DNA of 64,000 nt from positions 310,001 to 374,000 of the forward strand of contig NZ_AMPG01000002.1 of the NCBI RefSeq assembly GCF_000299415.1, in the 5' to 3' direction. A program made the position numbers and the translations under genes. The notes beneath the pieces are model-generated. The model worked only from the letters and a program-made list of their open reading frames with translations, was not told the DNA's origin and did no database searches. The stretch's first letter is position 1. Every line of letters begins with the position of its first letter. Shown piece by piece: positions 1 to 64,000 of the stretch. Source of the stretch: Candidatus Microthrix parvicella Bio17-1. Its GTDB lineage: Bacteria; Actinomycetota; Acidimicrobiia; Acidimicrobiales; Microtrichaceae.

Positions 1-22
1 GGCGACGGGGCGACGGGCCTGC

Positions 23-913
23 TCAATAGCCCAGCTTGTCGAGCTCGGCATCCTTGCGTTGCCAGTCCCGGTTGACCTTCACCTTCAGCTCCAGGTGGGT
101 GCCCTCGGGCAGCAGCCTGCGGGCGCCAATGCCGGCCCGCTTGAGGTTCTCTCCGCCCTGGCCGATCACCATGCCCTTCTGGCTGATGCGCTCGACGAGG
201 ATCTCCACCTCGACGTAGGGCCAGTTCAGCTCGACACAGCGGGTGGCGATGGAGTGCGGCAACTCCTCACGGGCGGTGGCCAACAGCTGCTCACGCACCA
301 GCTCGGCCACCCAGAAGCCCTCGGTCGAGTCGCGCACCTGATCCTCCGGATACCACAGAGGACCGGGGGGAAGGAGCCCGATGAGATACTCGGTCAGCTC
401 GGGCACACCCTTGTTGGTTCGGGCCGAGATGGGAAAGATCTCGACCGCCCCCTTCTCGAAGCGCTTCGCCAACGCGGCTGCGTTCTTGATGGCCGCCAAC
501 ACCTGCTCCTGGGGCAGGCGGTCGATCTTGTTGATGGCCACGATCACGTCGTCGGGCATGGCCGCCATCAGCCGGGCGTCACCCGGGCCCCCAACCCCCT
601 TGGATGCGTCCACCACCAAGACGGTGGCATCGGTGTCCTCCCTGGCCTCGGTGGCGGTGCGGTTCAGGCGCTTCCCCATGGCGGTCTTGGGCTTGTGCAC
701 ACCAGGCGTGTCCACCAACACCAGTTGGGCGTCGACCCGGGTGAGCATGCCCCGAATCTCGTGGCGCGTGGTCTGGGGCCGTGGCGACACGATCGTGACC
801 TTCTGACCCACGATCGCGTTGGTCAGCGACGACTTGCCCACGTTGGGGCGCCCCGCCAGCGCGACGAAGCCCGAGCGCATTTCCGCAGGCTGATCGGTGT
901 CGTGGTCAGGCAT
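23..913 (-). CDS. era: GTPase Era
   Basis: Ribosome-associated GTPase needed for 16S rRNA 3'-end and 30S maturation; 296 aa from the chosen ATG, normal for Era. Visible motifs are the P-loop GRPNVGKS (about residues 21-28), DTPG for G3, NKID for G4, and a C-terminal KH RNA-binding domain containing GMVIGQGGENLKRAG. The frame stays open upstream through much of corC, but that stretch is Ser/Arg-rich shadow sequence. Three clustered in-frame ATGs exist at 946, 931 and 913. The last has a GGA about 9 nt upstream and overlaps the corC stop by 8 nt, so I prefer it. It is the final gene of a phoH-ybeY-corC-era unit translated by overlapping starts. Confidence 0.93.
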   Translation of the reverse strand: MPDHDTDQPAEMRSGFVALAGRPNVGKSSLTNAIVGQKVTIVSPRPQTTRHEIRGMLTRVDAQLVLVDTPGVHKPKTAMGKRLNRTATEAREDTDATVLVVDASKGVGGPGDARLMAAMPDDVIVAINKIDRLPQEQVLAAIKNAAALAKRFEKGAVEIFPISARTNKGVPELTEYLIGLLPPGPLWYPEDQVRDSTEGFWVAELVREQLLATAREELPHSIATRCVELNWPYVEVEILVERISQKGMVIGQGGENLKRAGIGARRLLPEGTHLELKVKVNRDWQRKDAELDKLGY

Positions 914-2252
914 CGTGTTGGTTCCGTTCATCGTTGTGGTGTCCATTGCCGTCGGTTTCGGTCTCGTCCGGGGCCTCCGCCAACACCCACATGATCCGCC
1001 GTCCACGCATTTCCTGCACCGTGAGTCGAAGCTCACCGGCGAGCACCTCGTCGCCGACGACGGACGGCCGGCCCAGCTGCTCGACGATGAGCCCGCCCAC
1101 CGACTCCCAGTCGCCCTCGGGTAGAGCCTCTTCGGGATGATCCGAGAGAAAGGTCTCCAAATACTCGTTGGCGTCGTCAATGCTGAGCGAGCCCCGCAAC
1201 ATCACCGAGCCGTCATCGCGACGGCGGGCGAGGGGTTCGAGGCGGTCGGTCTCGTCCTCGATATCACCCACCAGTTCCTCCAACAGGTCTTCCATGGTGA
1301 CCAGGCCGGAAGTACCCCCATGCTCGTCAAAAACGATCGCCATGTGGGTGCGGGCCTGCCGCATTTGGGGTAACACCCGGTTGCCTGCAATCAGCTCCGG
1401 AACCAGGAGCGCCGGCGCCGCTACCGATGACACCGAGTCGCCGCCCCGACCTTCGCGTACCCGTCGCATCGCATCCTTGATGTTCATGACGGTGGCGATG
1501 TTGTCGGCGTCGCCGTCGTGGACCGGTAGGCGGGTCAACCCACGGCGCAACGCGAGGTCGATTGCCTCATCCAGCGAGGTGTCGCCCGCCACGGTCACCA
1601 TCTCGGGGCGGGGCACCATGACCTCGCGCACCAGGGTGTCACCAAAGTCCAACACCGACTCGATCATGTCGCGTTCGTGCTCCTCGATGACGTCGGCTTC
1701 CAGCGCCTCGGTGGCGAAGTGCACGATCTCCTCATCGGAGAGATACGGACCCTCACGCCGACCCTTGCCCGGAAGCACCACGTTGCTCATGCCGATCAGT
1801 GACCTGGACAGCCATCGCAGCGGGGGAAAGCCCGCCAGCGCCTCCACCAGCGGGGCGGCAAGCAGCGCCGAGGAGGGATGCTCGAGCGCCCAGGTCTTGG
1901 GTGCCGCCTCGGCCAGTACGAACACCAGCACCACGTTCAGCAGCGAAGCCGCCACCAATCCACCGGGTCCAAACAAGCGGGCGCCAAGCACCCCGACGAG
2001 CGTGGCCTCAATCAGCTGCAGCATCAACAGCAGCAACAACATGACGTTGACGTAGCGCTCGGGCGCCGAGGCCAGTCGAAGCAGGCGCTCGGCCCGGGGG
2101 CCGCCGAGCTGATCCACCATGGCCGCCGCCCGGGCACGACTGGTGCGGCCGATGGCCGTTTCCGCCCACGCCAGCACCGAGATGCTCACGATGAGCATCC
2201 CGACCGACGTGACGAGCAGCCAATCGCCGGTACCGACGGACATCGCCATCAT
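906..2252 (-). CDS. CNNM/CBS-pair membrane protein (CorC/HlyC family)
   Basis: About 448 aa. An N-terminal DUF21/CNNM membrane domain has hydrophobic segments beginning LLVTSVGMLIVSISVLAWAE, and further helices around residues 70-150. Two CBS domains (including VREVMVPRPEM and TRLPVHDGD) and a C-terminal CorC/HlyC domain follow. Relatives are linked to Mg2+/Co2+ efflux or called hemolysin-like; the substrate here is not readable from sequence. Its ATG at 2252 overlaps the ybeY stop as ATGA; two further in-frame ATGs (2249, 2243) lie just downstream. The position between ybeY and era is the usual one in actinobacteria and firmicutes. Confidence 0.88.
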   Translation of the reverse strand: MMAMSVGTGDWLLVTSVGMLIVSISVLAWAETAIGRTSRARAAAMVDQLGGPRAERLLRLASAPERYVNVMLLLLLMLQLIEATLVGVLGARLFGPGGLVAASLLNVVLVFVLAEAAPKTWALEHPSSALLAAPLVEALAGFPPLRWLSRSLIGMSNVVLPGKGRREGPYLSDEEIVHFATEALEADVIEEHERDMIESVLDFGDTLVREVMVPRPEMVTVAGDTSLDEAIDLALRRGLTRLPVHDGDADNIATVMNIKDAMRRVREGRGGDSVSSVAAPALLVPELIAGNRVLPQMRQARTHMAIVFDEHGGTSGLVTMEDLLEELVGDIEDETDRLEPLARRRDDGSVMLRGSLSIDDANEYLETFLSDHPEEALPEGDWESVGGLIVEQLGRPSVVGDEVLAGELRLTVQEMRGRRIMWVLAEAPDETETDGNGHHNDERNQHDA

Positions 2253-2854
2253 CGGCGATGCTCGGTTTCGATGGCCCCGGCGGCCCACGGGTCGGCCGCC
2301 AACGGGCCCCACCACCCGGCCAGCAGCGCCCGCTCCTTTGCCACCATGGCCGCTGCCTCCTCGGCCTCGGCGTGATCGTGGCCCACCAGGTGCAGCCCGG
2401 CGTGTACCACGAGTAGCGCCAGTTCATCCGCCGGACTCCCGGCATGACCGTCAGCCTGCGACGCGGCCACCTCCGGGGCGATCACCACGTCGCCGACCAT
2501 GCGGAGAGGCGCGGTGTCAGACTCCGCTGCGGCCTCCGCCGACGTGTCCGGCCACCCGTCCCCGCTCACTGAATCGTCCGGGAACGGGTCCAGCGGGAAG
2601 CTCAGCACGTCGGTGGGCCCCTCACCTCCGAGATGTTCGGCGTTGAGGACCGCGATCGTGTCCGGATCGACCAGGGTGAGGTCGACACGGGCTGGACCTG
2701 GCACGCCTGCGTCGTTCAGCGTTGCAACCAACAGCTCGGCCAGGCGATGAGCTTCCACCGGCAACGGGGTCGAATCAGCCCGTTGATCCTGAATCTCGAC
2801 GCGGATGGCGGCCGACCACGCAGCGCCGGAACCACGGTCAGCCGCGTCGATCAC
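2249..2854 (-). CDS. ybeY: endoribonuclease YbeY (rRNA maturation factor)
   Basis: Metal-dependent rRNA maturation RNase of about 201 aa. The signature AGLHLVGHDH with three metal-binding histidines lies near the C-terminus, preceded by TDVLSFPLD. The frame runs further upstream across phoH, but the GTG at 2854 has an AGGGGG element just before it (2858-2863, short 3-nt spacer) and begins 17 nt inside the end of phoH, so it is taken as the start. A family insert rich in D/S/E sits around residues 85-105. phoH-ybeY coupling is a standard arrangement. Confidence 0.9.
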   Translation of the reverse strand: MIDAADRGSGAAWSAAIRVEIQDQRADSTPLPVEAHRLAELLVATLNDAGVPGPARVDLTLVDPDTIAVLNAEHLGGEGPTDVLSFPLDPFPDDSVSGDGWPDTSAEAAAESDTAPLRMVGDVVIAPEVAASQADGHAGSPADELALLVVHAGLHLVGHDHAEAEEAAAMVAKERALLAGWWGPLAADPWAAGAIETEHRR

Positions 2855-3923
2855 GTGCCCCCTGGGCCGGGGGCTGCTGGGTTGGGGAAGGAGCCTGCGC
2901 GCGTGCATCGGCGCGCTCGTAGGCGTCGACGATCTCGGCCACGATGCGGTGGCGAACCACGTCCCGCCGAGTGAGCTCAACAAACGCCAACCCGTCAATG
3001 TCGGTCAGCACGTCGGCCAACCCGTCCAAGCCGGACCGCCCGGTGGCCACGTCCTTCTGGGTGCGGTCACCGGTGATGACCGCCTTCGACCCAAATCCGA
3101 TGCGGGTCAGAAACATCTTCATCTGCTCGGGCGTGGTGTTCTGTGCCTCGTCCAGGATGATGAAGCTGGAGTTCAGCGTGCGGCCCCTCATGAACGCCAG
3201 CGGCGCCACCTCCACCGTGCCCCGCTCCAGCAGACGGGCCGCCCCCTCGGCACCCACCATGTCGTGCAAGGCGTCGTACAGGGGACGCAGGTAGGGGTCG
3301 ACCTTGGCCATCAGATCACCGGGGAGGAAGCCCAGCCGCTCCCCTGCCTCCACCGCCGGACGGGTCAACACGATGCGGTCCACCACCTTGGCCTGCAAGG
3401 CCTGCACGGCGGTGGCCACTGCCAGCCACGACTTGCCCGTACCGGCCGGTCCGATGCCAAAGGTGACCAGGTTGTTGGATATGGCGTCGACGTAACGCTT
3501 CTGGCCGGCCGTCTTGGGCCGCACATTGCCGCCCACGTTGCGGCGCAGCACGGTGGAGGTCAACACCTTCGACGGCGCCTCGTCGGCACGCACCATGTCG
3601 ATGGTGCGCCGCACCACCCCGGTATCGATGCGCTGCCCGGCCTCGGCCACCACCAACAACTCCTCGAACAACCGTGCCACGTTGACGGCTTCGGGCCCCC
3701 TCGCAGACACCTCGTTGCCCCGCACGTGCACCGCCGTCCCGGCAAATGCCTGCTCGATCACGTCGAGAAACTCGTCCGCCGGGCCCAACAGTGTGCCCAT
3801 CAGGTGGTTGGCGGGTATCCGCATCACGGCCTCGCCTGTCGCGCCGGGCGCGTCGAGGGAGCCGCCCGTCGTGAGCGTCGTGCCTGGGACCTGAGGGGAT
3901 GTGGTTGGTTGCGGCTCGGTCAT
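2838..3923 (-). CDS. phoH: PhoH-like ATPase
   Basis: Cytoplasmic ATPase of the PhoH/YbeZ family, 361 aa. It shows Walker A GPAGTGKSW, Walker B FIILDEAQNT and the trailing MKMFLTRIGFGSKAVITGD block. An N-terminal domain with an RGNEVSARGPEAV segment resembles the KH-like region of YbeZ proteins. It probably works with YbeY in rRNA processing, the known association of the family. ATG at 3923 is preferred over a longer open frame to 3998. It is the first gene of the phoH-ybeY-corC-era unit; its promoter should lie in 3924-4118, shared divergently with the next gene. Confidence 0.9.
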   Translation of the reverse strand: MTEPQPTTSPQVPGTTLTTGGSLDAPGATGEAVMRIPANHLMGTLLGPADEFLDVIEQAFAGTAVHVRGNEVSARGPEAVNVARLFEELLVVAEAGQRIDTGVVRRTIDMVRADEAPSKVLTSTVLRRNVGGNVRPKTAGQKRYVDAISNNLVTFGIGPAGTGKSWLAVATAVQALQAKVVDRIVLTRPAVEAGERLGFLPGDLMAKVDPYLRPLYDALHDMVGAEGAARLLERGTVEVAPLAFMRGRTLNSSFIILDEAQNTTPEQMKMFLTRIGFGSKAVITGDRTQKDVATGRSGLDGLADVLTDIDGLAFVELTRRDVVRHRIVAEIVDAYERADARAQAPSPTQQPPAQGARDRRG

Positions 3924-4118
3924 AGACCCAGGTTCTTCGTGGTCGGTGCTGCGTTTGTGGTGAGGCCAGCATAGATGCGCCCTCGAACATGGGATCACCG
4001 AGTATCACCGCGATGGCGGAAACCGTGGCCCGACCCAACTCTCGGGGGCGGGGTCGGATCCCGGCGCCGGCCCGGCCGGGACGTTGACACGGGCCGCTGC
4101 GGTATGCAGCATGATCCC

Positions 4119-4685
4119 ATGGACGACGTCCCCGATCCGGTGGAGACAGCCTTGTCCGAACGGAGGGCACGGCGTCAGGAGCAGTTGCGTCTCGATTCGT
4201 CGGTCGACCTGCTGGGTCGGGGTCGCGATGCCGCCGAGCGCCGCCTGGCGGTGCGTGCCCATCTGGCGGCCGGGACCGTCATCGCAGGTGTGGCGGTGGC
4301 CGCCGACCGTTGGACCTTGACGTTGGAATCGCCGGCCGGGGCCGGACCGCTGCGACACACCCGGGTCCTATACACCGGCCTGGTTCGCCTTGCGGTACGC
4401 GATGGTGGGCGCCCGGGGGCGCAGTCCCCACCCGGCGGGCAGCAGGACCCCGACGATGCCTCACCCCTGCGAGCGTGGCTGTCCCAGGTGTCGACCAGTC
4501 GTGCGACGATTCAACTCTGGACCAGCGACGGCGGCGACCTTGTCGGGATCGCCACCACGGTGAGCGACCACCTGGTGGGCATCACGTCGACACGAGGTCC
4601 GGGTTTTGATCGCGGCGAATCGGTGCGCTCCTGGAGCGAGTGGGTCAACCTGGCCGACGTCGTGGCCTTCAGCGACCTGGGTTGA
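4119..4685 (+). CDS. protein of unknown function, 188 aa
   Basis: I do not recognise a family. From the ATG at 4119 the protein begins MDDVPDPVETALSERRARR, has a charged helical N-terminus, and then alternating hydrophobic and polar segments such as GTVIAGVAVAADRWTLTL and DGGDLVGIATTVSDHLVGI that look like a beta-rich soluble fold. No signal peptide or membrane segment is visible. Codon use matches the neighbours (G/C in third position), which supports real coding. An ATG at 4104 is also in frame. It is divergent from phoH and followed by the DedA-like gene. Confidence 0.6.
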   Translation: MDDVPDPVETALSERRARRQEQLRLDSSVDLLGRGRDAAERRLAVRAHLAAGTVIAGVAVAADRWTLTLESPAGAGPLRHTRVLYTGLVRLAVRDGGRPGAQSPPGGQQDPDDASPLRAWLSQVSTSRATIQLWTSDGGDLVGIATTVSDHLVGITSTRGPGFDRGESVRSWSEWVNLADVVAFSDLG

Positions 4686-4858
4686 CCCGGCGCCGGGCAC
4701 ACGGACTCGGCGTTGGCCGGTAGCGTGCGCAGATCACCCCACCCCCTGCTGACCCTTCCGAAGATCGCCCGGTCGAACCTCAACAGCCGGAGCATCACCC
4801 ACTCGAGGACCACCCGCCAATTGCCCCGTTCAGCCGAGGGGCGCTGATTGGCGTCTTC

Positions 4859-5482
4859 GTGGCCATCGGACTGATGATCGCCGCCAACAACATCGGGACG
4901 ATCAACCTGGCGCGCTGGGTGGACACTCGGCCTGTGCTGCTGCTGGCGTTCAACTCGACCAACAAGATCCTGCTGACCGTGGCAGGACGGATTCCAGAAT
5001 GGCTGTTCTTTACCGTGCCGTTGTTGCGCCTGTTGGCGCCCGACCCGCTGTTTTACGCATTGGGCGCCCGCTACCGAAACCAGGCGGTTCGTTGGGGCAC
5101 CGACCTGTACCCGGGCGCCAAAGACTGGCTCACCGAGCTGACCAGCGGAGCCAACCCAAGCGCCCATCGCAGCCTGGCGGTGCTCACCTTCATCGCCCCC
5201 AACAACCCGGTGTGCCTTGCCGCCGGGGTGATCCGCATGCCGCCGAGGCTGTTCTGGACGCTCAACATCGCCGGCACGCTCACCCGCCTCGCGCTGATCC
5301 GCCTCATGGCGGCCGTGTTCGCCGACCAGCTCGACAAGGTGGTGGACGCAATCGTCAGGTATCAGAGTTGGTTCACGCGCATCATGTTGGTGGTGCTGGC
5401 GGTGTACACGGTGGTGCAGGTGAAGCGGCTGGCCGGCAGCGCCGAGGACCTGAAGCCGGGTTCGGACCCGTCAGCGGGCTGA
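4859..5482 (+). CDS. DedA/VTT-like membrane protein (start uncertain)
   Basis: Polytopic membrane protein with the VTT/DedA-type segment PNNPVCLAAGVIRMPPRLFW followed by an N..G...R helix, and a C-terminal helix MLVVLAVYTVVQV. DedA-family proteins act in membrane homeostasis and lipid transport. The first canonical start is the GTG at 4859, but this cuts into the first membrane helix. The same frame is open and protein-like back to the stop at 4721, reading a Pro/Glu/His-rich leader and then FSRGALIGVFVAIGLMIAAN, without any ATG, GTG or TTG. A rare start (ATT at 4847 sits 5 nt after AGGGG; ATC at 4733 is another option) or a sequencing error is possible. Confidence 0.6.
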   Translation: MAIGLMIAANNIGTINLARWVDTRPVLLLAFNSTNKILLTVAGRIPEWLFFTVPLLRLLAPDPLFYALGARYRNQAVRWGTDLYPGAKDWLTELTSGANPSAHRSLAVLTFIAPNNPVCLAAGVIRMPPRLFWTLNIAGTLTRLALIRLMAAVFADQLDKVVDAIVRYQSWFTRIMLVVLAVYTVVQVKRLAGSAEDLKPGSDPSAG

Positions 5483-5508
5483 CCGACCACAGCTCGGTGG
5501 GTTGACCG

Positions 5509-6300
5509 CTACAGGTCGAGCAGCGTGTCCAGGCCCACCGTGAGGCCGGGATGGTCGCCGATGGCCTTGGCGGCCAGCACCACGCCAGGCATGAAGCTGG
5601 TGCGGTCGTAGCTGTCGTGACGGATGGTGAGCGTCTGGCCGGTGGTGCCCAACAGCACCTCCTGGTGGGCCACCATGCCCCGCATCCGCACCGAGTGGAT
5701 GCGGACGCCCGGGTAGGCCTCGCCTCCGCGAGCGCCCTCGACCACCGTGGTGCGGGTGGGATCCTCCGCCCAGTCCGACGACGCATCGGCGATCCGCTCG
5801 GCGGTCAACATGGCCGTGCCCGACGGGGCATCCACCTTGTTGTCATGGTGGTACTCGATCACCTCGGCGGTCTCGAAGTACGGGGCGGCATCGGCGGCCA
5901 GGCGCATCATCAAGATGGCGCCGATGGCGAAGTTGGGTGCGATCACGCAGTTCGACCGGGTGAATCCGGCCCGAAACCGGGCGAGGTCGTCGTCGTCGAA
6001 GCCGGTGGTGCCGACCACGGCATGAATGCCGGCGTCGGCAAGCCACGCCAGATTGGCCTTGGCGGCCTCCAGGTGAGTGAAGTCGACCGCCACCTCGGCA
6101 CCGGCATCGGCAAGCGCATCTGCGTCGTGGGCCACCTGCAACCCGCCCGCCTCCGGACCTGCCACCGCGGAGAGGTCCAAGCCTGCGTGGAGGGGGTCGA
6201 CCGCAGCGACCAGTTCCAGGTCGGGGTCGGCCGCCACGGCCCGACACACCGTGGCCCCCATGCGGCCACCGGCCCCGAACACACCTACACGTATCGACAT
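5509..6300 (-). CDS. dapB: 4-hydroxy-tetrahydrodipicolinate reductase DapB
   Basis: NAD(P)H-dependent reductase of the diaminopimelate/lysine pathway, 263 aa, normal length. The N-terminal Rossmann motif is GVFGAGGRMG; the catalytic block is EYHHDNKVDAPSGTA, with the His pair and the Lys. ATG at 6300 is supported by GGGAACC directly upstream. In many actinobacteria dapB lies soon after pnp; here a roughly 12-kb glycan island is inserted between the two. The 46-bp gap to the divergent kinase gene must hold both promoters. Confidence 0.95.
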   Translation of the reverse strand: MSIRVGVFGAGGRMGATVCRAVAADPDLELVAAVDPLHAGLDLSAVAGPEAGGLQVAHDADALADAGAEVAVDFTHLEAAKANLAWLADAGIHAVVGTTGFDDDDLARFRAGFTRSNCVIAPNFAIGAILMMRLAADAAPYFETAEVIEYHHDNKVDAPSGTAMLTAERIADASSDWAEDPTRTTVVEGARGGEAYPGVRIHSVRMRGMVAHQEVLLGTTGQTLTIRHDSYDRTSFMPGVVLAAKAIGDHPGLTVGLDTLLDL

Positions 6301-6346
6301 GGTTCCCACGGTACTTCCCCTCGGTGTGGCGGTATCATCGTCGCCG

Positions 6347-7327
6347 ATGATCATCACCCGCACGCCCCTCCGCATCTCCTTGGGCGGCGGTGGAACCGAC
6401 CTTCCCAGCTACTACCGGCAGCGGGGCGGACGGCTGGTGTCGGCGGCCATCAACCGTTACGTGTACATCTCGATCAATCCCACGTTCACTGACGACTACC
6501 TGTTGAAGTACTCGACCATCGAGCGGGTGGAGGACATCGCGTACATCGACCACGACATCCTGCGCACCGCGCTGGGGCTCCATCAGATTCCGCCGGGTGT
6601 CGAGATCGTCTCGATGGCCGACATTCCCGCCGGTACCGGTCTGGGCTCTTCCGGGTCGTTCACCGTGGGATTGTTGCGGGCCTTGTACGCGCACCGTCAC
6701 GAAGCCGTGTTGACCGATGCGCTGGCCGAGCAGGCCTGTGCCATCGAGATCGATCACCTCAAGGGGCCGGTCGGCAAGCAGGACCAGTACATCGCCGCCT
6801 ACGGGGGGGTCACCTCGTTTGACTTCCACCCCGACGACAGCGTCGATGCCCGGCGCCTTGGGGTCAGCGACGACACGCTTGGCGATCTGGAGGAGCACCT
6901 GCTGCTGTTCTTCACCGGCTACTCACGGGCCGCTTCGGCCATGCTGGCCGACCAGGACCGCCGCACCGTGGAGGCGGACGAAAAGATGCTGGCCAATCTC
7001 GACCACACCAAAGCCCTGGGTGATGAGATCTCCGAGGCGCTGCTCAGCGGCAACACCGCCGCCTTTGGAGAGCTGATGCATGAGCACTGGGAGGCCAAGC
7101 GGGCCCGCACGTCTGGGATGTCCAACGCCGACATCGATCATCACTACGAGACCGCTCGAGCTGCAGGCGCACTGGGCGGCAAGGTGGTCGGGGCGGGTGC
7201 AGGCGGATTTCTTCTGGTGTATGCGCCCGAGCCCAACCGGGTTCGTCGGGCGATGCGGGCCGAGGGTCTGGGGGAACTCCGATTTCGGTTTGATCACCTG
7301 GGGTGCACCGTCCTGACGGCCGGTTGA
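6347..7327 (+). CDS. hddA: GHMP kinase, D-glycero-D-manno-heptose 7-phosphate kinase-like
   Basis: GHMP-family sugar kinase of 326 aa. Motif 1 is TPLRISLGGGGTDLPSYY, the ATP-binding motif PAGTGLGSSGSFTVG, a KGPVGKQDQY segment, and the C-terminal motif VGAGAGGFLLVY. The GGGGTDLPSYY start is typical of HddA kinases, which phosphorylate D-glycero-D-manno-heptose 7-phosphate at C1 on the GDP-heptose route. Related fucokinase-like enzymes share it, so the substrate is an inference. The partners that support heptose are the HddC-like transferase directly downstream (22-nt gap) and the GmhA-like isomerase at 14.8-15.4 kb. ATG at 6347. Confidence 0.8.
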   Translation: MIITRTPLRISLGGGGTDLPSYYRQRGGRLVSAAINRYVYISINPTFTDDYLLKYSTIERVEDIAYIDHDILRTALGLHQIPPGVEIVSMADIPAGTGLGSSGSFTVGLLRALYAHRHEAVLTDALAEQACAIEIDHLKGPVGKQDQYIAAYGGVTSFDFHPDDSVDARRLGVSDDTLGDLEEHLLLFFTGYSRAASAMLADQDRRTVEADEKMLANLDHTKALGDEISEALLSGNTAAFGELMHEHWEAKRARTSGMSNADIDHHYETARAAGALGGKVVGAGAGGFLLVYAPEPNRVRRAMRAEGLGELRFRFDHLGCTVLTAG

Positions 7328-7349
7328 TGCCGAGCAGGGCGGGAGGAAC

Positions 7350-8147
7350 ATGACCGATCGATCGGAAACGTTGCTCCCAAGCCAAACGCGTGGCAACAGG
7401 GTGAACCGCCGACAATGCGTGATTCTCTCCGGCGGGCTGGGCACCCGGCTCGGCGACCTTGGGCGTTCGCGCCCAAAACACCTGGTGGACGTGCTCGGCC
7501 GACCCTTTGCTCATCGCCAACTGGAGTGGCTGCGCACTCAAGGCGTCACCGACGTGGTGGAGTGCGTCGGACACCTGGGTGACGAGATTCGCGCCGAACT
7601 CGGCGATGGGTCAAGGTTCGGCCTCTCGATCACCTACAGCGATGACGGCGTCCAAGGCGCGACCTCGCCGCGGCCGGGAACCGGCGGGGCACTGGTGTTG
7701 GCGCATCGTCGCGGTCTGCTGCAGGAGAGGTTCTGCGTGCTGTACGGCGACAGCTGGCTTCGGCTTGACCTGGGCAGCCTGTGGGATGAAGCCGCTCGGA
7801 ACGGAGCACCGGCGACCATGGCCATCATCGAGAACAGCAACGGCCGGGAGGCCTCGAATGTGTCGCTGGACGAGCATCGACTGCGCTACGCCAAGGGTCA
7901 GGGAGTCGCCCAGAACCAACCCGAACGAACACACATCGACTACGGCATCAGCGTGATCAGCCGTCATTTGATCGCCGGTCTGGACGACGGGACCGCGACG
8001 CCCCACCTGGACCTCGCCGACGCTGTGGCGGCCTGGTCGGCACGCGGTTTGGTGGCACCCTTCGAGGTCAGCCGCCCTTACGACGAGGTGGGTACGCCCG
8101 AGGGCATCGACCGCCTCGAGGCGGCGTTACTGGCGGGCGACCGCTGA
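7350..8147 (+). CDS. hddC: sugar-1-phosphate nucleotidyltransferase, HddC-like
   Basis: NTP-transferase of 265 aa. The nucleotide-binding signature is SGGLGTRLG with RPKHLVDVLGRPF, then PGTGGALVLAH, the metal-binding YGDSWL and DYGISVIS. This pattern fits D-glycero-alpha-D-manno-heptose 1-phosphate guanylyltransferases, making GDP-heptose; other sugar-1-phosphate substrates cannot be excluded. The ATG has a good ribosome binding site (GGGAGG, 4 nt away) 22 nt after the kinase stop, so the two are co-transcribed. Confidence 0.78.
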   Translation: MTDRSETLLPSQTRGNRVNRRQCVILSGGLGTRLGDLGRSRPKHLVDVLGRPFAHRQLEWLRTQGVTDVVECVGHLGDEIRAELGDGSRFGLSITYSDDGVQGATSPRPGTGGALVLAHRRGLLQERFCVLYGDSWLRLDLGSLWDEAARNGAPATMAIIENSNGREASNVSLDEHRLRYAKGQGVAQNQPERTHIDYGISVISRHLIAGLDDGTATPHLDLADAVAAWSARGLVAPFEVSRPYDEVGTPEGIDRLEAALLAGDR

Positions 8148-8169
8148 TCCTGTCAGCATCGTCATCACA

Positions 8170-9417
8170 ATGAGCACCTCCACGCACCCGGCGCCGCCTC
8201 ACACCGTGCAGCACCATCCCGACGACCCAGCGCTGGAGGTGTGGATTCCAGTCGATGACGTGGTCGAACCACAGGTGTCAATCGTCATTCCGGCCCTCAA
8301 CGAGGCGATCACCATGGAGACCTTCGTCGCCTGGTGCCACCAGGGCCTTGCCGATGCCGGCGTCCGCGGCGAGATCCTGATCGTGGACAGCTCCGACGAC
8401 GACACCCCCCAAATCGCCGTGGCCGGCGGCGCACGGGTGCTGCGCACACCCAAGCGCGGCCTGGGCCGGGCCTATTTGGACTCCATCGCCGTGATCAGAG
8501 CACCTTGGGTCATCATGGGCGACGCCGACTGCACTTACGACTTCCGCCTGTTGGCGCCGTTCATCGACGCATTTCAGGACGATTGCGAGTTCGTCATGGG
8601 CAGCCGTTGGAAGGGCACCATCGAGGACGGGTCCATGCCCGCGCTCCACCGCTACTTTGGTACCCCCTTCACCACCTGGATTCTCAACCTGCTCTACAAC
8701 TCGGACTTCTCCGATATCCATTGCGGCATGCGGGGTCTCACCCTCGACGCGCTCGAGCGAATGCAGTTGGTGTCCCAGAGCTGGGAGTACGCGTCGGAGA
8801 TGGTGATCAAGTCGGTGCACCTGGGGCTACGCACCCAGGAGGTGCCGGTGAGGTTCCTCAAGGACGCCGAAGGCCGGGTCAGCCACCACAAGCGCGCCGG
8901 TTGGTTCAGCCCGTTTGCGGCAGCCTGGATCAACCTGAAGGCCATGTTCATCCACGGGGCCGACTTCTTCCTGGTTCGCCCCGGCCTGGCGGCGTTGGTC
9001 GTCGGACTGCTGCTCACTGTTCCGTTGGTGGCGGGTCCGCTCACCGTCGCGGGCGTCACGTTCACCACGACGACGATGATCTTTGGGCTCGTGGTCAGCA
9101 CCCTGGGCATCTTCAGTTACCAGTTGGGCCTGCTGGCCCGGGTGATCTACGACCGTCGGGGCATGACCACCCAACGTCTGCTGAGGCGTTACCGCTACAC
9201 GCGCACCGTCGGTTCGACGATGGTCGGGGGCGTGCTGGGGGCGCTGGCCACATTGCCCCTCCTGGTGCGCTACGTCACCCGCGACTTCACGCTGACCAAG
9301 GGCGACCTGCCGGTGGCTCACCTGGCCATTGCAGGACTCACGCTCGGTGTGACGTGCTTCGCCACCTTTGCCTTCACCCTGCTGCTGCATGCGCTCGCTG
9401 CCACACGGCGTCGATAA
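8170..9417 (+). CDS. family 2 glycosyltransferase with C-terminal membrane helices
   Basis: 415 aa. The N-terminal GT-A domain (about residues 35-260) has VSIVIPALNEA, VDSSDDDTP, the DxD-containing MGDADCTYDF and MGSRWKGTIEDG, resembling dolichol/polyprenyl-phosphate mannosyltransferases. The C-terminal third carries about four membrane helices (for example LVVGLLLTVPLVAGPL and LAIAGLTLGVTCFATFAF). It probably loads a sugar onto a polyprenyl phosphate or onto a growing surface glycan at the cytoplasmic membrane. It could supply the lipid-linked donor for the two GT39-like proteins in this island (inference). ATG at 8170, 22 nt after hddC. Confidence 0.82.
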   Translation: MSTSTHPAPPHTVQHHPDDPALEVWIPVDDVVEPQVSIVIPALNEAITMETFVAWCHQGLADAGVRGEILIVDSSDDDTPQIAVAGGARVLRTPKRGLGRAYLDSIAVIRAPWVIMGDADCTYDFRLLAPFIDAFQDDCEFVMGSRWKGTIEDGSMPALHRYFGTPFTTWILNLLYNSDFSDIHCGMRGLTLDALERMQLVSQSWEYASEMVIKSVHLGLRTQEVPVRFLKDAEGRVSHHKRAGWFSPFAAAWINLKAMFIHGADFFLVRPGLAALVVGLLLTVPLVAGPLTVAGVTFTTTTMIFGLVVSTLGIFSYQLGLLARVIYDRRGMTTQRLLRRYRYTRTVGSTMVGGVLGALATLPLLVRYVTRDFTLTKGDLPVAHLAIAGLTLGVTCFATFAFTLLLHALAATRRR

Positions 9418-9467
9418 CCGGTCCGTTGGAGCCGCGCCCACTACGGAAACCGGGCGATGCCGCGGTG

Positions 9468-10319
9468 CTACAGGTCCGGAAGCGGTTCGTCGGCGACCTT
9501 CACCACGGTGAGGTGCCCGTTCAGGTTCGTGATTCCACGCAACACGCTGCCGGCAGCCGACATGAGCTGCATACCAAGCGTTGCGATGCCTTCGCATTCG
9601 TACGAACCGAAATCATCAAAGATGACCAGCCCACCGACCCCTAAACGGGGCCAGGCCCACTTCAGCGTGGACAGGGCCGACGAGTAGACATCGACGTCGA
9701 TGTGAACCAACCGCAGGGAACTCCCGGCCCACGCCGCACCGGTGTCATCGGGAAACCGGCCCACCGCCAGGCTGGCGCTGACCCCTGGGAACCGAGCTTT
9801 CAACGACTCGACCACCTCGACGGACGTGTCGGCGTGCTCGCCCCCTTCGTACCACGGGTCCTGGTCCCCGGCGCCGACCACTCCCTCAAAGGTGTCGGCC
9901 AGAATCACGGTTGCGTCCAGGCCGAGTTGGCGGCTGCGTTCCGCCAGCAGGACCCCGGTGCCCCCGCGCCAGACACCCACCTCCAGAACATCACCTGGGA
10001 GATCGGCCACCTGGGCAAGGCCGCTCCACAGATCCCAGCACCGGTAGATGTCAACGAGGGTGTGATCGGTCACCGCCTCGTACACGGCGAGGAATGCCTC
10101 GTCGTCATACCACGGTGACAGCGTGGCGGTTGGAGCCAGCAGACGGTGGGAGTAGCGGGACCTGGACCCATCGACCACCACCTTGGCCAGGAGCCGCTCG
10201 AGCCGGCGACGATCGCGCAACCAGAGCACCGAGCCCTTCGCCAAGCGAATGCCCGCCTCCTTGGGCCCGGCAAGCCCGCGGCCACCACCCGGGTGACCGT
10301 GCGCCACTCCTGGGCTCAT
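9468..10319 (-). CDS. TylF/MycF-family O-methyltransferase-like protein
   Basis: About 283 aa. SAM-binding EVGVWRGGTGVLLAE, then ADTFEGVVGAGDQDP, and the acidic metal-site block HIDVDVYSSALSTLKWAWP followed by GGLVIFDDFG are typical of the macrocin O-methyltransferase (TylF) family. These are metal-dependent sugar or small-molecule O-methyltransferases. In this setting it may O-methylate a glycan sugar (inference). Its ATG overlaps the stop of the upstream LamG-like gene as TGATG, so the two are translationally coupled. A GTG at 10322 is the alternative start. Confidence 0.75.
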   Translation of the reverse strand: MSPGVAHGHPGGGRGLAGPKEAGIRLAKGSVLWLRDRRRLERLLAKVVVDGSRSRYSHRLLAPTATLSPWYDDEAFLAVYEAVTDHTLVDIYRCWDLWSGLAQVADLPGDVLEVGVWRGGTGVLLAERSRQLGLDATVILADTFEGVVGAGDQDPWYEGGEHADTSVEVVESLKARFPGVSASLAVGRFPDDTGAAWAGSSLRLVHIDVDVYSSALSTLKWAWPRLGVGGLVIFDDFGSYECEGIATLGMQLMSAAGSVLRGITNLNGHLTVVKVADEPLPDL

Positions 10320-11158
10320 CACGAGCCTTCGAGAGCAGCAATCTGAGGTGAGGAGAACGTTGCCGGGGCGCCGGAGGTGGCAATGACCCCGACCTTTCTC
10401 GATTCCTCCAGCGACGGATCGGACACCGCAAAGAACGGCTCACCCTCGGAGGCCAGCGTGACGGTGTCGCCTTCGTGTTGGACCTGCCAGGAGACACCTC
10501 GGCCAAATTCCGTCGGGCCGATCACCTGAACCCCTTTGCTCTCACCATCCCTCACGTGATTCACCGCTGCTGCGGCGTAGGTGGAGTTGAACGTCAGTTC
10601 CCAGTAATTTTCGGCGTCCTCCACCCCGAAAACCAATCCGGCATTGTCGGATGGCTTTTCCACCACGATCGAGAATCGCCAATCCTCACCGAATTTGGTC
10701 GGCATCTCGACGACGGCCATCGGGCTCGCACCCACCGGTTCGGTGTCGGTCACCAGTTCTCCGTTGTCCGGTTGCCAATCGCCCTCGCCCACCACCGACC
10801 AGGACAGCGGCCCGCCCTTGAGCGTGTCGCGATCCAGGTCGTCCACCACGGGAGTTGCGGCCGGTGCAAGTTGTGACGGGGTGGCAGCTATGGCGCCGTC
10901 GCCGGTGAACGCCTTGGGGTCGGGCTGGCCTGAAGGCGCGGAATCGGCGGACGGGCTGGAATCGTCGGACGAGCCACCGCCCACGAAGTTCACCAGGACG
11001 ACTACGAGCAGAATGACCGCACCCGCAACCGCGAGCCCGAGGAGCAACCGCTTCTCGCTGGACGTCAACGCCTCATCCTGGTTGGCACCCTCTGGCGGCG
11101 GATCGACCGGCCTGGGCTCGTTCGCTTCTGATTCCATTGTTCGCTCTGGTGTATCCAT
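10319..11158 (-). CDS. single-pass membrane protein with extracytoplasmic LamG-like domain (copy A)
   Basis: 279 aa. A charged cytoplasmic N-terminus (about 35 aa) precedes one strong membrane helix LLLGLAVAGAVILLVVVLVN, a Ser/Asp/Pro-rich linker, and a beta-rich C-terminal domain of about 170 aa. That domain contains SWSVVGEGDWQPDNGE and NAGLVFGVEDAENYWELTF, resembling concanavalin/LamG-like folds. The same architecture and motifs recur in the gene at 18.1-18.8 kb, so the two are paralogs. Possible roles are glycan binding or anchoring at the cell surface; no catalytic residues are recognisable. ATG at 11158 has AAGGA 6 nt upstream. The TylF-like methyltransferase follows by TGATG overlap. 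Confidence 0.7.
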   Translation of the reverse strand: MDTPERTMESEANEPRPVDPPPEGANQDEALTSSEKRLLLGLAVAGAVILLVVVLVNFVGGGSSDDSSPSADSAPSGQPDPKAFTGDGAIAATPSQLAPAATPVVDDLDRDTLKGGPLSWSVVGEGDWQPDNGELVTDTEPVGASPMAVVEMPTKFGEDWRFSIVVEKPSDNAGLVFGVEDAENYWELTFNSTYAAAAVNHVRDGESKGVQVIGPTEFGRGVSWQVQHEGDTVTLASEGEPFFAVSDPSLEESRKVGVIATSGAPATFSSPQIAALEGS

Positions 11159-11213
11159 CGCCGTCCTTCAACCGAGTGCCGGCGAAACAGTAGTTGACCT
11201 GAACCCGACCTGG

Positions 11214-11954
11214 TTACAGGATGAACCCCGACGCCACGGCATCGTTGCGAAACATGGTCACCGTGTCCAGAGAGAACTGATCGAGATCCTTCCCAATCGT
11301 CGCGAGCTTCTCGATGAGATCCGACGTCATCGTGATCACGTGGCATCCAACCTGCGCGGCCTGCACGTAGTTGAACACCTCTCGCGGGCTCGCCCAGATC
11401 AGTCGCTGGGAGGGTTCCGGGTCGAGCATCGCAACTGCCGCAGACATGATCGGCATGGGGTCGCGTCCCGCGTCGGCCACACGACCGGCGAAGACGGAAA
11501 TGTAGCTGGGAGGTCCACCGGCCAGCGCCGCCGACACCACAGCAACCTGCCGGACGTTCATCAGCGCCGTGACGTTCAATTGCACACCGTCAGCCGCGAG
11601 GTCGGCCACCACCTGGTGTGTGGAAGTGCCATCGGTCGTCATCACGGGGATTTTGACGAAGACCGAGTCACCCCAGCCGGCCAACAATCGAGCTTGGCGC
11701 CCTATCTCGTCAAGATCGTCGGCGAGCACCTCGAAGGAGATCGGTCGCCCGCCCACCACTTCGAGAGCGCTTCGTGCAAAGCTCTCATAATCGGTCACCC
11801 CCGCCTTTCGCAGGAGGGTTGGATTGGTGGTGAACCCACTGACGCGCGGGTCACCGGCAAGCTGAATCAGTGTGGGAAGGTCGGCACCGTCTGCAAAGAC
11901 CTCTGGTGCATCCAGATGGGCGGTACCGTCCAAGCGGTTGAGAGCGTTGGCCAT
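11214..11954 (-). CDS. transaldolase / fructose-6-phosphate aldolase-like enzyme
   Basis: 246 aa from the ATG at 11954 (a GTG at 11981 is also in frame). Class I aldolase features of the transaldolase family are clear: GFTTNPTLLRKAG, the Schiff-base lysine in VFVKIPVMT, LNVTALMNVRQ, SVFAGRVADAGRDP and LIWASPREVFN. The family moves dihydroxyacetone units between sugar phosphates (sedoheptulose 7-phosphate, fructose 6-phosphate). Inside a glycan island that also has heptose-type genes it could supply sedoheptulose 7-phosphate (inference). The short transaldolase type fits better than the long housekeeping TalB/Tal type. Confidence 0.75.
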   Translation of the reverse strand: MANALNRLDGTAHLDAPEVFADGADLPTLIQLAGDPRVSGFTTNPTLLRKAGVTDYESFARSALEVVGGRPISFEVLADDLDEIGRQARLLAGWGDSVFVKIPVMTTDGTSTHQVVADLAADGVQLNVTALMNVRQVAVVSAALAGGPPSYISVFAGRVADAGRDPMPIMSAAVAMLDPEPSQRLIWASPREVFNYVQAAQVGCHVITMTSDLIEKLATIGKDLDQFSLDTVTMFRNDAVASGFIL

Positions 11955-12099
11955 GGTGCAGACCGTATCGGCAGCCACCACCGGTTCCCAAGGCTGTCAA
12001 CCAGAAGTGGGGCGATAAGCTGACGCCCTGAGCCACCCCTGTCCAGCAAGCGAGGCAAGCATCGCCCCCCCTGAGTCGACGACCACCGACCACCCCCAG

Positions 12100-13758
12100 G
12101 TGCACCGGTCAAACCGGTTTGTCAAGATCTGCAGAAATCGCCGCTGGCGGGTCGGTTTTGGTGGCGCCGTTTTGGTGCTCCTGTCGTTGTTGGGGTCGCT
12201 CCAGACGGCCGCAAGGTCGACTCAGATCGACGAGACGCTCTGGGCGGGCCGGTCTCGACAGTTCGCCACCGGGCTGGTCACCGGCCAACCACGGCTGATG
12301 ACCGCGTTTCCCGTCAACGACGCCGACACCGGGAAATCAATCACCATGCCGGGGGTGACGACCATGTGGGTTGGCACGGGTGTGCTGCTCTACGAGTGTG
12401 TCGTTCGTGACCCTGCACCGGACGCGTTGCAGGCCTGCGTCAAGGACCGCGAACGCCCAGACCGCCGAAGTGTCCACATCGTGATGGCGCTGCTCAACGC
12501 CCTGCTGCTCCTCGGTCTCTGGCAACTCTGCAGGAAGCCGTTTGGCGAAATGGCTGCGGGCATCGGTGCTGTTCTCATCGCCGGCGAGCCGTTCCTTGCA
12601 GCACTCAACGGAATGTTCCACACGGACGCATTCATCGCCTACCTGTCGATGATCGCCTATGTGGCCCTGTGCCGGTCGCTCTCCCTGTTCGGCAAGGAAG
12701 AGGAGCCCTCCCGTTTTGCCGGGCTGGCGGGTGTTGCGTTCGGGCTGGCGATCCTGACGAAACTGACGGCAGTGGGCCTGGTTCCGGCGGCTGCGGTCTG
12801 TGTGGGCTGGGCGTTGTTCAAAGAGTGGGGCAACCCAACCGCACCAAAAAGACTCGTGAAGCGGTTTGTGGCCCTGCTCCGCGGGCCGACGGCACGTCGG
12901 GTTTTCATCGGCGTTGCTGTCGCCATGGTCACGTTTTTCGCACTTTGGCCGGGCATGGTGGCGGATCCGGCCCGACAGGTTGGCGCGCTGCGCTCATCGG
13001 CCAAGCTGGCCGAGTTGGGACACGGACAGTTCTTCCGAGGCCGCTACAGCTCCGATCCCCCCTGGTACTTCTCGTTTTACGTGCTCGGCTTCAGGATGAC
13101 GCCTTGGTCGTTCCTTGGTTTGTGCCTCATCCCACTCCCCCTCCTTCTCCGCAGGGTGGACAGGCGGTGGTTGCTCATCGCCACATTCATTGCCTCTCAG
13201 TCGCTGTTACTCGGCCTCTCGGCGAAGAAGATCGATCGCTACTCGGCCGTCCTCCTCGTCGGAATAGCCTTCCTCATCGGGGTGTCCTTCGACCTCGTCT
13301 TCGGGTACTGGGCGCGGTCAAAATTCAGACGGACATCGATCGTTTGGATCGTTCCGCTCGCCCTGGTGCTCGGGACGGGGCTCGTGTACCACACGATCCA
13401 AAGCGGGCAGCGTGCCTCCATCTACTACAACGAGGCGCTCGGTGGACTCAGCGAGGCCGAGGGTCAGGTGCTGGTGACCTGGAGCGGAGAGCCGTTCGAA
13501 GCGAAGGAGTGGTTGGATAAGCGCTACGAGGGCGACAGCTCGCGCTACGTCCAATGTCAACCAAGCTTTTGGGGGGACGAGCTCAGCTGTCCTGAGACCG
13601 AGCCAGGTCAGGATCGGGTGTACGTCGAGACCATCTCAGACCGTCAGCTGGGACGAAGGCTCATCCCGGCGCGCGAGAAGGATCTCTGGTCACGCGTCGA
13701 CTCCTACAACGTCGATGGGGTTGAGATTTTGACCTACTGGGTGAACGAGGCGTCGTGA
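12100..13758 (+). CDS. polytopic glycosyltransferase, GT39/ArnT-like (first copy)
   Basis: 552 aa with about ten membrane helices, starting at GGAVLVLLSLLGSLQTAA. The first periplasmic loop carries the acidic pair ST-QIDETLWAGRS, followed by TMPGVTTMWVGTG, resembling the D/E-rich loop and H/xPG motif of protein-mannosyltransferase-like GT-C enzymes. A soluble C-terminal tail of about 120 aa contains CQPSFWGDELSCPE. Such proteins move sugars from polyprenyl-phosphate donors to acceptors outside the membrane. Start is GTG 12100, with no strong ribosome binding site. It stands alone on the plus strand between minus-strand glycan genes. Confidence 0.75.
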   Translation: MHRSNRFVKICRNRRWRVGFGGAVLVLLSLLGSLQTAARSTQIDETLWAGRSRQFATGLVTGQPRLMTAFPVNDADTGKSITMPGVTTMWVGTGVLLYECVVRDPAPDALQACVKDRERPDRRSVHIVMALLNALLLLGLWQLCRKPFGEMAAGIGAVLIAGEPFLAALNGMFHTDAFIAYLSMIAYVALCRSLSLFGKEEEPSRFAGLAGVAFGLAILTKLTAVGLVPAAAVCVGWALFKEWGNPTAPKRLVKRFVALLRGPTARRVFIGVAVAMVTFFALWPGMVADPARQVGALRSSAKLAELGHGQFFRGRYSSDPPWYFSFYVLGFRMTPWSFLGLCLIPLPLLLRRVDRRWLLIATFIASQSLLLGLSAKKIDRYSAVLLVGIAFLIGVSFDLVFGYWARSKFRRTSIVWIVPLALVLGTGLVYHTIQSGQRASIYYNEALGGLSEAEGQVLVTWSGEPFEAKEWLDKRYEGDSSRYVQCQPSFWGDELSCPETEPGQDRVYVETISDRQLGRRLIPAREKDLWSRVDSYNVDGVEILTYWVNEAS

Positions 13759-13807
13759 CCCTGTGCGGTTCTTGGCCAAGCGTCTGCTTTGCCCTTCGAC
13801 CCGGCCG

Positions 13808-14794
13808 CTAGCCCGTTTGAGCGCCGCCCATCGATGCCAAGGCCCAGTCCATGGCCTGGGCCGACGTCCGCTTCGGTTGCCAACCCGTCCCCCGGATTCT
13901 TGAGGTGTCGAGGCGGACCACCGGCACATCACCCCGCCAGCCGACTCGACCGCCGGTGTGCGCAAAGGTGACCGCTGCCGGGTCCAATCCCAAAGCTCGG
14001 CACGCTGCGCGCCCGATGTCGTCCACGCTTAAGGCGTCATCCGTCGACACGTTGTAGACCTCGTAGGGACGGTGGTCGTTGGCGTCCAAAACTCCCAGAA
14101 TGGCATCCAGAACGTCCTCGACTGCGATGTAGCACTTGGATTGCCGACCATCGCCCAAGATCTCCAACAGCCCCGGCGATCGGCCGAGCTTCGCCAGGAA
14201 GTCGTAGCCCACACCATGGGTCTGGCGGGGGCCGACCACGTTGGCAAACCGAAACGCCCGGCCACGGAGTCCGAACATGTGGGCATAGGAGCACACCAGG
14301 GCCTCACCGGCGAGCTTGGATGCCCCATAGGTGGACACCGGCCTGAGCGGACCGTGGTCTTCCGGAATCTCGAAGTCACCCAGGTCGCCGTACACACCGC
14401 TGCCCGACGCGTAGACCACCGTGCCAACTCCATTTCGACGTGAGGCCTCGACCACGGTGTTGGACAGCCTGGTACCCGAATCGAAGTCGATTTCGGGCTC
14501 GGTGACCGCCCGGGCAATGTCGGGGTTGGATGCCAGATGCACGACGACGTCGATGCCCGCGAGTGCCGGGACCGTCACCGAGGGGTCGCCACAATCGCCG
14601 ACGACCAGGCTCACCCGCTCGTCGTGGAGCGAAGCCCCGAGCTGCTCGCGGCTGCCCGAAGAGAGGTTGTCGAGCACCACGACGCGCTGGGCCCTCCCCT
14701 CGCCCAAAAGGCGCTCCACCAGGTGGGATCCGATAAATCCGGCCCCGCCAACCACGCACCAGGAGCCGCCGACCTCGCTGCCTTCAGCTTCCAC
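13808..14794 (-). CDS. NAD-dependent sugar epimerase/dehydratase
   Basis: Extended short-chain dehydrogenase of 328 aa. Glycine-rich NAD-binding VVGGAGFIGSHLVE, LDNLSSGSREQL, and the catalytic STYGASKLAGE (YxxxK) are visible. Similar enzymes are UDP-glucose 4-epimerases and nucleotide-diphosphate-sugar epimerases; the exact nucleotide sugar is not deducible, but GDP-heptose is a candidate given the neighbours. GTG 14794 has GGGAG 7 nt upstream and lies 11 nt inside the end of the SIS isomerase gene, indicating co-translation. Confidence 0.82.
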   Translation of the reverse strand: MEAEGSEVGGSWCVVGGAGFIGSHLVERLLGEGRAQRVVVLDNLSSGSREQLGASLHDERVSLVVGDCGDPSVTVPALAGIDVVVHLASNPDIARAVTEPEIDFDSGTRLSNTVVEASRRNGVGTVVYASGSGVYGDLGDFEIPEDHGPLRPVSTYGASKLAGEALVCSYAHMFGLRGRAFRFANVVGPRQTHGVGYDFLAKLGRSPGLLEILGDGRQSKCYIAVEDVLDAILGVLDANDHRPYEVYNVSTDDALSVDDIGRAACRALGLDPAAVTFAHTGGRVGWRGDVPVVRLDTSRIRGTGWQPKRTSAQAMDWALASMGGAQTG

Positions 14795-15386
14795 GGAGCG
14801 ACTCCCATTTGGTGGCCCGAGTCTGCAGTTTGGGATGACTCACCAGGAGGTGCCACACCACCGCCGCCATCCCCTCGGTATGTGGAGTCACGCGTGCGTC
14901 CTCGACGGTAGGAATGATCACGCAGGCATCCGCTCGCCTGGCGGTCTCTCCACCGTCGCGACCGACGATGCCGCTTACCGAAGCGCCGACGGCGACCGCC
15001 GCATCGATCGCCTCGACCAGGTTGGCCGAGACGCCCCGCTCCCGGTCACCACCCCCCACGCTGAAGATCAACAATCCATCGGCCGGGCCCAGGCGGGACC
15101 CAGCCAACCATCCGGCAAACACACCGGCCCAGCCATCGTCGTTGATGCGGGCGGTCAGCTCGGACACGTTGTCGGTTGGCGCATAGGCCTCGAACCCGCA
15201 CAACTTGCGGAAGTCGTTGACCGCATGCGACGCGTGCCCTGCCGAGCCGCCGACCCCAAGGATGAACAGGCGGCCCCCGCCGTCGCGAACAGCTGCCAAG
15301 GTGGTTGCAACCGCCTCGATGGCAGACCCGTCGAGTCGCTCGACGATCGTCCGTGTTTCATTCAGATAGGTGTCAACGAAACTCAA
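14784..15386 (-). CDS. SIS-domain isomerase, GmhA-like
   Basis: 200 aa, a single SIS domain: LFILGVGGSAGHASHAVNDFRK, DGLLIFSVGGGDRERGVS, and GVSANLVEAI helices. Size and the leading four-helix segment resemble sedoheptulose 7-phosphate isomerase GmhA, first step of ADP- or GDP-heptose synthesis. The typical GmhA His/Glu catalytic pair cannot be assigned with certainty (TPHTEGMAAVVWH near the C-terminus is a candidate). Epimerase gene overlaps its 3' end. With the hddA/hddC-like genes it forms a nearly complete GDP-heptose set, lacking only a recognisable GmhB phosphatase. Confidence 0.72.
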   Translation of the reverse strand: MSFVDTYLNETRTIVERLDGSAIEAVATTLAAVRDGGGRLFILGVGGSAGHASHAVNDFRKLCGFEAYAPTDNVSELTARINDDGWAGVFAGWLAGSRLGPADGLLIFSVGGGDRERGVSANLVEAIDAAVAVGASVSGIVGRDGGETARRADACVIIPTVEDARVTPHTEGMAAVVWHLLVSHPKLQTRATKWESLRGS

Positions 15387-15436
15387 TTGCCCTCCCGGTC
15401 GAGGAGCAGCGTACAGGCGCCGATCCGGTCATCGGC

Positions 15437-16627
15437 TCATTCGACGGCCTTCGGGGGGTCGGCACGGGTGAGCTGTTCGCGTTCCACATCGCTGCGGCCC
15501 ACCCCCAGCAGGAACAGCACCACGTCGAGATAGGGCACCGAGATGGTTGCATCGGCCACATCTCGCAGAACCTTTTTGGCATTGAACGCGATTCCCAGCC
15601 CCGCCCGGCCCAGCATGTCCAGGTCGTTGGCGCCGTCGCCCACCGCCACCGTCTGAGCCAACGGTATGCCGGCCCGGCCGGCCAACTCGGCCAGCAGTTC
15701 GCCCTTTCGGGCCCGGTCGACCACCCGGCCCTCAAGGCGACCGGTGAGCCGACCATCGATGACCTCCAGATCGTTGGCGTGCGTGGCATCAAGGCCAAGC
15801 CGCTCCCCCACGATGTTGGTCATCATCGAGAACCCACCAGAAAAGGCCACCACATCGAAACCAAGCCGCTTCAGCGTCGCAACCAGCGTGCGGGCACCCG
15901 GTGTGAACGGCACCTCGGCGGCGATCCGCATCAGCACGCTCACGTCGAGCCCCTTCAGCAACGCCACACGAGCCCGAAGCGCAGACTCGAAGTCCAACTC
16001 ACCGGCCATTGCAGCCACGGTGAGCGCCCCGACCTCAGCCCCGCAGCCGGCCTCCTTGGCCACCTCGTCGATCAGCTCACCCTGGATCAGGGTGGAGTCA
16101 ACGTCAAAGGCCACGAGGCGCATCGCTCGACGCCCGAGGGTCTCCCGCTGTACGGCGACGTCCACGCGGGCGGCGGCCCCTGCCGCGGTCACCGCCGAGC
16201 GAATGCCCTCGGCATCGGCGCCGGACACCCGAAGCTCGTAGCAGTAGACCGGATATCGGGCCAGCCGAACGATGCGATCGATATTGGCTCCGAGCGACCC
16301 CAGCGTGTCGGTGATGATCTCCAACGCCGCCGCGGTGATCGTGGGCGCCAGCACGGTGACGATCTGGGTCTCCGCAGGTTGGGTACCGGCGTCGGCCACC
16401 TCATCCAGTTGAACTGACAAGCCGTGACGCGCGCCGAATGCCGCCAGCTCCCGACGAACCGAGTCGGGCCGATCCGTGGCCACCACCGCCGCCAGAATAA
16501 GCCGCTGACGAACCAGCACCTGTTCAAGGTCCTCAAGGTCGGCCTCCAGCGCTGCCAGCGTGGACATGAGATCGGCGGTGATACCCGGCCGGTCCGCACC
16601 GATGACCCGAACCGCCAGGTTGGTCAC
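15437..16627 (-). CDS. serB: phosphoserine phosphatase with N-terminal ACT domains
   Basis: 396 aa. N-terminal ACT-like region (starts VRVIGADRPGITADLMSTL) with a second regulatory segment around residues 85-165, then a HAD phosphatase domain with DxDST nucleophile motif VAFDVDSTLIQGE, AFSGGFSMMTN, and VGDGANDLDML. This is the ACT-SerB architecture of actinobacteria (last step of serine synthesis). GTG start overlaps the stop of the upstream membrane glycosyltransferase as GTGA. It is a housekeeping gene embedded in the glycan island; I do not read it as the missing heptose phosphatase. Confidence 0.9.
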   Translation of the reverse strand: MTNLAVRVIGADRPGITADLMSTLAALEADLEDLEQVLVRQRLILAAVVATDRPDSVRRELAAFGARHGLSVQLDEVADAGTQPAETQIVTVLAPTITAAALEIITDTLGSLGANIDRIVRLARYPVYCYELRVSGADAEGIRSAVTAAGAAARVDVAVQRETLGRRAMRLVAFDVDSTLIQGELIDEVAKEAGCGAEVGALTVAAMAGELDFESALRARVALLKGLDVSVLMRIAAEVPFTPGARTLVATLKRLGFDVVAFSGGFSMMTNIVGERLGLDATHANDLEVIDGRLTGRLEGRVVDRARKGELLAELAGRAGIPLAQTVAVGDGANDLDMLGRAGLGIAFNAKKVLRDVADATISVPYLDVVLFLLGVGRSDVEREQLTRADPPKAVE

Positions 16628-18105
16628 GCTGTACCCACCATCTCCGACGTTGGCGTTGCGTCCAACGGCACCTCCGAGTCAAGGGGCTCCGAGTCAAGGG
16701 GCTCCACGACGGGCGGCTCCGGGGTCGGCGACCACCTCCGCAACCAGCGACCGAGGCCGGTGTCGGCCATTGCGGGAGTGGATCGGCCGACCACTGCCAG
16801 GCAGCGGGCGGCAGCCAAGCCTGCATACGCGATCATCAGCGGTTCGAGCGCCATCCGGTAGCGATCCGCCCCCTGGGTGAGGCTCACGGCGGCCACGACG
16901 GAGCCCGCCACCAGGATCACGGGGGCAATCAATTGACCTTCCCGGCGGGCCAGCACCACGCCTGCGATACCAAGTGGCAACAGCAACTGCCACGAGATGA
17001 GTCCACCCCACACCACCCAATGCGGGCCTCGCAGCTCCAGGACCTCGATGAAGAAGCTCTGCTGTACCGGCCGAAAAAAGCCGAACGTGCGGGCGATTCG
17101 TGCCGCGGCGACCACCGGGAGCCTCGCCCGGTGAGTCTGGATGTAGTCACCGGCGATGTTCCGAGCGACCAGATCCCGCTCGCTGGCGTCCATGTCCAGG
17201 TTCATCAGGCTTCGGCTTCGGTCGAAACACGAATAGTCCGAGTAGCCGGTCAACGGCCCGTAGAACGCGGAATCGCAGTTGCCCTGCAGCATCGTGGTGC
17301 CGACGCCGGTGGTCATCAAGACCGGCTCCTCGAAGCGGTGCATGTTGGACCAGAGCCACGGGCCCAACACCATCAGGGCACCTGCACCAAACGCTGCGCT
17401 GTGCAACGCCAGGCGCTGCCACGGCAGCGACCGGTGACGCCACAGCAGCACCAAGATCACGACGCCCGCCAGGATCAGTTCCGATCGCGTGGCGGCCGCG
17501 ACCCCAAGCGCCAGGCCTGCGGTCAGCACTGCGCCAGGTCCTGGCCGGTCGTCGTAGACCAGCAGCGCGTACAGCCAAAGCGAAGTTGCCGTCATCACCA
17601 GTGGCTCAGCCAGGATCAGCGCATCCCAGCTCCACATGTTCACGTTCACTGTGGCAATCACCGCCGCCCCGATCGCGGCCCAGCCCACCATGCGTGCGCT
17701 GGGCGGAGGGCCGCGACGGCGGCGGCCCGCCAGTCGGGCAGCGGAGAGCGCAAGCAACGGCACGGCAAGTGACCCAACCAGAGCCGTGAGCATTCGATGA
17801 TCGTCCGGCGTGGTCAGCCCAATTCGGCTGCCCAGGCTCAAGAGCACCGGGTAACCGGGAGGATGGGCCGCCGTTTCCTCGGTGACCATGGAGAATTCGA
17901 ACGCTCGCCGAAAGCCCTCCTTCGGCAGCGAATTGCCAAGAGCGTGGTAATAGCCGCCGTCTCCGGTCAGTGGCTGATCGGGGTTGATCTGGGTGATGTA
18001 GGCGACCCGAAACCCCAAGGCCACCATCCAAATGGCGAGCACGACCCACAAGACGCGGCCGGGCACCGCAACCCGCTTGGGTGCGAGCGCCGACTCATCC
18101 TCCAT
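16624..18105 (-). CDS. polytopic glycosyltransferase, GT39/PMT_2-like (second copy)
   Basis: 493 aa, about ten membrane helices beginning VLWVVLAIWMVALGFRVAY. The first outer loop has DQPLTGDGGYYHALGN and then AAHPPGYPVLLSLG, the acidic residues and HPPGYP motif of ArnT/PMT-type GT-C transferases. A Glu/Pro/Asp-rich cytoplasmic tail contains a short duplicated EPLDSEPLDSE segment. It probably adds a sugar from a polyprenyl-phosphate donor to a surface acceptor. ATG 18105 lies 11 nt inside the end of LamG-like copy B, so it is translated in the unit copy B - this gene - serB. Confidence 0.8.
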   Translation of the reverse strand: MEDESALAPKRVAVPGRVLWVVLAIWMVALGFRVAYITQINPDQPLTGDGGYYHALGNSLPKEGFRRAFEFSMVTEETAAHPPGYPVLLSLGSRIGLTTPDDHRMLTALVGSLAVPLLALSAARLAGRRRRGPPPSARMVGWAAIGAAVIATVNVNMWSWDALILAEPLVMTATSLWLYALLVYDDRPGPGAVLTAGLALGVAAATRSELILAGVVILVLLWRHRSLPWQRLALHSAAFGAGALMVLGPWLWSNMHRFEEPVLMTTGVGTTMLQGNCDSAFYGPLTGYSDYSCFDRSRSLMNLDMDASERDLVARNIAGDYIQTHRARLPVVAAARIARTFGFFRPVQQSFFIEVLELRGPHWVVWGGLISWQLLLPLGIAGVVLARREGQLIAPVILVAGSVVAAVSLTQGADRYRMALEPLMIAYAGLAAARCLAVVGRSTPAMADTGLGRWLRRWSPTPEPPVVEPLDSEPLDSEVPLDATPTSEMVGTA

Positions 18106-18808
18106 CGCGGTAAACCTTCACGCTGTCGAACGACACGGCGGCACCGCCGGCGGACGACAGCCCCACGTTGGTTGGCATCTCCTCCAGAGCTACCTGGCCG
18201 AGCGTCAGGTTGCCCACCCACACTTGGACCTCGTCCCGGCCGAACTCCAAGGTGATGTCAAACGACCCGGCCAGGTCGACCGGGCCGAACGTATTCAAAG
18301 CAACGGCGCCGGCTCCATCGATGCGCTCGACACCGGCTGCGGCGAACGACGGGTTGAAGCTGACCCGCGTGAAGTCCTGCGGTGAGCGGTACCCATAGAC
18401 CAGGCCGACGCCGTCAGCGCCGCCTGAGACGCGGGCCTGAACGACCAGCCGATCTGCTTGTGGCAGCTTGGTCAGCGCCAACGAGGGGGTCGCAAGCTCG
18501 GGGTCGGCGATCAACTTCGCCTCGCCGTCGGCCGTGACCCAATCGCCCGCCACAACCTCCCAGTCGGCCGAATCCGACAACGGCCCGTCGGCACCATCAA
18601 AGTCATCTGCGACGACCTGCTGGCCGAGCACCAGGTCGGGTGCCTGGGTAGCGGCGTCGGGGGGCCTCAAGGTCGTTTCGTCGTAGCGCTCCGCCAGCAC
18701 GACCACGGCCCACAACAGGAGTGACACCTGCGCCACCCGGAACAGAACGCGCAGCGGCGACCGCCCCAGAAGGGGCGGTCGCCGCTGCGACGCGTCGGTC
18801 GAGACCAC
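18095..18808 (-). CDS. single-pass membrane protein with extracytoplasmic LamG-like domain (copy B)
   Basis: About 237 aa from GTG 18808; GTG 18736 is a shorter alternative. A basic N-terminus precedes the membrane helix VAQVSLLLWAVVVLAE. Outside it, DWEVVAGDWVTADGEAKL and GVGLVYGYRSPQDFTRVSFN match the motifs of copy A (10.3-11.2 kb), giving the same LamG/concanavalin-like domain. The two are paralogs at opposite ends of the same island. The frame also runs through the Gly-rich 3' end of pnp, which is shadow. A perfect 17-bp hairpin (18751-18788) lies within the codons after the preferred GTG, which either attenuates expression or argues for the shorter start. Confidence 0.65.
   Translation of the reverse strand: MVSTDASQRRPPLLGRSPLRVLFRVAQVSLLLWAVVVLAERYDETTLRPPDAATQAPDLVLGQQVVADDFDGADGPLSDSADWEVVAGDWVTADGEAKLIADPELATPSLALTKLPQADRLVVQARVSGGADGVGLVYGYRSPQDFTRVSFNPSFAAAGVERIDGAGAVALNTFGPVDLAGSFDITLEFGRDEVQVWVGNLTLGQVALEEMPTNVGLSSAGGAAVSFDSVKVYRDGG
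18751..18788 (-). terminator. perfect 17-bp hairpin downstream of pnp
   Basis: Two perfectly complementary 17-nt arms (18751-18767 and 18772-18788) are separated by a 4-nt loop. It lies 40 nt past the pnp stop codon on the pnp strand. There is no U-run after it, as is common in GC-rich actinobacteria. It could terminate or attenuate pnp transcription before the glycan genes, or protect the pnp mRNA 3' end. It overlaps the predicted N-terminal codons of the LamG-like copy B. Confidence 0.6.
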
Positions 18809-18827
18809 GCCGGAAGGCTCGGTGGGC

Positions 18828-21392
18828 CTAGCGACCGCGCCGGCCACCCCGGCCCCCGCCGCCTCCACGGCGACCGCCGCCGCCGCCACCCGCGTTACGG
18901 GGGGCGGGCTCGGGTCCAAGATCGCCGTAGGCCTCGGTCAGCTTGGCCTCCAGCACCGGAGCAAACTCAGGTGCCCGCTGTGGGCCGCCCGAGCCACTGC
19001 CACCGGAATCGGTGCTGCCCGAATCGGACGCACCGGAAGCCTGGGCAGCGCCGTCGCGACCACCGGAGCGGTCGTCGTTGCGGCCGGACGTGGCGGCGGA
19101 ACGGCCCTGTGACGGGCCGTCAGCTTTTGGGGAATCAGACCGGCCTCCGCCGGTGTCCCCGCCGGACTTTCCGCCGGTGTCGCCGGCCATGCGCAGCGAC
19201 ACCTTGCCGTTGGGGTCGATGTCCTCCACGTACACGGCGAGGTCCTGGCCCAACTCGAGCACGTCCTCAACCTTGTCGATGCGCTTGCCGCCACCGATCT
19301 TTGAGATGTGCAGCAAGCCGTCACGGCCAGGCAGGATGTTGATGAAGGCGCCGAACTTGGTGATCGAGACCACCTTGCCGGTGTACTCCGCGTTCACCTC
19401 GGGGGTGGGCGGGTCGAGGATCAGACGGATCTGACGCTCGGCCTCGGCCACGGCGTTGCCGTCAACGGCCGAGACGGACACAACGCCCACCATGCCGTCG
19501 TCGTCCACCGAGATGTCGGCACCGGTCTCACCCTGGATCGAGTTGATCACCTTGCCCTTGGGGCCGATGACCTCACCGATCTTGTCGGCGGGGATCTCGA
19601 AGCTGATGATCTTCGGCGCGGTCTCGTTGACCTCTGAGCGAGGCTCGGGCAGCGCGGCGTTCATCGAATCGAGGATCGCCAGACGAGCCTCCTTGGCCTG
19701 GTTGAGGGCGGCGATCAGCACGTCGGCGGGGATGCCCTCGATCTTGGTGTCGAGTTGCAACGCCGTGACGAACTCGGACGTACCGGCCACCTTGAAGTCC
19801 ATGTCGCCGAAGGCGTCCTCCGCACCGAGGATGTCGGTGAGGGTGGTGTACTTCCCGTCGGCGTACACCAGGCCCATCGCGATACCGGCAACCGGCGCCC
19901 GCAGGGGCACACCGGCGTCCATCAGCGAGAGGCTGGATGCGCAGACCGACGCCATCGAGGTCGAGCCGTTGGACGACAGCACCTCGGACACCAGCCGGAT
20001 GGTGTAGGGGAACTCCGACATGGCGGGCACCAGTGGGAACAGCGCCTTCTCGGCGAGCGCACCATGGCCGATCTCGCGGCGCTTCGGGCCACGCATGAAG
20101 CCAGGCTCGCCGGTGGAGAACGGCGGGAAGTTGTAGTGGTGCATGTAGCGCTTTTTGGTGACCGGGTCGATGCCGTCGATCATTTGGTCCATGCGGCCGA
20201 TACCCAAGGTGGTGATGTTGAGCACCTGGGTTTCGCCACGCTGGAACAAGCCGGTGCCGTGGGCGGTGGGCACGACGCCAACCTCCGACGACAGGGGACG
20301 CAGGTCCTTCGGACCACGGCCGTCGATGCGGGCGCCGTCGTTGACGATGCGGCTGCGCACCGCCTCCTTGGTGGCGGCACGGAAGGCTGCCTTGGCCTGC
20401 TTCTCGGCGTTGGAGCGCTCGGCCTCGTCTGCGGCGCCGGCCACGGTGGCGACCAGCTCGTCACGCAACGCGGATTCGGCAGCGGTGCGCTCAGCCTTGT
20501 CTGCGATCGACGCGGTCTCAACGATGCGGTCACCGGCGGCCGCAGCGACGGCGTCGGCGACCTCGGGGCTGTAGTCCACCTGCGGGACCCAGGCAATCGC
20601 CTCGGGGATGCCGTGAGCCTCCTGATGGACCTCCACCAGCTGACGCTGCAGCTCGATCATGGCTGCGATGTGTGCCTTGGAGGCCTCGAGACCGGCCGCA
20701 AGGGCCTCCTCGTTCACCTTGGGGGCGCCGTCTTCGTAGAGCTCCCAGGCACCCTCGGTGCCACCGGCCTCCACCATCATCACGGCGATATCACCGTCTT
20801 CGAGTTGGCGCCCGGCAACGACCATGTCGAAGGCTCCGGCGTCGGACTCGGCATAGGTGGGATGGGCCAGCCACTCGCCATCGGCGGTGTAGCTCAGGCG
20901 GACGGCGCCGACGGGCCCCTCGAAGGGGATGCCCGACAGCATCAACGCTGCCGAAGCGCCGTTGAGCGCCAGCACGTCATAGGGGTTTTCCTGATCGGCA
21001 CCCAGCACGAGGCCCACCACGTGCACCTCGTTGCGGAAGCTGCTGGGGAACGACGGACGAAGCGGCCGGTCGATCAGTCGGCAGGTGAGGATTGCGGCCT
21101 CTGAGGCACGCCCCTCACGGCGAAAGAACGAGCCCGGGATCTTGCCGGCGGCGTACGAACGCTCCTCGATGTCGACCGTGAGCGGGAAGAAGTCGGCGCC
21201 CTCGCGCACCCGGCGGGATGCCGTGGCGGTGACGAGCACCCTGGTGTCCCCCATGCCGACCAGGACGGAGCCGTCGGCGAGGGAGGCCAGCCGTCCGGCC
21301 TCCATGGTGATTTCCTTGCCGTCGACGAGATCGGTCTCTTCCGCGACGGTTGCGCGCACTCTCAGTGCGCCTTCGATTGGCTGTGTGGCCAT
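18828..21392 (-). CDS. pnp: polyribonucleotide nucleotidyltransferase (PNPase)
   Basis: Phosphorolytic 3'-5' exoribonuclease, about 854 aa. Two RNase PH domains (first around residues 15-150 with SFFRREGRASEAAIL; second with RGETQVLNITTLG and the catalytic-region FGDMDFKVAGT) are separated by the all-alpha domain. KH domain PADKIGEVIGPKGKVIN and S1 domain YTGKVVSITKFGAFI follow. The tail is long, Ser/Asp then Gly/Arg-rich, as in actinobacterial enzymes. ATG 21392 has an excellent AAGGAG 6 nt upstream. Usual neighbour rpsO is upstream, but separated by a plus-strand lipoprotein-like gene. Confidence 0.97.
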   Translation of the reverse strand: MATQPIEGALRVRATVAEETDLVDGKEITMEAGRLASLADGSVLVGMGDTRVLVTATASRRVREGADFFPLTVDIEERSYAAGKIPGSFFRREGRASEAAILTCRLIDRPLRPSFPSSFRNEVHVVGLVLGADQENPYDVLALNGASAALMLSGIPFEGPVGAVRLSYTADGEWLAHPTYAESDAGAFDMVVAGRQLEDGDIAVMMVEAGGTEGAWELYEDGAPKVNEEALAAGLEASKAHIAAMIELQRQLVEVHQEAHGIPEAIAWVPQVDYSPEVADAVAAAAGDRIVETASIADKAERTAAESALRDELVATVAGAADEAERSNAEKQAKAAFRAATKEAVRSRIVNDGARIDGRGPKDLRPLSSEVGVVPTAHGTGLFQRGETQVLNITTLGIGRMDQMIDGIDPVTKKRYMHHYNFPPFSTGEPGFMRGPKRREIGHGALAEKALFPLVPAMSEFPYTIRLVSEVLSSNGSTSMASVCASSLSLMDAGVPLRAPVAGIAMGLVYADGKYTTLTDILGAEDAFGDMDFKVAGTSEFVTALQLDTKIEGIPADVLIAALNQAKEARLAILDSMNAALPEPRSEVNETAPKIISFEIPADKIGEVIGPKGKVINSIQGETGADISVDDDGMVGVVSVSAVDGNAVAEAERQIRLILDPPTPEVNAEYTGKVVSITKFGAFINILPGRDGLLHISKIGGGKRIDKVEDVLELGQDLAVYVEDIDPNGKVSLRMAGDTGGKSGGDTGGGRSDSPKADGPSQGRSAATSGRNDDRSGGRDGAAQASGASDSGSTDSGGSGSGGPQRAPEFAPVLEAKLTEAYGDLGPEPAPRNAGGGGGGRRGGGGGRGGRRGR

Positions 21393-21669
21393 GTGGTTCT
21401 CCTTGATGTGGTGCATCCGCGCATTTCGTGCGACGGCTCACACCTCTGTGGAGCGGAGAGGCCAGCAGACAGTTGTCGGCCTCCGAACGTCCCCAGGGTC
21501 AGCGAGGAACGAAGTCGCTCGGTGACTCGGGCGGCGCTTCGGGGGGCGGCAACTGGCGGCTGGACTCAACCGCATTCGTGAACCCCCCATCGTAGCCGAC
21601 AATCCCCGCTCGCCGCTGCGCCCGCCGGCACCGCTGCCACAACGGCCGCACCCGATACGCTGAATCGTC

Positions 21670-22011
21670 ATGTTCTCAGCCCGACACAGCCGGCATCGCG
21701 CAACGAAAAGCGGCTGCGGGCGGGCGGCTCTCGGCGTGGCGGTGGTGCTCAGCCTTGGAGCGCCCACCACAGGATGCGGGGGCACGGGCCAACCCTCGGC
21801 CGACGACTTCGAACGGACCGTCGTGGAATCCACCGCGGGGTCCCAGGTGGGTGCGGACGTGGCGAAGTCCTATGCCCGGTGCCTCTACCGGGAGACCGAC
21901 GGGCGTGTCGAGGTGCTCGTCGAGCACCTCGAGGATGGTGACTATCGGCCGGTCGGGCCCGAGGCCGAGGCCTTGGCGGCCTGCTCAGACAAGCTGAACG
22001 CCGGCGACTGA
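21670..22011 (+). CDS. small secreted/lipoprotein-like protein
   Basis: 113 aa. A basic N-terminus (RHSRHRATKSGCGR) is followed by the hydrophobic stretch AALGVAVVLSLGAPTTGCGG, which looks like a signal peptide with a non-ideal lipobox (TTGC). The mature part (FERTVVES, YARCLYRETDGRVE, AACSDKLNAGD) has two cysteines that could pair. Function unknown. It is convergent with rpsO (6 bp between stops) and divergent from pnp, occupying the space that normally only holds the pnp promoter. Confidence 0.6.
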   Translation: MFSARHSRHRATKSGCGRAALGVAVVLSLGAPTTGCGGTGQPSADDFERTVVESTAGSQVGADVAKSYARCLYRETDGRVEVLVEHLEDGDYRPVGPEAEALAACSDKLNAGD

Positions 22012-22017
22012 AGCGGC

Positions 22018-22299
22018 CTAGCGACGAAGCCCGAGATCGGCGATCAGCGAGCGGTAGCTCTCGATGTCGGTGTTCTTCAGGTAGTTGAGCAACCGACGGC
22101 GACGTCCCACCATCTGGAGGAGGCCACGACGGGTGTGGTGGTCCTTCTTGTGAGACCGGAGATGCTCGGTGAGGTGCGTGATGCGAGCGCTCAACAGCGC
22201 GATCTGAACCTCGGGTGACCCGGTGTCGGACTCGTCACGCCGGTGCTTGGCAATGATGTCGGCCTTGGGCGGCATATTGGTGGGAACGTGATTGGACAT
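22018..22299 (-). CDS. rpsO: 30S ribosomal protein S15
   Basis: 93 aa. The family pattern is complete: [35 protein letters not shown] and [10 protein letters not shown] with the C-terminal [12 protein letters not shown]. It binds 16S rRNA helices early in 30S assembly. ATG 22299 has GGAG close upstream; ATG 22275 is an internal alternative and would match the shorter bacterial form. Confidence 0.97.
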
Positions 22300-22430
22300 G
22301 GTGCTCCGAGTGGGCGTTGGGCCCGGCCTTCATGTGGGTGGTCGGCCTCAGCCGTCCTCCGCACCGAACGCGGGCGCCGGAAGGTTCCGGCGAACCGACA
22401 ACGCTACCGCCGGGCGGCCCGGGGTACGAA

Positions 22431-23564
22431 TCAGGCTGCGGTGACGTCCGGTACGTGGCGATGCCAGGCGAACGCCGGACCGGCACGCTTGACCGCCGTG
22501 TCGGTGTATTCCTGCGGTTCGGGGAGCGCCAGGTCAAATACCGCAGCGCCCGGCTCGTAACACGCCGAATGGATGGCGGGCAGGTCGGGATCCTCCCCCA
22601 CTCCCAGCTCAACGAAGGCGGCCCGCAGGTCGTCGCCCAGCCTTCCCTCCAACAGCTCGGCCATGATCGCCGGCAGTGTCTCCGGATCCGACAACAACCA
22701 CGAGTGTCCAGCCTTTTCCACCGTGATGAGGTCGGCACCAACGCGCCGGGCGGCATCCTCGCTGGTGCGGTGTGGTACCGCCACGTCGCGGTCGCCGTGC
22801 AGGATGTAGAACGGCACGCCTTCCGCCGCGGCCGCATCCAGTGCATAGCGACTCGACCGGGTCCGCAGGATCGACACCGCCGGACCCAACAACCTCCAGG
22901 GCTTGGCCACGTGACCCAGCAGGGTCGGCGTGAACAGTCGCAGAAACTTGACCGCCTGCCGAGGATCGCGGGAGAGGGGCGGCACCAGAATCGAGTCCAC
23001 CATCAGCGCCACGCCGACGGCCCCGAGCAGCGGGGGCCACACCCGAAACAGATAGACCATGCGGTCCCAGGTGTCGCCAACGATGGCATCGATCAACACC
23101 ACCCCCAACACCCGCTCGGGGTGGTTGGCCGCCAACTGGGTCACCAGTCGACCGCCCATCGAGTGGCCTGCCAACAGTGCGTGGCGGATCCCCAGTTCGT
23201 CGAGCACCCGCTTCACCAACGCCGAGTAGGCGGCGATGTTGGCGCCGTCCTCCGGCAGGCCTGCGGTACCGCCGTGGCCTGCGATGTCGATGGCGATCAC
23301 CCGAAACCCCATGCCGCAGAGACGCGACAGGGTCTGTGCATAGAGGAACCCCTCGGCGGTGAAGCCATGAATGACCACCAGAGGTATGCCGCTGCCCGCC
23401 ATCGTGATGCCCACTGGGTGGCCGTCGTCCAAGTGGATTCGGTGTCGAGCCAGGCGCGGCGGTCGGCTGAGCCCCACGCCCTGCGGTGCATCGGTGATAG
23501 GGCCGACCAGCGGGTCCGTCACCTCTCCGTCGGGACGATCCTTGATCAGTTGCCTAGAAGCCAT
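22431..23564 (-). CDS. alpha/beta hydrolase
   Basis: 377 aa. Oxyanion-loop HGFTAEG, nucleophile elbow GHSMGGRL with the catalytic Ser, acid-region ILHGDRDVAVP and the catalytic His in KAGHSWLL make a complete triad. A roughly 70-aa lid around WPPLLGAVGVALMVDSILVPPLS is rather hydrophobic. The substrate is unknown; esterase, lipase or haloperoxidase-like activities are possible. ATG 23564 has a strong GGGAGG 7 nt upstream and overlaps the ribF end by 11 nt, so it belongs to the ribF transcript. Confidence 0.82.
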   Translation of the reverse strand: MASRQLIKDRPDGEVTDPLVGPITDAPQGVGLSRPPRLARHRIHLDDGHPVGITMAGSGIPLVVIHGFTAEGFLYAQTLSRLCGMGFRVIAIDIAGHGGTAGLPEDGANIAAYSALVKRVLDELGIRHALLAGHSMGGRLVTQLAANHPERVLGVVLIDAIVGDTWDRMVYLFRVWPPLLGAVGVALMVDSILVPPLSRDPRQAVKFLRLFTPTLLGHVAKPWRLLGPAVSILRTRSSRYALDAAAAEGVPFYILHGDRDVAVPHRTSEDAARRVGADLITVEKAGHSWLLSDPETLPAIMAELLEGRLGDDLRAAFVELGVGEDPDLPAIHSACYEPGAAVFDLALPEPQEYTDTAVKRAGPAFAWHRHVPDVTAA

Positions 23565-24582
23565 GGCCTACCTCCCGTGTACTACCGCTGCCGGTCGCAA
23601 CTCCAAGGAGGCGACGAGCCTGGTCACAGTCTCGACCGATCTGCTGGGTCAATCCCTCAAAAGTATCGAAGGCCGCGTCGCCACGAATGCGATGGGTGAA
23701 GCGCACGGCCACGGTCTCGCCATACAAGTCGCCCTGCCAGTCGAGCACGTGTACCTCCAGCACGACGTCGCCACCCTCCCCGTACACCGTTGGCCGGTTG
23801 CCCAGGTAGATGGCGGCCGGTAGCTCGGTGCCATCGTCTCGCACCAGCCAACCGGCACAGATCCCGGGTTCCGGGCGCAGCATCTCGGGAGCCACCGCCA
23901 CGTTGGCCGTGGGAAAACCCCAGGTGCGGCCTCGCCGATCACCCTCCACCACGACGCCACGCAGCTCGTGAGGTCGACCCAGCATGACGTTGGCCGCATC
24001 GAGGCGGCCTTCGGTGAGGGCCCGACGGATCGCCGTGGAACTGACCTGCTCCTCCACCCGGGCCGCCTGCCCGTCGGCGCCTACCAGCGGCAGACCCTCA
24101 ACCTTGAATCCCACGTCAGCACCGGCATCCTCCAGCATGGTCACGTCCCCGCCCCGACGATGCCCAAATCGAAAATCGGCGCCCACCATCACCATTCGGC
24201 TGCGCAGTTCGTCCACCAGCAACCGCTTGATGAAGTGCTCCGGCTCCTCCAGCGCACGATCGGCGTCGAAGGCCATCACGTAGGTGGCGTCCACCCCGGT
24301 TTCGGCCAACAGCTCCAGCTTGGTGGCGGTGTCGCACAGCAGCCGTGGGGCCGAGTCGGGCCGCAGCACCCTTGCCGGATGGGGCTCGAAGGTGACGACC
24401 ACCGAGGCCAGGCCTCGCTCCCTTGCGGCATCTGCGAGACGGCCGATCACGGCCCGATGGCCGAGGTGAACACCGTCGTAGGCGCCGATGGTCACCGCTG
24501 CACCGTCCCAGGGCACGTCCGCGCTGGAACCCCGCGCGGCCGGATCTGCAGGGCGGGGGGCGCCATCACCGAGGATCAGCAC
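23554..24582 (-). CDS. ribF: bifunctional riboflavin kinase / FAD synthetase
   Basis: 342 aa from GTG 24582. The N-terminal FAD synthetase (nucleotidyltransferase) domain has GAYDGVHLGHRAVI, VTFEPHPARVL, DFRFGHRRGGD and VSSTAIRRAL. The C-terminal flavokinase domain has GRTWGFPTANVA and LEVHVLDWQGDLYG. It converts riboflavin to FMN and FAD. Its position between truB and rpsO is conserved in many bacteria; here the pat-like gene on the other strand lies between it and truB. The two divergent starts are about 135 bp apart. Confidence 0.94.
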   Translation of the reverse strand: MLILGDGAPRPADPAARGSSADVPWDGAAVTIGAYDGVHLGHRAVIGRLADAARERGLASVVVTFEPHPARVLRPDSAPRLLCDTATKLELLAETGVDATYVMAFDADRALEEPEHFIKRLLVDELRSRMVMVGADFRFGHRRGGDVTMLEDAGADVGFKVEGLPLVGADGQAARVEEQVSSTAIRRALTEGRLDAANVMLGRPHELRGVVVEGDRRGRTWGFPTANVAVAPEMLRPEPGICAGWLVRDDGTELPAAIYLGNRPTVYGEGGDVVLEVHVLDWQGDLYGETVAVRFTHRIRGDAAFDTFEGLTQQIGRDCDQARRLLGVATGSGSTREVGHGF

Positions 24583-24717
24583 TCCACCACCGTACGGTGT
24601 GCGACGACCATCCGACGAGTAGGGACCAAAGCGGCGAACCCTGAAGGGCTCACCCCGGCGACTCGAAACACCCGCAGGTCAGCCATCATGGGGCCAGGCC
24701 GTCCTACGATCGGCACC

Positions 24718-27438
24718 GTGAGCGACCACCAAGGCACCGAACCGCAACCCACTCCGTATCCATCGGGATGGGAGGCGGACGTGGTGCTTCGCGACGGCGG
24801 CACGGTGCACATCCGGCCGATCATTCCGGCGGACGCCGACCGGCTCACCGCCTTCCATCAGCGCCAGTCGGCCGAGAGCATCTACTACCGCTACTTCTCG
24901 GCCCGGCCGCGTTTGACCCAAAAGGACCTCGTGCACCTGACCCACATCGACTACGTGGACCGCGTGGCCTTCGTGGCGCTCCTCGGCGACGAACTGGTGG
25001 GCGTCGGACGGTACGAGCGCTGGGGAGACCGCCCGTCCGCCGAGGTGGCGTTCTTCATCGACGACGCGCACGCCCAACGGGGCCTGGCCAGCGTCTTTCT
25101 GGAATACCTCGTGGCAGCGGCGCGGGAGCGGGGCCTCGCAACGTTCACCGCATCGGTGCTGCCCGACAACTCCAAAATGCTCACCGTGTTCTCCACCGCG
25201 GGCTTTGAGGTCAGCCGGACGTTCGCCGACGGGGTCATCGAGGTGTCCTTCGACCTCCATCCCACACCGGACGCCGAAGCCGCACGCGAGCGACGCGAGG
25301 CCACGGCCGCCGCGGCTTCGGTGCGGCGCCTCTTCACCCCCACGAGCGTGGCGGTGATCGGGGCGGGCTCGACGCCGGGATCCCTGGGACACGAGGTGTT
25401 GTACAACCTGCTGGCCCAACGCTTCACCGGCACCGTCTGGGCGGTCAACGAGCGAACGGACGTCATCGGCGGTCTGCCCGCGTATCGCACCATCCTCGAC
25501 ATTCCCTCCGACGTGGACCTGGCGGTCATCGCCACTCCGGCCGAACGGGTGGCCGACTCGGTGGAACTGTGCGTCCGCAAGCACGTCAAGGCGGTGGTGA
25601 TCCTGACCGCCGGGTTCTCCGAGACCGGCCCGGAGGGCGCCGATCTCGAGGCAGAGGTGGTGGCCACCGCCCGGCGCGGCGGCGTGCGGGTGCTGGGCCC
25701 CAACTGCCTCGGCCTGGTCAACACCGATCCGTCGGTGCGCCTGCATGCAAGCTTTGCCCCCACCGCTCCCCTTCCCGGCAACGTCGGCATCCTCGCCCAG
25801 TCGGGCACCCTGGGCGCAGCCATCATCGATCGCACCCGACGAGTCGGTCTGGGGGTCAGCTCGTTCGTTGCAGCCGGCAACCGCGCCGACATCGGCGCAT
25901 CCGACCTGATGCGGTACTGGTGCGACGAACCCCAGACCTCCGGCGTGATGCTGTACCTGGAGAGCTTCGGACGCATCGAGCGATTCGTGCGCGCCGCCCG
26001 GGCGCTGACGGCGACCAAGCCGGTGGTGGCGGTTGCGGCCGGTTCCTACCTGAGTGCGTCGCCCCTGACCAAGGCGGAGGCCGACTCCGGCCTCGACGCG
26101 GGACCCGACGCCGGGGCGCGCCTTCGTCAACGGATCGCCGGGGCGGTCTTCCGCCAGACGGGCATCATCCGGGTGGGAACCCTCCATCAACTGCTGGACG
26201 TTGGTCGTCTGCTGGCCACTCAGGGCATCCCCCAGGGCATCGGGGTGACGGTGCTGGGCAATTCCGGCGGAGCATTGGACCTGGCGATCGGCGAGTGCGC
26301 CGCCGCCGGGCTCAGCGTTGTGGCCGCCCGACGCCTGTCGTGGCGGGCCGACGCAGATGCTTACGCCGAAGCGCTGGATCAGGCTTTGACCAACGACGGC
26401 TCCGCATCGGTCCTGGTGGTGCATGCACCACCAGAATTGCGCCCCAACCCGGCGGTCAACGACGTGATCCTCGATGCCGCTGTTCGCCACCCGGACAAGG
26501 TCATCGCAGCCTGCAATTTTGATGCCGCCGACGTGTTCGGCCTGCACCGGGGGGACCTGACGGTGCCGGTCTACGAGTTTCCCGAGCATGCCGCACGGGC
26601 CATGGGACGGTTGGCCGGTTACTGGGCGTGGACCCTCGCCCGGGCCACGAGCGAGGGTCCGAACGAGGACCCAATCGCCGAAGCCACCGCGCAGGGGCAA
26701 GTGGAAGGCATCGAGTCGCGGTCCGAACTTGTCGGCCGCCTCGCACGCGCGCTGTTGGCGAAGCACGGGCCCGGCGACCTGCCCATCGGTGCTGAAGATG
26801 CCCTGCTGGAAGCTGCCGGCGTGCCCATCTCCCCGCGGGTGGTGGTTGATGATCCCGATCAGGCGGCCGCAGCCGCCGACGCGCTGGGGTATCCCGTTGC
26901 CGTCAAGGGGGCCACCCGTGATCGGGTGCTGCGCTCGGAGGCGGGCGGTGTGTCGCTCGACCTGCACGACCCCAGCGCCGTCGAGGATGCCGCCGTGCGA
27001 CTCGTTGAGCGGTTCGGGGCCGGCGCCACCCCACTGGTGGTGCAGCGCATGATCGACCGGGGGGTCGATGTCGCCGTCACCTTCCGACGGCGCACCGGCG
27101 TCACCACGCTCACCGTCGGTATGGGTGGTGTCTTTGCCGACGAGGACGACGCGCTCCTGGGGGTGCTGCCCGCCTCAACGACCGACCTGTCCATGCTTGT
27201 GGGCGCCACCGAGGTGGGTCGACAACTCGGTCGCGTGGCCGGCACCGAGTATCTGGTCGAGGTGGTGGCCTCCCTGGCCGCACTGATGGAGGCCGCCCCG
27301 GAGGTCACCGCGCTGGTGGCCAACCCCATCATTGCCGGGCGCCACGGAGTGTCCCTGTCGGACGTGGTGATCGAGCTGTCCGAACCGCCTCAGGAAGACC
27401 TCGCCGCCCGCCGTCTCGACCTTGACCCCGAGGGTTGA
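24718..27438 (+). CDS. GNAT - acyl-CoA synthetase fusion (Pat-type protein acetyltransferase)
   Basis: About 906 aa. N-terminal GNAT domain (residues about 20-180: HIRPIIPADADRLTAFH, RGLASVFLEYLV, LPDNSKMLTVFSTAGF), then the NDP-forming acyl-CoA synthetase modules. These are a CoA-binding domain (SVAVIGAGSTPGSLG), a succinyl-CoA-ligase-like domain (ILAQSGTLGAAIID) and a C-terminal ATP-grasp (YPVAVKGATRD, VVQRMIDRGVDVAV). The phospho-histidine expected in the ligase domain of active enzymes is not obvious, in line with Pat proteins where this part is regulatory. It probably acetylates lysines of metabolic enzymes such as acetyl-CoA synthetase. GNAT comes first, unlike the Salmonella order. ATG 24688 is an alternative start. 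Confidence 0.85.
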   Translation: MSDHQGTEPQPTPYPSGWEADVVLRDGGTVHIRPIIPADADRLTAFHQRQSAESIYYRYFSARPRLTQKDLVHLTHIDYVDRVAFVALLGDELVGVGRYERWGDRPSAEVAFFIDDAHAQRGLASVFLEYLVAAARERGLATFTASVLPDNSKMLTVFSTAGFEVSRTFADGVIEVSFDLHPTPDAEAARERREATAAAASVRRLFTPTSVAVIGAGSTPGSLGHEVLYNLLAQRFTGTVWAVNERTDVIGGLPAYRTILDIPSDVDLAVIATPAERVADSVELCVRKHVKAVVILTAGFSETGPEGADLEAEVVATARRGGVRVLGPNCLGLVNTDPSVRLHASFAPTAPLPGNVGILAQSGTLGAAIIDRTRRVGLGVSSFVAAGNRADIGASDLMRYWCDEPQTSGVMLYLESFGRIERFVRAARALTATKPVVAVAAGSYLSASPLTKAEADSGLDAGPDAGARLRQRIAGAVFRQTGIIRVGTLHQLLDVGRLLATQGIPQGIGVTVLGNSGGALDLAIGECAAAGLSVVAARRLSWRADADAYAEALDQALTNDGSASVLVVHAPPELRPNPAVNDVILDAAVRHPDKVIAACNFDAADVFGLHRGDLTVPVYEFPEHAARAMGRLAGYWAWTLARATSEGPNEDPIAEATAQGQVEGIESRSELVGRLARALLAKHGPGDLPIGAEDALLEAAGVPISPRVVVDDPDQAAAAADALGYPVAVKGATRDRVLRSEAGGVSLDLHDPSAVEDAAVRLVERFGAGATPLVVQRMIDRGVDVAVTFRRRTGVTTLTVGMGGVFADEDDALLGVLPASTTDLSMLVGATEVGRQLGRVAGTEYLVEVVASLAALMEAAPEVTALVANPIIAGRHGVSLSDVVIELSEPPQEDLAARRLDLDPEG

Positions 27439-27640
27439 GCACCAGACGCGATCCCCACAACCGCGCCGCAACACCCAGCCCGGTTCGGAAGTCGAGGAAC
27501 AACAGGATCGGGTGGTGCAGCAGGTGGATGCCGTAGGACGCCGTGCCGAAGTAGAGCGCTCGCGGGGTACGCCCGAGCCGTTCAGGAGCGTTCGTGACGA
27601 CACCGGACGGGGGGGTGTCGATGACAAAAGGCTGTTTCAA
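27420..27640 (-). pseudogene. remnant of an acyltransferase-3 (OafA-like) membrane protein
   Basis: The minus-strand frame from 27640 reads APERLGRTPRALYFGTASYG then IHLLHHPILLFLDF. This is the typical late segment of acyltransferase family 3 proteins (G.iSYgiYLlHhP). No start, N-terminal helices or catalytic His region is present. The frame then runs antisense into the pat-like gene. It is therefore a decayed fragment of about 70 codons between truB and the convergent pat-like gene. Similar acyltransferases O-acetylate surface glycans. Confidence 0.5.
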
Positions 27641-27685
27641 CGCGGCAGTTCCGTCAAGCTCACCAACGGCGTCTCGGGTCGATTC

Positions 27686-28663
27686 TCAGGAACCGACGAG
27701 CACCACGCCCGGCTTCAGCGTCGAGCCCTTGTGTGCCTGATATATCGCGAGCACCTGAGCCTCACCACGATCATCGGGCTGTTCGAACACCGCCCAGGGG
27801 CCCGGCTCGTCGGGGCCCGCCCCCAAGGTCAGACGTTCCAGCACCTGGCCATGTCGCACCTTGGACAGCACCTCGGGACCTGGGTGCAAGTCGTTCAGAT
27901 GTACGACCGCGGCGGCGGCGCTCAGCACCGGTGACTCCTCCCAACCGAAGGCGTCGGCGACGGAGTACACCCCCACCCGGGTGCGACGCAGCGCCGCCAG
28001 GTGGGCGCCACCGCCCAGAGCGATGCCAAGGTCGTGGGCGAGGGTTCGGACGTAGGTGCCAGTGCTGCATTCCACGGTCGCTCGAAACACCAGCGGCATC
28101 CCGCCGGGGGCCGATGATGGGTCCGGCGCCGCTCCGCCAATCCACGTCTGGCCGGCCCACTCGGCCTCGAAGGTGGGCGTGACCTCGAAGCGGTCGACAC
28201 GGATGGGACGGGGCTTGCGCTCCACCTCCTTGCCTTCACGGGCCAGTTCGTGCAGCCGCTTGCCATCGACCCGAATGGCCGACACCATCGGTGGGATCTG
28301 TTCGCTCTCCCCCTCCATCGCCCGAGCGGCCTGGACCACGTCGTCGGCGGTGAGTCCGGACATGTCGAACGTACCGGTTGTCTCTCCGCCTGCATCCTGG
28401 GTGGAGGTCGCCGCGCCAAAGGTGATGATGGCCTCATAGGTCTTCGGGAGCCCCACCAGGAAGGTGAGCAGTTTTGTGGCCCGGCCGACCCCGACGAGCA
28501 GCAACCCGGTGGCATCGGGGTCGAGGGTACCGGCGTGACCGACCGCCGGCGTGTCCAACCGCCGCCTTAGCCGTCCGACCACGTCGTGGGAGGTGAGCCC
28601 GGCCTCCTTGTCCACCAGAAGAAGCCCGGTGGGACCAGCAAGCTTGCGGGAGCGTCGGCTCAC
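27686..28663 (-). CDS. truB: tRNA pseudouridine(55) synthase TruB
   Basis: 325 aa. Catalytic-Asp motif GHAGTLDPDATGLL, LLVDKEAGLTSHDVV at the start, KTYEAIITFG, and the RVDGKRLHELAREG and CSTGTYVRTLAHDLG blocks are all present. It makes pseudouridine 55 in the tRNA T-loop. An insert around residues 165-185 (Gly/Ala/Pro/Ser-rich) enlarges the domain slightly. GTG 28663 overlaps the rbfA stop as GTGA. It is the last gene of the rimP-nusA-infB-ylxP-rbfA-truB group. Confidence 0.96.
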   Translation of the reverse strand: MSRRSRKLAGPTGLLLVDKEAGLTSHDVVGRLRRRLDTPAVGHAGTLDPDATGLLLVGVGRATKLLTFLVGLPKTYEAIITFGAATSTQDAGGETTGTFDMSGLTADDVVQAARAMEGESEQIPPMVSAIRVDGKRLHELAREGKEVERKPRPIRVDRFEVTPTFEAEWAGQTWIGGAAPDPSSAPGGMPLVFRATVECSTGTYVRTLAHDLGIALGGGAHLAALRRTRVGVYSVADAFGWEESPVLSAAAAVVHLNDLHPGPEVLSKVRHGQVLERLTLGAGPDEPGPWAVFEQPDDRGEAQVLAIYQAHKGSTLKPGVVLVGS

Positions 28664-29064
28664 TCTTCCTCGTCGGTCGCCTTGAGACCGGCCAGCACCT
28701 CTTCGATACGCAGCCCGGCCTCGATGGAGGTATCTCGCTCGAAGCTGATCTGCGGGGTCTTACGAGCCCGAATGTTGCGGTTGATCACCTTCTGCAGCGG
28801 CCAACGCAGCTCGTCGAGCGCTTCGATCACCTCGTCGAGCCGGCCCTCCGCACCGGCGAGCATCGCCGAGTAGTACACCCGCGCCCGAGCCAGGTCGCCG
28901 TCCACGTCGGCGCTGGTGATCGTCACCAGGTCCAGCCGCTCGTCGCCGATGCGTTCCAGTTCTCCGGCCACCAGCTCGCGGATGGTCTCACCAATGCGGT
29001 CGTTGCGCTGAAACGGCCGGCCGGGACCCGTCGCCTGCTGTCGAGTCGATCGTCGTCTGCTCAT
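28660..29064 (-). CDS. rbfA: 30S ribosome-binding factor RbfA
   Basis: 134 aa. KH-like fold with RIGETIRELVAGELERIGD, LVTITSADVDGDLARARVYYS and INRNIRARKTPQISFERD; an acidic tail ends in DEEE. It assists late 16S 5'-end maturation and cold adaptation. ATG 29064; 33 nt separate it from the end of ylxP upstream, and truB follows by a 4-nt overlap. Confidence 0.95.
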   Translation of the reverse strand: MSRRRSTRQQATGPGRPFQRNDRIGETIRELVAGELERIGDERLDLVTITSADVDGDLARARVYYSAMLAGAEGRLDEVIEALDELRWPLQKVINRNIRARKTPQISFERDTSIEAGLRIEEVLAGLKATDEEE

Positions 29065-29097
29065 CGTTCCATTCTCGCGCTGTGAATCCCTGAACTC

Positions 29098-29397
29098 TCA
29101 GTCGGTTTCCAACCACCAGGTGGTAAAGCCCAGCACCTCGATCTCGGGACGGGACCACACCATGCGCTCGGCGGAGTCCATCAGTTCCTGACATCGTCCG
29201 GGCGTGGTGGCGACGACCGCCAGGCCCAGGCAGGCCAGCTGCCACGAGTCCTGATGGTCGATCTCGGCGACCGACAGTTCCTTGCGGTTGGCTAAACGGT
29301 CAAGGAGGGGCCGCAGTGCGGCGCGCTTGGCCTTCAACGATCCGGCAGCGCCGACCCGAAGGTCCACACGCGCCGCCAGGACGTTCAGCTCAGCCAT
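29098..29397 (-). CDS. ylxP: DUF503 family protein YlxP
   Basis: 99 aa, family DUF503: LRVGAAGSLKAKRAALRPLL, ISVAEID-like LSVAEIDHQDSWQLACLGLAVV and a C-terminal EVLGFTTWWLE. Function is not firmly known; it is constantly found between infB and rbfA and is suspected to act in ribosome biogenesis. ATG 29397 is preferred to GTG 29412, which lies only 5 nt past the infB stop. Confidence 0.88.
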   Translation of the reverse strand: MAELNVLAARVDLRVGAAGSLKAKRAALRPLLDRLANRKELSVAEIDHQDSWQLACLGLAVVATTPGRCQELMDSAERMVWSRPEIEVLGFTTWWLETD

Positions 29398-29416
29398 GTG
29401 CGCCGCACCCACCCGA

Positions 29417-32593
<3,177 letters not shown>

Positions 32594-32843
32594 GATGATC
32601 CCTGTACTTCGCGTGATGTGGTTGCTGTGCTGAACGCTGGAGTGATGCTGTGCCCACCGAGACCAATCGTGGCCCGATGTTCAAGAGGTGTGGGGCGCAG
32701 ATCGAAACGCTGATTCCCACGACTTGGCCATGCTGGTGCCTCGTCGGGGGGCGATTCGTGACTGAGCAATGAACGCGTCCGCTTTTGGGCGGACGATCCA
32801 GTCTCGCGCGTGCGGCCCTATCGCGCCGAACGCTCACCACCCA
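32594..32843 (-). promoter_or_regulatory. nusA-infB intergenic region; ribosome binding site for the TTG start of infB
   Basis: These 250 bp lie where most actinobacteria carry ylxR. I find no YlxR signature (RTCVGCR) in any frame. The AGGGA at 32599-32603 decides the unusual TTG start of infB. A weak 7-bp hairpin (32776-32782 with 32789-32795) lies about 50 nt past the nusA stop. The region may hold an infB promoter or an attenuator; no clear -35/-10 pair could be picked. Confidence 0.45.
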
Positions 32844-34139
32844 CTAGGTGGTCTCGTCGGCTTCGGCCGCCTCATCGCCGGGTTGGTCGATCGCAGCCTC
32901 GTCGATGTCACCATCATCGGTGTCGGCAGGCGCGTCGCCGTCTGGAGCATCCTCGGAGTCGGCGCCACCGTCGGCTTCCGGCTCAGCGGCCGTCTCGCCT
33001 TCAGGCTCAGCGGCAGCCTCGCCTTCGGCGTTCATCTTGTTCCACTCGTCCAGGCTGATCGGGTCGCTGCCGTCGGCCGGCTGCCACATCTGATCGCCGG
33101 TCGCCTCGTCCACGACCCATTCGCCGTCGGCGTAGTCAGCGGACTCCCCATAGGGCTGGTACTCGCTCTGTGCATCCTCGGTCTCGGATCGGATGTCGAT
33201 GCGCAGGCCGGTGAGGCGGTGGGCCAGGCGGGCATTCTGACCCTCCTTACCGATGGCCAGGCTCAGCTGGAAGTCGGGAACGATCACCTCGGCGGTGCCC
33301 AGGTCACGGTGGATGCGCACCTCGCGCACCCGTGCCGGTTGAAGCGCCTTGGCAACAAACTCGATCTCGTCATCGGAGAACGGCACGATGTCGATCTTCT
33401 CGCCCCGCAGTTCGTTGACCACCTGGCGCACCCGTGCGCCCCGGGCGCCGACGCAGGCACCGACCGGGTCGATGTTGGGGTCGTTGGACCACACGGCGAT
33501 CTTGGTGCGCTGGCCTGGTTCGCGGGCGCACGCCTTGATTTCGACGATGCCGTCTTCAATTTCCGGCACCTCCATCTCGAACAGGCGGCGGATCAGACCC
33601 GGGTGTGTGCGGCTGACCACGATCTGGGGGCCCTTCGCCGTCATGCGCACCTCGACGATGTAGGCCTTCACGCGGTCGCCCGCATGCGCCCGCTCGTGAG
33701 GCACCTGCTCGCTCTGGGGCATGAGCGCTTCGACACGGCCCAGGTCGAGCAACGTGTACCGGCTGTCGGTCTGCTGCACGATGCCGGTGACGATGCCGCC
33801 CTCGCGGCCCGCATACTCCTCGTACTTCATTTCGCGCTCGGTCTCACGGATGCGCTGGTTCATCACCTGCTTGGCGGCCTGAGCGGCGATGCGCCCCATG
33901 TCGTTGGGGGTCACGTCGTAGGGCTCGCCGAGCAGCTCGTAGTCCTCGCCCAGCTCCTGGGCCCATACCCGAATCTCGCCGGTCTCGGCGTCGATCTCGG
34001 TCCAGGCGAACTCCTCGGCCCCGGGCATCTTCTTGTAGGCGGCGTCGATGGCGTCGGCCAACACCGTCAGCAAGGTCTCGGTGGAGATGCCCTTGTGGGC
34101 GGCCAGTTCGTGCAGCGCTTCCATCATGTTCGGGTTCAT
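32844..34139 (-). CDS. nusA: transcription termination/antitermination factor NusA
   Basis: 431 aa. The N-terminal RNAP-binding domain begins MMEALHELAAHKGISTETLL, then S1 (GREGGIVTGIVQQTDSRYTL), KH1 (GACVGARGARVRQVVNEL) and KH2 (LSLAIGKEGQNARLAHRLTG). A long acidic Asp/Glu/Ala tail of about 110 residues replaces the C-terminal repeats of the E. coli protein. ATG 34139 overlaps the rimP stop as ATGA. The protein couples transcription pausing, termination and antitermination, and is co-expressed with rimP. Confidence 0.96.
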   Translation of the reverse strand: MNPNMMEALHELAAHKGISTETLLTVLADAIDAAYKKMPGAEEFAWTEIDAETGEIRVWAQELGEDYELLGEPYDVTPNDMGRIAAQAAKQVMNQRIRETEREMKYEEYAGREGGIVTGIVQQTDSRYTLLDLGRVEALMPQSEQVPHERAHAGDRVKAYIVEVRMTAKGPQIVVSRTHPGLIRRLFEMEVPEIEDGIVEIKACAREPGQRTKIAVWSNDPNIDPVGACVGARGARVRQVVNELRGEKIDIVPFSDDEIEFVAKALQPARVREVRIHRDLGTAEVIVPDFQLSLAIGKEGQNARLAHRLTGLRIDIRSETEDAQSEYQPYGESADYADGEWVVDEATGDQMWQPADGSDPISLDEWNKMNAEGEAAAEPEGETAAEPEADGGADSEDAPDGDAPADTDDGDIDEAAIDQPGDEAAEADETT

Positions 34140-34753
34140 GGCTGGCTCTGTCCTCGGTCGGTCGGGGTGGATTCACCCGGGTTGTTCGGAGTTTCGGTCT
34201 GGGATTCGTTCACGTCGGCCCCCGGCTGCGCTTTTTTCGCGCTGGCCTTCTGCTTCCCGGGCTTGGAACCCTTGCCGGGCTTCGACCCCTTGCCCGGTTT
34301 AGGCGCCGGACCCCACTCGAAGTGGGTACGGGCCCGGTCGATGTCGGCCAACGCCACGGTGCGCTCGTCTCCGGTTGCGGTGCGGATGGTGGCGGAGGTC
34401 TCGTCGGCGGCGATCAGCTCGCCGTCGGCGCGCCGCTCTCCGGCAGTTCCCGGGTTGAGTTTCACCTTCACCGACTCGCCGATGGCGCCAAGAAAGTGGT
34501 CACTTCGGCGGAGTCGCCGCTCCAACCCCGGGGTCGACACCTCCAGGGTGTACTTGCCGGGGATTGGGTCGTCCTCGTCGAGGTGCCGGCTGATCGTGCG
34601 GCTGATCGAGGCCACCTGGTCGAGGTTGATCCCATCAGGGCCATCCACCATCACCAGCAGCGATGCACCCCGAAATTCGGCGTCGTACAGGGTGAATCCT
34701 GCGGCGCTCACCACAGGTTCGATGATGTCGATCAACTTCGCATCGTCGAGCAT
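34136..34753 (-). CDS. rimP: ribosome maturation factor RimP
   Basis: 205 aa. ILEPVV-like IIEPVVSAAGFTLYDAEFRG, DGINLDQVASISRTISRHLD and the STPGLERRLRRSDHF motif (conserved PGLxRxL) are present, followed by the SH3-like C-terminal domain. A Lys/Pro/Gly tail with GKGSKPGKGSKPGK repeats and an Asn/Glu/Pro-rich end extends beyond the normal family length of about 155. The role is in early 30S maturation. ATG 34753 has a strong GGGAGG 5 nt upstream, so the longer open frame is ignored. Confidence 0.93.
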   Translation of the reverse strand: MLDDAKLIDIIEPVVSAAGFTLYDAEFRGASLLVMVDGPDGINLDQVASISRTISRHLDEDDPIPGKYTLEVSTPGLERRLRRSDHFLGAIGESVKVKLNPGTAGERRADGELIAADETSATIRTATGDERTVALADIDRARTHFEWGPAPKPGKGSKPGKGSKPGKQKASAKKAQPGADVNESQTETPNNPGESTPTDRGQSQP

Positions 34754-34863
34754 CGGCACCTCCCTGTGGTTGTTCTTGCATCGGTTGTGAGCCTGCGCCA
34801 GACAAAGAAGTGGCGTGGGCCGGCGACCCACGCCCCACTCAGGCGACTCAAGCTTCACCCATG

Positions 34864-36039
34864 CTAGTCGGCCGCACTCCTGCCTCCATTGCCACCCGAC
34901 ATCCTCCCCACGTGGCGGCGCTGGTCCGCCGGGTCGACGGTACGCATCCAGCCCCTGGTGTCGGCCGTCCGCCCGTACTGGATGTCGAGCAGCGCGGACC
35001 GCAGGGCCATGGTCAACCCACCCGGATCCCCAGTTCCCACCACACGGGTGACTCCGGCGTCGATCAACCGTCCGATGGGCACGATCACCGCAGCGGTGCC
35101 GCAGGCGAACATCTCCAACAGCGTTCCGTCCTCGATGCCGTCGCGAACATCCTCGATGGAGGTCGGCTCCTCCACCACCGCATCGATGCGCAACTCACCG
35201 CCGGAATCCCGGGCGACCTCCAGTAGCGATGCACGGGTGACACCCTCCAGGATCGTGCCGCTGAGCGGTGGCGTGGTCAGCACCGTGTGCCCGTCGCGCT
35301 CCCACAAGAACATCACGTTCATGGCGTTGAGTTCCTCCACCCAACGGTGCTCCACCGCATCGAGCCACAACACCTGGTCACCTCCAGCCGCGTCCGCCCG
35401 GCCGTGGGCCCTGAACCCCGCGGCGTAGTTGCCCGCAAACTTCACGGCGCCGGTGCCCCCCGGCGTGGCCCGGACGTCGACGGGTTCCACCGCCACGCTG
35501 ATGGCCCCCAGCACGGGCCCGAAGTACGAGGCCACCGGCGACGCGATCACCGCATACAGGTATTCGTTGGCCGGGCGAACCGACAGGTGGGCCTCCACCC
35601 CAAAGAGGAACGGCCGCACGTACAGCGCCGACCCATCCGACGTTGGCACCCAGGCTCTGTCGGCATCCACGAGTGCCACGCACGATTGCTCAAAGGCTCC
35701 TTCGGGCAGGGGCGGCATGGCGAGGCGCTCGGCACTGCGGTTCATGCGGGTGGCATTGGCCTCGATGCGGAACACCGCCACCGACCCGTCGGCCTGGGCA
35801 TATGCCTTGAACGCCTCGAAGATCGACTGCCCGTAGTGCAGCGCCAGCGTCGCCGGGCTCAGCGACAGCGGACCGAACGGATGCACCTCGATCGGCCCCC
35901 ACGCACCATCGGCCCACCGCATCAGCACCATGTGGTCGCTGAACGACTCACCGAAGACCGGCGCGTCGAGTATCGCTTGACGCTCGGCATCGGGGAGGGG
36001 GGTGGGCCGGCCAACGCGAACGAGGGGATGCACCCCCAC
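34864..36039 (-). CDS. ilvE: branched-chain amino acid aminotransferase
   Basis: Fold-type IV PLP enzyme, about 391 aa. Characteristic blocks are SDHMVLMRW, LHYGQSIFEAFKAYAQADGS, AVFRIEANATRMNRSAERLAMPPL, and VKFAGNYAAG carrying the PLP-binding Lys, then LDAVEHRWVEELNAMNVMF. It catalyses the last step of Ile/Val/Leu synthesis. The open frame continues upstream without family similarity. GTG at 36039 (or 36033) is the best start since the HPLVRVGRPTPL leader matches the usual actinobacterial N-terminus. Divergent from the decayed glycosyltransferase. Confidence 0.9.
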   Translation of the reverse strand: MGVHPLVRVGRPTPLPDAERQAILDAPVFGESFSDHMVLMRWADGAWGPIEVHPFGPLSLSPATLALHYGQSIFEAFKAYAQADGSVAVFRIEANATRMNRSAERLAMPPLPEGAFEQSCVALVDADRAWVPTSDGSALYVRPFLFGVEAHLSVRPANEYLYAVIASPVASYFGPVLGAISVAVEPVDVRATPGGTGAVKFAGNYAAGFRAHGRADAAGGDQVLWLDAVEHRWVEELNAMNVMFLWERDGHTVLTTPPLSGTILEGVTRASLLEVARDSGGELRIDAVVEEPTSIEDVRDGIEDGTLLEMFACGTAAVIVPIGRLIDAGVTRVVGTGDPGGLTMALRSALLDIQYGRTADTRGWMRTVDPADQRRHVGRMSGGNGGRSAAD

Positions 36040-36073
36040 ATCATCGCGCCGACGACACCCCCGGGCTCGGCCG

Positions 36074-36923
36074 GTGGCGTCATGCACCTCTGTATTCACT
36101 CTGTCCACGAACCCGGAGCTGCTCGTGTTGGCGGCGGTCGGAGTGCTCGTGCGGCTTCGCCAGTATGCGTCCGGACGATCGTTGTGGCTCGATGAGGCCA
36201 CTTTTGCCAACAACTTTGTCGACCACAACCTCGGTTGACTGCTGAGCAACCAACTCGACGGTTACCAGTCGGCGCCAGCGGGATTTCTCGGGGCGGTCAA
36301 GTCCCTCAGCTGAGTGCTGGGATCGTCCGGTCAGGCGCTGCGGATGGTCCCGTTGATCTCGGGCACTTCCGGCAGCGTTCACGCTGGCTTCCATCGGGGT
36401 GGTGCTCGGGCTGGAGGCGCTGCGCAGGCAGCGCTACCGACGGCTCGCCGTCCTCGGTGCCACCTGGGGCGTCTCGACGGCGTTGGCCGCCCTGTGGCCG
36501 GTGACCACGACATCGGGCCGCGACGTGCTCGGAACCTACTGGGTCGACGGCATGGCGCCGCTCTCCTTCCGGGAGTACGGGTGGTACTGGTCGCGGGCGG
36601 TGCGACTGGTGCGGCTGGGCGTACAAGCCGACGGTCCGCCCCTGAGGTTCACGCCGCTCGACGGGTTCATGTGGCCCCAGATCATGTTGGCCGTGGCCAC
36701 GCTGGCCGGCCTGGTCTACGGGTTGCGTCAATCCGGCCCCCTGGGCGACATCAGCCGCGTCGCCGTCCTCAGCCTCGGTTGCGCGGAGGGCAAGCGGGCG
36801 GTCACCGCCATCTCGGAGTTCGCTCCGATCGTTCAATCGGCCGAACACCTCAGCGCTGGTGTGTACCTCTTCGATTTCAACGCAGCGTTCGCCGAACGGT
36901 ACCGACAGGCTCAGACCGGTTGA
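36074..36923 (+). pseudogene. decayed polytopic glycosyltransferase (GT39/ArnT-like)
   Basis: Plus-strand sequence reads ELLVLAAVGVLVRLRQYASG then RSLWLDEATFANNFVDHNLG, the first helix and acidic loop of a GT-C transferase. A stop at 36236 follows; then LLSNQLDGYQSAPAGFLGAV in the same frame, a second stop at 36311, and SSGQALRMVPLISG. The similarity then shifts to the frame of 36399-36923 (VVLGLEALRRQ, TYWVDGMAPLSF, GYWYWS-like YGWYWSRAV). Relative to an intact protein of about 500 aa, perhaps 150 residues are missing between the parts. Two stops, a frame change and an internal deletion mark a pseudogene. Confidence 0.7.
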
Positions 36924-37001
36924 CCTCTTCCCCATGGGGGGACTCTGACGCGTTCCGGCTCCGCAGGTCTCAGTAGCTGCGGTCGCAGCGGCCGCATCCG
37001 A

Positions 37002-39584
37002 TCACCGCTCGTCAGCCTCCCGCCTCCAGCCAACCAACGCTTCCCGATGCGCCACGGCATCGGGGTGATCAGGTCCGATGACGCCGTCCTGTCGATCGAC
37101 CACCTCCTGGAGCAGTGTGATGGCGTCGTTGGTGCGTCCCGCCTGCCGATAGGAGCTGGCGAGGTTTGCTCGGGCGGTCAACGTGGACGGGTGATCGACA
37201 CCGATCAGCCGTTCACGGTCCTCGACCACCCGCTCCAGAATGGTGATGGCGTCGTTGGTGCGTCCCGCCTGCCGATAGGAGGCGGCGAGGTTCGCTCGGG
37301 CGGTCAACGTGGACGGGTGATCGACACCGATCAGCCGTTCACGGTCCTCGACTACCCGCTCCTCAATGGTGATGGCGTCGTTGGTGCGTCCCGCCTGCCA
37401 GTAGGAGCTGGCGAGGTTCGCTCGGGCGGTCAACGTGTCCGGGTGATCGACACCGATCAGCCGTTCACGGTCCTCGACCACCCGCTCCTCAATGGTGATG
37501 GCGTCGTTGGTGCGTCCCGCCTGCCGATAGGAGGCGGCGAGGTTCGCTCGGGCGGTCAACGTGGACGGGTGATCGACACCGATCAGTCGTTCACTGTCCT
37601 CGACTACCCGCTCCTCAATGGTGATGGCGTCGTTGGTGCGTCCCGCCTGCCGATAGGAGCTGGCGAGGTTCGCTCGGGCGGTCAACGTGTCCGGGTGATC
37701 GACACCGATCAGCCGTTCACTGTCCTCGACCACCCGCTCCTCAATGGTGATGGCGTCGTTGGTGCGTCCCGCCTGCCAGTAGGAGCTGGCGAGGTTTGCT
37801 CGGGCGGTCAACGTGTCCGGGTGATCGACACCGAGAGACTTGTGCGCAAATCTCTCGACGACTTCAAACAACGGCACCGCGCTGCGATTGTCGCCACCGT
37901 ACTGACGAGCCGTTGCCACCCGATCGGCGAGTAGGCGAACCGCCATGGCAAGCTCGACGCTTGGGGACTCAGCCTGATCTACGCCCTCCAACAGCACGCG
38001 GACATGCGGATCGAGAACGGCAGCCGACGGCCAGCCATCGGGATGGGTGACATCAGCAGGCAACGCCGACCTCAGCAGGCTCGCTGCGTCCGTGTACCCA
38101 CCGGCCAACTCCGCCGTCCCCCTGCGCACCACATCCTGCAGCACGCGGTGAATCGAAACGGTGGGACCGCTGCCGGTTGGAATGCGCTCGATGAGACCCC
38201 AACGCTGCAGCGTCGCCAACGCATGGCGGGGGGAGTCCATCGGTGGGTCAAACTCAACGCTGTCGAGATGCCCAACCGGGATACGGTCCGGCGCCAGAAC
38301 CGAGAAGAGTTCGAGCAACCGCTGGGCGGGCAGGTTGAGGCGCGGCAGGGTGTTCTGCCAGAGCGCCCCGATGGTGACATCGCGTCGCGCCGCGTTGAAC
38401 TCGGGGAGACCAGCCAACACCTCGGCCGGGCCGTAGCCATTCGCCAGTTGGTACCCCACCATGTCGACCGCAATCGGCAGAAACCCGACTCGCTCGGCCA
38501 ACGTGGCGAGCTTCTGATCGTCGATCGACAAATCCGGGACGCGCCGGCGTAACAGTTCGAGGGCAGTCTGTGGGTCGAAAACATCGACGACCAGCGGTTC
38601 CGCGGCCAGTGTTTCGCCCAACTGGCGATCCCGGGTGGTGATCACCAACTGCCCATTCCCTTGCCGGGGGAGCAGGTCGGCGAGCGGCACCTCGGGCTCA
38701 GCGTTGTCGACAATCAGCAGAAACGAGCCCCCACGACCACCCTCGAGCGCTTCCCGAATCCGAACAAAGAACGACTCCGCCGGTTCGTCGTCTTGAAGCG
38801 GCGGCGCTCCCAGCCGTTCGGCGACCTTTGTCAGGTCGGTGATCAACCTTGGCGTCTGGTCGGCCACGACGAACCCCACCCAATCGACGCGTTGGTGTTC
38901 CAGCAACTCGTAGGCGTGTTCCACCGCCAGTTCGGTCTTTCCCACTCCCCCGCCGCCGGCCAAGGAGTCCCTCACAACCGTGGTGCCCTGTCGCTGGGAC
39001 GATTCGGCCAGCTTCCTCAGCAGATCCCGGCGGCCGGTGAAGTAAGGGAAGCGTGGGGGCAGCGGCCCGACGATGTGTGCAGACGACGGAGGTGGATCCG
39101 CGACGACACGAGCTGGTTGGCCGATCGAATCAAGCGGTCGGCCTCGCAGCCGCGCCAGCAACCCGCTGACACCGAGGGCGGTAACGGCCGGAACCGCCAC
39201 CCAGTTGACCGACCGTTCGGCCGGAGGCATGTCCCCCTGAGTCCGCCCATCCAACACCGCCCACACCAGGAAGCCATTGCCCGTTCGCTTCTTGCGATCG
39301 ATGATGGCGCGGGTCTCCTCCCGCGCACCGAAGTTGCCCTGGCCGCTGTCGGTACCCAGCTGTTCGGTGGTCCAGGCCGTCACGTACTCGGGCGAGGCCA
39401 TGCAGACGACGAAGTCGCTGTCAGTGCATCGGGCGGGACCGTACACGGCCCAGTCGATCGACTCGTGGGCATGACGCTGGTCGATCTCGGTGGCGAATCC
39501 GTGGTCGTCCAGCAGGTCGGCCACGGAAAGGGCTTGTTCGGCCCACGCCGGGCCTTCCCCTGCCTCGTGTGCATAGGAGATCAT
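37002..39584 (-). CDS. SEFIR - NB-ARC - TPR (NLR-like) protein
   Basis: 860 aa. Residues 1-150: SEFIR/TIR-like domain (MISYAHE, EIDQRHAHESIDWAVYG, DSDFVVCMASPEYV). Residues 180-490: NB-ARC ATPase with P-loop AGGGGVGKTE (209-218), Walker B FLLIVDN, TTRD (316-319), GFLPIA and a degenerate MHD site IHR (478-480). Residues 584-835: six 42-aa TPR units beginning GVDHPDTLTARANLA, nearly identical. The architecture is that of bacterial NLR-like immune or signalling ATPases; the TPR sensor would bind a ligand and the SEFIR end would act as effector (inference). The coding-like frame continues 17 codons upstream of the ATG (KPTVMISYAHE) without a canonical start. It stands alone beside a pseudogene. 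Confidence 0.8.
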   Translation of the reverse strand: MISYAHEAGEGPAWAEQALSVADLLDDHGFATEIDQRHAHESIDWAVYGPARCTDSDFVVCMASPEYVTAWTTEQLGTDSGQGNFGAREETRAIIDRKKRTGNGFLVWAVLDGRTQGDMPPAERSVNWVAVPAVTALGVSGLLARLRGRPLDSIGQPARVVADPPPSSAHIVGPLPPRFPYFTGRRDLLRKLAESSQRQGTTVVRDSLAGGGGVGKTELAVEHAYELLEHQRVDWVGFVVADQTPRLITDLTKVAERLGAPPLQDDEPAESFFVRIREALEGGRGGSFLLIVDNAEPEVPLADLLPRQGNGQLVITTRDRQLGETLAAEPLVVDVFDPQTALELLRRRVPDLSIDDQKLATLAERVGFLPIAVDMVGYQLANGYGPAEVLAGLPEFNAARRDVTIGALWQNTLPRLNLPAQRLLELFSVLAPDRIPVGHLDSVEFDPPMDSPRHALATLQRWGLIERIPTGSGPTVSIHRVLQDVVRRGTAELAGGYTDAASLLRSALPADVTHPDGWPSAAVLDPHVRVLLEGVDQAESPSVELAMAVRLLADRVATARQYGGDNRSAVPLFEVVERFAHKSLGVDHPDTLTARANLASSYWQAGRTNDAITIEERVVEDSERLIGVDHPDTLTARANLASSYRQAGRTNDAITIEERVVEDSERLIGVDHPSTLTARANLAASYRQAGRTNDAITIEERVVEDRERLIGVDHPDTLTARANLASSYWQAGRTNDAITIEERVVEDRERLIGVDHPSTLTARANLAASYRQAGRTNDAITILERVVEDRERLIGVDHPSTLTARANLASSYRQAGRTNDAITLLQEVVDRQDGVIGPDHPDAVAHREALVGWRREADER
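37080..37835 (-). repeat. six tandem 126-bp repeats encoding TPR units
   Basis: The same 126-bp unit recurs six times at exact spacing; for example the string GATGGCGTCGTTGGTGCGTC starts at 37119, 37245, 37371, 37497, 37623 and 37749. Copies differ at few positions (TCC/TAC/TGG-type changes that alternate D/S, W/R and S/R in the protein). The central copies are the most alike and the outer ones the most diverged. Near-identity at synonymous sites points to recent duplication or gene conversion, so copy number may vary between strains. Confidence 0.9.
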
Positions 39585-39702
39585 GACGGTCGGCTTGGTG
39601 GCGGAGGTACCGGATGTGCTGATCTGCCCTGCCCCCTAGCTCGCGCCAATCGTCACGACGATACCCGAACTCCGTGCAGCTTCAGGCCGATGACGGGCCC
39701 GG

Positions 39703-41121
39703 TCAGTAGCTGCGGCCCACCACAGCGATCAGGTCGTCGCCGTCGTCGCTCTCGGCCACTCCCCCATCGGCCGACAGCAGGCAGCGCACCGTGATGGCGT
39801 GCTTGCCTAATTCGTCGACCCCGGCGTCGCCGACGGCGCTCCACGGCAGGCGGGCAAACCCGGTGGCACCGGCCTCGATTGCGTCGGCCACCGTGGCGAC
39901 ATCGGCCGTGCGGCTCTGCTGGAAGGAAAGCGCCTCGTCGAACAGCGCCTGCTGGATCTCGTCGAGCAACTCGGCCACCCGTCCGGCCACCTCGACGGTG
40001 GGGACGGGGGTCTTCTCGCCGCTGTCGCGACGCACGATCACGGCCACGCCCTCGTCCAGGTCGCGCGGCCCCATCTCGATGCGCACGGGCACACCCTTCA
40101 GCTCCCATGCGGTGGCCCGACGGCCAAAGCCGGAGTCGACGTTGTCGTCCACCTTGGCTCGGATACCCCGACCCACCAGGTCGCCGGCCAGGTAGCGCGC
40201 GGCCTTGCCCACCCGATCGTGATCGTCGTCACGCACCACCATGACCACCGCCTGGGTACCGGCCACCTTGGGCGGCACCCGCAGACCGGCGTCGTCGCCG
40301 TGGGCCATGATCAGCCCGCCCATCATTCGGGTCGACACACCCCACGAGGTGGTCCACGCCAACGAGCGCCGGCCGTCCGCCCCCTGATAGCCGATGTCGA
40401 ACGCCTTGGCGAAGTTCTGGCCCAGCTCGTGACTGGTACCCATCTGCAGCGCCTTGCCGTCGCGCATCATCGACTCACAGGTGAGCGTGTTGGTGGCGCC
40501 GGGGAAGCGCTCCTGGGGGATCTTGCGACCACGGATCACCGGGATGGCCAGGTACTCCTCCATGAAGTCGGCGTACACCTCGTGAAGGATGCGCACGGCG
40601 TAGCGGTTGGCCTCCTCCTCCGACGCGTGCGCCGTGTGGCCCTCCTGCCAGAGAAACTCGCTGGTACGCAGAAAAATACGGGGGCGCTTTTCCCAACGCA
40701 CCACGTTGCTCCACTGGTTCAAAAGCATGGGCAGGTCGCGGTGGCTCTGAATCCACTTGGACATGAACTCGCCGATCACCGTCTCGGAGGTGGGGCGAAC
40801 CACCACGGGATGCTCCAGTTCATTGCCCCCGGCGTGGGTCACCACGGCCAGCTCGGGGCTGAAACCCTCCACGTGTTCGGCCTCCCGGGTGAGGTACTCC
40901 TCGGGGATGAACAACGGAAAATAGGCATTCTCAGCGCCGGTGGCCTTCAGGCGGGCGTCGACCTCGGCCTGCATGTGCTCCCAGATGGCATACGCGTACG
41001 GGCGGATGACCATGGTGCCGCGCACCGGGCCGTTCTCGGCCAGCTCGGCCCGATTGATGACGTCCTGATACCAGCGGGGAAAGTCGTCGGCCTGGGGGGT
41101 GAGTACTCGCTTGGGTGCCAC
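39703..41121 (-). CDS. proS: prolyl-tRNA synthetase, type 3 (archaeal/eukaryotic-like)
   Basis: About 472 aa from GTG 41121. Class II aaRS motifs are visible: motif 2 in VRPTSETVIGEFMSKWI and NVVRWEKRPRIFLRTSEFLWQEGHTAH, motif 3 in GTSHELGQNFAKAF. The anticodon-binding domain starts VMVVRDDDHD. It lacks the editing insertion of the long bacterial ProRS and matches the short type 3 form. The open frame extends to 41292 but lacks similarity. Divergent from the secernin-like gene, with 92 bp between starts. Confidence 0.92.
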   Translation of the reverse strand: MAPKRVLTPQADDFPRWYQDVINRAELAENGPVRGTMVIRPYAYAIWEHMQAEVDARLKATGAENAYFPLFIPEEYLTREAEHVEGFSPELAVVTHAGGNELEHPVVVRPTSETVIGEFMSKWIQSHRDLPMLLNQWSNVVRWEKRPRIFLRTSEFLWQEGHTAHASEEEANRYAVRILHEVYADFMEEYLAIPVIRGRKIPQERFPGATNTLTCESMMRDGKALQMGTSHELGQNFAKAFDIGYQGADGRRSLAWTTSWGVSTRMMGGLIMAHGDDAGLRVPPKVAGTQAVVMVVRDDDHDRVGKAARYLAGDLVGRGIRAKVDDNVDSGFGRRATAWELKGVPVRIEMGPRDLDEGVAVIVRRDSGEKTPVPTVEVAGRVAELLDEIQQALFDEALSFQQSRTADVATVADAIEAGATGFARLPWSAVGDAGVDELGKHAITVRCLLSADGGVAESDDGDDLIAVVGRSY

Positions 41122-41213
41122 GGGGGTCGATGGTAGCCAGGCTGCCGGTGGGTCAGGCCTTTCGGTTCGCCGCTCGTGCGACACTGGGGCCTCCAGATTG
41201 AGGGAGAAGCTCC

Positions 41214-42437
41214 ATGTGCGACACCTTCGCCGTGACCACCCGCACCGGCACGCTGTTCGCCAAGAATTCCGATCGACCGGTCGCCGAGCCACAACTGATC
41301 AACTACGAGGGTCCACGGCCGGCGAGCAACCGGCTGGCCACCCAATACCTGAAGCTGGGTGAGGACCCGGGGTCGGTCGGCTCGTTGATGACCCAGCCCG
41401 ACTGGCTGTGGGGCGCCGAGACGGCGCTGTCCACCCAGCGGGTGGCGATCGGCAATGAGAAGGTGTGGACCACCGACGACCCGGCGGCGGTGGCGCCGGG
41501 TCTGATCGGCATGGACCTGGTGCGCCTCGCCGCCGAACGGGCAACGGACGCCGCCCACGCCGTGTTGCTCATCGGCCGCTACCTCCGTCGTTACCGCCAG
41601 GGGGGCGGCGGCGAGCGGGGCGACGACCCAAGCACCGGAACCGAGCCTTACTGGTCGTCGTTTCTCATCGGTGATCCGTCCACGGTGTGGCAGATGGAGA
41701 CCAGCGGCGCAGCCTGGGTGGCGCGCGAACTGCCTCTGGGCGGTGCGATCTCCAATCGGTTGACCGACGACGTCGCCTGGGACCGATCGGGCGGCGGGGC
41801 CGACCCGGAGGTTTGGGGCACGCGGCGCCACCCGGACGTACCCACCGAACTGGCCGACCATCGCCTGGCATGCACGTCGGCGTTCGTCGCCAACCGCCAT
41901 GATTCGCCGTCGGTCGCCGACGCCGTCGCGGTGTTGCGCAGCCACGGCACCGCCCCATGGGGGGATCCGGTCGCGCGCGCCCACAACGAGGGCCGGATCG
42001 TGCCTCCACCGGAGGACGTGCGCGACGACTTCTCGGGTGTCAGCGTGTGCATGCACGTGCGCGGCTACCAGCGCACCACCGCCTCGCTGGCCACCTGGAT
42101 GCCGGTCGACCGTGAGGAACGACCTCTCACCGTCGCTGCGCTGGGCTCACCCTGCTGCTCGATCTTCGTACCGTGTGGCACCGGCTGGGTGCCCGACGTT
42201 TTGGGCGATTCGACGGCATGGGCAACGGTGGCGGCCATCGCCGACGCTGTCGAGGCCGAGCCGGGTGCCCTCGCCGAGGTGCGCGCCGCGCTCGACCCAA
42301 CCGAGGACCACATCTGGGACCAGGCGGCGGAGCGGCCCGGGCGCCCGCCCCTGGACGGCGGCGACGCGTGGTCGTCCGAGGTACGAGCGGCATTTGAGGC
42401 CGCCGCGACGGCTCTGGGGGTCGGAGGCACCTCGTGA
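41214..42437 (+). CDS. peptidase C69 / secernin-like Ntn-hydrolase
   Basis: 407 aa. The second residue is Cys (MCDTFAV), which would become the N-terminal nucleophile after Met removal, followed by FAKNSDRP, the hallmark of the C69 dipeptidase/secernin family. Other blocks are WGAETALSTQRVAIGNEKVWT and SSFLIGDPSTVWQMET. No signal peptide is visible, so a cytoplasmic hydrolase acting on small peptides or amides is likely; the substrate is unknown. ATG 41214 with GGGAG upstream. nagA follows with a GTGA overlap. Confidence 0.82.
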   Translation: MCDTFAVTTRTGTLFAKNSDRPVAEPQLINYEGPRPASNRLATQYLKLGEDPGSVGSLMTQPDWLWGAETALSTQRVAIGNEKVWTTDDPAAVAPGLIGMDLVRLAAERATDAAHAVLLIGRYLRRYRQGGGGERGDDPSTGTEPYWSSFLIGDPSTVWQMETSGAAWVARELPLGGAISNRLTDDVAWDRSGGGADPEVWGTRRHPDVPTELADHRLACTSAFVANRHDSPSVADAVAVLRSHGTAPWGDPVARAHNEGRIVPPPEDVRDDFSGVSVCMHVRGYQRTTASLATWMPVDREERPLTVAALGSPCCSIFVPCGTGWVPDVLGDSTAWATVAAIADAVEAEPGALAEVRAALDPTEDHIWDQAAERPGRPPLDGGDAWSSEVRAAFEAAATALGVGGTS

Positions 42438-43618
42438 CCGGCCGATCCGGCTGGGTCTCCGCGGCGCAGGGCCTCACCCCATGCGGCGCCCTCGATGGGC
42501 CGGTCCGGGTGGCCGTGCGGGACGGACGGATCGCCGACGTGCGCTGGGGCGAGCCCCCACCGGACGGTTCCGACCCGGTCCCCGGCACGCTCTCCCCGGG
42601 GCTGATCGACCTGCAGTGCAACGGCGGGCTTGGCATCGACCTCGGCTCGACCGATCCGGTGGCGTGGGCGCCGTGGCGTCGCTGGTTGGCCGCCAACGGC
42701 GTCACGTCGGTGGCACCGACGTTCATCACCGGGCCCCTCGACAAGATGCTGGCGCAGGTGGAGGACGCCCACCGCCACGCTGGGGCCTCACCAGGCTCCG
42801 CTCAGGCAGGCGCCCGGCTGTTGGGTGCTCACCTGGAAGGCCCGTTCATCTCACCCGATCGGCTGGGAGCCCATCGGGCCCAATGGCGGCGCGATCCCGA
42901 CTCCAAGCATCTTGTCGCCCTCGCTGGCGTGACCCCCGGAGCACTGGGCATTGTCACGCTGGCGCCCGAGCTGCCCGGCGCCGACGCGTTGATCGCCGCC
43001 GTGCTGGGCACCGGTGCGGTGGCGTCGGTCGGACACTCAAATGCGACGTCGAACCAGGTGCACCGGGCTGCAGAACTGGGCGCGTCGATGGTGACCCACC
43101 TCGGCAACGCCCAGCGTGGCCTCCACCAACGCGAACCCGGCGTGCTCGGTGCCGCACTGATCGACGACCGGCTGGCGTTGGGGCTGATCGGCGACCTGAC
43201 ACACGTGCACCCCGGGGTGATCGAACTGGCCCGACGGGCGGCACCGGACCGGTGCGTGCTCGTCACCGACGCGGTGGCCGACGCCGGGGTGAGCAAGGTC
43301 GCCCCGACCGTGAGCACCCACCCGTCAGGCGCCGACGACGCCCCCGTGCTGGCGGGCGGCATCCACACCGGGGCGATGGTGGTGGCGGGACTGATCAGCG
43401 CCGGGTTTGACCCCGGCTGGGTCGTGGACTCGTTCACTCGAGTGCCGGCCCGCACGATCGGGTGCGATCAACTGGGCACCCTCGAGGTGGGCAGATGGGC
43501 CGATCTGGTGCGCTGGACTTCGGACTGGGCCGTCGAGTCAACCTGGATCGCAGGTGAGCGCACGGCCAATCGGACGGGGGTCAGCCCCAGCGACCGAAGC
43601 GACGCGCACACCGGGTGA
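42434..43618 (+). CDS. nagA: N-acetylglucosamine-6-phosphate deacetylase
   Basis: 394 aa amidohydrolase. GLIDLQCNGGLGIDL, HLEGPFISPDRLGAH, VGHSNATSNQVHRAAELGAS, THLGNAQRG and VTDAVADAGV cover the metal-binding His/Glu and the catalytic Asp of NagA. It releases acetate from GlcNAc-6-P for amino-sugar recycling. NagA proteins usually read THLFNAM, so the GNAQ variant is a mild deviation. GTG start overlaps the secernin-like stop. Its 3' end overlaps the convergent MBL hydrolase gene by 38 bp. Confidence 0.88.
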   Translation: MTGRSGWVSAAQGLTPCGALDGPVRVAVRDGRIADVRWGEPPPDGSDPVPGTLSPGLIDLQCNGGLGIDLGSTDPVAWAPWRRWLAANGVTSVAPTFITGPLDKMLAQVEDAHRHAGASPGSAQAGARLLGAHLEGPFISPDRLGAHRAQWRRDPDSKHLVALAGVTPGALGIVTLAPELPGADALIAAVLGTGAVASVGHSNATSNQVHRAAELGASMVTHLGNAQRGLHQREPGVLGAALIDDRLALGLIGDLTHVHPGVIELARRAAPDRCVLVTDAVADAGVSKVAPTVSTHPSGADDAPVLAGGIHTGAMVVAGLISAGFDPGWVVDSFTRVPARTIGCDQLGTLEVGRWADLVRWTSDWAVESTWIAGERTANRTGVSPSDRSDAHTG

Positions 43619-44390
43619 GGATGCCCCGACCCGGCGGGCACTCCCCCGCCGACCGGGCACGGCCCCACACATCGCCCTCGACGGGACGCCCATGACCGGG
43701 CAGCAGGTAACGAACATCCAACGCCCGCAGTCGCTCCTCGGTGGCGGAGTGCGCCCGTCGATCCACCCACTCGGGGTTGAACCAGGCGCGACCATCGTGT
43801 GTCAACACCTCGTCCCCGGACATCAGCGTGGCCGAATCTGCGTGATACAGAGAGATCGAGTCGTCGGTGTGCCCCGGGGTGGCGATCACGGTCCAGCCGG
43901 GCGCGCCGGGCACCGGGTCGCCATCGGCAAGGTACCCGGACGGAATGAACGGCAGGGCAAACGTGGGGCGCCGACCGTAACCATCGGTGCGGCCCACTTG
44001 GGCAAGCTCGCGCAACGCGGCCGGCTTGAACGGGTGCTGCCCCATCATCGGAAGAAACCGCACGTTGGCGTCGACCCCGAAGTTTCGTGGCGTTTCGCCC
44101 TCCAGGTAGTGGCGACACCGCTCAGGCAGCAGCGCCCGAGCCGCCGTCTGGTCCAACACCGTCGACATGCCGCCGACGTGGTCACTGTGACCGTGCGTGG
44201 CCAGCACCGCAGTGACGTCCTCCGGCTGACGACCGGCACCCCGGAGGGAGTTGAGGGCACCCTGGGCCGATGACGGCAGCCCGGCGTCCACCATCACGAC
44301 CGACCCGTCGTCGCCCAAGATGGCGTAGCACGTGAACATCCAGCGGGACGCCGCCAGCACCGGCAGGTCGAACACGCTGCCGTCGGTCAT
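43581..44390 (-). CDS. metallo-beta-lactamase-fold hydrolase
   Basis: 269 aa. The metal motif THGHSDHVGG (HxHxDH), TPGHTDDSISLY, MSGDEVL and PGHGRPV are in order, as in glyoxalase II-like and related MBL hydrolases. VMVDAGLP precedes the metal site. The substrate is unknown; thioester or quorum-lactone hydrolysis are possible. ATG 44390 lies 7 nt beyond the ispG stop, so it is in the same transcript as ispG. Confidence 0.83.
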   Translation of the reverse strand: MTDGSVFDLPVLAASRWMFTCYAILGDDGSVVMVDAGLPSSAQGALNSLRGAGRQPEDVTAVLATHGHSDHVGGMSTVLDQTAARALLPERCRHYLEGETPRNFGVDANVRFLPMMGQHPFKPAALRELAQVGRTDGYGRRPTFALPFIPSGYLADGDPVPGAPGWTVIATPGHTDDSISLYHADSATLMSGDEVLTHDGRAWFNPEWVDRRAHSATEERLRALDVRYLLPGHGRPVEGDVWGRARSAGECPPGRGILTRCARRFGRWG

Positions 44391-44397
44391 CTCCGCA

Positions 44398-45633
44398 TCA
44401 GATGGTCTTGCGGATCAGCTCGACGATGGCCTCGGAGTCGTTGGCGTCGTCGCCCCGGTCGCCAAGGTTGCGGGCCCGATCCTCGGCTGCGGCCTTCTTG
44501 GCCTCCGCCTTGGTGTGGCGGGCGCGTTCCAGGGCCGCCTCGGTGCCGTGCTCGACGATGTAGTCGGCCCACTCGACGAGGGTGTCCACCATCTCGTCCT
44601 CGGGCACGACCGCCACGTTCTCGCCCTTGACGAACAGGTGGCCCCGTTTGTTGCCGGCTGCAATGCCAAGGTCGGCATCACGGGCCTCACCCGGGCCGTT
44701 GACCACACAACCCATCACGGCAACCTGCAGCGGGATCTGCCGTTCCCCGAAGGCCTTCTGTGCGGCTTCGGCCACGCCGATCACGTCAACCTCGGCCCGG
44801 CCACACGACGGACAGGCGATCAGGTCCACACCCTTGCGCTCCCGCAGGCCCATCGCCTCGAGCAACTGCCGGCCGGCGCGGGCCTCCTCCACCGGGTCGG
44901 CGGTGAGCGAGTAGCGGATGGTGTCGCCAATGCCCTCGGCCAGCAGCGTGGCGATGCCGGCGGTTGCCTTGATGTAGCCGCCCGGCAGCGGACCGGCCTC
45001 GGTGACACCCAGGTGCAGCGGAAAGTCGGTGACGTCGGCCAGTTGCCGGTAGGCCTCGATCATCAGCGGCACGTTGGAGGCCTTGACCGAGATCTTCACA
45101 TCGGTGAAGTCGACCTCCTCGAAGTAGGCCAGCTCCATCTGTGCCGACTCAACCATGGCCTCCGGGGTGACCTTGCCGCCGTACTTCTCGTACAGCTTGG
45201 GGTCGAGCGAACCGCCGTTCACACCGATGCGGATGGGCACACCCCGATCCTTGGCCTCCATGGCCACGGTCTTGATGTGCTCCGGACGACGGATGTTGCC
45301 CGGGTTGAGCCGCAGGCAGGCCACCCCCGCCTCGAGCGCCGCCAGCGCCATCTTGTACTGATGGTGGATATCGGCGACGATCGGCACCGGGCTTCGCGGC
45401 ACGATACGGGCCAGACCCTCGGCCGCCTCGGTCTCGTTGCACGTGCAGCGCACGATGTCGGCGCCCGCAGCAGCAAGCGCGTAGATCTGGGCCAGCGTGC
45501 CGTCCACGTCGGCGGTCTTGGTGATCGTCATCGACTGAACGGTCACCGGCGAACCACCACCCACGGGAACGTCACCAACCATGATCCGGCGGGTCGGCCG
45601 TCGCTCGATGCTGCTGGAAGCTCCTGGGTCCAT
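44398..45633 (-). CDS. ispG: 4-hydroxy-3-methylbut-2-en-1-yl diphosphate synthase (GcpE)
   Basis: 411 aa [4Fe-4S] enzyme of the MEP isoprenoid pathway. Blocks: VTVQSMTITKTADVDGTLAQ, LRLNPGNIRRPEH, SVKASNVPLMIEAYR, and the cluster cysteines in ACPSCGRAEVD and MGCVVNGPGEA. ATG 45633 has AAGGA 4 nt upstream. The C-terminal Lys/Ala/Glu tail is longer than usual. It follows rseP with 42 nt between them, the same dxr-rseP-ispG arrangement seen in actinobacteria. Confidence 0.96.
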   Translation of the reverse strand: MDPGASSSIERRPTRRIMVGDVPVGGGSPVTVQSMTITKTADVDGTLAQIYALAAAGADIVRCTCNETEAAEGLARIVPRSPVPIVADIHHQYKMALAALEAGVACLRLNPGNIRRPEHIKTVAMEAKDRGVPIRIGVNGGSLDPKLYEKYGGKVTPEAMVESAQMELAYFEEVDFTDVKISVKASNVPLMIEAYRQLADVTDFPLHLGVTEAGPLPGGYIKATAGIATLLAEGIGDTIRYSLTADPVEEARAGRQLLEAMGLRERKGVDLIACPSCGRAEVDVIGVAEAAQKAFGERQIPLQVAVMGCVVNGPGEARDADLGIAAGNKRGHLFVKGENVAVVPEDEMVDTLVEWADYIVEHGTEAALERARHTKAEAKKAAAEDRARNLGDRGDDANDSEAIVELIRKTI

Positions 45634-45675
45634 GCCGTCCTTTTTTTGGGGCCGTCCTCCGCTGGGGAAGCGGTG

Positions 45676-47367
45676 CTACATCTTGAACGGGTCCACTACG
45701 TCCAGGTACACCGTACTGAGGAACAGCAACCCCAACACGCCGACCACCACCACCGCCACCGGGTACATCTTGGCCGGGTCGATGAAGTAGCGACGGTTGT
45801 CGCCCCTCATCTTCTCGCGAACCTTCTCGTAGCAGGCGATGGCGATGTGCCCGCCGTCGAAGGGCAACAGCGGCACCAGGTTGAAGAGGCCGATAAAGAT
45901 GTTCAGCAGCGCCAGCAGTCCCAGGAGAGCGCCCCAATTGGCCTCGGCAAAACCGGCGGCCATCGACGCCGCCCCCACCATCGAGATGGGACGTGTTGCG
46001 TTCTTGTCGAAGTTGGCCTCCTGGGCGGCCGCCGCCGGGGTGGGCACGTTGGAGGCCTCCTCGCCGCCGGGACCCGTCGTGGCCGCCCGGCCGAAGAAGC
46101 CAACCAGATTGGCGGGGTTCATCACCTTGACCAATCCGGTGACCGAACCGGCCGCCATCTCCCAAAACGCCCCGGGTGTTGCGGCCAACGCCTGCACTGG
46201 GCTCATGCGCACCTCGCCGGCCTCGGAGGTGGTGCCGATCATGCCCTGCGGCCTGGTGGCTGCAACGGCCGTGCCCAGGTCCAGGTCGGCGGTCTGGGTC
46301 GCCCCTCCATCCGCCGGCGTGAACGCGATCTCAAGGACTCCACCGGCAGAGTCGGCGGCCGCTGCCTTCAGGTCGGCGGGCGTGGTGATGGGTACGTCGT
46401 TGATTTCGGTCACCAGGTCGTTCTCCGACAGGCCTGCGTCCAGCGCGCGCTGGCCAAACGCCTTCACGACCGGACCATTATCGGTGAAGAACAGGCCGAA
46501 GTCCTCGCCAACCGTGCCGATGATGGCGGCACGGCTGCCCAGCGTGGCCGTGAGAACCAACTCCCGGCCGTCCCGCTCGACGACGAGCGGCACCGTTTCC
46601 CCGGGACGCGAGGCGACCTCGGCCCCAAGGTCGCCAAGATCGCGCACGGGGTCGCCGTCGACCGACAGCACCCGATCCCCCGGCAACATACCGGCGGCCT
46701 CGGCTGCCGAACCCGGTACCACCGTCTCGACCGACCACTGCGCTGGGTCGGCCTGACCGAAGAAGGCGAACTGGCAGAACAACAGGATGAGCGCCATCAG
46801 GAAGTGCATGGCCGATCCGGCCGAGGCCATGGTCACCCGGTGTTTGAAGGAGGCCTCCCGGTAGCTTCGGGGCTCGTCGGAGGCCGACACCTCTTCATCG
46901 CGCAACATGCCGGGAACCTTCACGAACGCACCGGCCGGGATTGCTCGAATGCCGTATTCGGTCTCGCCCCTGCGAATCGACCAGATCCGTGGGCCGAACC
47001 CGACGAAGAACTGGGTGACCTTCATGCCCGCCCGTTTGGCGGTGAGGTAATGCCCAAACTCGTGCATGGTGATCATGAACACCAGCGACAGGATCACGAC
47101 CAGGAGGGCCAGGCCCTGCCACCACCACAGCCCAACAAGCGCGGCGACAACCAACAAGAGTCGCCAGGCACCCGCCCGCTCGATCTCGGGTTCCGGGAGC
47201 GATCCGTCGGGAACGACATTGGTGGTTGCGGTGGAAGTCTGCGGCTTCTCGGATGACCCGCGCTCTGACGAATCAACTTCGTTCTGAGCGTGTGTCGCGG
47301 GCTCCGTGGGGCCGACGACGTTTGGCTCATCGGGGATGGTGCTCGGCGTGTCACTCACGTCGGTCAT
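45676..47367 (-). CDS. rseP: site-2 intramembrane metalloprotease RseP
   Basis: 563 aa M50-family protease. The zinc-binding MHEFGHYL sits in the first membrane helix region, the second ligand in NLVPLLPFDGGH near the C-terminus. One or two PDZ domains (GMLPGDRVLSVDGDPV, GLSENDLVTEINDVPI) lie between. A disordered acidic N-terminal extension of about 75 aa precedes the first helix (LLLVVAALVGLWWWQGL). It cleaves membrane-spanning anti-sigma factors and signal peptides in its family. ATG 47367, 16 nt after dxr. Confidence 0.92.
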   Translation of the reverse strand: MTDVSDTPSTIPDEPNVVGPTEPATHAQNEVDSSERGSSEKPQTSTATTNVVPDGSLPEPEIERAGAWRLLLVVAALVGLWWWQGLALLVVILSLVFMITMHEFGHYLTAKRAGMKVTQFFVGFGPRIWSIRRGETEYGIRAIPAGAFVKVPGMLRDEEVSASDEPRSYREASFKHRVTMASAGSAMHFLMALILLFCQFAFFGQADPAQWSVETVVPGSAAEAAGMLPGDRVLSVDGDPVRDLGDLGAEVASRPGETVPLVVERDGRELVLTATLGSRAAIIGTVGEDFGLFFTDNGPVVKAFGQRALDAGLSENDLVTEINDVPITTPADLKAAAADSAGGVLEIAFTPADGGATQTADLDLGTAVAATRPQGMIGTTSEAGEVRMSPVQALAATPGAFWEMAAGSVTGLVKVMNPANLVGFFGRAATTGPGGEEASNVPTPAAAAQEANFDKNATRPISMVGAASMAAGFAEANWGALLGLLALLNIFIGLFNLVPLLPFDGGHIAIACYEKVREKMRGDNRRYFIDPAKMYPVAVVVVGVLGLLFLSTVYLDVVDPFKM

Positions 47368-47383
47368 GTCGGGGGTGTACTCC

Positions 47384-48535
47384 TCAACGGCGGCCCGAAA
47401 TGATGTGGCGGGTCACCTCGCGTGCGCGTCGATCGGCGTGTAAAACGGAACCAACGCTGTCGGCCAGTGTGCCATCCCATTGGCCGAGTGCCTCATCGGT
47501 CAGCTCACCAATGGCCGTCCAGCGCAGCCCCCCGCTGAGAAACGCCTCAACCACCACCTCGTTGGCCGCCGACAGCCACGCCGGCGCCGTCTGGCCCAGC
47601 CGTCCGGCCGCATAGGCCAGATCGAGGCATCGGAAGGTGGTCCGATCTGGCGGCTCGAAGTTGAGCGTGACCGCGCGGGTCCAGTCCATGGCCCCAAACG
47701 CGGAGCCCATGCGGTCGGGGTAGGTCAGGGCGTAACCAATCGGCAGGCGCATGTCAGGCATCGACACCTGGGCCATCGTGGTGCCATCGGAGAACTCGGC
47801 CATCGAGTGCACGATGGACTGCGGGTGCACCACGACGTCGATGTCGTCGTAGTCGACCCCGAACAGCTCGTGGGCCTCGATGACCTCCAGGCCCTTGTTC
47901 ATCAGCGTGGACGAGTCAATGGTGATCTTGGGTCCCATCGACCAGGTGGGGTGGTCGAGCGCCTGCTCAACGGTGACGTCTGCCAGCTCGGCCGCGGTTC
48001 GCCCACGGAAGGGACCCCCGGAGGCCGTCAACACCACCCGGGCCAGACGATCCGGATGGTCGTTGGCCCTGAGGCACTGGTGGATGGCGCAGTGCTCGGA
48101 GTCCACCGGCACCAGTTCGGCTCCATGCGTGGCTCGGGCCCGTTGCACCACGGGCCCTCCGGCGATCAGGCTCTCCTTGTTGGCCAGGCCCAACCGCTTG
48201 CCGGCGTTCAGGGTGGCCAGGGTGACGCCAAGCCCGGCAAAGCCCACCACACCGTTGATCACCACGTCCGCCGAAGCCGCGGCGGCCTCGAGCGCCGCCG
48301 GACCCACGTCGAGGGTTGTGCCGACGGGAAGTTGGCCGGCCAGGTCGGCCGCCCGCGACTCGTCGGTGATCACCACCACATCGGGGTGAACCTCGGCAGC
48401 CTGTTGGGCGATGAGTTCAACCGAACCATGCGCGCTCAGCGCCGAGACCCGAAACCGCTCAGGTTCGGTGGCGATGACCTCCAGCGTCTGGGTGCCAATC
48501 GAACCGGTCGAGCCGAGTACCGCCACGTCGATCAT
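47384..48535 (-). CDS. dxr: 1-deoxy-D-xylulose 5-phosphate reductoisomerase
   Basis: 383 aa. NADPH-binding VLGSTGSIGTQTLEV, ANKESLIAGG, PVDSEHCAIHQCL, LTASGGPFRG and TIDSSTLMNKGLEVIEAHELF are all conserved; HPQSIVHSM and the Trp/Met loop (AMDWT) are present. It commits DXP to the MEP pathway and shares the transcript with ispG downstream. ATG 48535 is preferred over an open upstream frame within cdsA. Confidence 0.96.
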   Translation of the reverse strand: MIDVAVLGSTGSIGTQTLEVIATEPERFRVSALSAHGSVELIAQQAAEVHPDVVVITDESRAADLAGQLPVGTTLDVGPAALEAAAASADVVINGVVGFAGLGVTLATLNAGKRLGLANKESLIAGGPVVQRARATHGAELVPVDSEHCAIHQCLRANDHPDRLARVVLTASGGPFRGRTAAELADVTVEQALDHPTWSMGPKITIDSSTLMNKGLEVIEAHELFGVDYDDIDVVVHPQSIVHSMAEFSDGTTMAQVSMPDMRLPIGYALTYPDRMGSAFGAMDWTRAVTLNFEPPDRTTFRCLDLAYAAGRLGQTAPAWLSAANEVVVEAFLSGGLRWTAIGELTDEALGQWDGTLADSVGSVLHADRRAREVTRHIISGRR

Positions 48536-48551
48536 GGTCAACCTTGCTGTT

Positions 48552-50117
48552 CTACCAGCCCGTGACGGTGACGAAGTACGCCACCGGCAACACGAACAGC
48601 AGCGCATCGAAACGATCGAGAATGCCACCGTGTGCGGGCAACAGCGTTCCCATGTCCTTGATCTGCAGATCGCGCTTGAGCAACGACTCGCTCAGATCGC
48701 CCAGCGGCGCCGCCAACGGGCACAGCACCGCGAACAGCGCCGTGCGGGTCGAGAATCCCTCGCTCCCCAGGAGCGCCGGCGAGGTGACGGTGAGGTACAC
48801 GAACGTGACGAGGATCGAAACGACCACGCCGCCCAACAGGCCCTCCTGGGTCTTGTTTGGACTGATCGCCCGCAGCGAGCCGCCCAACGGCGAGGCCCCC
48901 ATCGTTTTGCCGATGAAATACCCGGCCGTGTCGTAGGTGACCGCAGCCACCACGGCCCCGAAGAGCAGCCACGCTCCGCCCTTACCATCCGGAGAAATGC
49001 GACCCAGGCCGATAAGGAGCGACGCGAAGCTTCCGAGACCGCCGACGTAGAGCATGCCCAACATCGTGGCGCCCAGGTTCTGTACCGGCTGATCACCCGG
49101 CGACACGAACAGGTACCACAGCAACCCGGCCAAGATCGTGAGACCCAGCACGATGGGGTAGGCAGCCGATCCAGCCTGATAGGCGCCGATGACCAGCCCG
49201 ACGATGCCCGCCAGGCCGACCAGACCGGCCGGGGTGTACCCGCCGCGGTGCAACGCTCCCATCATCTCGGTGCCTGCCAGGCCGAGCACCACAACGATCA
49301 GGATCATCGCCGGGATCTGGCCCAGCGCAAACGCCGCCACCCCGACGGCCACCAGTCCGAGGCCAACCATGATCGCCTGAGGCAGGTTGCGCTCGCCGCT
49401 CGCCGGCTCGGGCGCACGCCGTCTGGGCATCGGTGACGGTCGCCCACCGTCTGCGTTCGCCTCGGGCGGCCGGGTGCGGGGACGCTGCAGGTCGCCGCTG
49501 GGCTCGGCGGGCTGGCGACCCTGCGGTCGCCGTGCATCGGTACCCTGCTGAGGGGGCGCCGGCGGAGCGGCCACACCCCCACCTGGTGGCCGACGGCCCG
49601 GTCCGGGAGCACCCTGGGACCTACCTGCCGGTACTCCCGGACGGGGTGCTTCGCTTTGGGCACGGGGCCGGGGGGCGGGCGGAGCCCCTGCTGAAGGCGG
49701 AACCGACGGGGTCGCCTCCGTGGATGGGCCGGTGCCAGATCCTGGGCGCTCAGCAACGGAGGTTGGTTGATCGGCCGGATCGATCGAGTAGTTGTCGGAG
49801 AGGTACGGGTCGTCCTCGGGGCCGATGCCTGCATCGTCAAGCGCGCCAACCCGCAGGTGGGTGTCGGCCAGGTCGTCGAAGGCCATCGGCGCCTCGTCGC
49901 CACGGGTTTGGCTTTCACCCCGGTACACGGGGCCCGTCACCGGCCCGTGTTGGCCGGTGCTCACCACCGCCGGCACTTGGCCGGTGGGTGGCGCCGACCA
50001 GTCGGGCAGTTCGAAGCCGTCGTCGGGATCGGCTGCGTCCTCGGAACGCACCAACGCTCCGGTATCACCCTCATCAAACCACGATGCGAATGGGTCGTCG
50101 TCCTCTGGCCCAGCCAT
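48552..50117 (-). CDS. cdsA: phosphatidate cytidylyltransferase
   Basis: 521 aa, about twice the usual length. The first 260 residues are disordered, rich in Pro, Gly, Ala and acidic groups. After that come about eight helices and the CDP-diglyceride synthase signature SESLLKRDLQIKDMGTLL then PAHGGILDRFDAL. The usual PGHGG is PAHGG here. It makes CDP-diacylglycerol for phospholipid synthesis. Start ATG overlaps the frr stop as TGATG. dxr follows 16 nt later. Confidence 0.9.
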   Translation of the reverse strand: MAGPEDDDPFASWFDEGDTGALVRSEDAADPDDGFELPDWSAPPTGQVPAVVSTGQHGPVTGPVYRGESQTRGDEAPMAFDDLADTHLRVGALDDAGIGPEDDPYLSDNYSIDPADQPTSVAERPGSGTGPSTEATPSVPPSAGAPPAPRPRAQSEAPRPGVPAGRSQGAPGPGRRPPGGGVAAPPAPPQQGTDARRPQGRQPAEPSGDLQRPRTRPPEANADGGRPSPMPRRRAPEPASGERNLPQAIMVGLGLVAVGVAAFALGQIPAMILIVVVLGLAGTEMMGALHRGGYTPAGLVGLAGIVGLVIGAYQAGSAAYPIVLGLTILAGLLWYLFVSPGDQPVQNLGATMLGMLYVGGLGSFASLLIGLGRISPDGKGGAWLLFGAVVAAVTYDTAGYFIGKTMGASPLGGSLRAISPNKTQEGLLGGVVVSILVTFVYLTVTSPALLGSEGFSTRTALFAVLCPLAAPLGDLSESLLKRDLQIKDMGTLLPAHGGILDRFDALLFVLPVAYFVTVTGW

Positions 50118-50686
50118 CACACCTCCATCAAATCAGCGGTCTTGGTCTCGATGGCCTCGTCAACCTGTGCCTCATAGGTCTTGGCCAACCGATCGATCTT
50201 CTCGATCGCCCGACGCGCGTCGTCTTCGGAGATCTCCGAATCCTTCTCCAAGGCCTCCACGTCTTTACGGGCGTCGCGCCGCGTGCCCCGCAGCGAGTTC
50301 TTCCCATCCTCGGCCTTCTGCCGGGCCAGCCGCACAAAGTCTCGTCGTCGCTCCTCGGTGAGCTGCGGAAACGCCAGACGGATGTTGACGCCGTCGTTGC
50401 TGGGGTTGAGGCCCAGGTTCGATTCCTGGATCGCTCGCTCGATCGCCGACATGGCGCCCTTGTCAAACGGTGTCACCACCAGCATGCGGGCGTCGGGTAC
50501 CGAGAACGAGGCCAGCTGCTGGAGCGGGGCCATCGCGCCGTAGTACTCGACCATGAGCTTCTCGACGAGCGCGGGATTTGCCCGGCCCGTGCGGATGGAG
50601 GCCAGATCGGAACGTGTGTGGGCGACAGCACGCTCCATGCGATCGGCGGCATCGTCACAGATGAGGGAGACCAGTTCTTCGCTCAT
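50117..50686 (-). CDS. frr: ribosome recycling factor
   Basis: 189 aa. Typical RRF sequence: VAHTRSDLASIRTGRANPALVEKLMVE in the coiled-coil domain, VTPFDKGAMSAIERAIQESNLGLNP, and FPQLTEERRRDFVRLAR. It releases ribosomes after termination with EF-G. 53 nt separate it from pyrH; cdsA follows by overlap. ATG 50686. Confidence 0.97.
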   Translation of the reverse strand: MSEELVSLICDDAADRMERAVAHTRSDLASIRTGRANPALVEKLMVEYYGAMAPLQQLASFSVPDARMLVVTPFDKGAMSAIERAIQESNLGLNPSNDGVNIRLAFPQLTEERRRDFVRLARQKAEDGKNSLRGTRRDARKDVEALEKDSEISEDDARRAIEKIDRLAKTYEAQVDEAIETKTADLMEV

Positions 50687-50739
50687 GGTTGACCCACCCT
50701 ACCGATGCCGCACCCCCAAGGCGGGGAGGGTCGCACTCC

Positions 50740-51462
50740 CTAACTGACCAGGGTGCCGATGCGTTCGCCTGCAAGAAGACCGGCCAGGTTGCCCGGCCCC
50801 ATCAAATCGAACACAACGATGGGCAGCTCGTTGTCCATGCACAGGCTGGTGGCCGTGGAGTCCATCACCTTCAAGCCCTGCGACAGAACGTCGAGGTAAC
50901 TCACCTCGGTCAGCAATTCCGCATCCGGGTCGACCTTGGGATCGGCCGAATACACGCCCTCGGTGCCCGAGTGGGTTCCCTTCAACATCACTTCGGCTTC
51001 GATTTCAACCGCCCGCAGGGCAGCCGCCGTGTCGGTGGTGAAGAAGGGGTTGCCGGTACCGGCGGCAAAGATGACCACGCGGCCCTTCTCAAGGTGCCGC
51101 ATGGCCCGCCGCCGGATGTACGGCTCGGCCACCTGTTGCATGTGGATCGCCGATTGGACCCGGGTTTCCTGGCCCAGCCGTTCCAGCGTCTCCTGCAACG
51201 CCAGCGCATTGATGGCCGTGGCCAACATGCCCATGTAGTCGGCCTGAGTCCGGTCCATGCCCGCGCCGGCGCCGGTGAGGCCACGCCAGATGTTGCCGCC
51301 GCCGACCACGACGGCGAGGGCCACGTCAAAGCGCCGCTTCACCTCGACGATGTCGTTGGCCAGCCGGGTGACCACCTCGCCATCGATACCGCTGCCGGCA
51401 TTACCGGCAAACGCTTCGCCCGAGAGCTTGAGAAGGACCCGGGACCAACGTGGAGTTGTCAT
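50740..51462 (-). CDS. pyrH: UMP kinase
   Basis: 240 aa amino-acid-kinase fold: [59 protein letters not shown] and [13 protein letters not shown] all fit PyrH. It phosphorylates UMP to UDP. There is no clear ribosome binding site before ATG 51462 (a C-run precedes it), so translation may be coupled to tsf, 11 nt upstream. Confidence 0.96.
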
Positions 51463-51473
51463 GGGGGGAGAGG

Positions 51474-52271
51474 TTACGACTCGCCGATGATCGCCTGGGC
51501 GAAGCGGACCACCGATGCGTCGCCGAGACGATCGTCCACCGTCTGCTTCTCGCCAAACATTCCCTGCTCGGGCAGGACGCGCTCGGCGTACCAGGCACCC
51601 ATGCGGCCCTCGACGATTTTGGGCACCGCCTGCTCGGGCTTGCCCTCCTTGCGGGTGAGGTCCTCGAAGCTCAGGCGGGCCTTGGCGGCCAGCTCATCCG
51701 ATACCTCGTCCCGGCTCATGGCCGTGGGCTTGGCGAACGCAATGTGCAGCGCCACCTCGTGCACCAGGTCGGCGTCGTCGGTGCCGGTCACCTCGACCAG
51801 CACGCCGTTCACCCCGCGCCCGTCCTGGATGTGGAGGTAGGCGTCCAACACGTTGCCCTCGGCCGCCTCAAAGCGCACTGCCGAACCGATCTCGATGTTC
51901 TCACGCTTGGCGATCTTCAGGTTGTCGAGATCCTCGGCCACCTCGGACACGGCTTCGGGCCCACCGGCGAGAACGGCATCGGCCAGCTTCTGCGCAAGTG
52001 CGATGAAGTCCTCGGCCTTGGCCGAGAAGTCGGTCTCCGACTTCAGCTGCACCATGGCGGCAACAGAGCCCGCCGTGGCCATGGCCACGGCGCCCTCGTT
52101 GTTTTCGCGATCTTCGAGCGCCGCGACCTTGGTCAGGCCCTTTTCACGCAGGATGCGTGCCGCCTTGTCCCGGTCGCCCTCAGCCGCAAGCAGGGCCTTC
52201 TTGCAGTCCATCATGCCTGCGCCCGTGGCGTCACGCAGCGCCTTGACGTCCTTTGCGGTGACCTCGCTCAT
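51474..52271 (-). CDS. tsf: elongation factor Ts
   Basis: 265 aa. N-terminal UBA-like domain [25 protein letters not shown], then [11 protein letters not shown], and the core [14 protein letters not shown]. Nucleotide exchange factor for EF-Tu. It overlaps rpsB as ATGA, the normal rpsB-tsf coupling. Confidence 0.97.
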
Positions 52272-53227
52272 GCTTCCTCCGTGCTGCTCGTCGAGTCGGC
52301 GACCACAGCGGTGGGCGCGGGCTCTTCGGCGGCTGCGGGCTCGGCGCTCTGCTCTGCCGCTGCTGGGGTGGCCTTGGGCTCGCTCAGGCGACGCTCGCGC
52401 TCGGCGGCCTGGGCGGCTGCCTCATTGCGGGCCTGGTCCTGAGCAGCCTGATGGGCGGCCTTCTCCTCGGGAGTGCGCTCGATGGGCTTGGGCGCCTCAG
52501 GGGCGGAGGCGGGTGAGGGGTCGCCGTGGCCTCGCTTGTTGCGGATCTGACGACCCTCGTTGACCGCGTCGGAGATCACGCGGCTCATCAGGCTGCCCGA
52601 GCGGATGGCGTCGTCGTTACCGGGGATGACGTAGGTGATGATGTCCGGGTCGCAGTTGGTGTCCACCACGGCCACGATGGGCAGGCCCAGCTTGTTGGCC
52701 TCGGTGACGGCGATATCTTCCTTCTTCGTGTCCAGAATGAACACGGCGTCAGGCAACGACTCGAGATCGCGGATGCCGCCCAAATAGCGCTCCAGCTTGG
52801 CCAGCTCACGGGTGAGCAGCAACGCCTCCTTTTTGGGCATTGCCTCAAACTCGCCGGAGTCCCGCATGCGCTGGTACTCCTTCATCTTCTTGATCCGCTT
52901 GGAGATCGTCTCGAAGTTGGTGAGCATGCCACCCAACCAGCGCTCGTTGACATACGGCATGCCGCAGCGCTCGGCGTAGCTCTGCACCGAATCCTGAGCC
53001 TGCTTTTTGGTGCCGATGAACATCACCGAACCACCGTCGGCAACCAGGTCACGCACAAAGATGTAGCTGTCGCGCACCCGCTCGAGGGTTTGACGCAGAT
53101 CGATCAGGTAGATGCCGTTGCGCTCGCCGTAGATGAAGCGCTGCATCTTGGGGTTCCAACGACGCGTCTGGTGTCCAAAGTGGACACCCGCATCGAGGAG
53201 TTCCTTCATGGTGACGACTGGGGCCAT
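52268..53227 (-). CDS. rpsB: 30S ribosomal protein S2
   Basis: 319 aa. [45 protein letters not shown] and [15 protein letters not shown] identify S2. After residue about 245 comes a Glu/Ala/Pro-rich tail of about 75 aa not found in the minimal family. ATG 53227 has GGAAGGAA upstream. The upstream gap 53228-53404 holds the promoter of the rpsB-tsf group. Confidence 0.96.
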
Positions 53228-53404
53228 GGTGGTGGTTCCTTCCTTCGGTTCGACGATTCCCGGGGGCGATGCGCGCAAGGCGACCGAAGGTGCGCCCGGG
53301 TGATGATGTCTTGGCAGTACCGACCCGTTTGGGCCGACCGGCGATGCTAACGCCTGATCGACCGCTGATCACAGTTGGTTTCAATCACCGCTCCGCCGTC
53401 CCAC

Positions 53405-53920
53405 TCACTCCACGAGCACGGCGGGAGACCCGCCAAAGAAGGCGGCGGGGTCCAGGTAGCGACGTCCGTCAAGAAGGCCCAGGTGCAGGCGGGTGACCGT
53501 GCGACCCACCGGTCCCCCCTGAGCCACCGACTGGCCCGACCTCACGAAGATGTCTCCCAGACCGGTGTAGGTGCTGCGCAGCCCGGACGGGTGATCGATC
53601 GAGACGACACCCCGGCCGGCTACTTGGCCCGCAAAGGCCACGACGCCATCGCCAATGGCCCGCACCGGCGTGCCCGGGGCTGTGGCGTACTCGATACCCC
53701 GGTTGCCCGGGCCGAATGGGCCCGACGGAGCCCGAAACGGGTCTGCTATCGGCGCGTCCACGGGAGGGACGAACCTGGGCCGGGACCCGTTCCAGGTGGG
53801 TCGGTCCCCTGGCCGGGCCGTTGGGGTCACCGGGGCCTTCGGCTCCGCCCCCGGGAGCGGTGTTAACGGGCCCAACAGCACGATCGCCAACGAGGCGGCC
53901 AGCGAACGGAACGTCGACAT
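53405..53920 (-). CDS. secreted M23/LytM-domain protein, degenerate active site
   Basis: 171 aa. Signal-peptide-like N-terminus (STFRSLAASLAIVLLGPLTPLPG), Pro-rich linker, and a LytM fold with GIEYATAPGTPVRAIGDGVVAFAG. The first zinc ligands (usual HxGvD) read NRGIEY and the later HLH reads RLHLG, so at least two ligands are missing. It is likely non-catalytic, perhaps binding peptidoglycan or activating an amidase as EnvC/NlpD-type proteins do (inference). Placed between whiG and rpsB. Confidence 0.75.
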   Translation of the reverse strand: MSTFRSLAASLAIVLLGPLTPLPGAEPKAPVTPTARPGDRPTWNGSRPRFVPPVDAPIADPFRAPSGPFGPGNRGIEYATAPGTPVRAIGDGVVAFAGQVAGRGVVSIDHPSGLRSTYTGLGDIFVRSGQSVAQGGPVGRTVTRLHLGLLDGRRYLDPAAFFGGSPAVLVE

Positions 53921-53924
53921 CGGT

Positions 53925-54707
53925 CTACAGGTGCGCGTTGCCGAGGGTGTGGAACCGACTTCGCAACCCAACCACGGCCTTGGCGTGAATTTGACACACC
54001 CGCGATTCGGTCACTCCAAGCACGCCACCGACCTGCGCCATCGTCAACCCCTCGATGTAATACATGCCCATCACCTCGCGCTCCCGCTCTCCCGCCGCCG
54101 CAAAGGCCTCAACCAACAGCTGTCGTTCCGACACCAGATCCATGTACACCAACGGGGAGCGTGAGTCATCCGTCATCTCGAGCTCATCACCCCCCGGACC
54201 TGTCAGCTCATCGAGCGCGACCAGGCCCGCCGTGCTGATTTGGGACTGCGCATGGTTCAACTGCCCCTCGGTCCAGCTCAAGGCCTCAGCCAACTCCTCG
54301 TCGCTGGGTGCCCTGCCCATCTTGGCCTGCAGATGGCCGGATCTCTCCTCGATCTTGCGGGCCTTGGTGCGCACCGAGCGGGGCACCCAGTCCATCGATC
54401 GCAGCTCATCGGTCATCGCTCCGCGGATGCGGGGGATGGCAAAGGTCTCAAACTTGAACCCACGTTCTGGTTCGAATCGCTCGACTGCCTCGATCAGCCC
54501 GAACATGCCCGCCGACACCAGGTCGCCCACCTCCACATTGCGGGGCAGCCCCGCCGCCAGGCGGCCTGCCACATACTTCACCACGGCGGCGTAGTGCTCG
54601 ATCAACCGGTCTCGCTGCCACCTGATGCCCTCGTCCCGATACTGCCGCCACAGGTCACCGAGTTCGGATTCCGACACCGGCCGACCATCGGGTCCGGCGA
54701 TGGACAC
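53925..54707 (-). CDS. whiG: RNA polymerase sigma factor, WhiG/FliA type
   Basis: 260 aa. Region 2: VKYVAGRLAAGLPRNVEVGD, GLIEAVERFEPERGFKFETF and RIRGAMTDELRSMDWVPRSV. Region 3 follows, and region 4 has EREREVMGMYYIEGLTMAQV plus LGVTESRVCQIHAKAV (HTH). GTG 54707 lies 1 nt after the xerC stop with AGGG 6 nt upstream; the longer open frame across xerC is shadow. WhiG controls sporulation-stage genes in Streptomyces and FliA controls motility; which applies here is not shown by the window. Confidence 0.92.
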   Translation of the reverse strand: MSIAGPDGRPVSESELGDLWRQYRDEGIRWQRDRLIEHYAAVVKYVAGRLAAGLPRNVEVGDLVSAGMFGLIEAVERFEPERGFKFETFAIPRIRGAMTDELRSMDWVPRSVRTKARKIEERSGHLQAKMGRAPSDEELAEALSWTEGQLNHAQSQISTAGLVALDELTGPGGDELEMTDDSRSPLVYMDLVSERQLLVEAFAAAGEREREVMGMYYIEGLTMAQVGGVLGVTESRVCQIHAKAVVGLRSRFHTLGNAHL

Positions 54708-54708
54708 G

Positions 54709-55611
54709 TCAGGCCCTGGGATGCGCCGAGTGCACAGCCGTTCGCATGCGCTCCCGGCTGACGTGGGTGTAGATCTGAGTGGTCGCAAGGTCCGAGTGGC
54801 CCAGCAGTTCCTGCACCGAACGAAGGTCCGCGCCACCGTCGAGCAAGTGGGTGGCGAAGCTGTGCCGCAACGCATGAGGGTGGGTGGGCACGGGCGAACG
54901 ACGGTCGACGATTCGACGCACGTCCCGTGGGGCAAGCCGCTTTCCGCGGGAGTTTCGAAACAGCTCGGGCCCGCACCCCACCGCAGGGTTGCCGGGTCCG
55001 GGTGCACCCAACTGCGAATCGGCCCGAGCGAGGTGATCCCGCACCGCAGCCACCGCGGCGTCGCCCATCGGCACCAGGCGTTCCTTCGAACCCTTGCCGA
55101 GCACCCGAACAACGCCCCGATCAAGGTCGAGGTCCCCGATGTCGGTGCCGCACAGCTCCGAGACCCGCAGCCCCGACCCGTACAACAGTTCCAACACGGC
55201 GTCGTCGCGCCGAGCGGTGGGCCGATCCGGCTGGGCATCCTCATCGAGTAACTGCGCCAACTCGTCGGCGCGAAGCACCCGAGGTAACCGCTGGGCACCT
55301 CGGGGGGTGCTGAGGCCGGCGGTGGGGTCGGTGACGATGGTGCCTTCTCGAAGATGCCAACGGACGAGGTGTCGAACCGAGGCAAGGGATCGGGCCAACG
55401 TGGCGGGCGCAAGGCCGGCGGCCGCCCGCGAACGCAACCAGGCCCGAACATCGTCACGTTGCAGGGATGATGGATCGGGGACGTCTGCGGCAGCACAGAA
55501 GGCGATGAACCCCACCAGGTCCCGGCGGTAGGCCGAACGCGTCGAGGAGGCCAGGGCGGCGCCCCCAACCACATCGTCGAGGCGCCAGGATTCTCTGGAA
55601 GCAACATCCAT
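54709..55611 (-). CDS. xerC: tyrosine recombinase XerC
   Basis: 300 aa. N-terminal SAM-like core-binding domain (TRSAYRRDLVGFIAFCA), catalytic domain with LLYGSGLRVSELCGTDIGDL (Arg), LGKGSKERLVPM, HALRHSFATHLLDGGADLRS (HxxR), LLGHSDLATTQIYTHVS (His and Tyr nucleophile). Resolves chromosome dimers with a partner at dif. ATG 55611 lacks a clear ribosome binding site. dprA lies 82 nt upstream and whiG follows immediately. Confidence 0.93.
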   Translation of the reverse strand: MDVASRESWRLDDVVGGAALASSTRSAYRRDLVGFIAFCAAADVPDPSSLQRDDVRAWLRSRAAAGLAPATLARSLASVRHLVRWHLREGTIVTDPTAGLSTPRGAQRLPRVLRADELAQLLDEDAQPDRPTARRDDAVLELLYGSGLRVSELCGTDIGDLDLDRGVVRVLGKGSKERLVPMGDAAVAAVRDHLARADSQLGAPGPGNPAVGCGPELFRNSRGKRLAPRDVRRIVDRRSPVPTHPHALRHSFATHLLDGGADLRSVQELLGHSDLATTQIYTHVSRERMRTAVHSAHPRA

Positions 55612-55693
55612 ACAGATGTGTTTGAGGCTATCGGACCATTCCGCAATTCCATTGGCAACCGGGCACAGCGGCCCGCGGGCGCGCACTCACCAC

Positions 55694-56995
55694 TCATTGG
55701 CCCCGCCCCGTCTGCTCGTACCAGCCTGCCCGTTCCACCAGGGCACCCCGCTCGCACAGGCGGCCGACAGCACCGGCCACCTCCAGCAACGTCGCCTGTA
55801 CCTCCGACCGCTCGAGCGCATCGGCGATTCGTTCCAGGCTGACGCTCTGCCAGCCGGCCGCCGCCAATACGGCCGCCTCAACCGGATCTGTTGGCGTGTC
55901 CTCCACGGTTGATCCATCCGTTGAGGCACGATCGGTGATCTCGGCAACACCGGGAAGCGAATTCTGGCGAGCATCAGCATGTGGGCGACGGCGCGCGGCG
56001 GGCCGGACCGGTTCACAACTGCTCGCCTGACGGGAGAGGGCGCACAGCACGTCCGTCACGTCGACGCAGGGGTCGCAGCCTTCCGAGATCAGCAGGTTGG
56101 TGCCCTCCGCCACCCGTGACCGCACCGAGCCCGGCACCGCCAACACCGGCCGCGACCGGTCGATGGCCTCGCGCACCGTGTGCATCGAGCCACCCGAACG
56201 CGCCGACTCAACCACGACCACCACGTCTGCGAGCGTCGCCAGCAGGCGGTTGCGCGCCGGGAAACGCCATGCGTTGGGCGCCACCCCCGGAGGCCACTCC
56301 CCCAACAACCCGCCACCGGCGGAGACCTGGCCCCACAGCACCCGGTGCTCCGGCGGGTACACCTGATCAGGCCCACACCCGATCACTCCGATCGTCAAGG
56401 TCGGCGCGACGCCCAACGCGCCGCGATGAGCGGCGGCGTCGATACCCCGGGCCATACCCGAGAGCACCGTGATGCCGCGTCCAGCCAGTTCGGCGCCCAG
56501 TTCGGCAGCCACCTCCTTACCCACCTGAGAGGCCCGGCGGGTACCGATGATGGCCACGGTTGCCTCCCCGTGGCCGGGGCCCGCACCCCGACCACGGCGA
56601 ATCAGGACCGCCGGAGCACGCGGATCATCCGCCAGACGGTCGGGGTAGCCCACATCGCACGGAAGAAGCGCCCGGGCGTCGGCGCTTGCGAGGGCCCGGG
56701 CGGTGCGGGCCACCACGTCGCCGACCGCCACCTGTTGCTTCCACACCCGCCACCGCTCGGACGTCACCTCGGCACACACCGGAGCGTCTGCGGACTGAAC
56801 GAGTGCCAGTGCCGTCCGGGGGCCTGGGTCGCCACACCAACGAGCGAGCAACCCCATACCCATGCCTTCCAAACCGGCGAGGGTTGCCGCCGAGACCGCA
56901 GCATCCGAGCCGACGCCAGGCCCTTGTTGGGTCTCCGCGCCACCGTCCATCTCGGCAGCGCCCACCGCGCCGCCGCCCATCACGCCACCGCCCAT
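55694..56995 (-). CDS. dprA: DNA-processing protein DprA
   Basis: 433 aa. The Rossmann-like core shows VAIIGTRRASQVGKEVAAEL, LSGMARGIDAAAHRGAL, IGVIGCGPDQVYPPEH, FPARNRLLATLADVVVVVES and RPVLAVPGSV. A winged-helix-like C-terminal domain follows a linker. It protects incoming ssDNA and loads RecA. The start overlaps the comM stop as TGATG. Confidence 0.92.
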   Translation of the reverse strand: MGGGVMGGGAVGAAEMDGGAETQQGPGVGSDAAVSAATLAGLEGMGMGLLARWCGDPGPRTALALVQSADAPVCAEVTSERWRVWKQQVAVGDVVARTARALASADARALLPCDVGYPDRLADDPRAPAVLIRRGRGAGPGHGEATVAIIGTRRASQVGKEVAAELGAELAGRGITVLSGMARGIDAAAHRGALGVAPTLTIGVIGCGPDQVYPPEHRVLWGQVSAGGGLLGEWPPGVAPNAWRFPARNRLLATLADVVVVVESARSGGSMHTVREAIDRSRPVLAVPGSVRSRVAEGTNLLISEGCDPCVDVTDVLCALSRQASSCEPVRPAARRRPHADARQNSLPGVAEITDRASTDGSTVEDTPTDPVEAAVLAAAGWQSVSLERIADALERSEVQATLLEVAGAVGRLCERGALVERAGWYEQTGRGQ

Positions 56996-58560
56996 CACGC
57001 CACCGCCGCCAGGGCCACGCCAACCTCGGCCCGAAGACCCAACGCCACCTGCATTGTGGGGGCGTCCAGCGTGCCGTCGGCACCGTCAAGGTCGCGCAGC
57101 GTCAACGCCACAGCGCGCACCCTGGCCATGCCGCGGCCGCTCAGCCGACCGCTGCGCAATGCCGAGTCCAAGACCGCTCTGGCCTCGGGCGTCAGCCGGG
57201 TATGGTCCTCCAACTCCGCCAGGCTGAGTTCCCGGTTGGCCGCCACCCCACGACGTCGGGCCGCACCGCGTGCCTGGGCGACACGTTCCGCCACCGCTGC
57301 CGAAGTCTCGCCGGGCGGAGCGTCCACCAAGTCCTCGGGTGCCATGGCCTCCACACGCACTCGAAGATCAAACCTGTCGAGGAGCGGCCCCGAGATCCGC
57401 CGCGCATAACGACGCAGGGCCGGCTCGCTGCACCGGCAGCGTTCGGGCGTACCCGCACCGCAGGGGCACGGGTTCATCGCCGCAATCAGCAGGCAACGGG
57501 CGGGAAACGACACCGACGCGTGGGCCCGGCTGACCCTGATCGATCCGTCTTCCAACGGCTGGCGCAACGCGTCGAGCGCGTGGGCGGGGAACTCGGCCAG
57601 TTCATCCAGAAACAACACGCCCCCGTGAGCCAGGCTGACCTCGCCGGGCCGCATCTGCGAGCTTCCCCCGCCGACGAGCGACACCACCGTGGCGGTGTGG
57701 TGCGGGGCACGAAAAGGGGCGGTCACCACCAGTTCTCCCGCTGCATCGCACCGCAACGGGCCAACACCCGCGGGGCCGCTGTCCGCCGCCCCAAGGCCAA
57801 ACAGCGACCCGGCAGCCGAGTGCACCCGGATCACCTCAGCCCCGCGCACGTCGTCCAACGGCGGCAGCAACCCCACGCTGCGCTGCGCCAGCATCGTCTT
57901 GCCCGAACCAGGCGGCCCCAGCATCAGCAGGTGATGGCCGCCACCGGCCGCAACCTCAAGGGCCTTGCGAGCCAGGCGATGGCCGCGCACCTCCGACAGG
58001 TCGGGACCCGGCGCCACCGGTGACACCACCAGGTCGGGCGGGTCCGGCCAGAACCGATCCCCCGAAAGCGACGACACCACGTCCGCCAGGTTGGTGCCCA
58101 CCAGCACCTCACGGTTGGACAGCTGTGCCTCGGCGGCGTTCTCGGCCGGAACGACCACCCGCATGGCCTGGGTCGCCTCCACCAACGGCAAAGCACCCCG
58201 CACGCCGCGGACCGTGCCGTCCAGACCCAGTTCGCCAAGCAGCCCGACGCTCTCCACCGCTGAGGCCTTCAGCTGGCCCGATGCCACCAGGTAGGCGACG
58301 GCGATGGGCAGGTCCAGCGCCGAGCCACTCTTGCGCAGTCCCGACGGCGCCAGGTTCACCGTCACCACCTCGCTGCCGCTGAACCTCAGGCCCGCGTTGA
58401 TGACCGCGGCTCGGATTCGGTCGCGCGATTCACGGCAGGCCGCATCGGGCAGACCCACCATCACAAATCGGGGTAGCCCGGTCTTGGCGACGTGCACCTC
58501 CACCCAAACGCCTCGGCCCTCGACGCCGAGCAGCGTTGCAGACGCAATGGTGGCCAACAT
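56995..58560 (-). CDS. comM: ComM/YifB family Mg-chelatase-like AAA+ ATPase
   Basis: 521 aa. N-terminal Lon-like fold (HVAKTGLPRFVMVGLPDAA), Walker A LGPPGSGKTML, Walker B VLFLDELAEF, Zn-type CPCGAGTPERCRCSEP and ISGPLLDRFDLRV. ComM is a branch-migration helicase in natural transformation. ATG 58560 with GAGG 5 nt upstream. Confidence 0.93.
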   Translation of the reverse strand: MLATIASATLLGVEGRGVWVEVHVAKTGLPRFVMVGLPDAACRESRDRIRAAVINAGLRFSGSEVVTVNLAPSGLRKSGSALDLPIAVAYLVASGQLKASAVESVGLLGELGLDGTVRGVRGALPLVEATQAMRVVVPAENAAEAQLSNREVLVGTNLADVVSSLSGDRFWPDPPDLVVSPVAPGPDLSEVRGHRLARKALEVAAGGGHHLLMLGPPGSGKTMLAQRSVGLLPPLDDVRGAEVIRVHSAAGSLFGLGAADSGPAGVGPLRCDAAGELVVTAPFRAPHHTATVVSLVGGGSSQMRPGEVSLAHGGVLFLDELAEFPAHALDALRQPLEDGSIRVSRAHASVSFPARCLLIAAMNPCPCGAGTPERCRCSEPALRRYARRISGPLLDRFDLRVRVEAMAPEDLVDAPPGETSAAVAERVAQARGAARRRGVAANRELSLAELEDHTRLTPEARAVLDSALRSGRLSGRGMARVRAVALTLRDLDGADGTLDAPTMQVALGLRAEVGVALAAVA

Positions 58561-58758
58561 GTTTGCCTCGTGTCCTGTGAGCGGGGAGGCAAGGTGTGGG
58601 CCACCTGCGAGCCATGGTTCGACCTTACGGTGGCTCCCCGGCCGCGAGAACCCCGAAACGCGGGTAGCGCGACCCGCGCCTCGATCCCGCGGCTCATTCG
58701 GGCGCGGATTCGCAGGGTTGGTGTGTCGTGGGCCCGGTCGGTCGGGCACACTGGTGCC

Positions 58759-58869
58759 ATGGGCTTCAACCCTCATCAGAAGACCGACAAGACACCCGCC
58801 GACTTCCTGATCGTGATCGCCGCCCTGGTGGTGTGCGCCGGCCTGGTGGTCTGGGGCATTTTCGGGTGA
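58759..58869 (+). CDS. 36-aa single-helix membrane peptide
   Basis: MGFNPHQKTDKTPADFLIVI followed by AALVVCAGLVVWGIFG: a charged N-terminus and one membrane helix. Its stop overlaps the next gene start as GTGA, supporting real translation. Function unknown. Confidence 0.55.
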   Translation: MGFNPHQKTDKTPADFLIVIAALVVCAGLVVWGIFG

Positions 58870-59093
58870 GCCGACCTCGCCGGCGCCAGGCTCCAACCGA
58901 CCCGTTCGATCCCGGCTCGGTCGAGGTTCGCCGCATCCAGCCCTACCAGGCCAACAAGACCTACACCTGCCCCTGGTGCAACCGGGAGCTCCCTCGGGGT
59001 CTTGGCCATGTGGTGGTCGTGCCCGACGGCGCCGCCGACCTTCGCCGCCATTGGCACCACGGTTGCTGGGAGAAGCGGGTCAGGGCCGGGTGA
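58866..59093 (+). CDS. small zinc-finger-like protein (75 aa)
   Basis: From GTG 58866, PFDPGSVEVRRIQPYQANKT precedes YTCPWCNREL, then HVVVVPDGAADLRRHWHHGC. The CxxC plus HxxxC pattern suggests zinc binding. Similar small proteins are widespread in actinobacteria, often named ATP/GTP-binding without evidence. Coupled to the preceding peptide by GTGA. Confidence 0.65.
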   Translation: MSRPRRRQAPTDPFDPGSVEVRRIQPYQANKTYTCPWCNRELPRGLGHVVVVPDGAADLRRHWHHGCWEKRVRAG

Positions 59094-59114
59094 TCCGGCC
59101 AGGACGCGTTGCTG

Positions 59115-60377
59115 TCAGCCGATGGCATCGACCTGGAGCGTGTCCCCGGCGGGCTGCAGCACGGCGGTGCCGTCCAGGCTGATCACGGCCGGTCCGGTCG
59201 GCGCCTGTGGCCCCACCTCGATCACCTTGCCCGCTTCGGTCACCACCACCAACTCCGACGGCGGCTCGGCAGGCGGCCCCGAGGTATCCGCAGGAGCGGA
59301 GCCGCGCGATGGCGAAGTGGTCCCGGAAACCACGCTGGTGGCCGAACCCTCGCTCGTCACGTCGCCGGCATCGTCGTCGCTCAGGTCGCCCAATTGCGCC
59401 ACGCCCAGGAGCGCCCGATTTGCACCCCCGCCATACAGCTCGACCAGCGGAGTCTCGTAGGTGGCTACCGAGCGTTCGGTCGCGTCACCGGTGCCGACAT
59501 CCAACCTGCTGACCGTCACCTCGCTGCCTCCGTCCCTGCTGGGGCCCACCGTGATGTCCGTCAGGATTCCCGCTCCGCACATCAGCGCACCCGCCAGTCG
59601 GGCATCGAAGCCATCGATGTCCACCTCGAAGAGCCGGGGCGCCTCACCCTGCCGCTTCGCCGCCGGCGTGGGAATCACCTCCACGGTGCGCGATGGGGGC
59701 TCCAACACACCGCGGTGTTCCGGCGATGACAGCACGAATGCGGCATCGTCACCGGCGCAGAACCGAGAGCGGGGGCTGTCAAACTCCTCTCCGCCTTGCG
59801 AGGCCTCCGCAGCGTCCCGGAGGGCCGCGTTGTCGTACGGCGCCGACCGGAATGCCTGACCGGCCTCCTTGATCGTGCGGGCATCCACCCAGTAGGCGGT
59901 CACCTCGGTGTCGGTTCGGACCGACACCAACACCAACGACCCGCTCGACCCCACCACCTCATAGGTACCAGGGTCGTCCCACAGATCGCCGGACCCCTTC
60001 ACCTCGCCGTCGACGCTCAGCCCGATACCTCCGACACCCCCGCACACCCCGGAGGTACCCTGACACGACGAATTGAGGATGAACCAACTCCCATCGGACA
60101 ACTGGGTACCGGCGATCATCCCACCGTCGGCAGGCCAGTCGACCTGCCCGTCGGCGCCCACCTTCACCAGGTGTGTCGGCCGACCCGGCTCGCCGGTAGC
60201 CACCAGAAACTCCGATGCTCCGGCCACCACGGGCCCCTCATTGGGCTTCACCGAGATCGGCCGGGCGCTGGTCGAGTCGTCGAGCCCTCCGCTGCATCCA
60301 GTCGCAACGAGCGCGATCGCCGTCATCAGCCCCACCGCAGCGGCCGTACGGGTCCCAAACCGCCGGCGCCGTCCCAT
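59115..60377 (-). CDS. lipoprotein of unknown function
   Basis: 420 aa. Basic N-terminus RRRRFGTRTAAAVGLMTAIA, then lipobox VATGC at about residues 24-28. The mature part has repeated beta-type segments (FLVATGEPGRPTHLVKVGAD, SLVLVSVRTDTEVTAYWVDA) that may form a propeller-like domain. A Ser/Thr/Pro linker precedes the C-terminal segment. Function unknown. It lies between yraN/RHH and comM, which are adjacent in many genomes. Confidence 0.72.
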   Translation of the reverse strand: MGRRRRFGTRTAAAVGLMTAIALVATGCSGGLDDSTSARPISVKPNEGPVVAGASEFLVATGEPGRPTHLVKVGADGQVDWPADGGMIAGTQLSDGSWFILNSSCQGTSGVCGGVGGIGLSVDGEVKGSGDLWDDPGTYEVVGSSGSLVLVSVRTDTEVTAYWVDARTIKEAGQAFRSAPYDNAALRDAAEASQGGEEFDSPRSRFCAGDDAAFVLSSPEHRGVLEPPSRTVEVIPTPAAKRQGEAPRLFEVDIDGFDARLAGALMCGAGILTDITVGPSRDGGSEVTVSRLDVGTGDATERSVATYETPLVELYGGGANRALLGVAQLGDLSDDDAGDVTSEGSATSVVSGTTSPSRGSAPADTSGPPAEPPSELVVVTEAGKVIEVGPQAPTGPAVISLDGTAVLQPAGDTLQVDAIG

Positions 60378-60472
60378 ACAAAGACGGTAGCCGCTTGGAA
60401 AGTAAGGAAAGGTCATTGCCTTCTTTGAACATCTCGGCCCAACGGCCCACACCAGCCTGCCCGGCGGGCCGG

Positions 60473-60664
60473 CTACTCGGCGACGAGCGGCTCGATCCGG
60501 CACGATTCAGGAACTGGTTGGTCGAAGTCATCGAGCGCGGCCACCTTGCCCCTGCGGTACAGATCTTCCCGCACTGCCTCTTGAAAGATCTTCGATGCCG
60601 GCAGGCCGTGCTCCTTGACCTGCTGGTACAGATCTTTGGGGAGGCACAGCTGGATGCGTGGCAT
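60473..60664 (-). CDS. ribbon-helix-helix protein, antitoxin-like
   Basis: 63 aa. RIQLCLPKDLYQQVKEHGLP then ASKIFQEAVREDLYRRGK matches a short RHH DNA-binding fold. The C-terminal 20 residues (DDFDQPVPESCRIEPLVAE) are acidic, as in toxin-binding tails. No toxin gene is next to it: yraN is upstream and a lipoprotein downstream. ATG 60664. Confidence 0.6.
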   Translation of the reverse strand: MPRIQLCLPKDLYQQVKEHGLPASKIFQEAVREDLYRRGKVAALDDFDQPVPESCRIEPLVAE

Positions 60665-60709
60665 GCGCCTACTACCCCAGCACGTCGCCTCCCCCTCGTG
60701 GCAGAGCCA

Positions 60710-61126
60710 TCAGAAGGCACCCTCGATCACGGAGACCTTGCCCGCAAGCACCGACGCCACGTCGAAGCGAACCTGTCCAACGCCGCCACCACATTCGGCC
60801 AGCCACGCAGCCCCAAGGCGCCGAAGCCTGGCTTGCTTGGCGTGGCCAACCGCAAGAGCCGGCACGCCAAACCGGTCGCTGGTGCGGGTCTTCACCTCGA
60901 CGATGGCCACCACCCCTTTTCGCCGGACCACCAGGTCGATCTCACCGCGGGCGCACCGCCAGTTGCGATCGAGCACCTCGTAGCCCCGCGACTCGTACCA
61001 GCGGGCCACCTTGGCCTCACCCCAGGCGCCAAGCGCCTGCCGCGACCGGTCGATCGGCGGGGTTTCCGCGAAGGAGGACCGGGTGTCGGATGTGCGAGTG
61101 GAAGCGGGCAGTCGACTGGAGGTCAT
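60710..61126 (-). CDS. yraN: UPF0102 family nuclease-like protein YraN
   Basis: 138 aa. GAWGEAKVARWYESRGYEVL, NWRCARGEIDLVVRRKGVVA and IVEVKTR give the E-D-ExK pattern of the restriction-endonuclease-like fold. Function is not established; it usually lies between rplS/rnhB and comM. ATG 61126, 87 nt after rplS. Confidence 0.9.
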   Translation of the reverse strand: MTSSRLPASTRTSDTRSSFAETPPIDRSRQALGAWGEAKVARWYESRGYEVLDRNWRCARGEIDLVVRRKGVVAIVEVKTRTSDRFGVPALAVGHAKQARLRRLGAAWLAECGGGVGQVRFDVASVLAGKVSVIEGAF

Positions 61127-61168
61127 CCGACCAGCATGGACGGACCCAAGCAGGCACGGAAGGGGGAC

Positions 61169-61209
61169 CGCACCCCGGGGGGTGCGACCCGTTCGGCGCC
61201 GCGGCGCCG
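61169..61209 (-). terminator. two GC-rich palindromes after rplS
   Basis: CGGCGCC/GGCGCCG (61194-61209, 2-nt centre) begins 5 nt after the rplS stop, and CGCACCCC/GGGGTGCG (61169-61186) follows. They may form a U-less terminator or attenuator between rplS and yraN. Loop sizes are small, so the folding is uncertain. Confidence 0.35.
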
Positions 61210-61213
61210 GGTC

Positions 61214-61558
61214 TCAGTCGCGCAGTTCGCGGATCTTGGCTCGCTTGCCGACGCGATCGCGCAGGTAGTACAGCTTCGCCCGTCGGACGTCGCCGCGGCT
61301 GACCACCTCGAGGCGGTCGATCGTGGGGCAGTGCACCGGCCAGATGCGCTCGACGCCCACGCCGTAGGACACCTTACGAACGGTGAAGGTCTCGTGCACG
61401 CCGCCGTGCTCACGACGGATGACAGCACCCTGGAACACCTGGATGCGCTCCTTGGAGCCCTCCACCACCTTGACGTGCACCTTGACGGTGTCGCCGATGG
61501 CGAAGTCCGGAATGTCGTCGCGGACGGTACCGGCGTCGATGAGATCGGTGGCCTTCAT
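61214..61558 (-). CDS. rplS: 50S ribosomal protein L19
   Basis: 114 aa. [60 protein letters not shown] and [17 protein letters not shown] are typical. ATG 61558 has GGAG 6 nt upstream. In most bacteria rplS follows trmD directly; here the thiolase gene lies between them. Confidence 0.97.
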
Positions 61559-61711
61559 GATGTGCTCCGGGAGGATTGCGGCGCTCAGGTTGATCACCTG
61601 AGCCGAACTGTGGGGCCGCGTGTGGACGAACGGGGAACCGGGTGATGGTAGCGGCAACGGGCACCGCCCACCAACCGGGGCCGCTCGCAGGTGGCAGTTA
61701 CAGAACCGCCG

Positions 61712-62869
61712 TCAGAGCCGCTCGATCACCGTCGCGGCGCCCATGCCACCGGCGGCGCACATGGCGGCAACGCCCCACTGGGTGTCGGTGCGAGCCAACT
61801 GATGGGCCATCGTGACGAGCATGCGCGCGCCGGTGCAGGCGATGGGGTGGCCCAGCGAACAGCCCGAGCCCACCTGGTTGGTGATCGCGTGGTCAAGGCC
61901 CAGCTCGCGGGACGATGCCACAGCCATCGACGAGAACGCCTCATTGATCTCCACCGCATCGACGTCGTCGATACCGATACCGGCCAGCTTGAGCGCCTTT
62001 GGGATCGCCAGCGTGGGGGCCAGACCGTTTCGCTCCACCATGTCGGCCGCCGATGCCCAGGAGCGGATCGTCGCCAGCGGGGTCAGACCATGACTGGTGG
62101 CGAACTCGCGGCTGCACAGCACCATGGCGGCAGCGCCGTCGTTGAGGCCCGAGCTGTTGCCGGGGGTGACGATGGCACCCTCCAACATCGGGTTGATCAC
62201 CGGCAGAGACGCCAGTTTCTCGAGCGACGAGGTGCGACGCGGGTGTTCGTCGACGCTGAAGTTGTTGCCGTCGCCGAGCGGAACGGGCACCAACTCGGCG
62301 TCGAAGTAGCCGTTGTCGATGGCTGCGATTGCCCGCTGATGGGAGTGAAATGCCCACTCGTCAGCCTGCTCACGAGTGACGCCGGCGATACGGGCGGTGT
62401 TCTCCCCCACCGTCATCGCCATATTGAAGGCCGGCGTGATGTCGGTCTCGGGGTGGGCGGCGGGCAGCCAACTCTGCTGTGACCCATCGGGACCCGGCTT
62501 CATGGTGGCCGGTGCCGTCGACATCGACTCGGTACCACCCGCGATACCGCACTCGACCATGCCCGAGGCGATGTTGGCGGCCAGGTAGTTGACCGCCGAC
62601 ATGCCCGAGGCGCACCAGCGCTGAATCGCCGCACCGGGCACGCTGTCGAGACCCAACTCGATGGCCGTGTAGCGGGCGATGTTGCCGCCACCCTGCATCG
62701 ACTCGCCCATCACGAGGTCTTCGATCGCCTCGGCGGGCACACCGGAGCGCTCAAGGGCGGCCCCGACGGCCACCTCGGAGAGCTGCTGGGCGGTCGTCGC
62801 CGCCAGGGTGCCCTTGTAGGAGGTGCCGATGGGGGTACGAACAGCGCTTGCGATCACTACGTCAGCCAT
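61712..62869 (-). CDS. thiolase (acetyl-CoA acetyltransferase)
   Basis: 385 aa. Active-site Cys in QRWCASGMSAVNYLA, catalytic His in SLGHPIACTGAR, second Cys in AAMCAAGGMGAA, plus INEAF. It condenses or cleaves acyl-CoA; fatty-acid or steroid/side-chain beta-oxidation is likely. The palindromic operator just upstream suggests TetR-type control. ATG 62869. Confidence 0.92.
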   Translation of the reverse strand: MADVVIASAVRTPIGTSYKGTLAATTAQQLSEVAVGAALERSGVPAEAIEDLVMGESMQGGGNIARYTAIELGLDSVPGAAIQRWCASGMSAVNYLAANIASGMVECGIAGGTESMSTAPATMKPGPDGSQQSWLPAAHPETDITPAFNMAMTVGENTARIAGVTREQADEWAFHSHQRAIAAIDNGYFDAELVPVPLGDGNNFSVDEHPRRTSSLEKLASLPVINPMLEGAIVTPGNSSGLNDGAAAMVLCSREFATSHGLTPLATIRSWASAADMVERNGLAPTLAIPKALKLAGIGIDDVDAVEINEAFSSMAVASSRELGLDHAITNQVGSGCSLGHPIACTGARMLVTMAHQLARTDTQWGVAAMCAAGGMGAATVIERL

Positions 62870-62873
62870 CGAC

Positions 62874-63305
62874 TCATCCTACCCGCCGGGCTAAAACGAG
62901 AACACGTTCTCGTTTCAGCCAACGCGCCTCTGCACTTGATGGTCGGTTCAATCCACGTGCTGAGGTGGTATTCCACCTCAGAGGCCTCTGAATTTCGCAG
63001 GCGTCTGAATTTCGCAGGCTGATCGACCCCACTCGTCCCCCGTCCAGATCCCGTTGCGCTGCAACCAGATCGCCGGTCCCGTGCCTTCGGTCCCTGAATC
63101 CTCGGGCAGCCAACGCCTGCACGACACCGGCACGGAACTCGGCCGGATTCCCCAAGCCTGCGAGCTTGAGATGGATGACCAGCTGGGAAGGAATCGGCCG
63201 AGAGCCTTCGTTTCGACACTTCAGCGTTTCGACAGTGTCGATTTCGTCGGCGAGCTCCGCAACCTCGGCAGCCACGGCCCTGGCATCGGCATGCAATCGC
63301 CGCAC
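62874..63305 (-). CDS. uncertain open frame between trmD and the thiolase
   Basis: From GTG 63305 the frame reads 143 codons (RRLHADARAVAAEVAELADE, then LVIHLKLAGLGNPAEF). I recognise no family. The first 70 codons look protein-like, but the rest covers the tandem repeat and operator, and synonymous third positions are not clearly GC-biased there. It may be a decayed gene or chance. Together with the sites listed, this fills the 442-bp gap. Confidence 0.25.
   Translation of the reverse strand: MRRLHADARAVAAEVAELADEIDTVETLKCRNEGSRPIPSQLVIHLKLAGLGNPAEFRAGVVQALAARGFRDRRHGTGDLVAAQRDLDGGRVGSISLRNSDACEIQRPLRWNTTSARGLNRPSSAEARWLKRERVLVLARRVG
62894..62915. promoter_or_regulatory. perfect 22-bp palindrome, TetR-type operator candidate
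   Basis: Half-sites AAACGAGAAC (62894-62903) and GTTCTCGTTT (62906-62915) are exact inverse repeats around a 2-nt centre. It lies 25-46 nt upstream of the thiolase start, where a repressor would block the promoter. The core AAC-n2-GTT is the core of the mycobacterial KstR motif for lipid/sterol catabolism genes; the outer T/A of that motif are not matched. Confidence 0.6.
62961..63020. repeat. hairpin and 17-bp tandem repeat
   Basis: An 8-bp inverted repeat TGAGGTGG/CCACCTCA with a 4-nt loop (62961-62980) is followed by two head-to-tail 17-bp units starting TCTGAATTTCGCAGGC (62987 and 63004), differing in the last base. The A/T-rich repeat stands out from the surrounding GC-rich DNA. Confidence 0.6.
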
Positions 63306-63311
63306 GACCGC

Positions 63312-64000
63312 TCAGCCCAGGTGGAACTCGGCGAGCAGCTTTCGGTCGGCCGCCGTCAGGCCACCTCGGGCCTCGATGAGGTCCGGACGGTCGGCCAGCG
63401 TGCGGGCCAGGGCCTGAGCCCGGCGCCAACGGGCCACCCGAGCGTGGTCGCCGGATGTCAACACGTCGGGCACCTCCCAGCCCCGAAACTCGGCCGGGCG
63501 GGTGTAGTGCGGGTACTCGAGCAGGTTCTCGGAGTGCGACTCCTCCAAGGCGGAGGTGGCGTTGCCCATCACGCCGGGAACCAGGCGTGCAGTGGCCTCG
63601 ATGAGGGCAAGGGCTGCCACCTCGCCACCGGCGAGCACGAAGTCGCCCAGCGACACCTCACCGTCCACCAGGTGGTCGCGCACCCGGGCATCGATGGCCT
63701 CGTAACGTCCGCACAGCAGCGAAAAGCCACCGCCCGCCGCCAGTTCGGCCGCCATCGCCTGGCTGAACGGCCGACCGGCGGGTCCCAGCATCAGCAATGG
63801 ACGCGGCGGCTCGATGGCCTCGACGGCGCTGAAGATGGGCTCCGGGGTCATCACCATGCCCGCGCCTCCCCCGAACGGGGCGTCGTCGACGCTGCGGTGC
63901 ACGCCGGTGGTGTAGTCCCGCAGGTCGTGGGTCCTGACCCGCACCAGATGCCTGCGTTGCGCCTTGCCCAACAACGACTCACCCGCGAAGGCGTCGATCA
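63312..64000 (-). CDS. trmD: tRNA (guanine(37)-N1)-methyltransferase TrmD, 5' end outside window
   Basis: About 229 residues visible. The frame stays open to the right edge and reads DAFAGESLLGKAQ there, matching the early part of TrmD. Family blocks: HDLRDYTTGVHRSVDD, PFGGGAGMVM, LCGRYEAIDARVRDHLVDGE, SLGDFVLAGGEVAALALIEA and GVMGNATSALEESH. It methylates G37 of tRNAs and forms a knotted SPOUT dimer. Its start lies beyond base 64000. Confidence 0.95.
   Translation of the reverse strand, partial: IDAFAGESLLGKAQRRHLVRVRTHDLRDYTTGVHRSVDDAPFGGGAGMVMTPEPIFSAVEAIEPPRPLLMLGPAGRPFSQAMAAELAAGGGFSLLCGRYEAIDARVRDHLVDGEVSLGDFVLAGGEVAALALIEATARLVPGVMGNATSALEESHSENLLEYPHYTRPAEFRGWEVPDVLTSGDHARVARWRRAQALARTLADRPDLIEARGGLTAADRKLLAEFHLG

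Follow-up and report, generated by a model that had tools for sequence, protein, structure and literature searches.

The window, the whole 64,000-nucleotide stretch of “Ca. Microthrix parvicella” Bio17-1 that was analyzed, carries an island of sugar-nucleotide and glycan genes between dapB and pnp, as the first-pass annotation had placed it. The dapB-pnp interval spans 12.5 kb in the window and 0 to 3.7 kb in relatives (8 of the 10 fetched, in which both genes were seen), and blastp with the cassette genes gave no hit in any of the 10 relatives' stretches. The G+C content is 0.63 to 0.67 in the island and 0.66 to 0.70 in the near flanks; it is not a clear mark of foreign origin, since 0.65 recurs in other parts of the window. 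Gene identities were assigned by searches with Pfam and NCBIfam models:

6347 to 7327, + strand: GHMP sugar-1-kinase (HddA/WcbL/LmbP-like); NF049969 HddA, 134.3 bits; 4usm, 141.6 bits; in the cassette kinase clade
7350 to 8147, + strand: sugar-1-phosphate nucleotidyltransferase (LmbO/HddC/MurU-like) of putative base specificity; PF00483; LmbO, 33.5%
8170 to 9417, + strand: GT2 (C-terminal membrane helices), predicted to be a polyprenyl-phosphate sugar synthase; PF00535; AglJ, 106 bits; structure model
9468 to 10322, - strand: TylF-like O-methyltransferase; PF05711, 65.9 bits
10319 to 11158, - strand: membrane-anchored protein, paralogue of 18095-18919; no match above cut-off to any Pfam family
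11214 to 11981, - strand: dedicated transaldolase (TIGR02134); 292.2 bits against a cut-off of 281.95
12100 to 13758, + strand: GT-C (PMT_2, GT39-like) membrane glycosyltransferase; PF13231, 49.3 bits
13808 to 14794, - strand: NAD-dependent sugar epimerase (GalE/LmbM-like); PF01370, 155.9 bits; LmbM, 41.6% over 310 aa
14784 to 15386, - strand: SIS-fold ketose-phosphate isomerase of LmbN type; GmhA fold with LmbN-type residues and loop
15437 to 16627, - strand: SerB phosphoserine phosphatase with two ACT domains; ACT and HAD domains; TIGR00338, 238.7 bits
16624 to 18105, - strand: membrane protein, probable GT-C glycosyltransferase; TMEM260-like/PMT_2, subthreshold
18095 to 18919, - strand: membrane-anchored protein, paralogue of 10319-11158, with a likely start at 18808

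The kinase, nucleotidyltransferase, GT2, methyltransferase, epimerase, and SIS isomerase of the earlier inventory were all recovered in place. Of its two GT39-like transferases, the plus-strand protein matches PMT_2, whereas the minus-strand protein (16624-18105) has only subthreshold scores (TMEM260-like, 18.9 bits against a cut-off of 24.2; PMT_2, 17.7 against 26.1). That inventory did not list the transaldolase, SerB, or the two paralogous membrane-anchored proteins, which share 26% identity.

The window isomerase has the GmhA fold and was first described as GmhA-like; it lacks the GmhA active site and carries that of LmbN. Positions equivalent to E65, T120, and Q172 of Escherichia coli GmhA are D, V, and E in 85/85 proteins (the window isomerase and 84 relatives) and in 5/5 LmbN-like proteins, whereas E, T, and Q are kept in 21/21 GmhA proteins (that of E. 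coli plus 20 from the phylum). The loop after G122 is 1 residue long in GmhA and 7 to 10 residues long in the relatives and LmbN. The window protein itself has H/D/E/H, V for T120, and the loop insertion; its D, V, and E are residues D58, V110, and E171. D/V/E together with the loop is a simple isomerase signature test applicable to any genome. It could nevertheless reflect C2 configuration rather than chain length, because LmbN and GmhA yield products that differ in both length and C2 configuration. GmhA models score 82 to 88 bits with LmbN and only 42 to 46 bits with the window isomerase. In the isomerase tree, a node with support of 100/99 unites LmbN and the cassette isomerases, but both sit on long branches, and leaving either out shifts where the other attaches. 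Zinc ligands of GmhA correspond to E65 and Q172, and its proposed base to E65 (PMC5387315); LmbN is a proved octulose 8-phosphate isomerase (PMC4351081). Work on LmbR/LmbN and LmbK/LmbO is cited here through PMC5854111 and PMC4351081.

The first-pass annotation had counted clustering of the kinase with fucose or other sugar enzymes as a refutation, and the scores do not bear this out. The kinase scores 134.3 bits with the HddA model (cut-off 600) versus 106.3 with fucokinase models, and 107 to 142 bits with solved heptose kinases (4usm and 4usk are structures of WcbL) versus 64 to 68 with fucose or hexose kinases. A fucose or hexose kinase was rejected on these scores. In a midpoint-rooted tree, cassette kinases group with those of GmhA loci, apart from LmbP. 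For the nucleotidyltransferase, previously called HddC-like, the MurU model (81.8 bits) outscores HddC (46.7 bits; cut-off 300), both below the cut-offs; LmbO gives 75.8 and 46.5 bits on the same models.

A separate, ordinary transaldolase is encoded elsewhere in the genome. In the island enzyme Lys110, which we take to be the Schiff-base lysine, is invariant across 52 aligned sequences. Its clade contains transaldolases of other cassettes and stand-alone enzymes, two of which adjoin sugar-PTS genes. A dedicated transaldolase is present, but it lies outside the LmbR clade (split 100/100; 28.6% identity). Presence of a broad transaldolase profile (A3) was not used as a count, because the profile also matches ordinary FSA/TalC proteins (152/296 genomes).

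Linkage of these genes is conserved far beyond the island, with a patchy distribution. The full set of transaldolase, isomerase, GmhB-type phosphatase, sugar-1-kinase, and nucleotidyltransferase is found in 39/80 contig loci, which represent 9 named phyla; the isomerase was found in 12 named phyla. One locus with all five core genes (L060) is from a cultured bacterium, Caulobacter sp. RHG1. Among loci whose flanks extend 5 kb or more in both directions, the transaldolase is present in 33/38 and all five core genes in 25/38, while GmhA-type loci have a transaldolase in 0/20 and a GHMP kinase in 11/20. Five of 392 Streptomyces genomes match the window transaldolase; all five loci contain the isomerase, kinase, and nucleotidyltransferase, and four also contain the phosphatase and epimerase. 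One of the five is the lincomycin cluster, where a glycosyltransferase near the transaldolase aligns with 8il0/8ila (LmbT) along its full 436 residues (947 bits; the PDB code for LmbT is given in PMC12945683). Locus L242 has the gene order GHMP-NT-GT2-SIS-EP-HAD-TAL. Locus L245 repeats this complete order directly behind a homologue (32% identity) of the window's second GT-C-like protein (16624-18105), and the window holds both halves of the order minus the HAD gene. Plasmid matches to the isomerase came only from Lawsonia and Rhizobium (5 records), and phages gave none. Horizontal acquisition of the cassette is presumed.

The GT2 protein scores 106 bits with AglJ (cut-off 325), and its relatives with 54 to 60% identity occur in 7/84 cassette loci. 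Its structure model (pLDDT 82.9) is closest to ArnC, dolichyl-phosphate mannose synthase (DPMS), and GtrB, and the first 17 fold matches are all polyprenyl-phosphate transferases. Like these three, it combines a GT2 catalytic domain with membrane helices downstream; identity in the fold matches is only 14 to 19%, with TM-scores of 0.37 to 0.45 (query) and 0.47 to 0.58 (target), so the membrane part is poorly matched. The protein is therefore a predicted polyprenyl-phosphate glycosyltransferase, and the sugar would probably reach the GT-C transferases via a lipid carrier. The TylF-like methyltransferase gave no blastp best hit in the 84 cassette loci.

On balance, if by a small measure, the island is probably a variant form of a widely distributed nucleotide-sugar cassette that follows the logic of the lincosamide octose pathway. 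For its substrates, chain length, nucleotide, and acceptor we infer the following scheme. The dedicated transaldolase would take a three-carbon unit off fructose 6-phosphate and add it to an aldose phosphate (ribose 5-phosphate being the likeliest acceptor) to form octulose 8-phosphate, which the LmbN-type isomerase would convert to the aldose 8-phosphate. The GHMP kinase would phosphorylate C1, a phosphatase (here presumably another enzyme supplying the missing step) would take off the terminal phosphate, and the nucleotidyltransferase would yield a (G)DP-sugar for modification by the GalE/LmbM-like epimerase. The GT2 protein would then load the sugar onto polyprenyl phosphate, and the GT-C proteins would move it outside the membrane onto a surface acceptor, with possible O-methylation by the TylF-like enzyme. 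The part of the original proposal that is supported is a nucleotide-sugar pathway that runs via a long-chain aldose phosphate and serves the cell surface. Eight carbons are favored over seven, and only favored, because the transaldolase falls outside the LmbR clade, the kinase stands apart from LmbP, and the isomerase signature may report C2 configuration.

“Most of a GDP-heptose pathway,” the original description, is not supported by an LmbN-type isomerase, a dedicated transaldolase, a nucleotidyltransferase with a better score for MurU than for HddC, and a locally lost GmhB, and the heptose label is probably wrong. A seven-carbon product is nevertheless a possibility to be taken seriously, if a rather unlikely one. 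HddA is the best curated model for the kinase, whose best solved relatives are labeled heptose or sugar kinases; the transaldolase is a TIGR02134 enzyme, in a clade with stand-alone and partly PTS-linked enzymes; and the HAD proteins of relatives match GmhB models in 29/29 cases at E values up to 0.001, with a score below the curated cut-offs in the one case examined in full. The LmbN-type residues in 85/85 isomerases and the lack of a transaldolase near 20 GmhA-type genes argue against it. Furthermore, the known sedoheptulose 7-phosphate route does without a dedicated transaldolase, and the Campylobacter jejuni pathway paper lists four enzymes acting from this substrate without using the word “transaldolase” (PMC10680097).

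The first-pass annotation saw no GmhB-type phosphatase in the window, and this absence now extends to the genome, which is 95% complete. A 29-row GmhB profile gave eight weak genomic matches, the best a 32.9-bit HAD protein with DLDNT in place of the DRDG motif. A HAD phosphatase is present in 65/84 cassette loci and in 13/15 other carriers of the order; what is seen here is its loss at this one locus. Comparison of gene orders puts the opposite-strand GT-C gene (12100-13758) in the place of the HAD gene. A search of the window for a HAD remnant gave its best matches in serB (15.5 to 15.9 kb, at most 38 bits) and none at 11.9 to 13.9 kb among the 15 matches listed. With no GmhB-type phosphatase found in the genome, the pathway here may be broken or may use another enzyme. 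Degeneration, in which loss of the HAD gene and insertion of the membrane transferase ended synthesis of the nucleotide sugar, accords with this absence and with the contrast to the other carriers, but it is improbable: the remaining frames are open, the transaldolase and isomerase residues checked are intact, and 7/38 other cassette loci also lack a local HAD gene. In addition, the genome is 95% complete, generic HAD enzymes or SerB could perform the step, and in C. jejuni the phosphatase is encoded away from the other pathway genes (PMC10680097). SerB is the only phosphatase beside the cassette. Its recruitment as the missing terminal phosphatase is very improbable: serB lies 50 bp upstream of the isomerase gene on the same strand, whereas in the four relatives with serB beside pnp these two genes point in opposite directions, but it encodes a complete SerB including the ACT domains (238.7 bits) and occupies the same locus in relatives without the cassette. 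As it adjoins pnp in 4/10 relatives, all cassette free, SerB was rejected as a cassette member and is probably a local housekeeping gene.

Within the open-access literature searched, no paper describing the cassette was found among the matches listed, and GDP-octose was named in one lincosamide paper only. Octoses on cells are as such already known: the abstract of PMC4753412 reports branched octoses in polysaccharides of several Gram-negative genera, and PMC10072801 mentions “several octoses” in E. coli K antigens, which are probably Kdo. If the product is an octose, the new point is the straight-chain route. Tentatively, and at somewhat less than even confidence, we suggest that straight-chain aldo-octoses made via transaldolase are ordinary, unrecognized building blocks of surface glycans; that a horizontally spread, lincosamide-like octose cassette, annotated as heptose genes, charges polyprenyl phosphate with them; and that transaldolases were recruited more than once to an LmbN-type isomerase. 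If the product is an octose, such a sugar would turn out to be a frequent envelope component, and the lincomycin sugar could be traced to its origin. As the best-matching curated models bear heptose names, glycan composition may be mispredicted in many clusters.

The known GDP-heptose route shares with the island the SIS isomerase, GHMP kinase, and nucleotidyltransferase superfamilies and the order of steps. The island differs from it in the isomerase active site and loop, the dedicated transaldolase, the lack of GmhB, and a nucleotidyltransferase scoring higher with MurU than with HddC. The enzyme kinds of the lincosamide pathway of Streptomyces lincolnensis (LmbR-LmbN-LmbP-LmbK-LmbO-LmbM) match the island one for one, the phosphatase excepted, and both have the LmbN-type isomerase signature. 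The island proteins share 28.6% (LmbR), 33.7% (LmbN), 36.9% (LmbP), 33.5% (LmbO), and 41.6% (LmbM) identity with their counterparts in the lincomycin cluster. Unlike the lincosamide pathway, the island has a transaldolase of another clade and no local LmbK-type phosphatase. No lincosamide dehydrogenase, aminotransferase, S-glycosyltransferase, or condensation genes were identified in the island, where predicted polyprenyl-phosphate and GT-C transferases take the place of antibiotic assembly.

Between dapB and pnp, the window carries eleven frames plus serB.

Features of the island and its borders, minus-strand genes in their order along that strand
18828-21416, minus: pnp, one border
18095-18919, minus: membrane-anchored protein
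minus: GT-C-like protein
15437-16627, minus: SerB
14784-15386, minus: SIS isomerase
13808-14794, minus: epimerase (EP)
11214-11981, minus: transaldolase (TAL)
10319-11158, minus: second membrane-anchored protein
minus: TylF-like methyltransferase
5509-6375, minus: dapB, other border
6347-7327, plus: GHMP kinase
7350-8147, plus: nucleotidyltransferase (NT)
8170-9417, plus: GT2
12100-13758, plus, farther along: PMT_2 protein

The glycan island is real; it belongs, as a variant, to a widespread cassette whose isomerase is of the LmbN type. The gene inventory of the first-pass annotation is mostly right; it overlooked the transaldolase, which exceeds the TIGR02134 cut-off. An ordinary transaldolase is also encoded in the genome on a different contig (249 bits), and the island enzyme is therefore a second, dedicated copy. 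The membrane-anchored paralogues, one inside the island (10319-11158) and one at its pnp end (18095-18919), are 26% identical to each other, with no Pfam family above cut-off.

Scanning genome contigs with the isomerase alignment turned up at least 564 relatives; the top 80 were retained and, with 4 from genome searches, make up 84 loci. Counted with profiles built from these loci, so that matches arise by construction, NT occurs in 66/84 and the kinase in 62/84, a transaldolase of either of two types in 68 (60 + 8; one a 65-bit fragment), a GmhB-type HAD phosphatase in 65 (56 + 9, two types) and the epimerase in 55. Many loci lie on short contigs; where at least 5 kb flanks the isomerase on both sides (38 loci), the counts are 33 for transaldolase, 31 for HAD, 35 for NT and 32 for the kinase, with all five core genes together in 25. 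By organism name, the 80 contig loci span 12 phyla, with 4 loci unplaced, and 39 of the 80 have the complete core (nine named phyla plus two unplaced loci). GmhB models matched all 29 HADs scanned (E up to 0.001), and the one HAD displayed in full scores under the curated GmhB cut-offs. In a 296-genome draw from Actinomycetota, the four genomes with the isomerase also have the top four transaldolase scores (>220 bits; next genome, 172), three of the four having contributed profile rows. No description of the cassette was found in the literature searched.

Myxobacterial cassettes (L013, L024, L030, and L035) contain the second transaldolase type and a second-type HAD whose motif is DEETG-like, which looks like replacement or renewed recruitment of the transaldolase. 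On Lawsonia intracellularis plasmid 3 (locus L128), annotated isomerase, HAD, transaldolase, kinase, and nucleotidyltransferase genes are accompanied by nucleotide sugar dehydrogenase, SDR, and Gfo/Idh enzymes, which suggests further sugar modification.

Gene order in the window is GHMP-NT-GT2 (plus) and SIS-EP-[PMT_2, other strand]-TAL (minus). At L242, a locus from the same order (Acidimicrobiales), GHMP-NT-GT2-SIS-EP-HAD-TAL lie on one strand; at L245 this gene order follows a gene whose product is homologous (32%, 156 bits) to the window's second GT-C-like protein, and SIS-EP-HAD-TAL recurs in 12/84 loci. Thus, the window lacks exactly the gene intervening between EP and TAL, in agreement with the earlier observation that it contains no GmhB-type phosphatase. 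A whole-genome search gave eight weak matches, the best of which, at 32.9 bits, is a HAD protein whose motif reads DLDNT. Within fetched stretches reaching at most ~7 kb from the isomerase, HAD is present in 13 of the 15 other carriers in Acidimicrobiales and was not found at L243 and L247.

The isomerase occurs in 16/347 genomes of the order, the window's included, and was found in none of the 24 other genomes searched from its family. The dapB-pnp distance is 12.5 kb in the window versus 0 to 3.7 kb in 8 of 10 fetched relatives, dapB lying outside the stretch in the remaining two. In four of the ten, serB lies beside pnp on the opposite strand; in the window it shares the strand of pnp, a sign of local rearrangement. 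G+C content gives no clear sign of foreign origin. The island was probably acquired horizontally rather than inherited.

Relatives of GT2 (54 to 60%) occur in 7/84 loci. The first 17 matches of its model (pLDDT 82.9) are of the ArnC, dolichyl-phosphate mannose synthase, and GtrB kind, with TM-scores of only 0.37 to 0.45 by query. Ten membrane frames scanned near these GT2 genes gave PMT_2 above cut-off in two and below it in one, a flippase-like protein in one, and nothing clear in six. Together with the window's own PMT_2 protein and its GT-C-like protein, which scores below the family cut-offs, these results are consistent with a polyprenyl-phosphate-sugar donor route. The TylF-like gene was not found at the other cassette loci, and O-methylation of the sugar is therefore a local guess.

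The lincomycin sugar pathway uses the same enzyme kinds as the cassette. One account lists the transaldolase LmbR, the octulose 8-phosphate isomerase LmbN, the phosphatase LmbK, and the guanylyltransferase LmbO as confirmed and gives the kinase LmbP and the epimerase LmbM as predictions (PMC4351081); the LmbR reaction has been described (PMC5854111), and GDP-octose conversion by LmbM and others was shown later (PMC12945683). Among 392 genomes taken as Streptomyces (many chaplin genes; one with a lincomycin cluster), from the same phylum and a different class, the window transaldolase has matches in five (28 to 34% identity). Cassette profiles detect isomerase, kinase, and nucleotidyltransferase at 5/5 of these loci and HAD plus epimerase at 4/5; the fifth has its isomerase at the stretch edge. 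At one locus, a frame near the transaldolase aligns with 8il0/8ila (LmbT) along all 436 residues, and the isomerase has a DltC-like carrier domain, a feature reported for LmbN; this locus is therefore the lincomycin cluster. The other four isomerases are termed LmbN-like solely by locus gene content. Three Streptomyces genomes (loci L168, L169, and L170) have a divergent set resembling LmbR/N/P/O/K/M, perhaps for a different product that contains an octose.

The isomerase is the strongest argument for the eight-carbon reading, followed by linkage. The window protein was aligned with its 84 relatives, 5 LmbN-like proteins, E. coli GmhA, and 20 GmhA-type proteins of the phylum, the latter being GmhA relatives rather than proven heptose enzymes (1/20 passed the curated TIGR00441 cut-off). 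Positions 65, 120, and 172 (E. coli numbering) are D, V, and E in the window protein, all 84 relatives, and 5/5 LmbN-like proteins, versus E, T, and Q in 21/21 GmhA-type proteins (E. coli included). After G122 comes a loop of 7 residues in 83 relatives and of 10 in one, of 7 or 10 in the LmbN-like proteins, and of a single residue in the 20 GmhA-type proteins; the window and E. coli loops were taken from the alignment by sight. His61 is conserved in 85/85 cassette isomerases and 20/21 GmhA-type proteins, and His180 in 85/85 and 16/21. E. coli DiaA, which is not known to be an isomerase, has S, T, and Q at the signature positions and a short loop. Zinc is bound in GmhA by H61, E65, Q175, and H183 (Neisseria numbering); the base and acid have been proposed to be E65 and H180 (E. 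coli numbering), respectively (PMC5387315). The predicted fold is GmhA-like (pLDDT 93.0; first structure match, 2x3y). LmbN and cassette isomerases were joined at 100/99 in the tree; both branches are long, and their attachment points differ if the other is omitted, so the link to LmbN is argued from the shared residues and loop.

An eight-carbon island sugar has roughly an even chance. The seven-carbon sugar of the first-pass annotation, which read the genes as most of a GDP-heptose pathway, is less likely; the isomerase signature could reflect C2 configuration instead of chain length. The sedoheptulose 7-phosphate route needs no transaldolase of its own; a paper on GDP-heptose in Campylobacter jejuni names four enzymes that start from sedoheptulose 7-phosphate, and the word "transaldolase" is not used there (PMC10680097). 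Around the 20 GmhA-type genes (7- to 20-kb stretches), a transaldolase occurs in 0/20 versus 33/38 cassette loci, a GHMP kinase in 11/20, and a GmhB-type HAD in 18/20.

Other findings weigh against the eight-carbon reading. The window transaldolase clade comprises other cassettes and stand-alone transaldolases, two of the latter adjoining sugar PTS genes, and is split at 100/100 from LmbR, the second cassette type, and ordinary FSA/TalC. LmbR itself scores higher with FSA (133.3 bits) than with TIGR02134 (88.0 bits). The window's kinase did not group with LmbP, and GmhA models score LmbN at 82 to 88 bits versus 42 to 46 bits for the window isomerase. The island thus shares the logic of the lincomycin pathway but not orthology throughout.
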